NCBI RefSeq assembly: GCF_032854445.1
Contig: NC_088307.1
Location: 28,060,547 to 28,124,546, forward strand
Direction: 5' to 3'
DNA length: 64,000 bases
From: Liolophura sinensis
Lineage: Eukaryota > Mollusca > Polyplacophora > Chitonida > Chitonidae
Shown: one piece after another, positions 1 to 64,000 of the stretch
How positions within the stretch are numbered: position 1 is the first letter of the stretch
Layout: each line of letters starts with the position of its first letter
Notes under the pieces: model-generated
Told to the model about the DNA's origin: nothing
Databases searched by the model: none
What the model saw: only the letters and a program-made list of their open reading frames with translations
Position numbers and translations under genes: made by a program

Positions 1-483
1 GGTTCCACGTGCCACGGTGTTACAGTTGTAGGTGGCAGGGGCACGTATGGGTGAGATGTAACGTCTTCTCTTCAAGGATTCAATGGGGTGACACACTTGC
101 AGTGTACCTAACTAACTGGTGGAAAATCTATATGTGAAGATAACTGAGGCAAGTGTTGAAAGGGAGATTGAGGGAAAGTGAGGGTAAGGTGATGGGGGTG
201 GAGTTTGTACAGATGATACACGAGGTACAGAAATCGTTTACGGAAGCCGGTGCTATGTTTGCTCGGTCCGGGGTTGTTTTGAGCCGAACCGGCGTGGACG
301 GAGGTGATGAAGAGCACTATGCGGTTCGTGTTTGCCCTGGTCGTCAATACAGATGACTGGCCAGCTAAAAGAGCAGGCGACGCAGACGTATTTGTATAAG
401 GCTCGACACATCGGCCGCCGCTAAAACCAACAAATAAACATTGTCTTACCTGCAGTAATCTATTTAATCGTGGACTGAGGGGC
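1..483. other. upstream stretch, no gene recognised
   Basis: Only frames shorter than 80 codons occur, on both strands, and none resembles a known protein. The stretch lies just upstream of a TATA promoter and may hold its proximal regulatory sequence. No repeat copy was recognised. Confidence 0.5.
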
Positions 484-490
484 TATATAA
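484..490 (+). promoter_or_regulatory. TATA box of a core promoter
   Basis: TATATAA sits 34 bases before an initiator-like TTCTCAGACAG whose A is at 518. This is close to the usual TATA-to-start spacing in animals. A likely 5' exon with a strong splice donor follows. Seen: the motif and its spacing. Inferred: that it drives transcription to the right, possibly of the secreted-protein gene whose coding starts at 10719. Confidence 0.5.
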
Positions 491-517
491 CCTCCTCGCC
501 CAGTCACAGCGGTTCTC

Positions 518-667
518 AGACAGTCCTAGCCAGCACGCTGTGACGATAACAGTTAATCAAACTTATATCACACCGGCTTTCTGGCAAACAACAAAAAGGC
601 TTTAAAAGAACATTTCGACCTCAACAGGTGTATTAACTCGAGGATAAGAAAAGGCTGATTGAATCAG
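518..667 (+). other. probable noncoding first exon (5' UTR)
   Basis: The stretch runs from the initiator-like A at 518 to a near-perfect donor, AATCAG followed by GTAAGC, with GT at 668-669. It has no ATG-led frame of useful length. The nearest + strand exon with a matching noncoding acceptor is at 10685 (TTTTCAG before it), so the simplest model is a leader spliced over about 10 kb to the secreted-precursor gene. It could also belong to an unrecognised noncoding transcript. Confidence 0.4.
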
Positions 668-1133
668 GTAAGCTCAAGAACGTTTGATACATTGTATGAT
701 TTAATCTTAAATTATATTTCATTGTCTCAAACTTTATAGGATGCGTCTTGATGATATTGTTCAAACTCACCTCGATCTTCTCTCAGTTTTTTTTAGAGAT
801 GTATTACATGCGTGATCAGTACCACATTTTGATCAATACGATTGACAGTAATTTATTAAGTTCTAAACTAAGTACTTTATTTAAAATCAATTTGTCCGGG
901 ATTTGTTGTCTCTTATGTGTGTAATGAATAGATGGGCTCGGTTCCTTTCCCTCTGCTCTTTGTATGAATCATTACTGCAGTCGTAATACTCTTGCGTAAG
1001 GAGTGTAGGTACATTCGGTAAAATAAATAAATGATTTACAGTTGCGCAACGGTCAGTGAGAAGACATTTCCGTTGAGGCAGAAAAGAAGAGACTGAGCAA
1101 GAGACGCTTAAGTTGGTACTTTTTAAAATTTAA
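668..1133. other. no feature seen
   Basis: AT-rich and without a supported coding region. It would be the start of a long leader intron if the 518-667 exon is real. Confidence 0.4.
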
Positions 1134-1398
1134 CATGAACGTAATAAAACAGTAACTGAGGTAAATAGACAAGAGGCCATATTTCACCGCAAACTTGTGA
1201 CCATTTGACAGCTATCACACTGTCGTAGCTGCTCTTGATTTACTCCTTATGCTGTAGCTGTATTTCACCGGTTTCGTGTGACCATTTGCCAGCTATAAAA
1301 CTGTGGTTGCTACTCTGGTCTTACTCTGTATGCTGTAGCTGTATTTCGCTGATTACGTGTAACCATTTGCCGGCTATTACACTGTGAGTTATATCTTA
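1134..1398 (+). repeat. dispersed repeat (about 280-bp family), internally triplicated
   Basis: Blocks shared with copies at 2415, 4400, 8230 (reverse), 9635 (reverse) and 37200 are CATGAAC, AATAAAAC, GAGGTAAAT-GACAAGAGG, TTTCACCG, CGTGTGACCATTTGCCA and the end ATGCTGTAGCTGTATTT. Here the part from TATTTCACCG to TGCTGTAGCTG occurs three times head to tail with a period of about 80 bp. No coding capacity or terminal inverted repeat was seen, so its class is unknown. Confidence 0.6.
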
Positions 1399-2414
1399 AT
1401 TCGATATAAATTGCAAAACTCGTGGCAGTTCAGATTGACTTCACATGGAGGAGATACACATCATACATCCGAATAGTTCCTAAGTTTGTGAGGGAATCAT
1501 TGTGTTATTATTTCTGGTTTGTTATCTCCATGTAAAACTTATCACCTCTTTTCAAATGTACCTTTATCCCATGGCACTGAGGAGATTGTTTGATATTTAG
1601 CTACTAAAGTTCACTCCATGCAACTTTCCTTTATCATTGAAAACTTTTAACAGCTTCTTGTCCCTATTCTGTGTCTAGTTCCTTGCTATACATATGTTGT
1701 AATTGTGTTTGTAACACTGTTATGGAAACGGACCTTGCTATTATTGACTTTGAACAGGCGTTATGGATGCTTAGTGGTATACGAATGTTTGTCCTGATGC
1801 CTAATTACGACGTAAATTAATCGAAATAAAACCATAATCCTTTAAACTACGTTAACGAATTAAGTTAACGAACCTGTTATTCTGTTACCAAACACAATGA
1901 ATGACATCATAAGATGTCTGAGACAACTGTTTTATGTGCGTATATCTGAACTACTTGTTGAGCTTCTATACACAAGATAATCTCGAAAAACCGCATGTCA
2001 ATAAGGGTGGACAGAAATTCCAATGTAATTGATGTGGTCAATCGAGAGTCTCTTGGACCTTCGCACATTGTTGCCGTTTTCGGTGGTTCTTGGAATCTTG
2101 TTATTTGCTGACGTTCCTGTAGAACCAAACATTAAATCGAAGTCCTTCTTCCTCTACACGTCGACGGTAAGAGAAAATCACTACCTTTTCACACCAGAGT
2201 GTGATGATTAGCATCTGGACAGGTGGACGATAAACACAGCAAGTGAAGTATCCAAACCAGAGTTCAAACCGTCAACCGGAAAAATAACACCCAACCTCAA
2301 ATTCCCAGAGACTAGTGTCATTGTATTAGTGTATAGACCAGGATTCTGATGGTGGACTAGGCATCCCCGAGACCTGGTCCCTTTGCATTGTACTAATGTT
2401 ACAATGTATGTTAA
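1399..2414. other. no feature seen
   Basis: Only overlapping frames of about 60-73 codons around 1907-2211, with no recognisable product. Confidence 0.4.
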
Positions 2415-2690
2415 TTGTAATGACAGCACAGCAGTTTGATTAATTCTGGGCCAGCGACGTCTGATAAATTGTAATCAACATCACTGCATTTTTTCACTTA
2501 ATTCTGCCATGGTGCTAGCGGCGTGTGAATTGCTACTGTTTATGCGTTTACATGAACAGTCGGAATAAAACGCTGGATGAGGTAAACTGACAATGAGGCC
2601 GTGTTTTTCACCTGTTACGTGTGACCATTTCCCAACTACTACACTGACATCTTTTTTCTGGTTTTGCTCTCGATGAAGTAGTCCTTTATA
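2415..2690 (+). repeat. dispersed repeat, same family as 1134-1398
   Basis: Long copy. It begins with the block TGACAGCACAGCAG, continues with ATGAACAGTCGGAATAAAAC and AGGTAAACTGACAATGAGG, and ends in TTACGTGTGACCATTTCCC. The copy at 9635-9840 is the reverse complement with the same order of blocks, so the two ends define a unit of about 200-280 bp. Confidence 0.6.
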
Positions 2691-4399
2691 TTAGATCCGT
2701 TCTCGGGAAAGTGTGGTTACTCCGTTTTATCAGCTGTATAAGGAGGTATTATCGATCTCTACCACTATTTTGAGCTTTGTAGTTAAAGGAGAAGAAAACT
2801 CAAAAACATGACAGTCGTTAAACCTGCCGGCTTGTTCGTGTAAACTCGGAACCTGCGTGTCGAGCGGAAAACGAACTGTACTGTTCGCTACCTTCTCGGA
2901 AGAAGAGTTCTACCGGGAATGTACGAACAGCTAACTACGAACAGCAATTCTCCTCCTAACACAGAAGACTTCAGGGCTAGTTCTTAGGCAACATGGAGTC
3001 GCCCACAGCGGATTTTGGCGCTGACTTCATTTATAATTTATCAACTTGAGGTACATATTAGATTTTTTATGGCATGCACCTGCGAGGAAATACATACTCT
3101 TTTCCATGCTATTTGATTGATATTTAAATTGTCTTCTCCTTTAAGTAAAAAGCATCTGGCTCATGTCATTTACAAGATAACATAGAGAAGAAACAGCTGC
3201 TTTGAGTTTGATTCGTAAAATTAGAGCGACAACATCAACTGTTCTATGTTTAGATTGGAGCCAGATAAACTTTCAACAAAATTAGTCCAATGACTACAAC
3301 ACGAAAAGTCAGTGTGATAACTGACACCTGTTAAGACAAAACCGGTAAGCATCGCGGTCAAGGCAAGGTGATAATTCCGTTAATAGTGTTTAGCCGTTCA
3401 GATTATTAGAGCCAAGAACATGATGCCGTTTGGTTGAAGGGGTAACAGATTCGGGTTGTTTTCCGTTCAGTCAGCTGTAGTTGTATACCAATTACGAGAC
3501 CTCAGCATATTATTTAACGCCTTAATTACACGTCCGTCGAATGACCGGACGCATCATAGGGACGGGGTCCAAGGGCATGAGTTCGATCCCATAAACCGGT
3601 TCGTCTGCATGTGCCACTCTTCCACTTGTCAGCATTTCCTGCATTCTTTCATTTACGCTTATCCTTCATCTTTTTTGATGCAAAGCAAAAAAATATTTCT
3701 CATTTGCATTGCAGTTGCATATTTTTTTTTTCTTAAAAACGACATGCACACAATTAAACATAAACGAGATCGAATTTATTACCCCTTCACCCATCCCTCA
3801 AAGCCCACCCTGCCACTTTGATTTTTGGCGCACGCATTGATGTAGGCAAAGCTTCCGATAAATCAGTAATTAAACTACACATTCTAAACCAATTAACATC
3901 GAGGAAACGAAATTAACGCTAGGGGCTCCGGAAAGGCGGGCTGTTAATTGTTCGATCAAAGTTATTTTCAGTCTGGGTTCAACTTCTTTGTTTGTCAGAT
4001 AGAACTTCTATGAACAAGCTTAAAGATTGACAAAGGAAACCGCGGGAAATTGATGATTTCAACTGACCCTGGCGATAAACAACCCATTTGTAGCTTCAAC
4101 AGTGTACATTATAAAGTCAAACTGATTTCTGTAGAATCTGTTGGCATTTTCACCTAAGTTATGTTTTCGTTTTCAAATGCGGGCTTTTTATCTGCTCAAA
4201 ATCTGTTAAATGTCAGTAATATCTATCATGGGTTCTCGGTTTGTCCCAGAGGCCTGGTGTCTTTTTGGCTTTTTATCTTATTATTATTTATAAAATGTGC
4301 CGACAAAACTTTGACCATTTTTTACCACTGATCGACCAACAAATTACTATTAACATTACTGCGATATTTGATCTTATCCACATAATCCGTAGAGCCTGT
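2691..4399. other. no gene recognised
   Basis: The longest frame, 3456-3821 (+), is 121 codons and of low-complexity character after a T-rich run, with no family resemblance. Around 3540-3600 there is a tRNA B-box-like GAGTTCGATCCC, probably a decayed SINE head. Confidence 0.4.
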
Positions 4400-4560
4400 G
4401 AACGTATAAATTGTTTATTAGAATAAAACCCCAACAGATGCAAAATGTCAAGAGGCTGGATTTTTTGAGTTACGTGTGATCAGTTCCCAACTATATTACG
4501 TTGTCGTTACTGATCTGGCTTTGCTGTCCCTGCTGTAGTTTATTGCACTGCATAATACCA
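4400..4560 (+). repeat. dispersed repeat, same family as 1134-1398 (diverged)
   Basis: It shares GAATAAAAC, TGTCAAGAGGC, GAGTTACGTGTGATCA, TTCCCAACTA and a CTGCTGTAG end with the other copies, in the same order but with many substitutions. Confidence 0.5.
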
Positions 4561-6354
4561 AAAGCTCGTGTGTTACCAGATAGGAAATGTGATTCATTTC
4601 TGTTCCTTTTTCTCACTTCTACTTGCTATTTTACATCGTGGATTCATATGTATGAGTGTCCATATACCATTCTATCCGTATTTATCCGTATGCGTTTACT
4701 CTTGCGGACATGGCCTTAAGTATTCGCTGTTCGACCCAAAAGAGTTGTATTGCCAACATTTCTTGATATTCCTGTCGTTTTAAGTGTTTTAAAGAAAGTA
4801 TATATAAACCGTTGTATTAATGCAGATAAAAATCCGTTGGTGTCAGACATATGCGTTTGCTATCCAACATTCATTTTTCATCAATAAAATTGTGTTGCCA
4901 ACTCTTCTTGTCTTTCCAATAGTTTATATTGCTTTTACTGAAGTATTATAAACCGTAGCCCATTTTTATTGTCCCTTGCCACAGTACAACTGCAATATTG
5001 CGTAAGGGCGTTAAACAATAATCATTCATCGTTGCCGCTGCTTACATTTAAAGCTTCATTGCGAGTCATCGGATGAAAGTTCCTTTGTTTCAGCACCGAC
5101 AAACATACTTACTCCAAAAATGTCCAAATAGTGTATGCAGGCCATTCGCTTAACCAGGGATCAACAAATACATTTGCATTTTGAAATTTGCTTATGTGTG
5201 AGGTGTGTGTTATACCAATTATTACATGACGACTGTGTCACTGGTTCATGTAAACGATGACTTAATGTTGTGAAGAGTAAGATAATTTACTTTGTTTAAT
5301 CCAAATTGTGTCACTCAACCCTCTGAAAGCTTTGTTAACGTAATTTACATAACTGAACTGAATGACGCAAGCTTTCTACGACCTCATTACACGGGGCAAC
5401 ATTGTTCTCTTGGAAACAATCGAAACCTCTGATAGATGGAATAAATTTGTTCAAGAATTGGCTGCTGTGGCTAATTTGCATGGTATGACTTCTAAACGGG
5501 TGCGTTCAATAGCCAAGGCGAGATGACACGCCTGATACGATTTAAACAAAACATAATTCATTGGCTTGAAATTGGAGATTTGATATTGTTTAGTTCTGCT
5601 ATGATATATGACACATCTACCTGACATCGTAAAAAAGTGATGTGGACTGAGAGGAAGCCAGATTGAGGTGACCATGTGAGTAAGCAGCGTACCACAAACT
5701 TACTACTTACTCATAGACAATAAGATTTTAAACTGATTAATATCTGTGTCGGACCTCGATATGGAAGTGTAAAGGCCTGTCCAGGCCTCATTACTTCCGC
5801 CTTGTTTTTGTGATCCTCATGTCATAGCTGATGTGAAATCTCGGAGTTTGTTTTGCCGTTCATGACTAGCTACGTAAAGTTATTTCCTCAGATTTGACAG
5901 TATAACATTGTCGTCAAGCATTGCAAATATTGATGTGACAAACCCATGAGTAAAAATACTCGAGTGCGGATTCCCTAAACCTTGCTCCCGACACGACGAG
6001 CGTGTCTTTGTGACCTACGCCGACACTGAGATGTTTTATTTTTATTTAGTCTTGTTTACTTCATTCTGCCAATAACAACAACCGTGTCTTTATACCGAGA
6101 CGCTGAAAAGACAAGTTGCCGTCTGGATACAAAATGTCCGCTCAGCCGACTCCCTCCACACGAACTGTAGTTTCTTCTCTCACAACTGTAACTGATAAAA
6201 TGTGCAACTTTGGCGCTAATCTGTCTATAAACAACTGAAATAAAATCTTCGTGACCAGTGAAGCTTGCAGTATGGCAGACACATCATCCGCAGTGGCAAT
6301 ACATCGGTTCCGTCACTGAAATGAAATTCTTTTGTCGACCAATTGTTCCAATTG
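4561..6354. other. no feature seen
   Basis: AT-rich, with short frames only (under 75 codons) on either strand. Nothing recognisable as coding, RNA gene or repeat. Confidence 0.4.
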
Positions 6355-6500
6355 TTTATTTATTATTTATTTATTTATTTGATTCGTGTTTTACGCAGTA
6401 CTCAATAATATTTCACTTATGCGACGTCGGCAAGCATTATGGTGGAAGGAAACATGATAGAGCCCGGGGGAAAGACACGACGACCCGCAGGCTGCTGAAG
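6355..6500 (-). mobile_element. SINE, family A, 5'-truncated copy
   Basis: Read on the + strand it begins with a TTTATTTATT run (the reversed A-rich tail), then TTTTACGCAGTACTCA and ATATTTCACTTATGCGACG and the CAGCATTATGGTGG-like body. It stops before the tRNA-like head. Family A is defined by the full copies at 13679, 17751 and 22110. Confidence 0.75.
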
Positions 6501-7521
6501 TACCCCAAGTCCTTTAAGCACAAATTATTTTCATGTTGACTTTTGAAGATTTTTCTACGGAGTGTTACATAGCATACACCTAAAATATTAAGTAAAAAGT
6601 TTGGTGTGTAAAGACTAGGCTAATATGCTATGTTGGCGAGAAGGGGTAAATGATAGTGAGATTGCAAAAGGAACACAGCTTCATAGCTATTACAGACCGG
6701 TTTTAGTAATTACGCCACTCAGTTATTTGTACTTCTGTCAGTTGTTCCTATATAAGAAGCCCTGGTCGGTGTTTTTGTGGAGAACTGTTAATCGTGAACA
6801 TCGCGCCAACTCCACACACGTCTGGTCTGTTTGTGGAAAACGACGGATTTAGAGTTTAAATAAATTTGAATTCGTTTGTGTCACTTTACACAAAACAGTG
6901 TGATGGTTTAAATCAGATATTATTGAGAAGATCAGACTTCACGGGCATAATAAATTAACTGTTATTATTTGGATCAAGAAAAATAAACAGCTTCTTTTCT
7001 ACGCTCAGTTTATTCAACAAATACATCACAACACTGTGCCCAACGATTCACAATGTGTCTGGTGAAATGGTATAAGGGCCAAGTCTTTGATTGTCAAATG
7101 GTTTGATTGCATAAGTCACCTGTGCTGCCAAGTTCTTAGCTTAGCCCTAAACTGTCGTCCATGGGAAAATTAGCCCCCTTTTTAGCTTATTTTGGGGATC
7201 GATAGAAACCAGTTTTTTGTGTTCAAGGCTTTATCAGGTGTCCTCGTGACCACTAGGAGTATCCAAATACCGGAATTCAGTGGAAGTCGGAGGGTGTGAT
7301 TGGTAATCGGTGTGTTGGTAAACCTTGCTGATGACCGTTTTATCAACATTTAAATCAATAGGTGTGACAGAGATATATCTGTCACATGTCTGGTGATCAC
7401 TTTGTAAGGGTATTTGACACAAAATATTCCTTACTTCAATTAAGCACCTTCAAACCTCTAAAATTGTCGGAACCTTTTGCAAACTGGTATAAAATGAAGA
7501 AAACTTGCCAACTACACCTTC
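6501..7521. other. no gene recognised
   Basis: Frames of 62-75 codons only, none resembling a known product. Confidence 0.4.
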
Positions 7522-7757
7522 TCATGGCTCAGTCAGTGAGCGCGCTAGCGCAGCGTAATGATCCAGTAGCCTCTCACCAATGCGGTCGCTGTGAGCTCAA
7601 GCCTCTCTGGCTGTACGTGAGAAAGTCTGACAGCAACCTGCAGGTGGTCGTGGGTTTCCCCCGGGCTCTATCCAGTTTCTTCCCACCATAATATAACCGT
7701 GTATGTGAAATATTCTTGAGTACGGCGAAAAACACCGATTAAATAAATAAACAAATA
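7522..7757 (+). mobile_element. SINE, family A, nearly full length
   Basis: The head ATGGCTCAGTCAGTGAGCGC matches a Pol III A box (TGGCTCAGT). A GTGAGCTCAAGCC stretch stands where the B box should be, followed by the body and a tail of TAAATAAATAAACAAATAA. The B box has drifted, so this copy is probably inactive. Confidence 0.8.
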
Positions 7758-8229
7758 AGTACCACAAGCCTGACAAGGAAAAGTTAAAGAATAAACACTT
7801 GTTTTATGGTTAATATACAACTCTTGGTTATCCTCTTAGAAAACAAAAAGAAGGTCCCAAAAGAAGGTCACTTCAAAGAGGTGATAAACGAGTAAACAAA
7901 ACGCAAATAATCCAGCCAGCTTCTGTAACGTTCTGAAAGCTTCTCAACTCGTTAAACATAACCTTGAGTATTGGCTGACCGACAATACTATTGACTTTCC
8001 GCTGTTATAGTTTGACCTGAAAGTGAGAACAGCGTCTACAGAGAAATGTCCAAGCTAATAATCAGTTATGTGTGAAAGTTTAATCTCCAATATCTCAATG
8101 TTTAAGAAGAGGTCACTGGACAGAGCATATAGACATAACATGGATTACACGCTAGAATAGATCGCAACGATTTACGATTTTAAACAAAACGCGCTTGCCG
8201 AGAAAACGTGAGACACTTTGATCGTTCCG
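7758..8229. other. no feature seen
   Basis: AT-rich, without a supported coding region. Confidence 0.4.
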
Positions 8230-8475
8230 GCGTCATTGACAGCTCGATAAAGCAAAAGAGACAGACTTCCAGTTGGAATAGTCACACGTAACCGGTGAAA
8301 TTAGTCTCTCGTCGATTTGCCTCAGTTACAGTTTTCTTCCAACTTGTCATGTATTAACAGCGTAATCTCTAACAATTTGTACAACCCTACCACAATGGTT
8401 TAAGCAGAATTAGATATACAAAAGTACATTGATGTTAATAGTAATTTATTAGACGCCACTGATCTAGCATTATGT
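8230..8475 (-). repeat. dispersed repeat, same family as 1134-1398, reverse copy
   Basis: Reversed, it contains CGTGTGACTATTCCAACTGG, the CACCGGTTACGTG block and AGTGGCGTCTAATAAATTAC, in the order of the 9635-9840 copy. Confidence 0.5.
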
Positions 8476-8699
8476 ACTATTTTTAAATAGTTGCTCTCCT
8501 TAAGTTAATTTTGTGCCAAGATTTTGCGCTGACTTTATTCGGAAAAGCAGTTTACCTCGAATGTTGACAGAATGAGTGGATAATAGGTACAAGACTGTTA
8601 AAAAAAAAAAATACATTCTTCCTCTGTGTCTTAAATTGTTTTCTTTCCTAATAAATTGCTGAAAAATATCACATGACGATGTAAGGTCAGGCGAAAGGG

Positions 8700-8966
8700 A
8701 CGAGGGTGGTGGCGTAGTGGGTTGAATTCCACTCTTTTATCTAGTGCTGCTTCACTGCATGAGACGACTAACCGAAGGCAAGTAAGCCGACCCGTTCGAG
8801 CCATTATACGGGCTAACCAGTCGTTGCACTATCCCTTTCATGCTGAACGCCAAGCGAGAGAATTACAACTTCCTCTTTTAAAGTTTTTGGTGTAACTCGA
8901 CCCAGGATTGATCCTGGATCTACGGCTCCCGAATCGGACGCTCTACCAACTGTGCTATCCGGGCCG
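8700..8966 (-). mobile_element. SINE, family B, partial copy
   Basis: Reversed, the head reads GGCCCGGATAGCACAGTTGG followed by TAGAGCG, as in a tRNA A-box region, then GATCCAGGATCAATCCTGGG where a B box would lie. The body matches the copy just downstream (GTTGAACGCCAAGCGAG-like and CGAAGGCAAGTAAG). The 3' tail is missing. Confidence 0.7.
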
Positions 8967-8975
8967 GTCTAGCGG

Positions 8976-9342
8976 ATTGAGTGAGTGCGTGAGTGCTTGG
9001 GGTTTAACGTCGTACTCAACAATTTTTCAGTCATATGACGACGAAGGAATCATTAGGGTGCATGTACGTGTAATGTGCCTCCTTGTTGCAGGACGGATTT
9101 CCACCGCTCTTTTATTTAGTGCTGCTTCACTGAGACGACTTACCGAAGGCAAATAAGTCGCCCCGCCCGAGCCATCATACTGATACGGGTCAACCAGTCG
9201 TTGCACTATCCCTTTCATGTTGAACGCCAAGCGAGGAAGTTACAACTTCCTCTTTTAAAGTCTTAGGGGTGACTCGATCAAGGATTGATCCTGGATCTAC
9301 CGGTCCCGAATCGCTCTACCAACGGTGCTATCCGGGCCGATC
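8976..9342 (-). mobile_element. SINE, family B, full-length copy
   Basis: On the + strand it opens with GAGTGAGTGCGTGAGTGCTT, then TTTAACGTCGTACTCAACAA and CATATGACGACGAAGGAATC, and ends with the reversed tRNA-like head near 9339. It stands head to tail with the partial copy at 8700. No open frame; it would depend on a LINE for movement. Confidence 0.75.
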
Positions 9343-9634
9343 TAGATGATTGAAGAAAACACTTCAATTTTTCCATCTCTTATTTAACGGTACACTGTTC
9401 CTGACACCCAATGTGAATACAGCAGATCAGACTTGTGATTCTTCAGTCGAAATTTCCATACGGCAGACTAGTGAGATATCCGGTAAGATAAAACTCAAAT
9501 TCAAATTTAGACCATCAAAGCGAAAAAAAAAAAGCAGTACGATAGATCTGGCACGTCTGACGACATCAAATCTTGACAAATATATTCGAAGACCTACAGC
9601 ATGATGCGTAAAGAAAGAGCAGGGATGACTGTGT
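9343..9634. other. no feature seen
   Basis: One 84-codon frame ends in a lysine-rich run caused by an A tract. No family resemblance. Confidence 0.4.
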
Positions 9635-9840
9635 GATATATTGTTGGCAAATGGTCACGTGTAAACCGGTGAAATGGGATGTCTTGTCAATTTACCTCAG
9701 AGTTTTATTCTAACTGTTCATGTAAATGCTTTAAAAAATGACAAATAGTACAATAGTACCTAGGCTTAAGCAAACTTAGTTTATTAGACACCACTGGGCT
9801 AGAGTTACTCAACCTGCTGTGCTGTCATCACATGAACACT
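9635..9840 (-). repeat. dispersed repeat, same family as 1134-1398, reverse copy
   Basis: The best preserved copy. Reversed, it reads TGATGACAGCACAGCAGG ... TACATGAACAGTTAGAATAA ... GAGGTAAATTGACAAGAC ... ACGTGACCATTTGCCAAC. The order matches 2415-2690. Confidence 0.6.
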
Positions 9841-10684
9841 GATTCAGTTCAATGGACTAGCCCTCCAGGATTTCCTAGTTCACCAACAGAATTCCAACAA
9901 AACATTCTTTGTGCTTTTTGACTGAACATCTTTGGTCAGGCTAAAGTAGCAGGCCCGGCTTCTTTACTGCGTATTCGGTCTTCTCTGTAATACATGAAAC
10001 GTTGAGTCTAAAACTCAACCGTAACCCGGGGAGGCCTACTTCCCTGGGCTGGCTGTGTATAAGCAAAAGTGGGATAGGTAGAGTAATGAATGAATGAGTG
10101 TCCCTGCACTATGATTTAGTTATGCAGCACAACGTATATTAGGTCTGTTTTTGTGCAAGGAAACAGCGTGATGATAATGTTTTAAACAGGCTACACCGGA
10201 GATTTTTGATGAAATATCCTTATTCGCAAAGCAATGAACACTTTTCTCTACCAAGAAATTAACCAAAATTATTGTCTCGTAGACATCAAGCTCGCACTTG
10301 TAGTATTTATAGTGCTGAAGTGATTCTAAAGTTTGAAAAAGTTACAGTGCGACCCGCTTTATAGATAGTAACTTTGGAACCTATTTTGAACGTTAACATG
10401 TATGCAGACTGAGCTGATGGTTTGTGGAAAGTAATTAATTGTGCTATTCTAAAATAATAGCAAAATATCGACTGGATTTGCGCATTTTTTATCCCAAATC
10501 TCCGCTATAGCTTCTTGAAAGAGACGATAAACCCCAAAGCAAAAAGCTATTCGTTCAAAACGGCCAATGTATAGACATCGTTTTTGGAGACAATGTACGT
10601 TTTTTTTTTCATATACATTCGTAATTTCAAATACATGTACATTGTGAGTCATATTGATTTGGTGTTCTATTTTTTATGATTTTC
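9841..10684. other. no gene; ends in a splice acceptor
   Basis: Nothing coding is visible. The last bases, TTTTTATGATTTTCAG, make a good polypyrimidine tract and acceptor for the exon that starts at 10685. Confidence 0.45.
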
Positions 10685-13600
10685 AGAATTTGACCATTCT
10701 CATTCGGCATTCGTGAAGATGGGTCACGTATGCCTACTGCTGGGTTGTGTTATTGTCTTATCTCTACCAGGCACCCATGCTCTATCTTCGTCGGAACAAA
10801 CACTTCAGAAAGTTTTTGGTAAGTCCGTGGAAAAGCCACCTGTGCAAGGTGGCCAATCAATTTCTTTTTCACCAATTTGATCATTAAATCACAGGAAATA
10901 ATATCAAACTTTAACTTTATTTAATCATACATTTGAAGAAGAAGAATTCTCGATTAAAAAGAAAATATTGAGCATCAACTTTACATGCACGCTGTCATTA
11001 CGCCTGTCCCTGATCCCTGATTTCGAATTTCAAATTGTGAACCATGTTGAAACACGAGATTCAAGATGATGGCGTATCACTAATAACACTGGACAAAAAG
11101 TATTCAGTTCTGTCAAAAACATTTTATATTTTAACAAAGTGTAAAATAGCAAGGCAGAAATTTATAGCGTATCAACAACCTGTAATGTCTGTGTGACAGT
11201 ATTACCCAATCAGTGTCCGCTCACAAGAGGCAAATCTTGGGAAACAATCTTGCACGAATTGTAACCTTAACGATAGCACTTAGTGTCATTCCTAGTTTAA
11301 CATGATATATAAGCTGTGAGATAAACTAACCGGATATAGTGCAGTTTAAGCACATACTCATGAGCCCATTTTAATCAGGTCACAAAACACGTAGTAGTTT
11401 GTCAGACAGTGTGGTAGTTACAAAAAATGAGGTTATCACTAAATGATAAATATGTCACTCCCTGGTCATGATCGATCATTTTACGGACAACGGCGTCTTT
11501 CCAGCTATGTTTACATTCAGACTCGATTGTTTACATTTGGATCAAAGGTTTGTGGACGTCCTTGAGTACAATGTAAGTTTGTGTCATTTGAAACGCTTTG
11601 TGTGGACGTTTCAAAAGGTAGTTAGATATAGGTACCAGATAGCCCTGGTAAATGTATGGGATCACGACCTATGCTATTCTGCTTACTAACATTCGATGTG
11701 ATAAGATTATTTTTCTTTTTTAAGACCAGAGCGGTAAGAGAACTCCTCTGAAAAATAAAGCTCAGGGAAGTTTCAAGGGATAATTCCCTCATGTCATTTC
11801 AAATATTTGCAATACCTCGGTATCTTCCACGCTAACATTTGAATAAATGTAAAATGGTCACGCGAACATTTGTCTAAATGTGAGTGGGCACGCGAACATT
11901 TGCCTAAATGTGAAATGTTCACGCGAATATTTGCCTAAATGTGAGTGGTTACGCGAACATCTGCCTAAATATGAAATGTTCACGCAAACATTTGCCTAAA
12001 TGTGAAATGGTCACGCGATCCTATGTAGTTTGTTTCAGTTTTTTGGAGCACTTTATTTGGCTGAGGTAACTTTTCAAGTCATGTCACCTGACACGTTGTT
12101 ATTTATTATATTATTGTCGCTTTGTTAGTTTGACTCACAGACATCTTTTCTGGGGTTTTTTCCTGGGGATGGGGTATGTATTTATTAAATTTTACAGAAA
12201 GTGTCACTTTTTGTCAAGCAAACATAATAACGTTACGAACATGTTTTTTTTTTTCAAAATGTTGCATCATTCATAATTCGGTTATAAAAGGTAACATGTT
12301 TCTTCATGCAATTTATTTCATAGCCGGGCGAAAATTCGTAAATATGGAGACGGCTTATCTTTGTTATGCAAATGGTGTTTATGTATACTTAATCGGATCA
12401 ACCACAAATACGTGCAATACAAAGACAACAACTAATTACACATGCATATATACGTAAGCCACTGGCTCACCAATTAAACAAACGAAACGTTCAAATGGGA
12501 CGAGAGGTAAACCAACCTGCGCTAAAGTCCACAATCAGTGATTCGTATTTATCTACAAACTGGATGTGGACTTTGCGCTGACTAACCAGAGTGTAGGGAT
12601 AATGGATTAAAGTACATATTGGGACATTTACGTAAAATCTCAAAGCTCGATAATTGTAGGAGGCTAGCACGCCAGCGCAGCACAGTGACCCAGGAGCCTC
12701 TCAACAAGGTGGTCGACGTGGAGTTCAAGTCTAGCTCATGGTGGCCTCCTCTCCTGCCGAACGTGGGAAAGCCTACCAGCAACTTACGGATGGTTGTGAT
12801 CCCCACCCCCCACCGATCTGCCCGGTTTTCTCCCATGTCTTATGTACGGTGTAAAACACCAACCAAATAAATTTATTTACTTATTTATTTGATTGGAGTT
12901 TTACGCCGTACTCAAGAATATTTCACTTATACGACAGCGGCCAGCATTATGGAGGGTGGAAACCGGGCAAAGCCCGGGGCAAACCCACGACCATCTGCAG
13001 GTTGTAACCAGACTTTCTCACATACGGCCGGGGAGGAAGCCAGCATGAGCTGGATTTGAACTCACAGCGACCTGAGTTTTAGAGCTTTACTCCTTCCTGT
13101 TTTATTGCACTTTGGTCTTATATTGCATGTGTCATAAAATGTTTATCAGGTGAATAAATAAATCAGATCAAACCAATCCAGTTTAAGTAGGTTAATCCCA
13201 CTTGTCGCACTGTCCGGAAATTGACGATGGTCCATTCCTTGGTAGCTACGCACTCCTTGAACTATGCGTCATATCCAGTCGCTTGGATTCAGTGCATTAT
13301 TAACACCCAGTGACGTAGAGCTGCGCGCTCATGAATCCTCCACCGGCGGCAGTGCATCTTACATAATGATTTCAAGACTTCAAAAAGGGGTGCTTCACAA
13401 CCATAGCAGGCCTGTTAGGAACCGATACCACAAAACATTTCTGACATGACAGCATTTAAAACCTCGCCACAATGCTTAGTTTTTGGTACTGAAAGTTGAT
13501 ATGATACAAAACCTTTATATCTTGAATCAAAACACAAGCTCAAAATCGTATTTCAAATGACATAACACCGAAAGGGCTATGAGGGATTGGCCCCTGCACC

Positions 13601-14839
13601 TTGCCGCCACGATATGGCTGAAATATTGCCAATGTGGTGTTAAGTCATACTTGTTCATTCATTATAAATGTCTTGTTGTTTTTTGTTTTTTTTTTTGTTT
13701 TTTTTTTTTTTGGTTGGTGTTTTACGCCGTACTCAAGAATATTTCACTTATACGACAGCGGCCAGCATTATGGTGGGTGGAAAACGGGCACAGTCCGGGG
13801 AAAACCCACGACCATCCGCAGCTTGCTGGCAGACCTTCCCACGTACGGCCGGAGAGGAAGACAGCATGAGCTGGTCTTGAATTCACAGCGACCGCATTGG
13901 TGAGAGGCTTCTGGGTCACTACGCTGCGTTAGCGCGCTAACCGACTGAGCCACGGAGGCCCCAAAATGTCTTGTTGACGTAGGCCTAAAAATTCATACTT
14001 CCGGCGAATGCTACTGAATATCTCTGGATTAAGAAAAATATTTACTTAATACACCATAACTTCACGAGGTGGACATCACAAAACATAGATGTTTATTTGA
14101 AATTTTGGAATCACACAAAAAGTAATGAAATTTGTATTTCATATTTTTGTAAACTGATTAACTTAATATTGATGATTTTTCCACCATTTCAGCCGATCTG
14201 ATAATACGGTTGAAGAAATGGATTCATGACAATGAAGATGAACTAAAAGAAGGTATGAGTGCGATCCGGAAACACTTGTCGTTGTGGGGAAAGGGCCTGG
14301 GTCCGCCACGTCAAAAATGGCAGCCGGAGAAAACCACCAACAACATCCGGCCCAAGCCAATCAGAAGGCCGAGTCCAACTAACAGACCACGTCCAACTAA
14401 CAGACCACGCCCACTTCCTAAGTTCCCGTCCAATCGGCCACAGATTCCACGCTGGAACCGGAAGTCGCCTCGCCTTATCAAGAGCCCGTATGATCCCGAA
14501 TATTTCCGAAAACACCGGCGGTTTGGTCGGTCAGCTTCGTCGTCTGAGACATTTCAACGCCATCAGCTCATCTCAGAGTGTCTAGATATTTTGTCACAGT
14601 TGTTCTCTCTCACGAAATCCGCTCGGCGGTCACCGGGGATATCTGATAAGCGCATGGACGACTTTTTAGAGGACAAAAAACGTGAATACGACCACATGAC
14701 GACCGAAGAGTTAAAATTTCTGCTCAAACAGCTCCACGAAACGCAGCAGAAGGCCGAGGTGAGCAAAACAGGGGAGATAACTGTCAACGGCAAACCCGTG
14801 AACATTGACAACATCGACCTATGCTGTCCCTTCGGCTGA
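10685..14839 (+). CDS. unrecognised secreted Pro/Arg-rich precursor, whole gene span (248 aa, two coding exons)
   Basis: Joining 10719-10818 to 14193-14839 gives 747 coding bases and 248 residues. After the signal peptide (1-21) come an acidic/basic helix-like stretch (about 35-66), a Pro/Arg-rich block (about 71-143, with RPSPTNRPRPTNRPRPLP), and an Arg/Ser stretch with RR and KR pairs (178-179, 186-187, and KKR at 195-197). A helix rich in Glu and Lys (about 198-222) and the C-terminus DLCCPFG follow. There are three cysteines after the signal (163, 244, 245) and no membrane segment. The basic pairs and terminal Gly suggest a processed peptide precursor, while the PR-rich block recalls proline-rich antimicrobial peptides. 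Both are inference, and a matrix or secreted structural role is equally open. The intron holds only repeats. Confidence 0.7.
10719..10818 (+). CDS. secreted Pro/Arg-rich precursor, coding exon 1 (signal peptide)
   Basis: The ATG at 10719 has a good context (GAAG before it) and opens a classic signal peptide: residues 4-16 are a hydrophobic run (VCLLLGCVIVLSL) followed by PGTHA, a plausible cleavage after Ala21. The exon gives 33 codons plus one base and ends in TTTTTG before GTAAGT. It probably starts as a transcript exon at 10685 after a TTTTCAG acceptor, leaving 34 bases of 5' UTR. The single leftover G joins CC of the next exon to make Ala34, keeping the frame. The gene is not recognised as a member of a known family. 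Confidence 0.8.
10819..11832 (+). other. intron of the secreted-precursor gene, first part
   Basis: It starts with GTAAGTCC. No supported exon lies inside; a 73-codon frame at 11468-11689 has no resemblance or suitable splice signals. The whole intron runs 10819-14192. Confidence 0.55.
11833..12020 (+). repeat. minisatellite, about 30-bp unit, six copies
   Basis: Repeated ACGCGAACATTTGCCTAAAT followed alternately by GTGAGTGG or GTGAAATG. Copies differ at a few sites (ATATTTG, ACATCTG). It lies in the intron of the secreted-precursor gene. Confidence 0.85.
12021..12659. other. no feature seen (intron)
   Basis: A 93-codon frame (12176-12457) has no resemblance to a known protein. No repeat recognised. 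Confidence 0.4.
12660..12870 (+). mobile_element. SINE, family A, + copy of a tail-to-tail pair
   Basis: It contains CTAGCACGCCAGCGCAGC, GAGTTCAAGTC (B box) and GGTGTAAAACACCAACCAAA with an AAATAAATTTATT junction to the next copy, which points the other way. Its first bases (before the A box) are missing. Confidence 0.75.
12871..13075 (-). mobile_element. SINE, family A, - copy of a tail-to-tail pair
   Basis: It begins with TTATTTATTTGATTGGAGTT, then TTTTACGCCGTACTCAAGAA, and runs through the body to TGGATTTGAACTCACAGCGA, ending within the tRNA-like part. Together with 12660-12870 it forms an inverted pair able to fold in the pre-mRNA. Confidence 0.8.
13076..13665. other. no feature seen (intron)
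   Basis: Short frames only and no repeat recognised. Confidence 0.4.
13679..13963 (-). mobile_element. SINE, family A, full length with 13-bp target duplication
   Basis: Flanked by AAATGTCTTGTTG at 13666-13678 and again at 13964-13976. Reversed, it starts GGGGCCTCCGTGGCTCAGTC then GGTTAGCGCG (A box). It has GTGAATTCAAGACC at the B-box position, a body containing CCATAATGCTGGCCGC and GAGTACGGCGTAAAACACCA, and an A-rich tail. The flanking duplication shows LINE-type target-primed insertion. It lies in the intron of the secreted-precursor gene, antisense to it. Confidence 0.92.
14193..14839 (+). CDS. secreted Pro/Arg-rich precursor, coding exon 2 and stop
   Basis: The acceptor CCACCATTTCAG precedes 14193. 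The exon adds CC to the split Ala34 codon and continues open to a TGA at 14837-14839. It encodes residues 34-248: LIIRLKKWIHDNEDELKEG, then the Pro/Arg block with two TNRPRP units, then RKHRRFGRS, SARRSPG, DKR, DKKREY and the final NIDLCCPFG. Codons use all bases without repeat-driven bias except in the TNRPRP part. That block could be read in shifted frames too, but only this frame links to the signal peptide. Function unknown. Confidence 0.8.
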
Positions 14840-16317
14840 GTTGCTTTACTCTGCTGCAAAAGATACTAAAAGATGTGTGAAACCACTCAAATACTGCTGA
14901 CATTTGAGGCATATGTGAGACATGTAAGATTCTTAGGACATGTTTGACATTTGTTTGTTTTCGGGGAAAACACAAAGGACTGGTGAAAATCGAGACATCA
15001 ACTCATACCGTTCGACATACATTGTCAACCATGTTTATTTTCGTGACACAAGGATCAAATCTGACAATCAAGCCATAAACATATACATGTATAAAGGACT
15101 AGAGCTTAACATAAATCATTAATCAAGGACATACAATTGGTGCATAGCCTGTGCATGAGTTTGGTGTAGGACCTGTGTTTGCTCCTTGAGAAACAAGATA
15201 AAAGATTTTGGACCCTAAAGTGACATCTAGGACACATAAGCCATTTTGAGACGCGAGATTATCATGCACGTGGGTTATTTGAGACATAAAAATATGTCTT
15301 ATGACACAAGCCATAGTTGAAACACACACATGTAATATATTTGAGACATGGGCAGCATTTGGAACCAGTGTGGCATTCGCTTCATACAGCTAGTTTGTGT
15401 CATCCGCAGGTTAGTATCGCTTTGGTTCCTTTCCTTTTCTAGCACATTTCTCGACTTTTCATCCCTTTATTTATTACCGAAACTTCCTAAACCAAAAGAT
15501 CTTACCAAACTCTGAGAGAATAATGTTTAACCTATTCTGGCTGAAGAGAAATATACATCGGAAGTTTGTGCTGATTAAAATGGTTTCCAGGCACTGTATC
15601 CCATGACGTTGGAGCATTGCCCGGTGACATTTGGAATGGAAATGGATGGAGTTTGTGGTATCTTCAGTGCACGGGTGGACTGAAAACGTCAAGATTGTCT
15701 CCATGTCACAACTTGGAAGGATTGGAAAGTCGATTTGAGTAAATTTTAAATCTAGTAGATGACAGATCGAGTAGTGGCACTTCCTACATATCCGACCTAA
15801 GCATCTACAGCTCTGGAGGAACGCCAGGATGTACACTGATTGTCCAGTCAAGTTCTTATTTTTTTCGTTTTTTTTTTGTTTTTTTGTCGGAAGTTAAACG
15901 GCCTTTCTCACTCAGTTCTGAATTGAAGATGCGACTCTAACTGGTACCCAGGTTTGACGTTTCGGACGAGTCGGCAGAACATGTAGTTTTCACGTCCGAC
16001 CTGGTTGGCGCCATGTCAGTATAGACCGAGAGCGACTGTTTGTCTTTGGCATGGCGAGTTTTGTGTGTTTAAGGACAATGGAAAAAATCTAAACTGATAT
16101 AACTATAAAGTTGTACCAAAAATACTGTTACAGTGTTTTTATAAACACGGTAAACTGACAAATATTCAGATTTCTTTTAATTCAATAAATGTTTGTATAT
16201 ATACATATATATTCAACAAAATTAAAAAATGTTAACTCAGTGTCACAATGGACAAATTGTGGACATATAACTATGATAGTAGATGTCTGTCATGCTGCTA
16301 TCACCATGGTGACATCC
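14840..16317 (+). other. 3' flank of the secreted-precursor gene
   Basis: Probable 3' UTR and flank. The first canonical AATAAA after the stop is at 16184-16189, and ATTAAA occurs near 15574. Between 14900 and 15360 many degenerate GAGACAT and ACATGT-type words occur. A 125-codon reverse frame (15474-15851) resembles nothing known. Confidence 0.4.
16184..16189 (+). terminator. candidate poly(A) signal
   Basis: AATAAA followed by T/G-rich sequence (TGTTTGTATATATAC). It is the first canonical hexamer after the stop at 14839 but 1.3 kb away, so an earlier variant signal may be used. Confidence 0.25.
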
Positions 16318-16606
16318 CGGAACAATATACATGGTATATCATAGCATCAGTTTATGGAGAAAACGAAAGTACATAACGAGCCAGCTGTTCCAAACACAAT
16401 GTGCATCTTTTGTATTGTTACTCGGGTGATAAAAGCACGATAGACATTAATCCAAGATTGCCCTGACGTTAGGTTTGGCAAAATGTTTGTTCGACCAAAG
16501 ATGGCACCAATACAAAACATGCGCATTGTGTTTGGAACAGCTGGTTTGTTGTGTACTTTGGGTTTCTCCATAAACTGATGTTATAAAATACCCTGTATCC
16601 TGTTTC
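16318..16606. repeat. long imperfect palindrome (foldback)
   Basis: The left arm contains CATCAGTTTATGGAGAAAAC and GCCAGCTGTTCCAAACACAA. The right arm contains their complements TTGTGTTTGGAACAGCTGG and TCTCCATAAACTGATG. The best arms are 16345-16415 and 16510-16580, and weaker pairing extends to about 16318 and 16606. The loop is about 80 bases. No target duplication was identified. It could be a foldback transposon or a local inverted duplication. Confidence 0.8.
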
Positions 16607-17238
16607 AGATAAACATATATTTTCAACTTTATGCAGGCAATATCCCCATCGTGAGATTCCATTAACCAAGTGTCGAGTTTTTAATTTTCTTGAGTATGTC
16701 GGTCTATACTTCATATGTAAAAGGCCACCCCAAAAGGTCAATTTGGGTACAGAGATTATTTGTGTAAAAGTCTTTTTGTGTTATACAAAAAGGGATAATT
16801 GGGTGTGAGATGGACGATGTGTTTGAATAAACCATTATAAATGTACTTAAGTCACAACACCCTAAAGAACCATATTGCCTGTAGACCAAGCAAAAACATT
16901 GCTTTCTCATCCAGTTCGGTTTAATCGATATCTCGATGAAGTTCATTAATTCTTTAACGTCTGTTGATTGAATGGTACCATCTTTTGTACACCTTTTGTA
17001 CTGGACTAAATACTGTGCTAATAACAAAAGTCTCTATGTTGATATATTCCTTTAGAAGTTGTACATATTTTTCATAATATAGAAATTATACAAAAATGTA
17101 TGAAATAAAAGTAGGAAACGTTTACTCTCATCTTTGTTTTCGCTATTCATCCTCTAACCCTAAACTGAAGTTGGACGGGTGTGCTACCGTAAGTCTAGTA
17201 AACCATAAGTCAGCATAAAGAAAGGCTGGGAGGTGTTA

Positions 17239-17488
17239 CACTCAAAAAATTAATCTGTTAATTTTAACAGAAAGTCTGGGTAATGCTAGAATGTATTCTG
17301 TTATTGCAGCAGATTGTCCTGTTAAACATAACACACATATTCTATTAAATCCCCATAAAGATTCTATTAAATTTCAAACAGGATATTATCATGAATTTGA
17401 CACAATAATGTGTTAAAATAACAGAATATATCCCACCATCATATAGAAAACAGATTTAACAGAAATTAACAGATTAATTTTTTGAGTG
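17239..17488. mobile_element. MITE, 250 bp, TA target duplication
   Basis: The ends are inverted repeats: CACTCAAAAAATTAATCTGT on the left and its exact complement ending in GAGTG on the right, continuing into TTAATTTTAACAG-like sequence. TA flanks both sides (17237-17238 and 17489-17490). There is no open frame, so it needs a transposase from elsewhere, by TA preference one of the Tc1/mariner type. It has landed in the satellite. Confidence 0.88.
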
Positions 17489-17750
17489 TACCGTCAATCT
17501 GAAAAGCCATAAGTCAGTATACGAAGCGACTAGAATCGGGTGTTGCTGTAAATCCATAAGTCAGTATAGTCAGTACAGAGAACGGCTGGAAGCACCGTAA
17601 AACTAGACAGCCATAAGTCAATATAAAGAGAGCGGATGAAATGAGGTGTAAGTCAGCATAGAGAGCGACTAAAATGAGATGTCACCCTGAATCTACACAG
17701 CCAGACGTCAGTATTGAGAGTGGCTAAAATGAGGTGTAAGTCAGCATAGA

Positions 17751-18021
17751 TTTTTTTTTTTTTTTTTTTTGATTGGCGTTTTACGCCGTACTCAAGAATA
17801 TTTCACTTATACGACGGCGGCCAGCATTATGGTGGGTGGAAACCGGGCAGAGCCCGGGGGAAACCCATGACCATCCGCAGGTTGCTGACAGACCTTCTCA
17901 CGTACGGCCGGAGAGGAAGCCAGCATGAGCTGGACTTGAACTCACAGCGACCGTATTGGCGAGAGACTCCTGGGTCATTACGCTGCGCTAGCGCTTTAAC
18001 CGACTGAGCCACGGAGGCCCC
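17751..18021 (-). mobile_element. SINE, family A, full length, inside satellite
   Basis: The 13-bp duplication AAGTCAGCATAGA lies at 17738-17750 and 18022-18034 and is itself satellite sequence. Reversed, it has GGGGCCTCCGTGGCTCAGTC, GGTTAAAGCGCTAGCGC, B box GAGTTCAAGTCC, the family body and a pure A tail of about 21. The clean tail and intact duplication mark it as one of the youngest copies here. Confidence 0.95.
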
Positions 18022-20686
18022 AAGTCAGCATAGAGAGCGGCTAAAATGGGGTGTTGCCCTGAATCTAAACAGCCAGAAGTTAGTATTGAGCGTGACTAAA
18101 ATGAGGTGTAAGTCAGCATAGAGAGCGGCTAAAACGGGGTGTTGTCCGGAATCTAAACAGCCAGACGTCAGTATTGAGAGCGGCGAAAATGAGGTGTAAG
18201 TCAGCACAGACAGCGGCTAAGGTGGGGTGTTGCCCTGAATCTAGACAGCCAGACGTCAGTATTGAGAGTGGCTAAAATGAGGCGTTGCCCTGAATCTAAA
18301 CAGCCAGACGTCAGTATTGAGAGCGGCGAAAATGAGGTGCAAGTCAGTACAGAGAGCGGCTAAGGTGCGGTATTGCCCTGAATCTAAACAGCCGTCAGTA
18401 CTGAGAGCGGCTAAAATGAGGTGTAAGTCAGCATAGAGAGTGGCTAAAATGGGGTGTTGCCCTGAATCTAAACAGCCAGACGTCAGTATTGAGAGTGGCT
18501 AAAATAAGATGTTGCCCTGAATCTAAACAAACAGACGTCAGTATTGAGAGTGGCTAAAATAAGATGTTGCCCTGAATCTAAACAAACAGACGTCAGTATT
18601 GAGAGTGGCTAAAATAAGATGTTGCCCTGAATCTAAACAAACAGACGTCAGTATTGAGAATGGCTAAAATGGGGTGTTGCCCTGAATCTAAACAGCCGTA
18701 AGTCAGTACTGAGAGTGGCTAAAATAAGGTGCCCTGAATCTAAACAGCCAGGCGTCAGTATTGAGAGTGGCTAAAAGAAGGTGTTGCCCTGAATCTAAAC
18801 AGCCAGACGTCAGTATTGAGAATGGATAAAATGAGGTGTTGTCCTGAATTTACACAGCCGTTGGTCAGTATAGAGAGAGGCTAAAATGAGGTGTAATTCA
18901 GTACAGAAAGCGGGTAAAATGAGGTGTTGTCCTGAATTTAGACAGCCGTTGGTCAGTATAGAGAGAGGCTAAAATGAGGTGTAATTCAGTACAGAAAGCG
19001 GCTAAAATGAGGTGATGTCCTGAATTTAGACAGCCGTTGGTCGGAATAGAGAGCGGCTAAAATGAGGTGTAATTCAGTACAGAAAGCGGCTAAAATGAGG
19101 TGTTGCACTGAATTTAGACAGCCGTTGGTCAGTATAGAGAGCAGCTAAAATGAGGTGTAATTCAGTACAGAAAGCGGCTAAAATGAGGTGTTGTCCTGAA
19201 TTTAGACAGCCGTTGGTCGGGATAGATAGCGGCTAAAATTAGGAGAAAATCAGTACAGAAAGCGGCTAAAATGAGGTGTTATCCTGAATTTACACAGCCG
19301 TTGGTCGGAATAGAGAGCGGCTGAGGTGTAATTCAGTACAGAAAGCGGCTAAAATGAGGTGTCCTGAATTTGGACAGCCGGTGGTCGGTATAGAGAGAGG
19401 CTAAAATGAAGTGTAATTCAGTACAGAAAGCGGGTAAAATGAGGTGTTGTCCTGAATTTGGACAGCCGTTGGTCGGTATAGAGAGCGGCTAAAATGAGGA
19501 GTAATTCAGTACAGAAAGCGGCTAAAATGAGGTGTTGACCTGAATTTACACAGCCGTTGGTCGGAATAGAGAGCGGCTAAAATGAGGTGTAATTCAGTCT
19601 AGAAAGCGGGTAAAATGAGGTGTTGTCCTGAATTTAGACAGCCGTTGGTAGGTATAGAGAGCGGCTAAAATGAGATGTAATTCAGTACAGAATGCGGCTA
19701 AAATGAGGTGCTGTCCTGAATTTAGACAGCCGTTGGTCGGAATAGAGAGCGGCTAAAATGAGGTGTAATTCAGCATAGAAAGCGACTATAATGAGGTGTT
19801 GTCCTGAATTTAGACAGCCGTTGGTCAGTATAGAGAGCAGCTAAAATGAGGTGTAATTCAGTACAGAAAGCGGCTAAAATGAGGTGTTGTCCTGAATTTA
19901 GACAGCCGTTGGTCGGTACAGAGAGCGGCTAAAATGAGGTGTAATTTAGTATAGAAAGCGGCTAAAATGAGGTGCTGTCCTGAATTTAGACAGCCGTTGG
20001 TCAGTATAGAGAGCGGCTAAAATGATGTGTAATTCAGTATAGAAAACCGCTAAAATGAGGTGTTGTCCTGCATTTAGACAACCGTTGGTAAGTATAGAGA
20101 GCGGCTAAAATGAGGTGTAATTCAGTATAGAAAACCGCTAAAATGAGGTGTTGTCCTGAATTTAGACAGCCGTTGGTCGGTATAGAGGGCGGCTAAAATG
20201 AGGTGTAATTCAGTACAGAAAGCGGCTAAAATGAGGTGTTGTCCTGAATTTAGACAGCCGTTGGTCGGTATAGAGAGCGGCTAAAATGAGGTGTAATTCA
20301 GTACAGAAAGCGACTAAACTGAGGTTTTGCCCTGAATCTAGACAACCAGTCACTATTGATATTGGCTAAAATGAGGTGTTGTCCGGAGTCTAGACAACCG
20401 TGAGTTGATGTAAAGAGCGGTTATTCTGATATTAGTGAGTAGTGGTCCAACGGTTCAGGACATACTTCCTCGATATGGTTCGTATACCGTCAAGGAGGCG
20501 TTAAAACCCAATGATACATTCTGAATACACGTGTGTATAGATTTTATTTGATAGCTGATGTACACTGTAGTCAAGAATGTTTCAAGTATCGGATGGGGGT
20601 CAATTTCAAGCCTGGGAAAAATCGGAGTGCAAGGCTTTCGTAAGGTACTACATTCCTCACATGTGAAGTACACGTGTATTGGTGGA

Positions 20687-21032
20687 AGAGTGAGTGAGTG
20701 CTTGGGTTTTAACGTCGTGCTCAACAATTTTTCCGTCATATGACGACGAAGGAATCCTTAGCGTGTATGTAATGTGTCTCCTTGTTGTAGGACGGATTTC
20801 CACCGCTCTTTTATCTAGTGCTGCTTCACTGAGACGACTTACCGAAGGCAGGTAAGCCGCCCCGCCCGAGCCATTATACTGATACAGGTCCACCAGTCGT
20901 TGCACTACCCTCTTCATGTTGAACGCGAGGAAGTTACAATGTTTTTAAAGTCTTAGGTGTGATTCGACACCAAATTGATCCTGGGTCTACCGCTCCCAAA
21001 GGGGACGCTCTACCAACTGTGCAATCCGGGCC
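20687..21032 (-). mobile_element. SINE, family B, full-length copy
   Basis: It opens with GAGTGAGTGAGTGCTTGGG, then TTTTAACGTCGTGCTCAACA and TATGACGACGAAGGAATCC. The body is close to 8976-9342 and the reversed head GGCCCGGATTGCACAGTTGG ends at 21032. A 20-bp direct repeat TTCCTCACATGTGAAGTACA lies outside (20653-20672 and 21035-21054), probably the target duplication with some extra flank. Confidence 0.8.
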
Positions 21033-21054
21033 AGTTCCTCACATGTGAAGTACA

Positions 21055-21290
21055 GATATGTACACCGTATACTGGTGGAAGACGAGACAGATATGTACCA
21101 CAGGCGCAGTCGGCCACACGAGCTTTCGTTGACCGCTTATTGTCGCCAAGGCCCACAAGCAGTGAGAGCAAGGGCATTAACAAATACCCTGTCCAAGGCC
21201 GGGTTTGAATCCGCGCATGCTGTCTCTGCAAATGGAAGGCAAGAAGAAGTAAGCACTAAGGCACGGCCCGCTCTTCATGTTTATCATTAA
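21055..21290 (+). repeat. probable decayed tRNA-related repeat
   Basis: It contains GGGTTTGAATCCGCGCATG, close to a B box, and a part (GCGCAGTCGGCCACACGAG ... AGTGAGAGCAAGGGCATTAA) that recurs loosely at 32875-32955. No clear ends. Confidence 0.35.
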
Positions 21291-21318
21291 CAACTAACTA
21301 GCACAATACATGTATACG

Positions 21319-21545
21319 ATTTATCTATTTGATTGGTGTTTTACGCCGCACTCTACAATATAAAGATCTTTAGGTAGAACTTGCAACTTGTAACTTCAGA
21401 GTACAATTAGGTTACCTATTCTAGTTTGAAGCTAGAAATTAGAAGTTGAACTGTTAACGTTTAACGGTGGCCAGCATTGGCGGCAGAGTACGAAGAAACC
21501 CACCATCCACATGTTGATGCCAGGTCTTCCCACGTACGTGTACAT
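21319..21545 (-). mobile_element. SINE, family A, broken copy
   Basis: Tail-side part TTTGATTGGTGTTTTACGCC at 21328, then about 95 unrelated bases (21365-21455), then body words GGTGGCCAGCATTGGCGG and GGTCTTCCCACGTACGTG. Either an insertion or a rearranged old copy. Confidence 0.6.
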
Positions 21546-22096
21546 GATTTCCATACTGATTAAAACTACACGCCTTAAAATTAAACATTCCTTGCGTCTT
21601 TCTGGAATCAATGAATTAAACTGTTGGCGGCTTGTCTTTACATGAATCCGTCCTAGTCTAATACACGACACACTTGGTTCCTTTGTCCTCGTGTTGAACC
21701 CTTTTGGGGAATTCGTCTTGCGATTATTGACCCTACACGTCCATTTCAGTTGATTGCTATCGAACTAGAATTGCCATATGACTGCTACACGAATGTCCGA
21801 TAATACAGCGCATATAGATGAGAGGAAGCACTACGTTCACGTGTACACGTAGTTATTCTGGTGAGCCAAACCTCAAACATACATGTACCCGTTTTTATTA
21901 CTGGTAGCGGTACAGACATGTACGTGTATGCCAAAAGAGAATGTATGTGTTTCACTTGAATTTTTAACAAGTGTACAGAGTAAACCATCTACCTTCGCCA
22001 GGTACTCAAAAGTAGAAGCTCGAGCGTTTTCGGTCAGAGGGCCATTGATTACAGAGATCGATGGCTCGTGTTCGATTCACTGTCAATATATTTACT
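21546..22096. other. no gene recognised
   Basis: Frames of 67-86 codons only. None is recognised. Confidence 0.4.
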
Positions 22097-22109
22097 TATT
22101 TCTTCAATT

Positions 22110-22349
22110 GGGGCCTCCGTGGCTCAGTTGGTTAGCGCGCTAGCACAGAGTGATGACCCAGGAGTCTCTCACCAATGCGGTCGCTGTGAGTTCAAGTCCA
22201 GCTCATGCTGGCTTCCTCCACGGCCGTAAGTGGGAAGGTCTGCCAGCAACCTGCCGATGACCATGGATTTCCACCCAAAATAATGCTGGCCGCCCTCGTA
22301 TAAGTGAAATATTCTTGAGTACGTCGTAAAACACCAATTAAATAAATAA
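22110..22349 (+). mobile_element. SINE, family A, full length with 13-bp target duplication
   Basis: Flanked by TATTTCTTCAATT at 22097-22109 and 22350-22362. Head GGGGCCTCCGTGGCTCAGTT then GGTTAGCGCGCTAGC (A box), B box GAGTTCAAGTCC, body, and a tail of TTAAATAAATAA. It is the only full-length + strand copy with both boxes intact. Confidence 0.94.
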
Positions 22350-22379
22350 TATTTCTTCAATTAGTTTTTAAAGGAGTAT

Positions 22380-22565
22380 TAAAGACCTTTTGACTCATAT
22401 TACGACGGCCAGGTTCATGGGTGAAGGAAACCACGGTGTCCATACTAAACCATCGCCCTTCGGCAAGTACCTGGTAAATTTACCGACTGAAACCTAAGCC
22501 GAACCAGCGTGAAGTGGATTCGAACACGTGACCGTGAACACTTGACCTCATTAGTCAAGCGCCGG
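22380..22565 (-). repeat. SINE-like repeat, third type, diverged
   Basis: It has GTGGATTCGAACACGTGACC (a reversed B-box-like element) and TTCATGGGTGAAGGAAACCA, similar in plan to 32160-32365 (TTTATGGGTGGAGGG, GGATTCGAACTAAAG). No intact ends. Confidence 0.45.
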
Positions 22566-23681
22566 ACTTGGTCCTCTTTCCAATCATTGTCAAGTATAGA
22601 ACTGAATTAGCAGGCTTCTGTCATGGCTCACCAAATAGTTCAATGCGCATACCAACGATGCCAATGTCATTAATTTTTAGGCTTACTCGTTGAAATGACA
22701 AAACAACAACAACAACACCTTAATGAAAAGCTTCGTTTAAAATTCAAGACAACGCGATGCAATACAATCACAATTGTCTTTCCGGAGCAAATAAATACAC
22801 AATAAAACAAATATTTAACGTACACATTTCTTCTATACATCCTCCACGTAAAAACATTATGAGCTTTTGAATATTACAAGGTACAGGGATATTAATTTAA
22901 AAGCCGACGTCAGAGTAATTACGCTGACTAAATCACTTTCCAATTATCTGCCGCCTAGCGGTTCGGTAAAGTATAGGTAGCCCAAGGGAGGCAACTCGTC
23001 CAGCCAATAGAAAAGTTCATTCTGGGATTCGGTGATACTATACTTGTGAATAGAAAGAAGGGGATAGTTGACTAAAGTGTGACTACAATAGTGGACGCAT
23101 CGACAACAAACCTTGAGCGGTTCTGGGGTCGCAATAATACTGATCTGATTTTATGAACAGCTGGGTTGGGTTTCTCCTACCCCCAGCTCTTCCCGGAGCA
23201 TTCTGGTTAAGTCTTCACTTACGAATTTGGATGTTCTTTCAAATTCAGCCCGAGTTGAAACTATACTGGAAACTTTTATAACATGTATCTATATATGTAT
23301 ATATTTAGATGGTCTACATTTACATCATGCGGATGGAGTTGTAGTGCCCCCAGTTTGGCAACGGCTCGAAATAAGAAAGAAGACACTTTAGTTTTATATT
23401 GTACACTCTACTCAGTGGGATGCCCGGCAGGAATATTCTCACACCTTCAGCTGGTTCAGGCACTGAGCTGGTCTCACACCTTCAGCTTGTTCAGGCAGAG
23501 AGCTCGCGTACGTTAACATTCCAATGGACAGCTATACACGTATTGCAACTGAAAGTGACGACAAACCCCATGGTAAAAAGAGAACATAATAATAATAAGT
23601 AAATCACAAAACGCAACGTTGGACATCAAATAATAATAGTTATTATATGTGGGTATATGTATGCACAGTTAGGGCTCCAGA
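22566..23681 (-). other. 3' flank / probable 3' UTR of the Abl gene
   Basis: Lies just past the Abl stop codon when read on the - strand. No other gene is seen. I could not fix a canonical AATAAA for the - strand close to the stop; the end of the transcript is unknown. Confidence 0.4.
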
Positions 23682-26113
23682 CTACCTCTGCAGCACGTGT
23701 AAAACCTCTTGATTAGTACTCTGTATGTCGTCTAACAGTTTCGTACCACTCGAAGGGTTACTCGTAGAGAAAGTCTTTAAGTTCTGACCGTATGACTGCA
23801 AGCGAGACAGCAGTTCACGAGTGTGGAATTTTGCATGAGGCGGCAAAGTGTCAATAAACTGGGAACAGAGGTTGTAAAACGATTGCACCTGTTCAGAAAG
23901 CAGCATGAAATTCGTGCTTGTCTTTGCACCTTTCGTGGCAAGAGATTCGATATAGGATTTCAGCTGATCTGAAGCCTCCACTATAACCTCTTTGGACAGT
24001 TCGTCGGTTTCAGACTCTGAGTTCGTGGCACCGGATATCACATGACTAGTACCGTTGCCAGCGCCATCTGTCGTCGAATTGGGCAGACTGGCCAGGGCAT
24101 TCTTTTGCAGAGGGATCACCGGTGTATAAATGGCTTGTTCGCGCCCACCAGGTTTGGCGTTTGTCGGAGACGCCTTGATTGGCGGTGACTCTGCCGACGT
24201 CGGCGAGTCCAACTTGCCTTCCTTGGAAAATCGAGACGGTTTCTTGCCTACGTCGGCACCAGGAGGCGCGGTAATGCTGGGAGAGGCTTCCGTGGTCGCG
24301 TGATTGCCAACAGACTTCAGTTTGAAGGGCAATTTGGAAATGTCTTCCTCTTTGTTCCCGTGTTGCTCCGCGCTGGACTGCTGGTTTTGGCCATCCAGCT
24401 CAGAAGCGTCTTGCTTGGGGGGCCAAGGCGGTCTCGGCGGTGGGAACTTCGTATCGTTCGCTTGTTGAACCTTGCTTGATTTTATCACAGACTCGCCTGC
24501 ATGTGACTCGGTATTATTGGTGTTGTTCTCCATGCCGCGTTGCGGCGGGGGCGGGAGGATGCCATGGCTGGTCTTCAGGTGCGGGGGAAACACCGACTTG
24601 CCACCGAGCCTCTCAGGTGTGTTGTCGCTGGAGGACAAGCTCTTGGTTTCCATGTTGGGCTCCTCTGAAGAAGTGGAAGGATGGCGGGGAGGAAAGTGCT
24701 TCAGGATGACTTGATGTTCCATCAACTGCACCTTCTCCACCTCCGTATTCTCTAGATGTGATCTACTCATCCTCGGGCTTGGCTTGGGTCTCGACTCGCT
24801 AACCGTGTCCGCCATGGCAGTCTTCTGATGACCCTCGTCCGCAGACTCGCCAATCCACTGTTTTGAGTTGTTCCCTTCTCCCCTAAAGGTAGACAGCTCT
24901 CCCTTCTGGCCGGTAGGGCTGGACTTGCTCTGGGTGAGGTCTGACTTGTGACGCTGTAACACGCCCGAATACGCCGGTTTGGCAATCTCCGACAAACCGT
25001 GGCTAGACTGAGACCTCGCAAAAGCTGACGGTTTTAGATTTGGCTCGAGAGTGATACCCTTTTCATCTCCTGCTCCTGTCCTGTCGGATTTGTCCTGCTC
25101 TGCCGCAGCAGCAGCAGCGGTTTCAGTCTGGGTATTGTGATCTGGAATATGTATAGGAGGGCAAGAGGAGATACTGGCAGTGTCCGTGCCAGAATCCACC
25201 TCCTCTGGGTGCTTATCGCGCCCTAAGTCATCCTCGTGACTCTCCGTCATGGATGCTAGATAAGCCCCGATGCGAGCACCCTTAGGGATGGTCCCGTATC
25301 TATTTATTGCTTGTTTCACATTGGTCATGTCCAGAGTGGCTAAGCGAGGACTGTCCAGAAGTCTTTCTGCGCCGTTCTCGGCGTCAGGGAAAGTCTTTGC
25401 TTTCTTTAAGCTCACAGATTTGTGTGGGAAAGGCAGCGGTACCCGGGGGTACTTCCCACCTATCCCCTGCTGCTTGTCAATACTTTCTTCACTGGTGCTC
25501 GTCTCTTTGTCCACCTTCACGCGGTCAGATTTGGACTCCTTACCAAGAAACCTAGCACTTGGTACAGGATGCATATGAAAGTTCCTTCTGCCGCTACTGC
25601 GCTCAGGGCAGGATTCGAATGTCCTGAGACCCGTGTCCGCCACAGATCCGCCCCTGTTTCTCTCTATACTCTCCATGCTGCTCCTTGAATACCCACTATC
25701 ATCTTGTGCCCTTATATCACCAGCGTAACGGTGGTGCTTTGGTGAACCAGACATCTTCCTGGAACCACCATGTAACCTATTTTTCAAGACTTGACCTAAT
25801 TCTGTCGTCAGCGAGTCCTGTTCGTGATCGTTGGCATCATGATGGTGATGATGATTTTCACTTTCATCCTCTGCCAACGGCCTGCTCTCTATTTTCACTT
25901 TTTGCATCTTAATTTTGCTCTTAAGCTCAGAGTCTATGTCCTGGTTTTCAGGGCATGAGCTATGCTGGTCCTTAAAGGATGTTGTTCTTCTAGGCGGCGT
26001 TGGTGCTTTCTTTTTAGAAGATTTGCGATTTAAAACATCTGCGGTTTGCCTTAGCACAGAATCAGTGTCTTCGTGAATTGGCAAGGCACGTCTAGAAGAT
26101 GGGGGAGTTGGAC
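23682..26113 (-). CDS. Abl: Abl exon 12 (last): proline-rich tail and F-actin-binding domain
   Basis: The acceptor TGTTGTAG precedes 26113. The exon opens with GT completing a Gly codon, then [18 protein letters not shown], and runs 2432 bases to the stop at 23682. Early [15 protein letters not shown] matches the conserved Abl PxxP site that binds SH3 adaptors. Middle: low-complexity Ser/Pro/Glu-rich, with a run of five His, [11 protein letters not shown] and ILPPPPQRG. The last 110 or so residues (from [18 protein letters not shown] to HVLQR) form the helical F-actin-binding domain. A single large last exon is typical of Abl genes. About 810 residues, somewhat longer than the vertebrate tail. 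Confidence 0.96.
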
Positions 26114-29100
26114 CTACAACACAGCAAAAGAAGAATGTAGAAAAAAAAAATGATCAACTGGGACAATTTCATCATATTACACCTGTGATAATGCCTTAAA
26201 GAGGCCGTACCAGTGATTTTTAGCCAAACATTGATCAGCACAAATCATATTCAAATCGTTCTATTATTTTAGAATGCCGTAAGTAGTTCCCTTTGACAAA
26301 ACATCTCGTCAGTGCATGATTTACCAAGTCTGGAATAAATTTCCTAATATTGAAAAACTGGGTCACATTATAACTTGATCAAACCTTAGAATCATTTTAA
26401 CACAATAAATAGCACATGCACGTGTCTGAAATTTACTGAAAGCCAATAATTTAAGTTATCCGTGGTAAATACATGTACAGATATCTTGAAGTGATTAGTC
26501 AATATGGATTTTTTGGAACAAATCTGTGGTATAGTCTAATATTCTATAGTATTTTACAAAATTTCACAGAGCAATGAGAGTTGTCTCATGACTAATAGCT
26601 CTATTGAATAATGTTTATAAACTGAAATGCTACCACACTTGTACATGTACCGTAGTCATTTATACAAGTACCGTAGTCATTTATAAATGTATAATCCATC
26701 TACATAATCTTCAGCATGCTCCTGATAAAACATGTACATTACTAATATCATAGACTTTATTCACGACACTGTTAATTTTCCCTCAAGTATACAAGACAAC
26801 TGTATTATCTTATTCTGTAGCCTCAAAAAAAAAGGGTTCAAGGAAAGATTTCTTTTAAGCGGCAATAGATATTCTAAATTATGATCCGTGCATTATGGCA
26901 CAGAAATCAACTATATGTAGTTGTAAGTAAGGATACACAGAACTAATGTTAAGAATGATTAACAATAGTTACAAGATTTATTTGTTGAATGTCTGTTCAG
27001 TTGTCAGCGGACGAAACTTAAAGCCCAGCCCACACGGGCAACATTTGTTGTCTTGATCTAGACAACAGATCCTCGTTTGCGAGTAACCACAATAGGAATT
27101 CCCGAGTCTGGAACAGTGATCCATAACTTCAGCTTGTTTAATTTTGAGCAACACAAAATCCAGAAACTAATGAGCCTGGCACATGATTTTGCTCATCTGC
27201 AGGCAATCTGGATCTTGTGAGATCGTTGTCGCCTACATCAACCAATCAGGGTCTACGGAAATGTCATTTGAGTAAATACAAAATAGAAACTGTGACACAA
27301 TTTTTTCGGGATCACATGACCTTGAATGTATAATGTGACTGTCCTTCGCCGCTGTAATATTCAAAACTGGACAACAAATGTTGCTCATGTGCCAGCAACT
27401 GATATTCCGGATCATCTCACACGGTTCTGAAAATCCTATTTTCGACGACAAATGCGCTAGGTTTAAGGTGAAAATTAAGCCCACTTAGCAAATCGGGGAA
27501 GGGACACTATACGGTTGGTTACACTGAATGTCGAAGTTCTCACAGGCTTATCAGAGGGCAGAGAAGTCAAATACCCTCATTTATCAACCTTTTTGAACAA
27601 AAAAGAGCTACTTTCTGCACAATTTACACACCTTTCTAATTTGATTTAGGGTACAAAACTACATTGGTTGTGTGGGTCAACTTCAGGGCTAGACAAAACT
27701 ACATTGGTTGTGTGGGTCAACTTCAGGGCTAGACAAAACTACATTGGTTGTGTGGGTCAACTTCAGGGCTTGACAAAACTACATTGGTTGTGTGGGTTGA
27801 CTTCAGGGCTAGACAAAACTACATTGGTTGTGTGGGTCAACTTCAGGGCCAGACAAAACTACATTGGTTGTGTGGGTCAACTTAGGGCTAGACAAAACTA
27901 CATTGGTTGTGTGGGTCAACTTCAGGGCTAGACAAAACTACATTGGTTGTGTGGGTCGACTTCAGGGCTAGACAAAACTACATTGGTTGTGTGGGTCGAC
28001 TTCAGGGCTAGACAAAACTACATTGGTTGTGTGGGTCGACTTCAGGGCTAGACAAAACTACATTGGTTGTGTGGGTCGACTTCAGGGCTAGACAAAACTA
28101 CATTGGTTGTGTGGGTCGACTTCAGGGCTAGACAAAACTACATTGGTTGTGTGGGTCGACTTCAGGGCTAAACAGAACTACACTGGTTTTGTGGGTCAAC
28201 TTCAGGGCTAGACAAATAACACAACTGTATCAGACTACATACAACAATGCTCTTAGAATATGCTTGAATACAGATCTTGCAAACGCGCCAAAAGCTTGAA
28301 GAACAACAGTAAGCAAAATAAAAAAAACCAAGTCATGAGGTAGATGAAGCTGCTTGTCTTTGATTATTTCTTTTCTTTTCTCTGCTAATGCCTGGCACCT
28401 CTTCTAATCATATGTACTTCAATCAGTCATCAGATAATATAAATAATTGTGTAAAAAGCTGCGCATCACACCAAATGTACTCACCAGCACTACTCCTCCC
28501 ATCTCCGCTCACATCAGCACTTTCAAAGCTATGGCCTCGTCCCGTCTTTTTGGACGGTAGGTTTGGCGGACGACGCTTCTCACTTGATTTCTCAAGTTCC
28601 TTCTCCACCTCTGCAGAACAGAAACATCAGTATGTCATCAGGAAATAAGGGAGATTTCGGCCAAGAATTTAAAGTGCAGACCGAAGTAAATACCAGGCTT
28701 GGCGCATGGTGTTTCATGTAGCTGAAAAGCATCCCCCTATCATAAATATTTGAGAAATATACTTTTTTTAAATTACTACTCCATCATAGACACTTTAGCC
28801 CAATCATTTTCCCAGACAAAACAAATCAGCTGTACCCTGAATTAGGTCAGTCAACAGTTTCATAATACTTTGGTGGCAGAGAGAATTCACCCCATCAATG
28901 GTAACCCACTGACAAAATAATCTGTATAATTATCAACAAAAAAAAGAAAAGAAAAGAACAGCTTTTCACTACAATTACAAGTTAAGTTTTTATTATTCCT
29001 TACATTCCTTTTAATAGATAAATGTACATTCCTAAGACACAAACTAACCTTCACTGATGCTGGAGTTCTGGAACATGTTCTCTAACTGGTAATGGATTTC

Positions 29101-32100
29101 CTTGAACGTTGGCCTATCTTTGAGGTCCCACTGCCAGCCTTAAAAGCAAACAAGAGGAACTCGTCACACATAAACCATATGTTGGTGGTACATTTCAAGG
29201 GAGGTAATCATACAAACACGACCTCTCATTTCAAACTACGACAAATGTGCGTAAGATGTTCAACAATATAGTGTCAGTATTAAGATTTGCTGTTATTCAG
29301 AAAAAACAAGCAACGGACAGAGTTGAGACTAACTGTCCCTCACTAATGGTAAATTTGGGCCAAGAAATGTAAACAAGGCAATCTTTATTCCACAAATAAA
29401 TTACATGTGCTTCACTAATATTTTTTATTTATTTTTTTTATTAATAAAAGTTCTGGTTGCCCCCTGAGAGGGAGTCAGCTTTTCTGTTCACATTTTCTGT
29501 TCACATTTTAACTGCTACTGAATAATCTTGACTGTATCTTTTATTCAAATCATCAATAGTTCAAAATAGCTTACGGCAGCCTTCAGTCCATATTACAGCT
29601 TCCAGGTGTATGCACAAATTCTACAGAGTGTAAATGTGAGCCACCAGTCATCGAGTTACTCTTGATAGCATTTAATAACATGAATCTCCAGTGTTAGGCA
29701 ATTTAATACTTTAGCTGCAGTCATATTAACTTCAATTTATTTTACATCAAACTTATCTTGCTTCAAATGCACTCAAAACACATACTGAATTTACATTTGA
29801 TCAAATGACAAAACAGTGTACATTTAGATGCAACCATGTATGGTGCAGGAAACCTGGAAGTCCTTGTCACGCATTACAAAACTGGGTCGAAAATTACTCA
29901 GCCACATTGCAAGGTATTCATTCTGTCAGTTCATTTCACAGTTCTGGGAACTGATCCACACTCTGGAATGGACAGGTCCAACAGCTGTACCCACTCTGAG
30001 AAGACTGCCACTTACATCTCAGCATGAGGTTGTATACATTAGCCGGGCACCCCGCGGGCCTCTCCATTCGGTACCCTCTCTCTAACAGGTGATACACCTC
30101 CGTCAGGTCAACCCCTGGGTATGGGGACATCCCAAATGTGGCCAGCTCCCAGAGGAGGACACCAAATGCTGGAATACAAAAGGAAAACAACAATAAATCA
30201 TCACAAACCACTATAAAGATTCAACTAGAAAAGGTAAAAATGTACTAATATTCATGTTTTACAAAATTTTGAAAACCTAATTCTCAGACAATTTTTGCTG
30301 AAAGTCATGCCGTCAGGAATACATTCATAATGCATATATAATGCTGCCATAAAACAACATGGGGAAAATTACAAGGAAGTATATCCATTCAGCTTGGTTA
30401 ATATGGGAATAGATTTCATGAAATCCTGGGATTATAATACGACGACGGGCCAAGCTCTGCTGGTGAAGCCCGAACAGAATATTCCCATTACAACTGAACA
30501 GACAATAAACACTCTGCAGCAAAACAAATGAGCACACAACAGTCACTCTGTGGCATAGCCATTTTCCCATTCCAACTGAACAGACAATAAACACTCTGCA
30601 GCAAAACAAATGAGCAGACAACAGTCACTCTGTAGCAAAGCCATTTTCCCATTACAACTGAACAGGCAATAAACACTCTGCAGCAAAACAAATGAGCACA
30701 CAACAGTCACTCTGTGGCAAAGCCATTTTCCCATTACAACTGAACAGGCAATAAACACTCTGCAGCAAAACAAATGAGCACACAACAGTCACTCTGTGGC
30801 AAAGCCATTTTCCCATTACAACTGAACAGACAATAAACACTCTGCAGCAAAACAAATGAGCACACAACAGTCACTCTGTGGCAAAGCCATTTTCCCATTA
30901 CAACTGAACAGACAATAAACACTCTGCAGCAAAACAAATGAGCACACAACAGTCACTCTGTGGCAAAGCCATTTTCCCATTACAACTGAACAGACAATAA
31001 ACACTCTGCAGCAAAACAAATGAGCAGACAACAGTCACTCTGTAGCAAAGCCATTTTCCCATTACAACTGAACAGACAATAAGCACTCTGCAGCAAAACA
31101 AATGAGCACACAACAGTCACTCTGTGGCAAAGCGATTTTCCCATTACAACTGAACAGGCAATAAACACTCTGCAGCATAACAAATGAGCAGACAACAGTC
31201 ACTCTGTAGTAAAGCAATTTTCCCATTACAACTGAACAGGCAATAAACACTCTGCAGCAAAACAAATGAGCAGACAACAGTCATTCTGTGGCAAAGCCAT
31301 TTTCCCATTACAACTGAACAGACAATAAACACTCTGCAGCAAAACAAATGAGCAGACAACAGTCACTCTGTGGCAAAGCCATTTTCCCATTACAACTGAA
31401 CACACAATAAACACTCTGCAGCAAAACAATTGAGCACACAACAGTCACTCTGTGGCAAAGCCATTTTCCCATTACAACTGAACACACAATAACCACTCTT
31501 CAGCAAAACAAATGAGCAGACAACAGTCACTCTGTGGCAAAGCAATTTTCCCATTACAACTGAACAGACAATAAACACTCTGCAGCAAAACAAATGAGCA
31601 CACAACAGTCACTCTGTGGCAAAGCCATTTTCCCATTACAACTGAACAGGCAATAAACACTCTGCAGCATAACAAATGAGCAGACAACAGTCACTCTGTG
31701 GCAAAGCGATTTTCCCATTCCAACTGAACAGACAATAAACACTCTGCAGCATAACAAATGAGCACACAACAGTCACTCTGTGGCAAAGCCATTTTCCCAT
31801 TACAACTGAACACACAATAAACACTCTGCAGCAAAACAAATGAGCAGACAACAGTCACTCTGTAGCAAAGTAATTTTCCCATTACAACTGAACAGACAAC
31901 AGTCACTCTTAAGCAAAGCAATTTTCCCATCACAACTGAACAGACAATAATAACACTGCAGAAAAGCTGATGGCACAGGTGAGCATTTCTTAACTGGAAT
32001 GAATGATTATGGGTTAACACCACATCGGCAATATTTCAGCAACATCGTGATGACTGTTACCTAGAAATGGCAACCATGTCCTTCCATGACATACCTGTAC

Positions 32101-35100
32101 ACTTGCTCATGGGAGTTAGTGCCTCGGTCTGACCAGAGCTGGTATGATTACCTGGATTTATTTATTTAATTGTGTTGATGCCGTTCACACAGATGTTTTC
32201 ACTTACATGACAAAAAGGTTAGGTTTATGGGTGGAGGGAGCTGGAGTGCCCAAAGAAACCAACCACCCTTCTCCAGGTAAAGCGGCCAGAACAGGATTCG
32301 AACTAAAGAGCTCACTGATCTCTGTCACAACTGTCTTGAGTCGGATTAGCACACGTAGGTTAACCTAGTATCTCATCATAGCTGTACTGTGTCAGTGCGT
32401 CTTACCCCAGACATCCGATCTGGTGGAGAAGCGGTTGTAGGCAAGTCCTTCTGGTGCCGTCCACTTGATGGGGAACTTGGCCCCAGCATGCGCCGTGTAG
32501 GTGTCGTCCTTCATTAGTCGCGCCAGCCCGAAGTCTGCCACTTTCACCAGATGGTTCTCCCCCACCAGACAGTTCCGCGCAGCCAAATCTCTGCCATACA
32601 GAAAGGGTGCATTGGTTAACATTAGTTGACAGTTGCATTAAAACGATGCTTTCATGAAGCGAAAATAACTGATTCACTGCACTGATTGGTGTTCAACGGC
32701 ATCCCCAAAAATTTTTCAATTATTTGATATGTTTTCTGCATCTAGAGAGCCAGTGGTAAACCACTGCCCTTTAGCAAGTTACAGACAACCTTTCCCATGT
32801 ATCACTTCAAGGTATACACACCATACTGGTGAAAGACAAGTGGTATTCAATGGATGTTAGCCTGCCAAAACTGGTGATACAAGCACTGTCAACCACATTA
32901 CTTTTTTGTCACCATGGCCTCACAAAAACTGAGAGCAGGGGAAGTTAATAATTTACCAAAAAGGCACTACAAGCATCTCATGTGTCCTAGCATTTGGCAC
33001 AAACATCTGCCCACTTACCTGTGTATATACATCTTAGCCTCCAGGTAAGCCATGCCCGAGGCAATCTGTGTGGCCATGTACATGAGTACAGTTGGACCTA
33101 ACTCCTCTTTGTTACTCGTGCGCAAGAAATCCAGTAAATTCCCATGAGTCATAAACTCCGTTAAAATATAAAATGGAGGCTCTCTCGTACAAACACCTGT
33201 GACATTCATGAAGGACAGGTTAATTGACAGGGTGAGTTACAGCCAAAAAGAATAGTAGTTCAACCAGTTGCTTTGTAAAATGTAGCTAAGTAAAAATGAC
33301 TGGTAATGAGGTGCTTGATTCTAAAGGTTGCCGTTTCAAAACTCATAGTTGTCTCGCTAATTTTCAGTAGTAGAATTGGTGCTATTTCCAGAAAGATTAA
33401 ATCCTAAATATTGACAACACTGAAAAGATCTACTGCCCTCATAAATCATGGGAGAGTTCAGGGATACATACCTAACAATTGGACTAGATTGGGGTGCTTC
33501 ATCTCCTTCATTATAGCTGCCTCTTCTAAGAAGTCTTTCAATGCCATCGTGTCTTCCTGGAAAAAGAAAACAGGACACAAATACAACAATGTAGTATACT
33601 TACTCAGGCAAATTCCACAAAGCCATTTGTGACTTAAGTTAAAATTAAGTATGTTCACAATGCTTAGTTTTTGGTACTAAACCTATCAGTTTGGACTTAA
33701 TATAATAATATTTATAAAGTGGAAGTTTTGATTGTTAAAGCCAACAAATAAGGTTTAAGATCATATTTCAAATTCTGACTTAAGTCATACATGGCTTTGT
33801 GAAATTAGCTCCAGGCTATTTTTAGAAATGAGGTCTGAGAGCAAGAAACGCTACATCCCATTTGGGGTGAATGTGCCAGCCAAGGGGTCTGAGAGCAAGA
33901 AACGCTACATCCCATATGGGGTGAATGTGCCAGCCAAGGGGTCTGAGAGCAAGAAACGCTACATCCTATATGGGGTGAATGTCCCAGCCAAGGGGTCTGA
34001 GAGCAAGAAACGCTACATCCTATATGGGGTGAATGTGCCCGCCAAGGGGTCTGAGAGCAAGAAACGCTACATCCCATATGGGGTCAATGTGGCAGCTAAG
34101 GGGTCTGAAAGCAAGAAACGCTACATCCTATATGGGGTCAATGTGGCAGCCAAGGGGCCTGAGAGCAAGAAATGCTACATCCCATATGGGGTGAATGTGG
34201 TGGCTAAGGGGTCTGAGAGCAAGAAACGCGTCATCCCATATGGGGTGAATGTGGTGGCTAAGGGGTCTGGGAGCAAGAAACACTACATCCTTTATGGGGT
34301 GAATGTGGCGGATAAGGGTCAGAGAGCAAGAAATGCTACATCCCATATGGGGTGAACGTGGCAGCTAAGGGGTCTGAGAGCAAGAAACGCTACATTCCAT
34401 ATGAGGTGAATGTGGTGGCTAAGGGGTCTGAGAGCAAGAAACGCTACATCCCATTTGGGGGTGAATGTGGCAGCTAAGGGGTCTGAGAGCAAGAAACGCT
34501 ACATCACATATGGAGTGAATGTGGCAGCTAAGGGGTATGAGAGCAAGAAACGCTACATCACATATGGAGTGAATGTGGCAGCTAAGGGGTATGAGAGCAA
34601 GAAACGCTACATCACATATGGAGTGAATGTGGCAGCTAAGGGGTCTGAGAGCAAGAAACGCTACATCACATATGGAGTGAATGTGGCAGCTAAGGGGTCT
34701 GAGAGCAAGAAACGCTACATCACATATGGAGTGAATGTGGCAGCTAAGGGGTCTGAGAGCAAGAAACGCTACATCACATATGGAGTGAATGTGGCAGCTA
34801 AGGGGTCTGAGAGCAAGAAACGCTACATCACATATGGAGTGAATGTGGCAGCTAAGGGGTCTGAGAGCAAGAAACGCTACATCACATATGGAGTGAATGT
34901 GGCAGCTAAGGGGTCTGAGAGCAAGAAACGCTACATCACATATGGAGTGAACGTGGCAGATAACATGATTCTTCAACCTTGTCGCATGTTTGCAAGATGT
35001 TTTTTCAAGCATATTCTGAAGGCATTATTCTGTGTAGACAGATGATATTACACTTTTTGCGAAGCCCTGATATTGGCCCCTCCAATGAATGTAGTTTTGT

Positions 35101-38100
35101 CTCAAAAATCAACTTGAAAATTTGCATAAATTACACTAAACGCAGCTCTTTCACACACGAAAAGGTTCAGGAATTAGGGAATCGCAAATTTACACTTGTA
35201 TCTGGAGCTGTTAAAACGGGTGACTGAGACATCAGATCAAAGTATTCACCTGACAGGGATATCTCACTGAGAGTTTATAAATGGTTATGTTTGAACCTAA
35301 AAACTCATAAAAGCAAGAAAATACACAATAGCTAAATGCTAAAAATACATCACGACAGCATCTATCTAAAGTAGCAACTGTGTCAATCAAGGGGAGATAA
35401 CTCTAGTGTGAAATGCCACACACTTCACTGAGAATGTACGAAAAATGACCCAAGTCCTGTTTTAAAAAAAAAACATAGGTCATTGATTGCAATTTATCAG
35501 TATAGTAACATATATAATATAGTTCATGTAATGGCTACAATGTGATCACATGATCATTATAGATTATAGTCATTGAGGTCAGGGGGTGGGGATTGGGGGC
35601 CTAGGTACAGTACATGTACTAATATGTATGTAACATTTCTTTATTGCTGAAGGGCATATGGCTGTAGTCACGTGGTATAGTTTTCTTATCATCACTGTGT
35701 TTATTTGAACAGTCAACATAAATGTTACACGTCTATATTTTACTACACTAATGTTATTACAGTTTATGGCAGGAAGTATTGAAATGGGAATGTGAACCTC
35801 AGAATGTTATAGCATAGATTATTATAAACTTTATAACGTATGTGTTGTCAAACATTACATATGGTAAACAACCCAAAAATTTGGCTCACATAGTTAACAG
35901 GCAGATAAAAAAGATAAAATAAAATCATACCCTGGGTCCTGAAACTTAGACTTTTAAATTTTGATTTCTTTCTACCTACATGTACCTGTGATGACAACAC
36001 AGCATTTTGAGTATTCCTCTACCTACATGTACCTGTGATGACAACACAGCATTTTGAGTATTCCTCTACCTACATGTACCTGCGATGACAATACAGCATT
36101 TTGAGTATTCCTCTACCTACATGTACCTGCGATGACAACACATCATTTTGAGTATTCCTCTACCTACATGTACCTGCGATGACAACACAGCATTCTGAGT
36201 ATTCCTCTACCTACATGTACCTGTGATGACAACACAGCATTTTGAGTATTCCTCTACCTACATGTACCTGTGATGACAATACAGCATTCTGAGTATTCCT
36301 CTACCTACATGTACCTGTGATGACAACACAGCATTTTGAGTATTCCTCTACCTACATGTACCTGTGATGACAATACAGCATTCTGAGTATTCCTCTACCT
36401 ACATGTACCTGTGATGACAACACAGCATTTTGAGTATTCCTCTACCTACATGTACCTGTGATGACAACACAGCATTTTGAGTATTCTTCTACCTACATGT
36501 ACCTGTGATGACAATACAGCATTCTGAGTATTCCTCTACCTACATGTACCTGTGATGACAACACAGCATTTTGAGTATTCCTCTACCTACATGTACCTGT
36601 GATGACAATACAGCATTCTGAGTATTCCTCTACCTACATGTACCTGTGATGACAACACAGCATTTTGAGTATTCCTCTACCTACATGTACCTGTGATGAC
36701 AATACAGCATTTTGAGTATTCCTTTACCTACATGTACCTGTGATGAAAATACAGCATTTTGAGTATTCCTCTACCTACATGTACCTGTGATGACAACACA
36801 GCATTTTGAGTATTCCTCTACCTACATGTACCTGTGATGACAACACAGCATTTTGAGTATTCCTCTACCTACATGTACCTGTGATGACAACACAGCATTT
36901 TGAGTATTCCTCTACCTACATGTACCTGTGATGACAACACAGCATTCTGAGTATTCCTCTACCTACATGTACCTGTGATGACAACACAGCATTTTGAGTA
37001 TTCCTCTACCTACATGTACCTGTGATGACAACACAGCATTTTGAGTATTCCTCTACCTACATGTACCTGTGATGACAACACAGCATTTTGAGTATTCCTC
37101 TACCTACATGTACCTGTGATGACAACACAGCATTTTGAGTATTCCTAACCCACTGACATTTAATACTTTACTCCACTTTTTTCTCCTAATTCTGTTATAC
37201 CATGGAGCCTTTGGGACAGATGGGATAAGATGCTATTTTGTAAACATTAGCGACAGTTAGATTAAAAACCAGACATGAACTTACTGGCCATATTTCACCA
37301 GTTATGTTTGACTATTTGACAACCACCACACTGTCACTGCTGGTTTTACTCTCTTTATTATACTTCCATATTCCACACAAGCCCCAAAACTCCTCTCTAA
37401 GGTCAAGAGAACTTCTATAATCAGGCAAGTTGTGCAACTGAAGTCATTGGAGAAATCTAATGAGTGTGCATTTTCTGAGTGTGCACTTTCCCACCTTCAG
37501 AAAGATGTAAGTAGATACTTGCTGTGACAGCAGCTTTAGTCCATAAATGTCCAATGTGGACATGATGACAGACAGTTGAGAACAGTAGGGACTCACCTTT
37601 AATGTTTTAACTGCCACTGTTTTGTTATATCTCTTCCACACAGCCTCATACACATCTCCATACTGACCTCCACCTGTGGAGAGTTCTCATCATGAATATG
37701 CAAATACAGACCAAGAACCAATCACACGCAGCTAACCACAAATTGACAGGTGCTTCCACGATTAACATACAGGTATATCTGAGCATAATAAGTGTAACTG
37801 GCAAAAGACATATTACATATTTTAAAACAGAGCAACTGGTATTCTACTGATTGGAATTACATTTCAATTTCTTAATTGACCTCAAACAACAAAGAACACT
37901 CTTGAAGAACATTACTTGTATTATTACTTGCTATGTGTTATACTGGTGTTTTAAGCCAAGCTAAAAAATATTTCACTTGTGTGACAATGCTTAAGGTTAA
38001 GAGTTCTGTTTAGTACAAGTATAAGGAACATTCATTATACTTCATCAACTTTTAATATCGCACGATGGTTGAGTTTTTCACCATAATAGAGAAAAATGGC

Positions 38101-41100
38101 TGAGTTTCCGCCTGCCAACTGACCTAGCCTGTGCTTCATAGCAATCTCTGTACGCTCTATTTCCCAGCGATCTGGTTCAGGGCTGAAGCCAAACACCGTG
38201 GGCTTATTTCTCTTGGGGGCGGGATACAGCAGGGTTGTGATGAGGCCGTCAGCGTGGATTGAGTGATGATGAACCAGTTCAGCTAGTGTGTTAAATCTAT
38301 GTTCTGCCGTCACATAAACCTGTAAAATACAATAATATAAAGCGTAATATGAGGGGAAAATAAAGCAATTACAAATTTATCAATGCGGTTGTGGTGAGTC
38401 ACGGTAAGTCCAGCTCAAGCTCTCTTCCTTTCTAGCTGTACATGGGAAGCTCTCTCAGCAATCTGCGGGCGGTCATGGGTTGAGACCGCATTCCTCCCTC
38501 AAAAATACAGGCTACATTTGCACATGTGAAATTTAAACACCAATTAAAAAAATAAATAAATAAATTAAATAGAAGAGGTTAGAAACATGTGATCACAGTG
38601 CGTATGAAGGATGAAAGAAAATTTTGGAAGGCCACAAACTTCACAAAAACCTGACCTTGACCACAGATACAAACAGGAAATCCCCCGCTATACAATCTAT
38701 ACAATTAGCCACCATTACAATATCACATACATACTGTATGTTATCCAAGTCCAAAATTATTTTTTAAATGCTAAATTATCTTATTAAGTTACATGTACAC
38801 GTATATGTACAATGTATACACACAAATATACAATACTGTTACATGACAAGTTGCATGTATCAAGAGAAAACACAAATAACCCATTAATTTATTACAAAGC
38901 CATCAAATAAGCCCTTTTAAAAAAACAGTAGCAAGTAAAACTGGAACCAGTGTATACGTGTTTTTTATGGGTGTAAACCAACTTCTACAATGGCAATTAA
39001 GCAAATCTTATAGCTGATGGAACAGCAGACCTTTGGCAAGTTACTCACAGGTACATACAGAATCAGCAAAGTAACAAAATCACATTTCATGTCGTTAGAC
39101 ACCTCAGTTCCAAGTTGCTCCCCCTTACAGAAGCTGGTGAGCAGAGCCCCATGAGCAGGTAAACTGACAAGAGGTCATTACCATTTGCAAATAAGTCTTT
39201 AATCACGTTATTACCTTTCCTTCGGAGTCCTCACTGATGCGATAGTGATAGACACGTCCCTCATACCTGACAGAGATCGACCTCTGCCCTGGACTGCTCT
39301 CGCTCTCTCTCACCAGGAAGCTACCGTTGATACCACTGCTGAGGAGGTACTCGGAGGCATTGCGTGAGATCTGGCCGTGGTACCAGGAGAACTTGTCCAG
39401 ACTGTTGACGGGAGCAATGTAGTTACTGGGCACCCAACCCATTTCCTGGGCTTTGTTCTTCACCTCACACCATTCCCCACCACGGTTGTATCCCAGGATT
39501 GTCATCTGCTCACCTATGGAGGAAGAGAGAGAGAGAAGTTAATCAACAGGTAAATAGATGCACTAGCAATGACTTGCAATGTGATTGGTGATCAAAGCCA
39601 TGCCCAAGAATAGTTCACTGATGTCGTACCTGTCATGGGTTTAAGAGAGGAGGAAAACCTGAGATCCTGGAGGAAACCACTGACCTGTGCTGGGTTTAAG
39701 GGTGGAGGAAAACCCAAGATCCCAGAGGAAACCACTGACCTGTGCTGGGTTTAAGGGTGGAGGAAAACCCGAGATCCCAGAGGAAACCACTGACCTGTGC
39801 TGGGTTTAAGGGTGGAGGAAAACCCGAGATCCCAGAGGAAACCACTGACCTGTGCTGAGTTTCTGGGTGGAGGAAAACCCCGAGATCCCAGAGGAAACCA
39901 CTGACCTGTGCCGGGTTTCAGGGTGGAGGAAAACCCAGAGATCACGGATGATACCACTGACCTGTGCTGGGTTTCAGGGTGGAGGAAAACCCAAGATCCT
40001 AGAGGAAACCACTGACCAGTGCTGCGTTTAACGGTGGAGGAAAACGCGCGATTTCAGAGGAAACCACTGACCAGTGCTGGGTACATGTACATGTACCTGA
40101 CAAATTTCTGGGCTTGAAGCCACAGTCAAAACAGCAAGAACTGGATTCTGACAGGCAACCTCTTTGGTCAGGGGTCTGCTAGTCGCTGTGTGTCAGGGCT
40201 TTACCTATCTGTTCCAGAGAGGCTCAAGGATAACTTGTTAGGCTGTCCTTTGCTCTCCCGGAGACCGGAGTACATTGTACACGGTGAATACATGATATTC
40301 AATGGTAATACACTGGACTTATATGCTGAATTCAGTGTAAAAAGAATGATTTTTATGACATATTCAAATAATAATAATAAGAATAAAGTATTTTGTCTTT
40401 CTTCAAACTTAGTAAATTACTACTACATGTATAAAAGTAACTTTTCTCCATGAAAAAGAGAAGGTTTTCACTTTTTTGTTGTTAATTTAGAATCCAGCTC
40501 CTGTGTACAAAAATGATGCGTGCATGTACATGCAAGTGTTTGAAGAGCTCAAAATGAAACTTCAGCCTAGTATATATGACATACCCTTGACAATACTAAG
40601 CTGGTTCTCTCCCCCTGACTGGAAATCATAGAGGGCCACAAACAAGTTAGGGTCCTCCTCATTTTGACTGAGCAGCAAGTTCTCCTTGGACATCCATTTT
40701 GCCCCTAGGGAGTCAAGCGGGGCGTCTGGGAGCGGCCGGTTTTGTAGCAATGCCTCTGTGAAACACACACAGATCAAGACATGAAAACAGCTGTGGTGAA
40801 ACAGTGGTTAAAATGAAAATAATAAACTTGATCAACTCTGGCTCTAAATAATAACATGATAACTATAAATTAGAATCTGAATGAGTCTACAACCATCAAT
40901 TTTACCATTATCGTGAATCACTGAACGACTTAGCAGTACACTTGTATGTGTATGCTAGAAAAAAAAAACAACATACATGCTTAAAATCAAACTAGAAGTC
41001 ATATGCCTGTGCATGTTAAGGAGATGCTTTCACATGTACCAGTACATATTAACTCTCCATGATGTCTCCAAGAGTTTGCCACTGACTTAAAGAATTATAT

Positions 41101-44100
41101 TTAGTGCATCAATGACTTGTAGACTCGCATAAATAACCGGACATACAGTCTACAGCCTGATACAGGTATAACCAACTAAATCAGATATCCATACAAAATG
41201 TCAGAACATGTTCATCAACCCATGGACACCACATCAGAATGTTCTGACAAGGTCTCCTGGAAAAAGCTCTATACCAGTGCCACTGACAAACACTGGATAC
41301 ATTCACCTACATGTGAAATCATTCACATATGCTAACTTTTGAACGTTTTCAACCTCTAAATCACTTTTTTCAGAGGAATTTGTGCATGTAATGATAATAA
41401 AAAATCACACTATTTTTTTTTTCTCTGTCACTTCAGACTAAAGCTTCATAAAAGTGTACAAATTATTTTTCTACACTAAATAGTTCTGTAAGAATGTTTC
41501 AAATTATTGGTTGCTGGGGCGGTTGAAAGATTATAGACTTACATGTATGTTAACTGACCATTTACCAACATGTACATGTATATGAAGCAAAACAGTTAAA
41601 GTTTTGAAACTACATGTAATACAACCCGTGAAGAGGTTGTGAACAATGACAAAGTGATGGTGAACAATGACAAAGATATTGTGAACAATGACAAAGTGAT
41701 GGTGAACAATGACAAAGAGATTGTGAACAATGACAAACAATTGATATTCAAATACCACATCTGCTTACAAGATGTAGTTATAATATATTTTAACTGACTG
41801 ATGCTTTACACCACACTCAAGGCAGATTTCACTTATACATGCACGACAACAGCCAGCATACTGGTGTGACGAAACCGGGCAGTGCCTGGGAAACCGATCC
41901 ACAGGCTTCTGGTAGGCCTTCCCACATACATGTATGAAAACAGCCAGCATACTGGTGTGAGGAAACCGGGCAATGCCTGGGAAATCCATTCACAGACTGC
42001 TGGTAGACCTTCCCACATACATGTACGACAACAGCCAGCATACTGGTGTGACGAAACCGGGCAGTGCCTGGGAAATCCATTCACAGACTGCTGGTAGACC
42101 TTCCCACATACATGTACTTGTATGACAACAGCCAGCATACTGGTGTGAGAAAACCGGGCAGTGCCTGGGAAATCCATTCACAGACTGCTGGTAGACCTTC
42201 CCACATACAGTCATGGAAAAAATTATTAGACCACTCATATTTTCTTTGGTTTCTTGTTCATTTTAATGCCTGGCAACCCTAAAGGTGTATTAACCGAAGA
42301 TTACAATGAATACGACAAAAATCCAGCTGATTCCATAATACTTTGTCATATTTGATATGCTTTAAGGTCAGTTGTATTCCTAGGGTGTATGCGAGGCAAT
42401 TTCATGCTTTCCATTTACATGCAGACTTACATAAAGAGTTTTTTTTTTTTTTTTTTGATTGGTGTTTTACGCCGTACTCAAGAATATTTCACTTATACGA
42501 CGGCGGCCAGCATTATGGTGGGTGGAAACCGGGCACAGCCCGGGGGAAACCCACGACCATCCGCAGGTTGCTGGCAGACCTTCCCACTTACGGCCGCAGA
42601 GAATACATAAAGAGTGGTTTCCTGTTTACATGTAGGCTTACATAAATAGGGGTCTCTTGTTTATATATTAAGACGCAGCACAACTCGGTAGTTGTCAGCT
42701 CCCATAATGAATAAAAAGAAAGAATTATGTGGAGCCAGAAAGGCAGCCATCTTGGCACAGCTGGATACTGGATTGAGCGAGCGACGAGTGGCCAAAAAAC
42801 TGAAGATCTCTAAGACAGCAGTTCATTACACCAAGAAAAAGCAAGCCGAACATGGTACTACAAAACTGCTAGCTGGTCGAGGCAGGAAACGTCTTTCTAC
42901 CCCACGAGATGACCGAGCACTCATCCGGTCCTGTATCAAGAATCGTCGTCAGACCTCCAGAGACCTTAGAAATGAGTGGGCATTGTCAACAAATGTGACT
43001 TGTTCAGCAAGAACTGTTCGAAACCGACTTCTTGGAGCTGGTTTAAAGTCGCACAGGGCACGGAAGAAGCCCTTCATCAACGAGAGGCAGCGGAAGGCCC
43101 GCTTGCGTTTTGCGAGGGATCACAAGAATTGGACTGTTGATGATTGGGCTAAAGTTCTCTTCAGTGATGAATCCAATTTTCAGTTGATGCCTACTCCAGC
43201 CAACTTACTGGTTAGGAGGAAGCCTGGGGAAGCCTACAAACCAGACTGCCTTGCTCCTACTGTAAAGCATGGGGGTGGATCAGTGATGATCTGGGGTTGT
43301 TTCAGTATGGGTGGAACAGGACAGATGCAGTTGTGTGAAGGGAGAATGAACCAAGTCACATACAGAGCTACTCTTGAAAACAGTCTTCTTCCATCAGCTG
43401 CTAAACTCTTTCCTGGCTCGAATGACTGGATTTTCCAACAAGACAATGCCCCTTGCCACACGGCAAGGTCAGTTAAAACCTGGATAGAGAACCGGAACAT
43501 TCGAACCATGAATTGGCCTGCTCAGTCACCTGATCTGAATCCAATTGAAAACCTGTGGAATATTATCAAGTTCAAAATGGTGAACCACAAGCCCCAAAAC
43601 AAAGCAAATTTGTTCGAATTTTTGCAACAGGAATGGGCTGCTGTGACCGCAGGGCAATGTAACAAACTGGTGGAGAGCATGCCAAGGTGCATGGCTGCAG
43701 TCATCAAAAACAATGGGCATGCAATCAAGTACTAACTCCCGTATGAGACTGAGAGTCATGTGACTACGTGACTAGGAGACAGGAGAAAAAATGAAATGCC
43801 AAAATGTTTTTGAGAATACAGTTGCCACATCTACAGATGTATGAACTTAAGTGATTTTGGTCATTGTCAAGAAAGTCATAGAGAACTGATAGATATCACC
43901 TCTTAAATAAAACCCTTATGAACTATTTCTGTTTTCATCACTTTCTTTGCCCAAACAAATGTTCCTTCAGTTGTGCAAGGTTTTAAAATGAACAAGAAAT
44001 GGGAGAAAGCAAGGGTGGTCTAATAATTTTTTCCATGACTGTACATGTACGAAAACAGCCAGCATACTGGTGTGAGGAAACCGGGCAATGCCTGGGAAAC

Positions 44101-46626
44101 CCATTCACAGACTGCTGGTAGACCTTCCCACATACATGTACATGTACATGTATGACAACAGCCAGCATACTGGTGTGAGGAAACCGGGCAGTGCCTGGGG
44201 AAACGTATCCATAGACTGCTGGTAGACCTTCCCACATACATGTACTTGTATGACAACAGCCAGCATACTGGTGTGAGGAAACCGGGCAGTGCCTGGGGAA
44301 ACGCATCCATAGACTGCTGGTAGACCTTCCCACATACATGTACTTGTATGACAACAGCCAGCAAACTGGTGTGAGGAAACCGGGCAGTGCCTGGGGAAAC
44401 GCATCCATAGACTGCTGGTAGACCTTCCCACATACATGTACTTGTATGACAACAGCCAGCAAACTGGTGTGAGGAAACCAGGCAGTGCCTGGGAAACCCA
44501 TTCACAGACTGCTGGTAGACCTTCCCATGTACATGTACATGTATGACAACAGCCAGCAAACTGGTGTGAGGAAACCAGGCAGTGCCTGGGGAAACGCATC
44601 CATAGACTGCTGGTAGACCTTCCCACATACATGTACAACAACAGCCAGCATACTGGTGTGACGAAACCGGGCGGGGCCTAGGGCAACCAATCCACAGACT
44701 GCTGGTAGACCTTCCCATACACATGTACGAAAACATACGACCAGAGAGGAAACCAGCATAACTGACAGCAATCATATTTGAAACAGGCTCCTGAGTCTTC
44801 GTGCTGGCATGCTAACCACTTGGCCATGGAGCCCATGTACACAAAATCGCTGAGTACATACACAGAAAGGTGGCCTTTATCATACTGGTTTTGATTCACT
44901 AAGAAGCATACTTATAAATGTAATATCAGCACTGAAACAAGTTTTGACTTAATTAGAGTTACATGTATACGCCACGCACAAGAACATTTGAGTTAGAAAG
45001 GAAAAATAAGTGGAGGAAGAGATGGACTAAGAAGGTAAATACAATGTGAGTATCTCATGAGCTTATAAGCTAGTTCTAACTGCCCGTCTAGTAAAACAGA
45101 CAAGCCTGAATTGCCTCACATGTCCACGGTTAGTGGAGTTAACTGAACACAGAAGATAATGTTTTTAATATAAACTTCCCAGAAAACAAGAGTTTCAAGG
45201 ACAACCCCCCCCCCACCCAAAAAAAAAAAAAAAATTTGAAAAATTAATACATAGATAAGATACACGTAGGTAAACAAATGGCACAAATGTTAGTAGTTCA
45301 ACTGGTTAAAAGTACAAGCAGATGAAGACATATGTACATTTTATGTAACCTTAATGTTAAACTGAAATGCCAAAGTACTGTTAGCCCTACAGTACACGTG
45401 GGTTACATGTTATACAGATGTGAATGCTCTGTACAAACACTGACAGGGTTGATGCATGAAGATGACATTGACAAGAGTACATGTACAAATGGTGTTTTAC
45501 ATAGCAGAATAAATGGAAAATGACAGGTGATTGTGCCATGATGAACAGTACTAGTGTATTAATTAAAATACACACGAATGGTGATTTTAACTCAGGCATT
45601 TGATCCACCGACTCTGTTCCCATGTAAGTAATTGTGTTAGTACATGTACATGTGCACATATAAAGATGACTGGAGAATTAATGGTGTTAATGTAAATGAA
45701 GAGAGAATTAATGATGTTTACAGTTGGAGAATTAATGGCATTTATATGTAGATGTTCACAAATAGTTGAAGAACTAAAGGTGTTAATGTAGTTGACAGAA
45801 GAATTAATGATGTTTATATGTAGATGTATGCAAACAGTTACTGCACTAATGGTGTTCATACAAATGACTTAATAGGTGTTTACACGTAGGTGTATGCAAA
45901 CAGTTACTGCACTAATGGTGTTCATACAAATGACAGGAGAATTAATGGGTGTTTACACGTAGATGTATGCAAACAGTTACTGCACTAATGGTGTTCATAC
46001 AAATGACTTAATGGGTGTTTACACGTAGATGTATGCAAACAGTTACTGCACTAATGGTGTTCATACAAATGACAGGAGAATTAATGGGTGTTTACACGTA
46101 GATGTATGCAAACAGTTACTGCACTAATGGTGTTCATACAAATGACTTAATGGGTGTTTACACGTAGATGTATGCAAACAGTTTGGAGCATTAATAGTGT
46201 TCATATAAATGAGAGTAGAATTTATTTATTTGATTGGTCATTTGTACTCAAGAATATTTCACTTGTACAATGGCGGCCAGCATTATGATGGGAGGAAACC
46301 AGGCAGAGCCCAGGGGAAGACAGGAGAATTAATGGTGTTTACACGGAGATGTATGTGAATGATTGAAGTACTATATTTCACCTAAACTTTAGCTTTACCT
46401 TTTTAGTTTGATTAATTTCTTATTGGGAAAATTTAAGGCATTTATGTGCTTCAGAAAGTGCAGTGTTTACGGGCCAAATTTGGGGGGCGAGATACAACAT
46501 GGATGATGTAGAGGTGAGTGATTTGTGTACATATATACATGTACATTAAAGTACACATGTGTAAATAAGTACCTGAAATCTTTATCATGCCATCTGGACC
46601 GTGTTCTGTGTGTATCCGGAGAGAGC
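23682..46626 (-). CDS. Abl: Abl non-receptor tyrosine kinase, whole span (12 coding exons found, 5' end missing)
   Basis: Splicing the twelve exons listed below gives one frame of 1347 residues plus the stop, with every phase matching. Order: cap-side segment (1-50), SH3 (about 52-110, ALYDF and WVPSNYI), SH2 (about 113-205, FLVRES), tyrosine kinase (about 228-480, GGGQYG, VAVK, HRDLAARN, DFG, APE), proline-rich tail with KKAPTPPRR, and the F-actin-binding domain at the end. Known role of the family: cytoplasmic kinase that couples receptors and adaptors to actin remodelling, held inactive by SH3/SH2 docking and, in myristoylated forms, by the N-terminal lipid. The start exon, and so the myristoylation signal, is not seen. 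Wording is closest to invertebrate Abl. The introns are filled with minisatellites and transposons. Confidence 0.95.
26114..27649 (-). other. Abl intron 11, AT-rich part
   Basis: No exon was recognised. It contains an inverted repeat at 27029-27393 and is followed by the 40-bp minisatellite. Confidence 0.6.
27029..27393. repeat. inverted-repeat element, possible MITE
   Basis: GCAACATTTGTTGTC at 27038-27052 and its complement GACAACAAATGTTGC at 27370-27384, with weaker pairing outward (CACACGG against CACATGA). No target duplication fixed; ends uncertain. Confidence 0.4.
27650..28216. repeat. minisatellite, 40-bp unit, about 14 copies
   Basis: Unit ACTACATTGGTTGTGTGGGT plus CAACTTCAGGGCTAGACAAA. 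Copies alternate between GTCAAC and GTCGAC; one has lost a base (CTTAGGGC). It lies in an Abl intron. Confidence 0.95.
28485..28610 (-). CDS. Abl: Abl exon 11: linker after the kinase domain
   Basis: Acceptor TTCTGCAG, donor GCTG before GTGAGTA. 126 bases, phase 1 on both sides. Encodes [18 protein letters not shown] then [12 protein letters not shown], the conserved EVEKEL continuation past the kinase followed by a variable linker. The symmetric phase means that skipping would keep the frame, so it could be a cassette exon. Confidence 0.93.
28611..29048 (-). other. Abl intron 10
   Basis: AT-rich; no repeat array or exon seen. Confidence 0.6.
29049..29138 (-). CDS. Abl: Abl exon 10: kinase C-lobe end
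   Basis: Acceptor GCTTTTAAG, donor GAAG before GTTAGT. Encodes (C)[18 protein letters not shown] then [11 protein letters not shown]. It holds the invariant kinase subdomain XI Arg (DRPTF). 90 bases, phase 1 to phase 1. Confidence 0.95.
29139..30015 (-). other. Abl intron 9
   Basis: No recognisable repeat array or exon. AT-rich. Confidence 0.6.
30016..30168 (-). CDS. Abl: Abl exon 9: kinase C-lobe
   Basis: Acceptor TTGTATTCCAG, donor GAGAT before GTAAGT. Encodes (A)[18 protein letters not shown], then [19 protein letters not shown] and YNLMLR. It holds the DVWAFG motif across the junction with exon 8. 153 bases, phase 1 to 1. Confidence 0.96.
30478..31965. repeat. minisatellite, 82-bp unit, about 18 copies
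   Basis: Unit: TTTTCCCATTACAACTGAAC, AGACAATAAACACTCTGCAG, CAAAACAAATGAGCACACAA, CAGTCACTCTGTGGCAAAGCCA. It lies in Abl intron 8. Because 82 is not a multiple of three and the - strand has no stop in any frame of the unit for 71 codons, staggered open frames occur along it. They are by-products, not genes. Confidence 0.95.
32160..32365 (-). repeat. SINE-like repeat, third type
   Basis: Starts with TTTATTTATTTAATTGTGTT, has TTTATGGGTGGAGGGAGCTG and the reversed B-box-like GGATTCGAACTAAAG, ending in GTCGGATTAGCACACGTAG. Similar in plan to 22380-22565. Abl intron 8. Confidence 0.5.
32406..32590 (-). CDS. Abl: Abl exon 8: catalytic and activation loops
   Basis: Acceptor CTGTATGGCAG, donor CTGGG before GTAAGA. 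Encodes [40 protein letters not shown] and [21 protein letters not shown]. The HRD Asp, DFG Asp, the activation-loop Tyr (DDTYTAHAG) and APE are present, so an active kinase is expected. 185 bases. Confidence 0.98.
32670..32965 (-). repeat. old SINE-like repeat
   Basis: CTGATTGGTGTTCAACGGCA, a TTTAGCAAGTTACAGACAAC block shared with 39020-39060 and 61195-61235, and CACTGTCAACCACATTA resembling 21100. Strongly diverged and without clear ends. Confidence 0.4.
33019..33196 (-). CDS. Abl: Abl exon 7: hinge and gatekeeper region
   Basis: Acceptor ATGTCACAG, donor CACAG before GTAAGT. Encodes (G)[37 protein letters not shown] and [20 protein letters not shown]. The Thr of FYILTEF is the gatekeeper (human ABL1 Thr315), here unchanged. 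178 bases, phase 1 in, 2 out. Confidence 0.97.
33197..33471 (-). other. Abl intron 6
   Basis: Short intron with nothing else recognised. Confidence 0.6.
33472..33556 (-). CDS. Abl: Abl exon 6: helix C
   Basis: Acceptor CTTTTTCCAG, donor TTAG before GTATGT. Encodes [20 protein letters not shown] then HPNLVQLL. The Glu in EEAAIMKE corresponds to the helix-C Glu that pairs with the catalytic Lys. 85 bases, phase 0 in, 1 out. Confidence 0.97.
33826..34965 (+). repeat. minisatellite, 54-bp unit, about 21 copies, open on both strands
   Basis: Unit AAGGGGTCTGAGAGCAAGAA, ACGCTACATCACATATGGAG, TGAATGTGGCAGCT. Because 54 is a multiple of three, each unit reads [18 protein letters not shown] on the + strand and [18 protein letters not shown] on the - strand. 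The + frame is the same at both ends of the array, with one shift near 34318 repaired near 34456. It lies in Abl intron 5, antisense for the + reading. The left half is more diverged (CCCATATGGGG) than the homogeneous right half. Confidence 0.95.
34966..35969 (-). other. Abl intron 5, middle part
   Basis: AT-rich with no exon seen. Confidence 0.55.
35970..37147. repeat. minisatellite, 47-bp unit, about 25 copies
   Basis: Unit CTACCTACATGTACCTGTGA, TGACAACACAGCATTTTGAG, TATTCCT. Recurrent variants are ACAATACAG for ACAACACAG and CATTCTG for CATTTTG. In the Abl transcript sense each copy contains TCATCACAG followed by GTACATG. Confidence 0.95.
37200..37370 (+). repeat. dispersed repeat, same family as 1134-1398
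   Basis: It contains CTGGCCATATTTCACCAGTT, TGACTATTTGACAACCACCA and CACTGTCACTGCTGGTTTTA, in family order. The only clear copy in the Abl gene; a short piece (GTAAACTGACAAGAGGTCAT) also sits at 39160-39180. Confidence 0.55.
37597..37673 (-). CDS. Abl: Abl exon 5: P-loop and catalytic lysine
   Basis: Acceptor CTCTCCACAG, donor TTAAAG before GTGAGT. Encodes (G)[18 protein letters not shown] and VAVKTLK. The Gly-rich loop and the VAVK lysine (human Lys271) are intact. 77 bases, phase 1 in, 0 out. Confidence 0.97.
37674..38123 (-). other. Abl intron 4
   Basis: Short intron with a weak TACTGGTGTTTTAAGCCAAG trace of a family A SINE near 37940. Confidence 0.5.
38124..38319 (-). CDS. Abl: Abl exon 4: SH2 end, SH2-kinase linker
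   Basis: Acceptor TATTTTACAG, donor GGCTAG before GTCAGT. Encodes [40 protein letters not shown] and [19 protein letters not shown], then AMKHRLG. The linker proline region and WEIERTEI are typical of Abl. 196 bases, phase 0 in, 1 out. Confidence 0.97.
38381..38570 (+). mobile_element. SINE, family A, 5'-truncated copy
   Basis: It starts at CAATGCGGTTGTGGTGAGTC, has AAGTCCAGCTCAAGCTCTCT and a tail CACCAATTAAAAAAATAAAT. The head is missing. It is antisense to Abl, in intron 3. Confidence 0.75.
38571..39214 (-). other. Abl intron 3, rest
   Basis: AT-rich, with a weak copy of the third SINE-like type around 38965-39060 (GCAGACCTTTGGCAAGTTAC). No exon. Confidence 0.5.
39215..39513 (-). CDS. Abl: Abl exon 3: SH3 end and SH2 core
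   Basis: Acceptor TTCCTCCATAG, donor GGAAAG before GTAATA. Encodes (G)[76 protein letters not shown] and [17 protein letters not shown]. The FLVRES Arg that binds phosphotyrosine is present. 299 bases, phase 1 in, 0 out. Confidence 0.98.
39630..40085. repeat. minisatellite, 55-bp unit, about 8 copies, diverged edges
   Basis: Unit CCACTGACCTGTGCTGGGTT, TAAGGGTGGAGGAAAACCCG, AGATCCCAGAGGAAA. Its GTGGAGGAAACC-like words recall a SINE body, so it may derive from one. Abl intron 2. Confidence 0.88.
40585..40755 (-). CDS. Abl: Abl exon 2: start of the common region, SH3
   Basis: Acceptor TGTTTCACAG, donor AAGG before GTATGT. AG completes a Glu codon, then [38 protein letters not shown] and [18 protein letters not shown]. 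The exon border before EALLQ is the same as the start of the common exon a2 in vertebrate ABL. 171 bases, phase 1 to 1. Confidence 0.97.
40756..41632 (-). other. Abl intron 1 (as numbered here), first part
   Basis: AT-rich with no exon or repeat array recognised. Confidence 0.5.
41633..41742. repeat. minisatellite, 21-bp unit, five copies
   Basis: GTGAACAATGACAAAGTGATG alternates with versions ending AGATATT or AGAGATT. Confidence 0.9.
42440..42603 (-). mobile_element. SINE, family A, 5'-truncated, nested in the Tc1 element
   Basis: Flanked by TACATAAAGAGT at 42428-42439 and 42604-42615. It has a pure T run of about 17, then GATTGGTGTTTTACGCCGTA and the family body, ending at CTTACGGCCGCAGAGAA. 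It is younger than the Tc1 copy. Confidence 0.95.
42707..43735 (+). CDS. Tc1/mariner-type transposase, DD34E, intact
   Basis: The ATG at 42707 opens 342 codons to a TAA at 43735. The N-terminal part (about 1-110) has two helix-turn-helix units: [20 protein letters not shown] then [15 protein letters not shown], and the second around [20 protein letters not shown] with the GRGRK hook before it. The catalytic triad is LFSDESNF (Asp), [11 protein letters not shown] (Asp) and NPIENLW (Glu), with 34 residues between the second and third. There is no stop or frameshift. Known role: cuts the element at its inverted ends and inserts at TA. Earlier in-frame TTG and GTG codons are not needed. The surrounding ends are also intact, so it may still be active or may have been recently. 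Confidence 0.96.
   Translation: MNKKKELCGARKAAILAQLDTGLSERRVAKKLKISKTAVHYTKKKQAEHGTTKLLAGRGRKRLSTPRDDRALIRSCIKNRRQTSRDLRNEWALSTNVTCSARTVRNRLLGAGLKSHRARKKPFINERQRKARLRFARDHKNWTVDDWAKVLFSDESNFQLMPTPANLLVRRKPGEAYKPDCLAPTVKHGGGSVMIWGCFSMGGTGQMQLCEGRMNQVTYRATLENSLLPSAAKLFPGSNDWIFQQDNAPCHTARSVKTWIENRNIRTMNWPAQSPDLNPIENLWNIIKFKMVNHKPQNKANLFEFLQQEWAAVTAGQCNKLVESMPRCMAAVIKNNGHAIKY
44832..45664 (-). other. Abl intron, no exon seen
   Basis: It contains a C-run and A-run at about 45205-45235 (CCCCCCCCCCACCC then A tract) and otherwise AT-rich sequence with ACATGT words. Confidence 0.45.
45665..46205. repeat. minisatellite, alternating 66- and 73-bp units
   Basis: Core GATGTATGCAAACAGTTACT then GCACTAATGGTGTTCATACA. 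Units alternate between GACTTAATGGGTG and GACAGGAGAATTAATGGGTG, a 7-bp difference. The start of CAGTTACTGCAC occurs at about 45834, 45900, 45973, 46039 and 46112. The left part is more diverged. Confidence 0.9.
46218..46320 (-). mobile_element. SINE, family A, fragment
   Basis: TTTATTTATTTGATTGGTCA, CTCAAGAATATTTCACTTGT, GGCGGCCAGCATTATGATGG and AGCCCAGGGGAAG. The head is missing. The same minisatellite-type text (GACAGGAGAATTAATGG) resumes after it. Confidence 0.8.
46573..46626 (-). CDS. Abl: Abl exon 1 (as numbered here): N-terminal cap segment, 54 nt
   Basis: Acceptor TTGTTTCCCTAG, donor TTTCAG before GTACTT. In the frame forced by exon 2 it reads [17 protein letters not shown] and then Glu across the junction. 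The words IHTEH before EALLQ match the IFTEH-EALLQ start of fly Abl and the VFVEHEALQ of vertebrates from memory, which is the reason to call it. It is phase 1 on both sides and 54 bases, so it can be included or skipped without a frame change. The start exon upstream is not found. Confidence 0.65.
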
Positions 46627-47269
46627 CTAGGGAAACAAAACAACTACAATGTACACATCAAACAACTACAGGTACACATCAAACAACTAATCTAACTTCA
46701 AAATACACTATAACACTCCAGTATGCAAAATACACATTTAACATGAACACATGTAACCATGACATGCCTAAATTTAGTAAAATCAAAAATGTTCTTGTGC
46801 ACGTACATGTATGTACATGTATATGTGTGCATATAAGGAAATACAAACTCTTATACATATACACGTGTATTTAGCAGCACACTGCCTGTGCAAAATGAAT
46901 GTGGGACTAGAAGTAATAGAGAGGCCTCGGCCACCACAACTTGCCAAGACACAGAAACAAAATATTCACATGTACACAAAGTACATGTACATGTACCAGT
47001 ATTACGGCAAGACATTTATAAATGCATTTGGACTCATCATATTAAGTGACGCCAAGAAAATAAAACAACAGAAAATAGCTTTACAACTTAACAACAGATG
47101 AGCATGTACATGTAGGACATTTGCTTGTACTATGTACATTAAACTTATTGATGCACACACACACACACACACACAACCACAACCTAACAACACAACGTAT
47201 TCAACCCGCTCCAGTGTTTCCAGACACATCTGCAGTCTACATGCAAGTTGTTACTTTTACAACCTATAC
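46627..47269. other. no exon seen; CA microsatellite
   Basis: Upstream of the first placed Abl exon. A (CA)n run of about 11 units lies at 47153-47175. ACATGTACATGT words are dense here. Confidence 0.5.
47153..47175. repeat. (CA)n microsatellite
   Basis: ACACACACACACACACACAC run following GATGC. Confidence 0.95.
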
Positions 47270-47440
47270 ATATATTTATTTATTTATTTATTTGATTGGT
47301 GTTTTAAGCCATACTCACAAATATTTCTCTTACATGTACATGTACCTGTTTAAGCCCTATAATGGTGGCCAGCATTATGGTGGGAGGAAACCCGTAAAAG
47401 ACGGAGGGAAACCCATGACCATCTATAGGCTGTTGGCAGA
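47270..47440 (-). mobile_element. SINE, family A, fragment with a small insertion
   Basis: TTTATTTATTTGATTGGTGT, then TTTTAAGCCATACTCACAAA. It is broken by ACATGTACATGTACCTGTTT, then TGGTGGCCAGCATTATGGTG and TAGGCTGTTGGCAGACAC. Confidence 0.8.
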
Positions 47441-48360
47441 CACGTGTACATTTTCAAACAACATGTACATGTTCAGTATGTATGTATACATGTACACATA
47501 CATCTAGACTTTCAAACATGGGAGTCAAAATGACCCCGGGTATTTTTTTGTCGGGGAAGTCAAAACGCAATTTTCAGTGCCGTGTCAAAATTCTTGGACT
47601 TCCACACACCAGTGCGTCAGCTTATAGTATGATTTTAAACTAAGTAAGCATTGCTTTCGCAGTTGATGTAATCCATGGTTCTGATTGGCTGATAAATGCA
47701 CATGTATGCTATTACCACAGGTCATAACTGTAATGAGTGTTTTCAGCAGAATTAGAGTGGTGTTTCTATACATGCTCCACGTACACATTGAATGTGTGCT
47801 CATTCTCACTTCAACAGTCTGTTCAGGTCACACACAAATTTACATGTTGCATAAAGAAATGGGACAACTGGGACAAATTTGCATCAAATTAAATACAATG
47901 TGTACAAAAATCCTGTATCATACAAATGCCTGTATCCTATTGTTTATTTAATATCAAATATTCAGGGAACAGCAGGGATTGGCAGGGTTTGCAATAACCA
48001 GGAGTCTAAACAGGTAATTTCTACCTGTACCTGTATTAAAGGCTAAGCATATGTCTCCTAGTATGCAGCACTGGTTCACACACATACCTGTACGTGTACA
48101 TACACATGAGCATGCCATGCTGATTAAAAGAAAAGTATATCATGCACATAAATACTGTACATGTACACGCTACACACATGCTTCATATTACATGGCAAAG
48201 TAACCATGCAGAAGTACATGTAGATGCCATGCAAACAACTGAAAGCCCTCCATGTTTCGACAAGCAGACAAAGGGGCCTACATGTACATGTATATGTAAA
48301 CAACAAAACAATAAAATGTAGCGCAAAGCCAAAGAAACTAACTTCGTATTGGTAGAAGTT
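47441..48360. other. no feature seen
   Basis: Frames of 74-96 codons occur only because of the low stop density of ACATGT-rich sequence. No gene recognised. Confidence 0.4.
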
Positions 48361-49110
48361 GTGTACAGTGTATGTGGATTTACACATCACGTGTATAATA
48401 CATTTATGTGTCATGTACAGTGTATGTGGATTTACACATCACGTGTATAATACATTTGTGTGTCATGTACAGTGTATGTGGATTTGCACATCAGGTGTAT
48501 AATCCATTTATGTGTCATGTACAGTGTATGTGGATTTACACATCACGTGTATAATCCATTTATGTGTCATGTACAGTGTATGTGGATTTGCACATCACGT
48601 GTATAATCCATTTATGTGTCATGTACAGTGTATGTGGATTTGCACATCACGTGTATAATCCATTTATGTGTCATGTACAGTGTATGTGGATTTACACATC
48701 ACGTGTATAATCCATTTATGTGTCATGTACAGTGTATGTGGATTTGCACATCACGTGTATAATCCATTTATGTGTCATGTACAGTGTATGTGGATTTACA
48801 CATCACGTGTATAATCCATTTATGTGTCATGTACAGTGTATGTGGATTTGCACATCACGTGTATAATACATTTATGTGTCATGTACAGTGTATGTGGATT
48901 TGCACATCACGTGTATAATCCATTTATGTGTCATGTAGCCTACAGTGTATGTGGATTTACACATCACGTGTATAATCCATTTATGTGTCATGTACAGTGT
49001 ATGTGGATTTACACATCACGTGTATAATCCATTTATGTGTCATGTACAGTGTATGTGGATTTACACATCACGTGTATGATACATGTTAGTGTCGTGTACA
49101 GTGTATGTGG
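48361..49110. repeat. minisatellite, 52-bp unit, about 14 copies, each with CACGTG
   Basis: Unit TGTCATGTACAGTGTATGTG, GATTTACACATCACGTGTAT, AATCCATTTATG. Each copy but one (TCAGGTG) carries the palindrome CACGTG. Confidence 0.95.
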
Positions 49111-49284
49111 ATGCATACATGGGGATATTCTACACAGCATGTGAACGTTCGTGTGTGAAGTATGCAGGTACATGTATCTCCATTTCATAGACAGCATGTG
49201 TACGTTTATGTGTATGTTTATGTGTACTCTGCATGGATTTTTTACACATGTACATGCCCACGTACATTTATGAGTAATGTACAT

Positions 49285-49560
49285 GCCTTACAATAGCTGT
49301 GCACGCTTGTTACATAATGTGCATATTTGTTACATAATGTGCACACTTGTTACATAATTTGCACACTTGCAGATGTTACATACTGTGCACACTTGTTACA
49401 TAATGTGCACGGTTATACATAATGAGCACACTTGTTACATAATGTGCACAGTTGTTAAGAAAAGTGCACAGTTGTTACAAAATGTTGTTACATACTGAGC
49501 ACACTTGTTACATAACAAGCACAGTTGTTACATACTGAGCAAACTTGTTACATACGTGTA
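49285..49560. repeat. short-unit repeat, about 19-20 bp
   Basis: Degenerate copies of CACTTGTTACATAATGTGCA, with GAGCACACTTGTTACATA variants toward the right. Confidence 0.85.
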
Positions 49561-49650
49561 CTTTGCATGACAATTTACATGTACAAGACATAATCAATGT
49601 ATTAACCTATTACACTTGTCTGGACAAAGTTGATTAGGTAGAGTTTACCA

Positions 49651-50136
49651 CTCTACCATGACTACACATATGTGTACACCACAGGTAAAACATGTACCTG
49701 GTGTGAATGTGCCATGCACATGTACAAGTTAAGAGCAAATTCTACCCTGACTACAGGATGTAAATTGTACCTGGAGTTAATCTTCAGGTGCATGGTACAA
49801 TTTGAGAACAAACTCTACCATGACTACACGTACCTGTACACCACAGGTAAAACATGTACCTGGTGTGAATGTGCCACGCACATGTACAAGTTAAGAGCAA
49901 ATTCTACCCTGACTACAGGACGTAAATTGTACCTGGAGTTAATCTTCAGGTACATGGTACAATTTGAGAACAAACTCTACCATGACTACACGTACCTGTA
50001 CACCACAGGTAAAACATGTACCTGGTGTGAATGTGCCACGCACATGTACAAGTTAAGAGCAAATTCTACCCTGACTATAGGACGTAAATTGTACCTGGAG
50101 TTAATCTTCAGGTACACATTATTATTAAAGAACAAA
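49651..50136 (+). repeat. tandem repeat, 162-bp unit, three copies, open frame
   Basis: The units start at CTCTACCATGACTACACGTA (49651, 49813 and 49975). 162 is a multiple of three, so a 156-codon frame runs through (TGKTCTWCECATHMYKLRAN per unit). No homology, signal or splice support; treated as a repeat, not a gene. Confidence 0.9.
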
Positions 50137-51619
50137 AACTAACCATGATCAAATACAAGTATGTAGAGACATTTGTACACCTGTCCTACAGTATGTTAAA
50201 TATCCAAAGATTCACCTTTCCTCTTAAGACGAGACCAGCGCCCATGAGGCATTCTGCAGGTGCCCGTAGATCCCCCTATGCCTGTGCACAGCTACCTGTG
50301 CTTCACCTGAACATTCATTCATTAAAACACCACCAGCAAATGCATAATAGATCAGCTTTCTGCACTATGTAGTAATCTCACGCCAATGTCCGACTGTGCA
50401 TGGAATCCAGGTGATATAGCCCAAATCCTGTATACACTCAAACGTTTGAGATGAAAGGAATGCTGTCCATGTACACTGGTTTCTCCACATACTGTACATG
50501 TAATAAGTAATTCTACTTCCTGCAAAAGTATCTATCTGTACCTGTCACCTTCCTCCTAACTGGCACAGGTATTATTAATATGACACAGGTATCCAATTAC
50601 CTGTGTGAAAACTAAATAAAAGACCATGTACTTATAGTTCCGATATACACAAGGGTTCTGAATTCCTACGCAGTACTATACAAGATAATCCACATATATC
50701 AATGTACATGCTTCTGAGAATAGTCCAAATTCTTCCCTGTCCACTTTCAAATTCATCCAAACAAAGCTCACATGATTCCAGGTTGATCCTATCGTCAGGT
50801 TGATATCAAGGTACCCATCATGTCAATAAAACTGAAAGTCCTCTACATGCACCTTTATACACTGTACATGTATGACCAGAACACCAATAGCCTATTGTTC
50901 ACCGATTAATATACAGTGTACATATATACATACATTTATGCAAATCACATATAGACTGATCTATATGTGTGGCTATATGTGTGTACAATAACCCAATTTA
51001 ACGGTGCACATGTATGCAATTTGTTCAGTATATATATATGTATCTGCCACAGGTAATATTGTCACTTGGAGTGTAGAATATTCAAGCCGCTAACTAACCA
51101 CTCAGGTGGAGAGAAATGAACACCTGAGCAGGTGAGTGGATAATTATGTGGCTGATAGAGTCAGAAATAGGACCAACTGATACGACTCAGACATGCTGAT
51201 ATACCTGTCTGCTGAGGAATTGTTATGTCAGTTAGTCAGTCACTGTACACACTGTATATACACAGTAAAAGACCTAAAACTTCACCCCCAAAAAGGTATT
51301 TTTTAAGACAAATAAATGTCATGAAATCGTAGCTTTGTTGCTGAAAATGAAATTTTTCTTCTGGGATATGCCCCTGCAATCCAATCAGCGCATAAAACAC
51401 TTTTATAGGGACCAACAGGGCTCTCAGAATCATTCAAAATTTGCAAAATTTTACATGTATACAGCATATATATATATATACTCACATGTAAGTCATGGGA
51501 GAAATGTTAGGTTACACTGTACATGTTTGTACGTGAAAACAAATGTGAAACCTCAATTATACATGCTATGCACCAAAATGTATTTCATTTAATTCTTTAC
51601 TTCTTTAAGGAGGATTTCT
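50137..51619. other. no feature seen
   Basis: No gene recognised. (TA)n-rich patches near 51030 and 51465. Confidence 0.4.
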
Positions 51620-51830
51620 TACAGCCTAACTGTCACTAAGAAGATCTCCTCAAACTAACAATGAACAAATTATGTATATATAGATACATACGGCCTAACT
51701 ATCACTAAGAAGATCTCCTCAAACTAACAATGAACAAATTATGTATACATAGATACATAAGGCCTAACTGTCACTGAGAAGATCTCCTCAAACTGACAAT
51801 GAACAAATTATGTATATATAGATCTATACA
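51620..51830. repeat. tandem repeat, about 70-bp unit, three copies
   Basis: GCCTAACTGTCACTAAGAAG, ATCTCCTCAAACTAACAATG, AACAAATTATGTATATATAG, ATACATACG. Copies start near 51624, 51693 and 51763. Confidence 0.93.
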
Positions 51831-52032
51831 TACACATACGTACAGACACTGTTACATGTATAAATGATCTAGTTTGGGATAGGACCACAGTATGCCCAAA
51901 ACACAGATACACATGTATACCATAATAATACACAGCTAATTAGTTAACCACTTTTAATAAGTTCCTAAATGCCTTTACAGAGATAAAGTGATGAAGTAAG
52001 ATGTATTTAGTAGGCCATTACAGCATTAACAT

Positions 52033-53171
52033 CAGGGTCAGAATTTCGTGCGGAGACGCGAGAGTCCAGGTGGACTCCCACTACTGCCATTTGCGAGAGC
52101 CCAAAGAGTCAAAACGAAAATTCTCAAAATAAATGTATATACATGTAAGAAACAACTAAAATTCAGTTTAACTCTTTTAATGTTTAGATTTATCAAAACT
52201 TTAAACACAAACGGTTTGGTGACAAATTAACCTAAATCGACTTTTATTGATGGCGAGCCCTTGTCACAAGTGCCAACTAACAATCAGGCAACAGGACACA
52301 ATAAATGAATACCATAATTCAGCATATGATAAACATATGAGAAAAGCTTAGCTGATTATACAAAGTTGCGTTTTTAGTTTGATGTTAAAACCAGTGTTGA
52401 AAATTTCAACAGATTTATTCATCAGGAACAGAAGCACTCAAATAACAACATAAATGTAAGCAGACTGCATGTTGCAGCCACTACTTTCTCTCCTCCATCA
52501 TCCAACGTAAATTCAAAATTTGATTTTAAATCGTCCTCCCAAAGAGCAATGGACCTTTTCGATATGCATTTCCCACGGGACGCCATTTTTGTAAACAGTC
52601 ATTCGGCCCTCGTGTGAGTGTCCGACAGAAAACAAACTATTCCTCTGCCATACAAAGATACATTTTTTCTGCACAAACAGGGCGAAGTTTTGTTAACCAG
52701 TAGTTTCTTCACAGTTATATCTTTAAAGACACTAAATTCAGTATAACTGCCTTCAATGTTAAGACTGAACAAAATACTTATAGTCAATATTCTCCCGCAG
52801 ATGCTTAGCCGAGATCATGCTGTCAAAAAACGAGGTGAGGAGTTTGGCAGCGGCCGTCAACCTCAACAGAGTTAAAACGGCATTGATTGGTTGACACATT
52901 TCTGCATGACCAATCAGCGACTGCGTCTTATGTATGGCAATACTCGGCCAATTTACGGCAGTCGTAAATGTCCGACAGTGTCAACATCCGTCGGTTCCCA
53001 ATTTTAAGTTATTCGAGACAGGAACACGCGTCAGAAAGTGAAATTTTTTACCAAACAAACCATGTATACATGTTACGTTTTGCGCGAGTCCACATGGACT
53101 CGCCCCACTGGACTTTTGCATGAGTCTTGGCGCGAGTAGGCTCGCGGACTCGCGGCGAAATTCTGACCCTG
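52033..53171. mobile_element. non-autonomous DNA transposon, 1139 bp, 5-bp target duplication
   Basis: The ends are inverted: CAGGGTCAGAATTTCG at 52033 and its complement at 53156-53171, with further related words inward (GCGAGAGTCCAGGTGGACTC against GCGAGTCCATGTGGACTCGC). AACAT flanks both sides (52028-52032 and 53172-53176). The interior has no transposase frame. CAGGG ends and a short direct repeat fit the hAT superfamily, but that is a guess. Confidence 0.82.
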
Positions 53172-53414
53172 AACATCACTATTACCATTATCATTACCAC
53201 TGCCACGGTCGATAAGCCTACTTGTATCACTGATAAATGGGTGGATAAACATTTGTAATCAAGCTTATTATCTATGAAATTTAATGTATGAACACACAGC
53301 TAACATAGATGTTTAATGTGACAATTAAGGATGTGTGGTATGCCATCACTATACTACAACACATTACTTGTACACGTATATGTGGCTACATGTATTAAGT
53401 GATAATGACAAATG

Positions 53415-53545
53415 ACCTGTCACCTGTACAGGTAAGCAGATACACGTACAGGTAGGCAGATACGCACATAGGTAGGCAGATACACGTACAGGTAAGCAGA
53501 TACGAGTACAGGCAGGCAGGTACGCGTACAGGTAGGCATGTAAAC
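53415..53545. repeat. minisatellite, 20-bp unit, about 6 copies
   Basis: Copies of CACGTACAGGTAGGCAGATA with small changes (TAAGCAG, GCACATAGG). Confidence 0.9.
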
Positions 53546-53636
53546 TCATTATTTTGTTGTTGGGACCATGTGATCTGGATAGTTGACACGCAAACACACA
53601 CACACTACATGTACAAGTACATGTGCATGTATTGAT

Positions 53637-53791
53637 TTATTTATTTCCTTATTTAATCAGTGTTTTACACCATACTCAAGAATATCTCACTCATATACGA
53701 TGGTGGCCAGCATTATGGTGGGAGGAAACCTAGCAGAACCCTAGGGAAAACAACGACCATCCACAGGTTGCTGACAGGCCTTCCTACGTAC
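53637..53791 (-). mobile_element. SINE, family A, truncated copy with 13-bp target duplication
   Basis: TGCATGTATTGAT at 53624-53636 and again at 53792-53804. Inside: TTATTTATTTCCTTATTTAA, TTTTACACCATACTCAAGAA, GGTGGCCAGCATTATGGTGG and CCACAGGTTGCTGACAGGCC. It ends at CTACGTA without the head. Confidence 0.92.
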
Positions 53792-53804
53792 TGCATGTAT
53801 TGAT

Positions 53805-54397
53805 GACAATTACAGCTTCACCCTGGTTCAAAACCTCACCAGGTATCAACCAAGTTTAACCACTCACTACATTGCAAAATGCATGATATATCCACAGAAA
53901 GCAATCCCGTTCATAATTCTGTTCCATTACAAAAAAAATTTACCTAATTTTATGTGTCTTTTCAGGTATGTCCACCTGAGGCTCATTTGACAAAACGAGG
54001 CACCCAGGTACATGTATGTCATTACATTCAGGTGTGCGAGAGATGTCATCATAACTCACCTGGTAATGAGGGATTTAATAATAGTCCTACATGTACACTG
54101 CCAGCCAGGTGCCACATGGCTGCTGATTAAACTGTAGTCTCCCATGGGTAAACTGACGTACACGTAGTACTTAAGGTTAACCGCACAGGTAAATTACAAT
54201 GGACAGGTGTCAGAGGAGAGGGACATGTAGAAGTACCTGCTTGGACCTTTTAATCATTTCTGCTATCAGGTACATACTCCACAGACTTCAACACTACAAT
54301 GTACATGTATGCCAGAAATATATACATGTAAAAGCTTAAACTTAAACTGACTGAAAACTGATCAAAGCATACAACTTCGAACATGGAAATTAAAACA
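53805..54397. other. no feature seen
   Basis: No exon recognised. A strong - strand donor-like CCAG before GTGAGT at about 54055 has no coding frame in front of it. Confidence 0.4.
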
Positions 54398-55520
54398 ATG
54401 ATGAAGATTCTTACGTGTACTTAGGGTCTGAGATGAACTATGTGTACAGACATCTGTATACGCTGTATTTGATGTTAAATTACAGTACATGTAGATTCTT
54501 CCATGTACTTAGGGTCTGAGAACTACGTGTACAGACATCTGTATACACTGTATTTGATGTTAAATTACAGTACATGTAGATTCTTACATGTACTTAGGGT
54601 CTGAGATGAACTACGTGTACAGACATCTGTATACGCTGTATTTGATGTTAAATTACAGTACATGTAGATTCTTACATGTACTTAGGGTCTGAGAACTACG
54701 TGTACAGACATCTGTATACACTGTATTTGATGTTAAATTACAGTACATGTAGATTCTTACATGTACTTAGGGTCTGAGATGAACTATGTGTACAGACATC
54801 TGTATACACTGTATTTGACGTTAAATTACAGTACATGTAGATTCTTACATGTACTTAGGGTCTGAGATGAACTACGTGTACAGACATCTGTATACACTAT
54901 ATTTGATGTTAAATTACAGTACATGTAGATTCTTACATGTACTTAGGGTCTGAGATGAACTACGTGTACAGACATCTGTATACACTATATTTGATGTTAA
55001 ATTACAGTACATGTAGATTCTTACATGTACTTAGGGTCTGAGAACTACGTGTACAGACATCTGTATACACTGTATTTGATGTTAAATTACAGTACATGTA
55101 GATTCTTACATGTACTTAGGGTCTGAGATGAACTACGTGTACAGACATCTGTATACGCTGTATTTGATGTTAAATTACAGTACATGTAGATTCTTACATG
55201 TACTTAGGGTCTGAGAACTACGTGTACAGACATCTGTATACACTGTATTTGATGTTAAATTACAGTACATGTAGATTCTTACATGTACTTAGGGTCTGAG
55301 ATGAACTATGTGTACAGACATCTGTATACACTGTATTTGACGTTAAATTACAGTACATGTAGATTCTTACATGTACTTAGGGTCTGAGATGAACTATGTG
55401 TACAGACATCTGTATACACTGTATTTGACGTTAAATTACAGTACATGTAGATTCTTACATGTACTTAGGGTCTGAGATGAACTACGTGTACAGACAGCTG
55501 TATTTGATGTTAAATTACAT
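54398..55520. repeat. minisatellite, 85- and 88-bp units mixed, about 13 copies
   Basis: Unit TACATGTAGATTCTTACATG, TACTTAGGGTCTGAGATGAA, CTACGTGTACAGACATCTGT, ATACACTGTATTTGATGTTA, AATTACAG. Some units lack 3 bases (GAGAACTACG for GAGATGAACTACG). The order of long and short units is partly periodic. Confidence 0.96.
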
Positions 55521-55574
55521 CCGTTCAGGACACTGAATTTGACTGACTGACTACAACTGAGACTATATCAGTCC

Positions 55575-56055
55575 TGCATGTACATGTATACAGAGACTAT
55601 ATCAGTCCTGCATGTACATGTATACAGAGAATATATCACTCATGTACATACATGTATACAGAGGATATATCACTCATGTGCATACACGTATACAGAGAAT
55701 ATATCAGTCATGCACGTCCATGTATACAAAGACTACATGTATATCAGTCATGCACGTACATGTATATAGAGAATACATCAGTCATGCAAGTACATGTGTA
55801 CAGAGGATATATCACTCATGTACATACATGTATACAGAGAATAAATCAGTCATGCACGTCCATGTATACAGAGAATATATCACTCATGTACATACACGAA
55901 CATGTATACAGAGAATAAATCAGTCATGCACGTCCATGTATACAGAGAATATATCACTCATGTACATACACGAACATGTATACAGAGAATAAATCAGTCA
56001 TGCACGTCCATGTATACAGAGAATATATCAGTCATGCATGTACATGCATACAGCT
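55575..56055. repeat. minisatellite, 34-bp unit, about 13 copies
   Basis: ATGTATACAGAGAATATATC plus AGTCATGCACGTCC or ACTCATGTACATAC, two unit types intermixed, with occasional 6-10 base additions. Confidence 0.93.
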
Positions 56056-56073
56056 TAGATAACATCTCTAGAT

Positions 56074-56190
56074 ATTTATTTATTTGATTGTTGTTTTACA
56101 CTGTTCTCAAGAATATTTCCCTTATATGACGCAGGCCAGCATTATGGTGGGAGGGGTAGCCCTTGACCACCTGCAGGTTGCTGGCAGAAC
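56074..56190 (-). mobile_element. SINE, family A, fragment
   Basis: TTTATTTATTTGATTGTTGT, TTTTACACTGTTCTCAAGAA, CCAGCATTATGGTGGGAGG and CCTGCAGGTTGCTGGCAGAA. An internal deletion removes the GCCCGGGG part, and the head is missing. Confidence 0.8.
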
Positions 56191-56336
56191 TAGTATTTGA
56201 CGTTGTGCTATGTTTTCATTTCCCTGTTAAATTTTTCCCTGTTAAAATTTTGTTAAATTTTAAATGTATCAGAAACACAAGCATGATATATACCACACAT
56301 ACATCTACACATTTCTATTCACAATGACTGAAAATC

Positions 56337-56375
56337 ACCCCCCTCCACCCCACCCCACCCCACCCCACCCCCATG
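56337..56375. repeat. CCCCA microsatellite
   Basis: (ACCCC)n run, C-rich on the + strand and G-rich on the - strand. Confidence 0.9.
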
Positions 56376-56639
56376 CAACTAACCCAGCTTACAGTGATGA
56401 CAGACCAGTCACAATCAAAATGTACTGTAATCTTCAAGCTTTTCAAACAATAGAACTCTTCAAGTACACATACAATTATCATGAAAATGATGCCAAAACT
56501 GATGCAACTTTGTCCTTAAACATGCCAGCTTCATAAAACTGTGCAAATTATTTCTCTACACCCTACAGATCTCTGAAAATGTTTAAAAATATTGACTGCA
56601 GAGGCAACTGAAAAGGTTGATGATTGAGGGTATTCCAAA

Positions 56640-57015
56640 GCTGGGCCATACGCAAATTACGCTATATATACGGTGTCCTGGCAAATACATGTACCGTACC
56701 AGAGCTGGGCCATACGGAAATTACGCTATTTATACAGTGTCCTGGCAAATACATGTACCCTACCAGAGCTGGGCCATACGGAAATTATGCTATATATACG
56801 GCGTCCTGGCAAATACATGTACCGTACCAGAGCTGGGCCATACGGAAATTACGCTATATATACGGTGTCCTGGCAAATACATGTACCATACCAGGGCTGG
56901 ACCATACGGAAATTACGCTATATATACGGTGTCCTGGCAAATACATGTACCGTACCAGAGCTGGGCCATACAGAAATTATGCTATACATGTACATGTATA
57001 TACGGTGTCCTGGCA
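56640..57015. repeat. minisatellite, 64-bp unit, six copies
   Basis: AGAGCTGGGCCATACGGAAA, TTACGCTATATATACGGTGT, CCTGGCAAATACATGTACCG, TACC. The 64-bp period gives open frames of 123-172 codons in all three + frames; none is a gene. Confidence 0.95.
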
Positions 57016-59110
57016 AAGGTTTTCAATACCAGATCACATCCTAGAACCTTGGTCACAGGCAGAGGGCCAACTGATGCTGATGCGGATTGCGGGTGTATAG
57101 AGTGCATGTATGCCAGTATACTACACCAGCTGTAACCTTAACCTTTACACCCAGTTATACATGTACCCACGAATTTGATGGGTGAGGGACTGAAGGGAAG
57201 TGCTCTACATGTAAGTACAGGCAGCGAGTTTGGCTAGCTCACCTGTGCATTCCCTGCATACATGCACACGTAAGAGGGCCATATCTAGAAAAACATTAAA
57301 GGTTCTGATCTCACACTTTAATAGTGACTGTGCATAAAGAAATTTAAAAAACACAACTCAAAATGATGCTTTCTAAGAGTTTTTAAGTCTGTGAATGAAA
57401 ACAATTTGTATGAAAACTTAACGTTTTATTTGTAATTTATCATATATTTTTTAAAATTTACTTGTTAGATTTAATACAGCTTGTGTAGTCAGCCAACAGT
57501 TTAGGAGAAGAAAAGTTTTCCAGATCTGAAATGACTAGATATGGCCCTGAAGATTGAAATAACCACTTGTACCATCATTGTACATTTTTGTTTCCTACAC
57601 TACACACAACAATTACAGACACATTCCGTAAAAGATACATGAGAAATAATTTGCACAGTATGTGTCATTTAAGTTGCAAACTTCATAAAACTGTGCAAAT
57701 TATTTCTCTATACCCAGGAGAATACAATAGGCAACTGGCTTATTGTATGACAAAAGCGTGCAAAATAATGTTTCTGCCAGTGTCAACAAGGCAATTTCCC
57801 ACCAAAAAAACAAAAAACATCCCCCCAGTCCTTAGCATACAAAGTCGCAGATGTCTGGATCATCATTATCACATTCAGCAAGACAGATATTACATGGAAT
57901 TGTGAATATTTCACTACTACAGGTACATGTATGATTTGCTTTTACAGCTGTTTCTCTTGCCTGGATTTGCTCCACCATATGACAAACAGGATGATATAAA
58001 AGATGTGGTTAATAAGGACGACGCAAATGCCAAGAACTGGATTTGAACTTACACATGTACTACCACCTCTGGGAGGACTCAATTGTCTACTCAGCCAACA
58101 AGTGCTCCTGTGCCATGAATACATGTAGATGTTATATGTAGATAAAATGCATAGGTATTGTAACAGGTACAAGTAAATGATGTTTTTTTTAGTTTCCTTT
58201 GTTACAAAACCGAATCCTTCTTGTAACCAGTGCAACCACAATGACACAGCCTTAAATTCTTTCATTGTGCACGCACATTCGTCCAGGGTTCTGTTTGTGT
58301 CTACACTGTATGTAAATCATGCAGTGTTGAGTTTCCTTGCAATCATGACAAAAGCTAATTGTTAGCACATACACTGACAAAGTTCTGCTTCATGAAACAA
58401 TATGGCTCCTTTCTGATCATCATTAAGATGATATTTTTAGCTTAGACTTGTGTTTTCCTTCAAAACAAAAAGTATGTAAACCTACATGTATAGCCAGTGG
58501 TGTTCCCAGGTGACTATGAAATACCTTATTCTGATGAACTCAACAGCAGAGAAAAAGACCATACCATAAACTATTAAACTGAGTGATACACACTGACTTC
58601 AAAGGTTGTAGCTGTATGTTGTTGAAGTCTATACATGTACATACATGAATTTATTCATAGTGTATACAAGTATGTATTTATTTGATTACTGTTTAATGCC
58701 AACATCTATAAATTTTTACTTATGTAAAGCCAGGTTCATGTACATGTGTTTTAACAAAACTCCTGAATTACATGAAACTGAGACGCAATATGAGGGTTAC
58801 TGACACCATATATTTTAATATCCTGTCACTGAGTAACCATCATTTAACAAATTTATCCTGAAGACACCCATCAATTCAGCACAGCAGACTGATGTACATG
58901 TACAGGTGACTCACTTCAGCCATGTGACCACTGTCTAAAAACCAAACAAAGATAAAATACATGTAAGATGATCCAGTCAGTAAATATATGACATTGGCTG
59001 CAGGTCGCCCATGTGACCCTTTCTGTTCAGTGAAAACCTCAGTATATTGTCTGATGTCAGATTTATACACAGGCATGTAGACACATGGATCAGATGTGAC
59101 TCAAAAGTAC
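57016..59110. other. no gene recognised
   Basis: AT-rich, with frames of 60-112 codons of no known family. No array, no clear transposon. Confidence 0.4.
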
Positions 59111-59240
59111 AGGGGCTGGTTTCATGAAGCTCACTTGGTTAAGTTAGCCCTTAACTACCTTGACAACATATGTTGCAGAGATATAAAGTGTACTTACCTA
59201 AGAGCAAGTTAACACTAAGTAAGCTTCATGAAAGGGGCCC
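59111..59240. repeat. foldback element, 130 bp
   Basis: Left GGGGCTGGTTTCATGAAGCT and right AGCTTCATGAAAGGGGCCC are complementary, and pairing continues inward around TTAAGTTAGC and TTAACACTAAGTAAGC. MITE-like; a direct repeat at the ends was not clear. Confidence 0.7.
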
Positions 59241-59273
59241 AAGATGTACACATGAGCCTAGTGATGTCAGGGT

Positions 59274-59295
59274 AGGGTGGGGGGGGGGGGGGAGC
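59274..59295. repeat. G homopolymer tract
   Basis: A run of about 14 G after GGTAGGGTGG. Confidence 0.9.
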
Positions 59296-59740
59296 ACACT
59301 CAGTAGGCAGGGGAGGGGAAAGAAGGAGGGAGATATGGACAGGCCTGGTACAAGCAGGCTGGCCTGTCCCTCAGCTGTCAGTTAACCACCAGTGCATATT
59401 AACCCAGTCATAACCATGAAATAGCAGAGATAGTCAGCTAAGTGCTTCCAGATACCCTCTTTACTGGCAGCTTAAGCCAATCAGCTGCTGGGTCTACTGT
59501 AAATACACTGTACATGTACACCAGACATCCACAGGGAGATTCTACATGAGGGATAGACATGTATATGTACACTGTATGTGTTTGGAAACTGTGATAATCT
59601 ACATCTACATGAAGGGCTTTCATTAAGAGTTAGAGAAGTACACCTATACATGGACACTAGTTGGACCCGTAACACAGAACTGAATTTTCTATGTCACAAC
59701 AGTGACACTACCCATCTTTTCTTTTCTCTACTTTTCCCAC
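59296..59740. other. no feature seen
   Basis: Short frames only (about 61-64 codons). Confidence 0.4.
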
Positions 59741-60757
59741 AACTACAATACATATACTTCTCCCACCCCTACTTTTCCCACACCTACAGTACATGTACTT
59801 CTCCCACCCCTACTTTTCCCATACTTACAGTACATGTACCTCTCCCACCCCTACTTTTTCCATACTTACAGTACATGTACTTCTCCCACCCCTAATTTTC
59901 CCACACCTACAGTGCATGTACTTCTCCCATCCCTACTTTTCCCATACTTACAGTACATGTACTCCCACCCCTACTTTTCCCACACCTACAGTACATGTAC
60001 TTTCTTCACCCCCACTTTTCCCACACCTACAGTACATCTACTTCTCTCACCCCTACTTTTCCCATACTTACAGTACATGTACTTCTCCCACCCCTACTTT
60101 TCCCATACTTACAGTACATGTACTTCTCCCACCCCTACTTTTCCCACACCTACAGTACATGTACTTCTCCCACCCCTACTTTTCCCACACCTACAGTACA
60201 TGTACTTCTCCCACCCCTACTTTTCCCACACCTACAGTACATGTACTTCTCCCACCCCTACTTTTCCCACACCTACAGTACATATACTTCTCCCACTCCT
60301 ATTTTTTCCATACTTACAGTACATGTACTTCTCCCACCCCTACTTTTCCCACACCTACAGTACATGTACTTCTCCCACCCCTACTTTTCCCATACTTACA
60401 GTACATGTACTTCTCCCACCCCTACTTTTCCCACACCTACAGTAAATGTACTTTTCCCACCCCTACTTTTCCCATACCTACAGTAAACGTACTTTTCCCT
60501 CCCCTAATTTTCCCACACCTACAGTACATGTATTTCTCCCACCCCTACTTTTCCCATACCTACAGTAAATGTACTTCTCCCACCCCTACTTTTCCCATAC
60601 CTACAGTAAATGTACTTTTCCCACCCCTACTTTTCCCATACCTACAGTAAATGTACTTTTCCCTCCCCTAATTTTCCCACACCTACAGTACATGTACTTC
60701 TCCCACCCCTACTTTTCCCATACCTACAGTAAATGTACTTTTCCCGCCCCTGCTTTT
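59741..60757 (+). repeat. minisatellite, 41-bp unit, about 25 copies, pyrimidine-rich strand
   Basis: CACCTACAGTACATGTACTT plus CTCCCACCCCTACTTTTCC. About two thirds of each unit on the + strand is an unbroken C/T run. The period of 41 opens all three + frames (up to 285 codons), which is a by-product. Confidence 0.96.
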
Positions 60758-62743
60758 ATCACCCCTACTTTAATCACTTAAGGCGCACTATTAGTCTTTC
60801 TCGGCCAGACAGACCATGTGATTCGCAAATTCTCATTTACAGTCCATGCTCCAATATCACAGCTCTCGTGTCATAATGCGTGAAAAGCCAACAGTGAATC
60901 TAGCTCGTTTCATCATCCCTACTTCTCCCACCCGTCTACACTTTCCTGTTAACCTCTTTGCGCCTGTCTTTTTTTTCCTACAGTATTAATATATTACAAA
61001 TGTATTTTTACTCAACTTTTGCATAACATTTTAAAAGGAGAGTGTTATATAACTTGTCACTCAATCCTTTTGATCAAGTGTCAATAAAATAAGTTTAAAC
61101 TAAACAGAAGTGAAAAGAAAAATGTACCAATTCATGTAGGTATTAACATTTAACTCTAGAATTCTTTTACTTATGCATGTATACTGGCCCTTGATAAACC
61201 ACCAACCTTTGGCAAGTTACTGATAAGCTGATGAAATTCCCCACTTGTGCTGCAGGGATTTGTACAGCCAGTATGGTAACTGTATGAGCTGTATGGGCAG
61301 GGATCCACACCCAGTGATACTTGATCAATCACACAGATATACCACCTGACATCAGACCGACCCAAATTCAACGCTGACCTGTGTTCACCATCACTCACTA
61401 ATCCCTCCTCATTTCAGGAAATTATATCATTGTCCTTTGGTCAAAGCCACATTTAAAGATTTCTGTTTGGATGATCTTGAATACTGATGCACAGCAGCAC
61501 TGTCTCTGACATAAACCTTCTCCAAGTTTCACTCACTGTTCACAGACACACATGTATACATGTATCATTCCTGAGGTGGTGAGAGTGTGAAGCAGGACCA
61601 TGTGCCATTGTTACATCAAAAATGGATTGTAGTGCAACGTCAACATGCATGTAGAGGATGCTGCAGTGAAAGTTGAATATCACAAGAAAACTATCTATGA
61701 TATTCAACCTTCACTGTGCAATATTTTATCTATTATTTATACTTTGACAATATTGTGATTTTGTGTATTTGAGCCAGTTGAAGCAATGTTTTTAGCTGTA
61801 GGCCTTCACGGACTTTTGTATATAGCATGATATCGCAAATGACATCTTCTATGACGTTGTGTCTTGTTGCATGACGTAAGAAAAGCTGAAGCTGACTGAA
61901 CTTGTATTATGACGTCATTCTGCTACTCTCGGAATCTGTACAGTGTTCTCTGTTCAATACAGGTTCATTTTGTGTTCTTCATATACATGCAGACTCTTCC
62001 CAAAACATCAAATGTGCAACAAGGCAATCAGAGAATACCGGTAGCTCCCCTGACTGAGCAGTTCATAAAAATGCAGAATGTTCAAGTCATGTGATATGTT
62101 CAAATACTGACTGTTAAACCAAAATAAATTAGAAGGATTGACACTGTCATACACAGATGAATGACGCAGTCACACACAGATACATAAGTCACATTCTCTA
62201 ATTAGATAGTCTGAAGATATTGTCATTAAATTAACAACAATTATTACACCATCACAACTACGTATCTTTATCGTATGCGTAAGGATTGCAGAGTAGTGCC
62301 TTCGTATATTATGGAGTTGTAAATCATATTGGTAATGGCAAACCCTGTGGAGAGTTCGGGCACAAAAAATCGCAAACTGCCTTTGGCCATCCATGCACTA
62401 TGGGTGGCCAACACATCCCTATGATTGGTCAAAAACATTTAACCAAACTGGCCACCGCCACTGCCACCGCCAGCATCTGATCCCCTCTCACAATACCTCT
62501 CCCTACTTCGTAAGACAAAATCCAGAAGGAACTAAACTTAATTGGCCATCAAGTGTTTTGCATCCTGAAATGAGTTTCCCTTTTCTAAAACTTACAGGTA
62601 TTCACACATGAACATGTAGACTGTATATATAAATCTTTACGCCTTTTTTTTATCTTTTGAATTGGAACGCTGCTTGTTTTCTACTAATTTCTTCTGATGA
62701 ATTATTCCGTATAAAGTGGACATACCAAGGATGGACATACCTC
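60758..62743. other. no gene recognised
   Basis: Near 61190-61400 a weak copy of the third SINE-like type (ACCTTTGGCAAGTTACTGAT). The rest is AT-rich with short frames. Confidence 0.4.
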
Positions 62744-62854
62744 ATTTATTTATTTATTTATTTCATTGGTGTTTTACACCGTACTCAAGAATATTTCATT
62801 TATATGACAGCCGCCAGCATTACGGTGGGAGGAGAGCCTGGGGGAAACCTGGTT
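62744..62854 (-). mobile_element. SINE, family A, fragment
   Basis: TTTATTTATTTATTTCATTG, GTGTTTTACACCGTACTCAA and CCGCCAGCATTACGGTGGGA. A short direct repeat GACATAC flanks it (62735 and 62855 areas). The head is missing. Confidence 0.8.
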
Positions 62855-63629
62855 GACATACTAAAATATGTTAACGTAAGAGCTGGAACTTGTCTACTTG
62901 CCCTGGGCAAATGAAAATACATGTGGGCAAGCAAAATGTCACTGTCTTGTCCTAGGCAAGTGAAAATGCAAGCAAACTGTCACTGGTGGTTGTCCTTAGG
63001 CGTAAACAAATTGTTCAGACATCTGACTCACTGGATAGGGAATACAGTATCATTTGAATGCATGGGCAAGGTGTTTGGGAAGCTGGCTGATTTTGTGTCA
63101 TCTAAACTTTTATGATGGCAGCCACTTCTTGAAAATCATATTTCCCTCCCTGACGAAAAGTTAAGTGCCCAACTCTGTGTAATAACCCTGCAGTGACCAA
63201 CAACAACACTCTACACACATGTATGTAATTCTCACTGGTTATTAGTTACTGTATTTACAACAGTAGCGCGTGCATGTTAAAGCAACTTTGACAATGCTGG
63301 AAAATTTACAGAAAACTGTGCCCCCAAACCTTACACATCTATGTGTATGTAAACTGTTGTTATTTTACCCAAAAGAATTTGAGCTTTACCATCAACCCTT
63401 TCCCCTGCACTCCCCACCCCACAAACCTTTCTGACCCTAGTCCCATGTAAAAGGATACTGTGGTAAGGAGGGCTGCTGTTGTGAAAAGCACCTGCTCAGT
63501 GTCAGGCTACATGTACATCTCCTTTCCCCTATACACTGGCCAGCCTCCCTCAGTTTACCCAGCTCTCAACACAGTCAGTCAATGTCATTTTAAGATCTTA
63601 TAGTGCAGCATATATATACATGTAAATAG
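62855..63629. other. no feature seen
   Basis: No gene recognised. A few GGGCAAG words repeat near 62905-62960. Confidence 0.4.
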
Positions 63630-64000
63630 TACAGGACCATGGGGATAGAGGACCATGATTGCCTGTACACAGAATAGAAATCAATGTTAGATTCACTAAC
63701 ATAGTGTACATACAGGACCATGGGGATAGAGGACCATGATTGCCTGTACACAGAATAGAAATCAATGTTAGATTCACTAACATATTGTACAGACAGGACC
63801 ATGGGGATAGAGGACCATGATTGCCTGTACACAGAATAGAAATCAATGTTAGATTCACTAACATAGTGTACAGACAGGACCATGGGGATAGAGGACCATG
63901 ATTGCCTGTACACAGAATAGAAATCAATGTTAGATTCATTAACATAGTGTACATACAGGACCATGGGGATATGAAGCCATGATTGCCTGTACACAGGACA
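63630..64000. repeat. minisatellite, 81-bp unit, more than four copies, runs off the window
   Basis: AGGACCATGGGGATAGAGGA, CCATGATTGCCTGTACACAG, AATAGAAATCAATGTTAGAT, TCACTAACATAGTGTACATAC. The 81-bp period (27 codons) keeps - strand frames open. Confidence 0.95.

What the first reader, a model, noticed from the sequence alone, without database searches (positions are those of the whole stretch)
10719..14839. Unrecognised secreted precursor with a Pro/Arg-rich block and a CCPFG end
Two exons join in phase into a 248-residue protein with a clear signal peptide, RPxP/TNRPRP repeats, several basic processing-type sites (RR 178-179, KR 186-187, KKR 195-197) and a C-terminal Gly after CCPF. A terminal Gly can serve as the amide donor in peptide hormones. 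Cutting after KKR would free a 51-residue peptide (198-248) with two adjacent cysteines. The PR-rich part also looks like cationic proline-rich antimicrobial peptides. I cannot match it to a named family. It is the best candidate here for something new.
Basis: partly seen in the sequence, partly recalled or inferred. Interest (0 to 1): 0.72.

Follow-up and report, generated by a model that had tools for sequence, protein, structure and literature searches.

The report
Orphan secreted Pro/Arg-rich chiton precursor
A chiton (an armoured marine mollusc) carries what is very probably a real gene for a secreted protein with a strongly positive proline/arginine-rich middle and an acidic end; it matched no family in the libraries searched, and whether it makes a hormone, an antimicrobial peptide or something else is not yet known.

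Summary
Exons 10719-10818 and 14193-14839 join in phase 1 into 248 residues with a strong signal peptide. Exon 1 is the only candidate signal-peptide exon in 8001-14162; 1 of 300 randomised copies has any. Exon 2 shows coding signal, though its codon score favours the frame only slightly. The genome is the chiton Liolophura sinensis, published as L. japonica.

"Secreted, unrecognised" stands: no Pfam or NCBIfam family, no paralogue found. The hormone case weakens: basic pairs match composition (10 against 8.7) and KKR195-197 lies inside a predicted helix. KHRR143, between the Pro/Arg-rich core and the acidic part, was missed. Pro/Arg motifs exceed composition, partly through one 18-base duplication.

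Best reading: a precursor cut after KHRR143 or RFGR146, freeing a Pro/Arg-rich cationic peptide, probably for host defence, from an acidic C-terminal domain ending CCPFG. An amidated peptide hormone is the close rival. No expression, peptide or cross-species data were available. Interest is modest.

The parts
10687..10718 (+). probable 5' UTR part of the signal-peptide exon, behind an acceptor-like TTTTCAG ending at 10686
   Evidence: inference, no RNA evidence
10719..10818 (+). coding exon 1: signal peptide (residues 1-21, likely cut after THA) and start of the first helix
14193..14839 (+). coding exon 2, residues 34-248 and TGA stop; phase-1 splice
14195..14290 (+). rest of the N-terminal amphipathic helix region (residues 35-66; whole region 22-66 has net charge 0)
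14291..14521 (+). Pro/Arg-rich cationic block, residues 67-143 (my borders; core 79-135): 23% Pro, 19% Arg, net charge +20, almost no predicted structure
14374..14409 (+). two identical tandem copies of an 18-base unit, the source of the TNRPRP repeat
14510..14530 (+). KHRR (140-143) convertase-type site followed by FGR (144-146); RFGR is also an amidation-type signal
   Evidence: cleavage inferred
14531..14836 (+). acidic C-terminal part, residues 147-248 (pI 5.6): three predicted helices and three short strands; Cys163, Cys244, Cys245
14675..14683 (+).
14822..14836 (+). C-terminal CCPFG, directly before the stop

Best explanation
A chiton gene with no paralogue found encodes a secreted precursor of three modules: a neutral amphipathic N-terminal helix, a strongly cationic, apparently unstructured Pro/Arg-rich block, and an acidic, probably folded C-terminal part. 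After signal-peptide removal a furin/PC-type convertase cuts between block and acidic part (after KHRR143, or RFGR146). This frees a Pro/Arg-rich cationic peptide, which most likely acts in host defence as linear proline-rich antimicrobial peptides do, while the acidic part serves as a neutralising pro-piece. Supported by sequence: gene model, secretion signal, charge layout, motif enrichment, no family match in the libraries searched. Inferred: fold, cut, products and antimicrobial role.
For: Signal peptide with hydropathy 3.35, the only exon that meets the filter. PRP, RPRP or RPKP matches 5 (overlapping, at three places) against 0.22 expected; RP 7 against 2.1; 20,000 shuffles of the mature protein. 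Net charge 0 / +20 / -2 for 22-66 / 67-143 / 144-248 (summed over its rows); pI 6.9, 12.0 and 5.6 for 22-66, 67-143 and 147-248. KHRR143 is the only [RK]-X-[KR]-R match and lies between the core 79-135 and the helix that starts at 150. Mussel myticalins share signal peptide, cationic Pro/Arg region, convertase site, anionic C-terminal extension, a 5' UTR exon and a phase-1 intron (PMC5577615, passages). Exon-level matches to the convertase P-domain (7) and to Cu2-monooxygenase (25, of which 20 over the cut-off) exist in the genome; the latter family is wider than the amidating enzyme (recalled).
Against: One [RK]-X-[KR]-R site is what composition predicts (0.83 expected), and I drew the block border at it. 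A short low-confidence helix (135-140) runs up to the site. Two of the three motif places come from one 18-base duplication. Myticalins are multigene, lack cysteine (abstract in listing) and have the cationic peptide directly after the signal peptide; here one gene was found, with an extra helix, a differently placed intron and three cysteines. A 77-residue block is long for a linear Pro-rich peptide, and basic pairs at 91 and 123 could cut it up. No activity, expression or orthologue data. Pro/Arg-rich stretches also occur in matrix proteins and prohormone spacers (recalled).
Confidence: 0.38

Rival explanations
1. It is a peptide prohormone or neuropeptide precursor: convertases cut at basic sites, and the terminal Gly (CCPFG) and/or RFGR146 donate the amide, giving ...CCPF-amide or ...HRRF-amide products.
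For: Signal peptide, basic sites and no Pfam domain fit the entry criteria quoted in PMC3890597 (passages). [RK]FG[KR] is reached in 1.3% of composition shuffles. RR178 falls in a predicted loop. Phase-1 intron after the signal peptide. Oyster SLRFamide is described as an arginine-rich precursor with a C-terminal amidated peptide (PMC8398477, section 2.7 read).
Against: Basic pairs and Gly-basic signals are not enriched over composition (P 0.36 and 0.25). The RFGR figure is one of nine motif counts and is uncorrected. No repeated amidated unit in the sequence. KKR195 inside a predicted helix. No Pfam match.
Confidence: 0.32
2. It is a secreted structural or matrix protein that is not processed: the Pro/Arg block binds polyanions (mineral, mucin or chitin matrix) and Cys163, 244 and 245 cross-link chains.
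For: Predicted helical ends flank an unstructured basic linker; three cysteines, an odd number that would allow an intermolecular bond; chitons secrete shell, sclerite and tooth matrices (recalled).
Against: No resemblance to the one chiton tooth-matrix protein looked at, RTMP1, Gly/Ser-rich and 539 residues by description (PMC6351634, passages). No expression data.
Confidence: 0.18
3. It is a secreted cytokine- or growth-factor-like helical protein: the active part is 147-248, freed at RFGR146, and the rest is pro-region.
For: Predicted alone, 147-248 reaches pTM 0.65 without an alignment, and its helices are the same as in the model of the whole of exon 2.
Against: Both models are single-sequence predictions by one method; the five models of exon 2 range from mean pLDDT 68.5 to 43.7. 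Nothing seen ties the domain to a receptor or a signalling family.
Confidence: 0.09
4. The two exons do not belong together, or the frame is not a gene.
For: No RNA evidence; exon 1 has no codon-use signal and exon 2 only a small frame preference; the intron is 3.4 kb and holds repeats.
Against: Long open frame, periodicity, only compatible signal-peptide exon, strong splice sites, continuous helix face.
Confidence: 0.03

Closest known systems
Myticalins / modiocalins (mussel linear cationic antimicrobial peptides)
   Same: Signal peptide, Pro/Arg-rich cationic region, convertase-type site behind it, acidic C-terminal extension; phase-1 intron and probable 5' UTR exon (PMC5577615 passages)
   Different: One gene found rather than a multigene family; extra N-terminal helix; block 77 (my borders) rather than 23-42 residues; intron before rather than after the cationic part; three cysteines; no sequence comparison was run
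Proline-rich antimicrobial peptides
   Same: Pro and Arg dominate, with PRP motifs (definition from the start of the abstract of PMC11678341 in the listing)
   Different: Lies in the middle of a larger precursor; activity untested
Lophotrochozoan CLCCY proneuropeptides
   Same: Secreted precursor with adjacent cysteines; LCC shared with the family name
   Different: The literal motif CLCCY is absent (here DLCCPFG); family sequences were not seen, so this is a lead only (PMC3890597, PMC6425005, PMC8557429, PMC8398477, PMC5747525, passages)
CCWamide / agatoxin-like peptides
   Same: Cysteines and a possible amidated aromatic C-terminus
   Different: That family has eight conserved Cys in the mature peptide (PMC8557429 passage); here three in the whole mature protein
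HEXIM coiled coil
   Same: Weak sequence match of residues 149-228 to HEXIM1 (E 0.0072 with the C-terminal 111 residues, 0.024 with exon 2)
   Different: No match to Pfam; the genome has two HEXIM-model matches elsewhere; HEXIM is nuclear (recalled). The reversed-sequence control reached only E 0.3, so the match is better than the control yet weak

Membership tests
Proneuropeptide (criteria in PMC3890597, passages) | signal peptide | tested here: met
   (hydropathy and -3/-1 rule; no SignalP available)
Proneuropeptide (criteria in PMC3890597, passages) | at least one basic cleavage site, no non-neuropeptide Pfam domain | tested here: met
   basic pairs not enriched over composition
Proneuropeptide (criteria in PMC3890597, passages) | homology to a known prohormone, or neuronal expression, MS evidence, conservation, repetitive structure | tested here: inconclusive
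   no Pfam match; one 18-base duplication but no repeated amidated unit; expression, MS and conservation not testable
CLCCY proneuropeptides | CLCCY motif (taken from the family name) | tested here: not met
   protein reads DLCCPFG at its only adjacent cysteines
CCWamide / agatoxin-like | eight conserved cysteines and amidated C-terminal aromatic residue | tested here: not met
   three cysteines after the signal peptide
CCRFamide | C-terminal RF-amide with two cysteines (recalled meaning of the name) | tested here: not met
   precursor ends CCPFG; family sequences not seen
Myticalin-type antimicrobial precursors | signal peptide, cationic Pro/Arg region, convertase site, anionic C-terminal extension, in that order | tested here: met
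   against PMC5577615 passages, with an extra N-terminal helix and KHRR in place of KR
Myticalin-type antimicrobial precursors | cationic peptide directly after the signal peptide, intron behind it, no cysteine, multigene family | tested here: not met
   family features passages and an abstract
Myticalin-type antimicrobial precursors | sequence similarity of signal and anionic regions | not tested
   no mussel sequences were at hand
Proline-rich antimicrobial peptides | high Pro and Arg with PRP motifs | tested here: met
Proline-rich antimicrobial peptides | antibacterial activity | not testable with these tools
   needs a synthetic peptide assay
HEXIM | match to the Pfam HEXIM model | tested here: not met
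   0 Pfam families at E up to 10; HMMER filters drop most matches above about 0.1

The most novel reading that the evidence does not exclude
A new molluscan secreted-peptide family in which one precursor yields three unlike products: an amphipathic helix peptide, a Pro/Arg-rich cationic peptide ending in HRRF-amide, and an acidic domain whose CCPF-amide tail carries two adjacent cysteines, tethered by Cys163 as a disulfide-linked two-chain factor if cut at RR178 or KR186.
Probability: 0.1. Interest if true: 0.65.

Novelty: new member of a known kind. Interest (0 to 1): 0.36.

Why it matters
If the Pro/Arg block is released and active, chitons would have a linear proline-rich defence peptide in a precursor built unlike that of mussels. 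If the C-terminal product is an amidated signal, it would be another orphan prohormone, in a molluscan class that has been sampled little. Either claim becomes testable with one RNA-seq track and one peptidomics run; at present it is an orphan gene, not a demonstrated system.

Tried and rejected
Tried without result: Pfam and NCBIfam with the whole protein, 0 families at E up to 10; PHROGs with residues 147-248, 0 families at E up to 1; PDB sequence search, 2 weak rows with exon 2 and 5 with its last 111 residues, HEXIM1 coiled coil first (E 0.024 and 0.0072). I take HEXIM as a coiled-coil coincidence because Pfam gives no match and HEXIM-model matches lie elsewhere in the genome; the reversed-sequence control reached only 0.3, so this rejection is a judgement. 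Foldseek: best E 3.2 for the exon 2 model and 2.6 for the domain model, none at 0.001. VIA-align second look at 40 chains: best Z 6.5 (rmsd 3.7, 89 aligned) to a designed protein, in the range the tool calls common for unrelated helical models. No known fold was recognised; that does not show the fold is new.

Own genome: exon 2 finds itself and one stretch at E 8.8; the 51-residue end finds itself only. The pattern for CCPFG followed by TRR gave 4 places against 6 for the reversed control pattern; of the 3 other places one reads TGG, not a stop, and the other two show, by eye, no similar reading frame upstream. Withheld stretches of the genome read N. Viral and prokaryotic collections: 2 and 18 pattern hits, none a relative by tblastn, weak tests for an animal gene.

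Rejected: neuropeptide Y/F type (recalled: that family has an intron near its RxRF end, absent here; no call tested it); RTMP1 tooth matrix (Gly/Ser-rich by description). Text searches for motifs of this protein: 23 papers, all listed; CCPFG occurs in six papers on cone- or terebrid-snail toxins by title, not opened; 23 papers, all listed, none on this kind of precursor by title; 1 paper, a calcium channel. Most subscription journals are outside that library and supplements could not be opened. The bacterial promoter/terminator scan is not informative for an animal gene.
Full report
WHERE IT IS. The window lies in a genome of 609,464,459 bases in 632 contigs. The published Liolophura assembly has 632 scaffolds and 609,495,693 bases (31 kb more), and its scaffold_12 is 25,057,479 bases, the exact length of contig C4 here (PMC11068029, passages). 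The authors later renamed the animal L. sinensis (PMC12441733, whole text). So this is a chiton. The gene faces, tail to tail, an ABL-type tyrosine kinase gene on the other strand: SH3 and SH2 domains at 39203-39538, a kinase part at 29936-30220 and the F-actin-binding end at 23685-26153 (the name ABL is my reading of that domain set).

IS THE GENE REAL. Both exons and the phase-1 join are as described. Of 200 window shuffles 2 hold a stop-free run of 225 residues or more. The codon score of exon 2 is reached by 0.08%, and its 3-base periodicity by 0.04%, of 5000 sampled non-coding stretches. Limits of that test: the codon model comes from one exon of the neighbouring kinase gene; the score of the true frame (-0.012) is hardly above the +2 frame (-0.051); exon 2 has more G+C than the window, which may account for part of the lead; the periodicity (2.7) is below that of two stretches of the kinase exon (3.3 and 6.8). 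In 8001-14162 one exon alone meets a filter for signal-peptide exons that could splice to exon 2, and it is the proposed one. The first helix keeps its hydrophobic face across the splice. Exon 1 has no codon-use signal of its own, and no RNA was available.

WHAT THE PROTEIN LOOKS LIKE. After the signal peptide (cut expected after residue 21) come three regions: 22-66, net charge 0, amphipathic helix; 67-143, net charge +20, 23% Pro and 19% Arg, block pLDDT 51-62 and almost no predicted structure; and the rest, of which 147-248 has pI 5.6. The borders are mine. Predicted alone, 147-248 gives helices 150-177, 185-200 and 204-220 and strands 221-223, 229-231 and 234-236, pTM 0.65, mean pLDDT 75, with the last five residues under 50. 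The model of exon 2 has the same three helices. Both are single-sequence predictions.

DOES IT LOOK PROCESSED. By composition the mature protein should have 8.7 basic pairs and has 10; KR/RR 5 against 4.5; Gly followed by a basic residue 3 against 1.8; [RK]-X-[KR]-R 1 against 0.83 (20,000 shuffles). So the list of processing sites is not evidence by itself. Position says more. KHRR143 is the only [RK]-X-[KR]-R match, between the Pro/Arg core (79-135) and the helix that starts at 150; RFGR146 follows at once (P 0.013 by shuffling, one of nine motif counts, uncorrected). RR178 lies in a predicted loop, KR186 at a helix start, KKR195-197 inside a helix. The Pro/Arg motifs are well above composition (PRP-type 5 overlapping matches against 0.22; RP 7 against 2.1), although two of the three places come from one exact 18-base tandem duplication.

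RELATIVES. No Pfam or NCBIfam family, no paralogue found by two searches, and CCPFG-stop no commoner in the genome than a control pattern (4 against 6). I had no other animal genome to search, so whether the gene is chiton-specific is not known. The neuropeptide literature names several families with cysteine pairs; CLCCY is the nearest in letters, but the motif itself is absent and family sequences were not seen (passages). CCWamide has eight cysteines. Mussel myticalins have the nearest precursor plan (passages), with the differences listed in the membership table.

HOW IT MOST LIKELY WORKS. I commit to a secreted precursor cut between block and acidic part, freeing a cationic Pro/Arg-rich peptide for host defence, with the acidic part as pro-piece (0.38). 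An amidated peptide hormone is nearly as likely (0.32). Secretion and the charge layout are well supported by sequence; the fold, the cut, the products and the function are inferred. Exon-level matches for convertase P-domain (7) and copper monooxygenase (25, 20 over the cut-off) are present in the genome, which shows only that such enzymes exist.

VERDICT. Very probably a real secreted gene that no library searched recognises; a modest finding until expression, peptides and orthologues are seen.

Noticed in passing
window 23682-39538, minus strand: Exons of an ABL-type tyrosine kinase gene (SH3, SH2, kinase, F-actin-binding domains in 3 of the 5 minus-strand stretches given to Pfam), tail to tail with the reported gene; several long tandem arrays lie between these exons.
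   Followed up: partly
window 42692-43735, plus strand: A 347-residue stop-free Tc1/mariner-type transposase frame (HTH_Tnp_Tc3_2 and DDE_3), apparently intact.
   Followed up: partly
window 18022-63996: Many long tandem arrays, periods 34-261 bases (27 rows at score 300 or more, some overlapping; for example 18827-20344 period 88, 30482-31921 period 82), several of which give long spurious open frames.
   Followed up: no
G000 contig C99: Seven tandem COX1 matches about 15.5 kb apart, and an eighth on C632: probably the mitochondrial circle assembled as a concatemer.
   Followed up: no
window about 13710-13960, 17770-18020, 22110-22350: Copies of a short repeat with a tRNA-like flank (GTTTTACGCCGTACTCAAGAATATTTCACTTATACGAC...), probably a SINE, seen by eye; one lies in the intron of the reported gene.
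   Followed up: no
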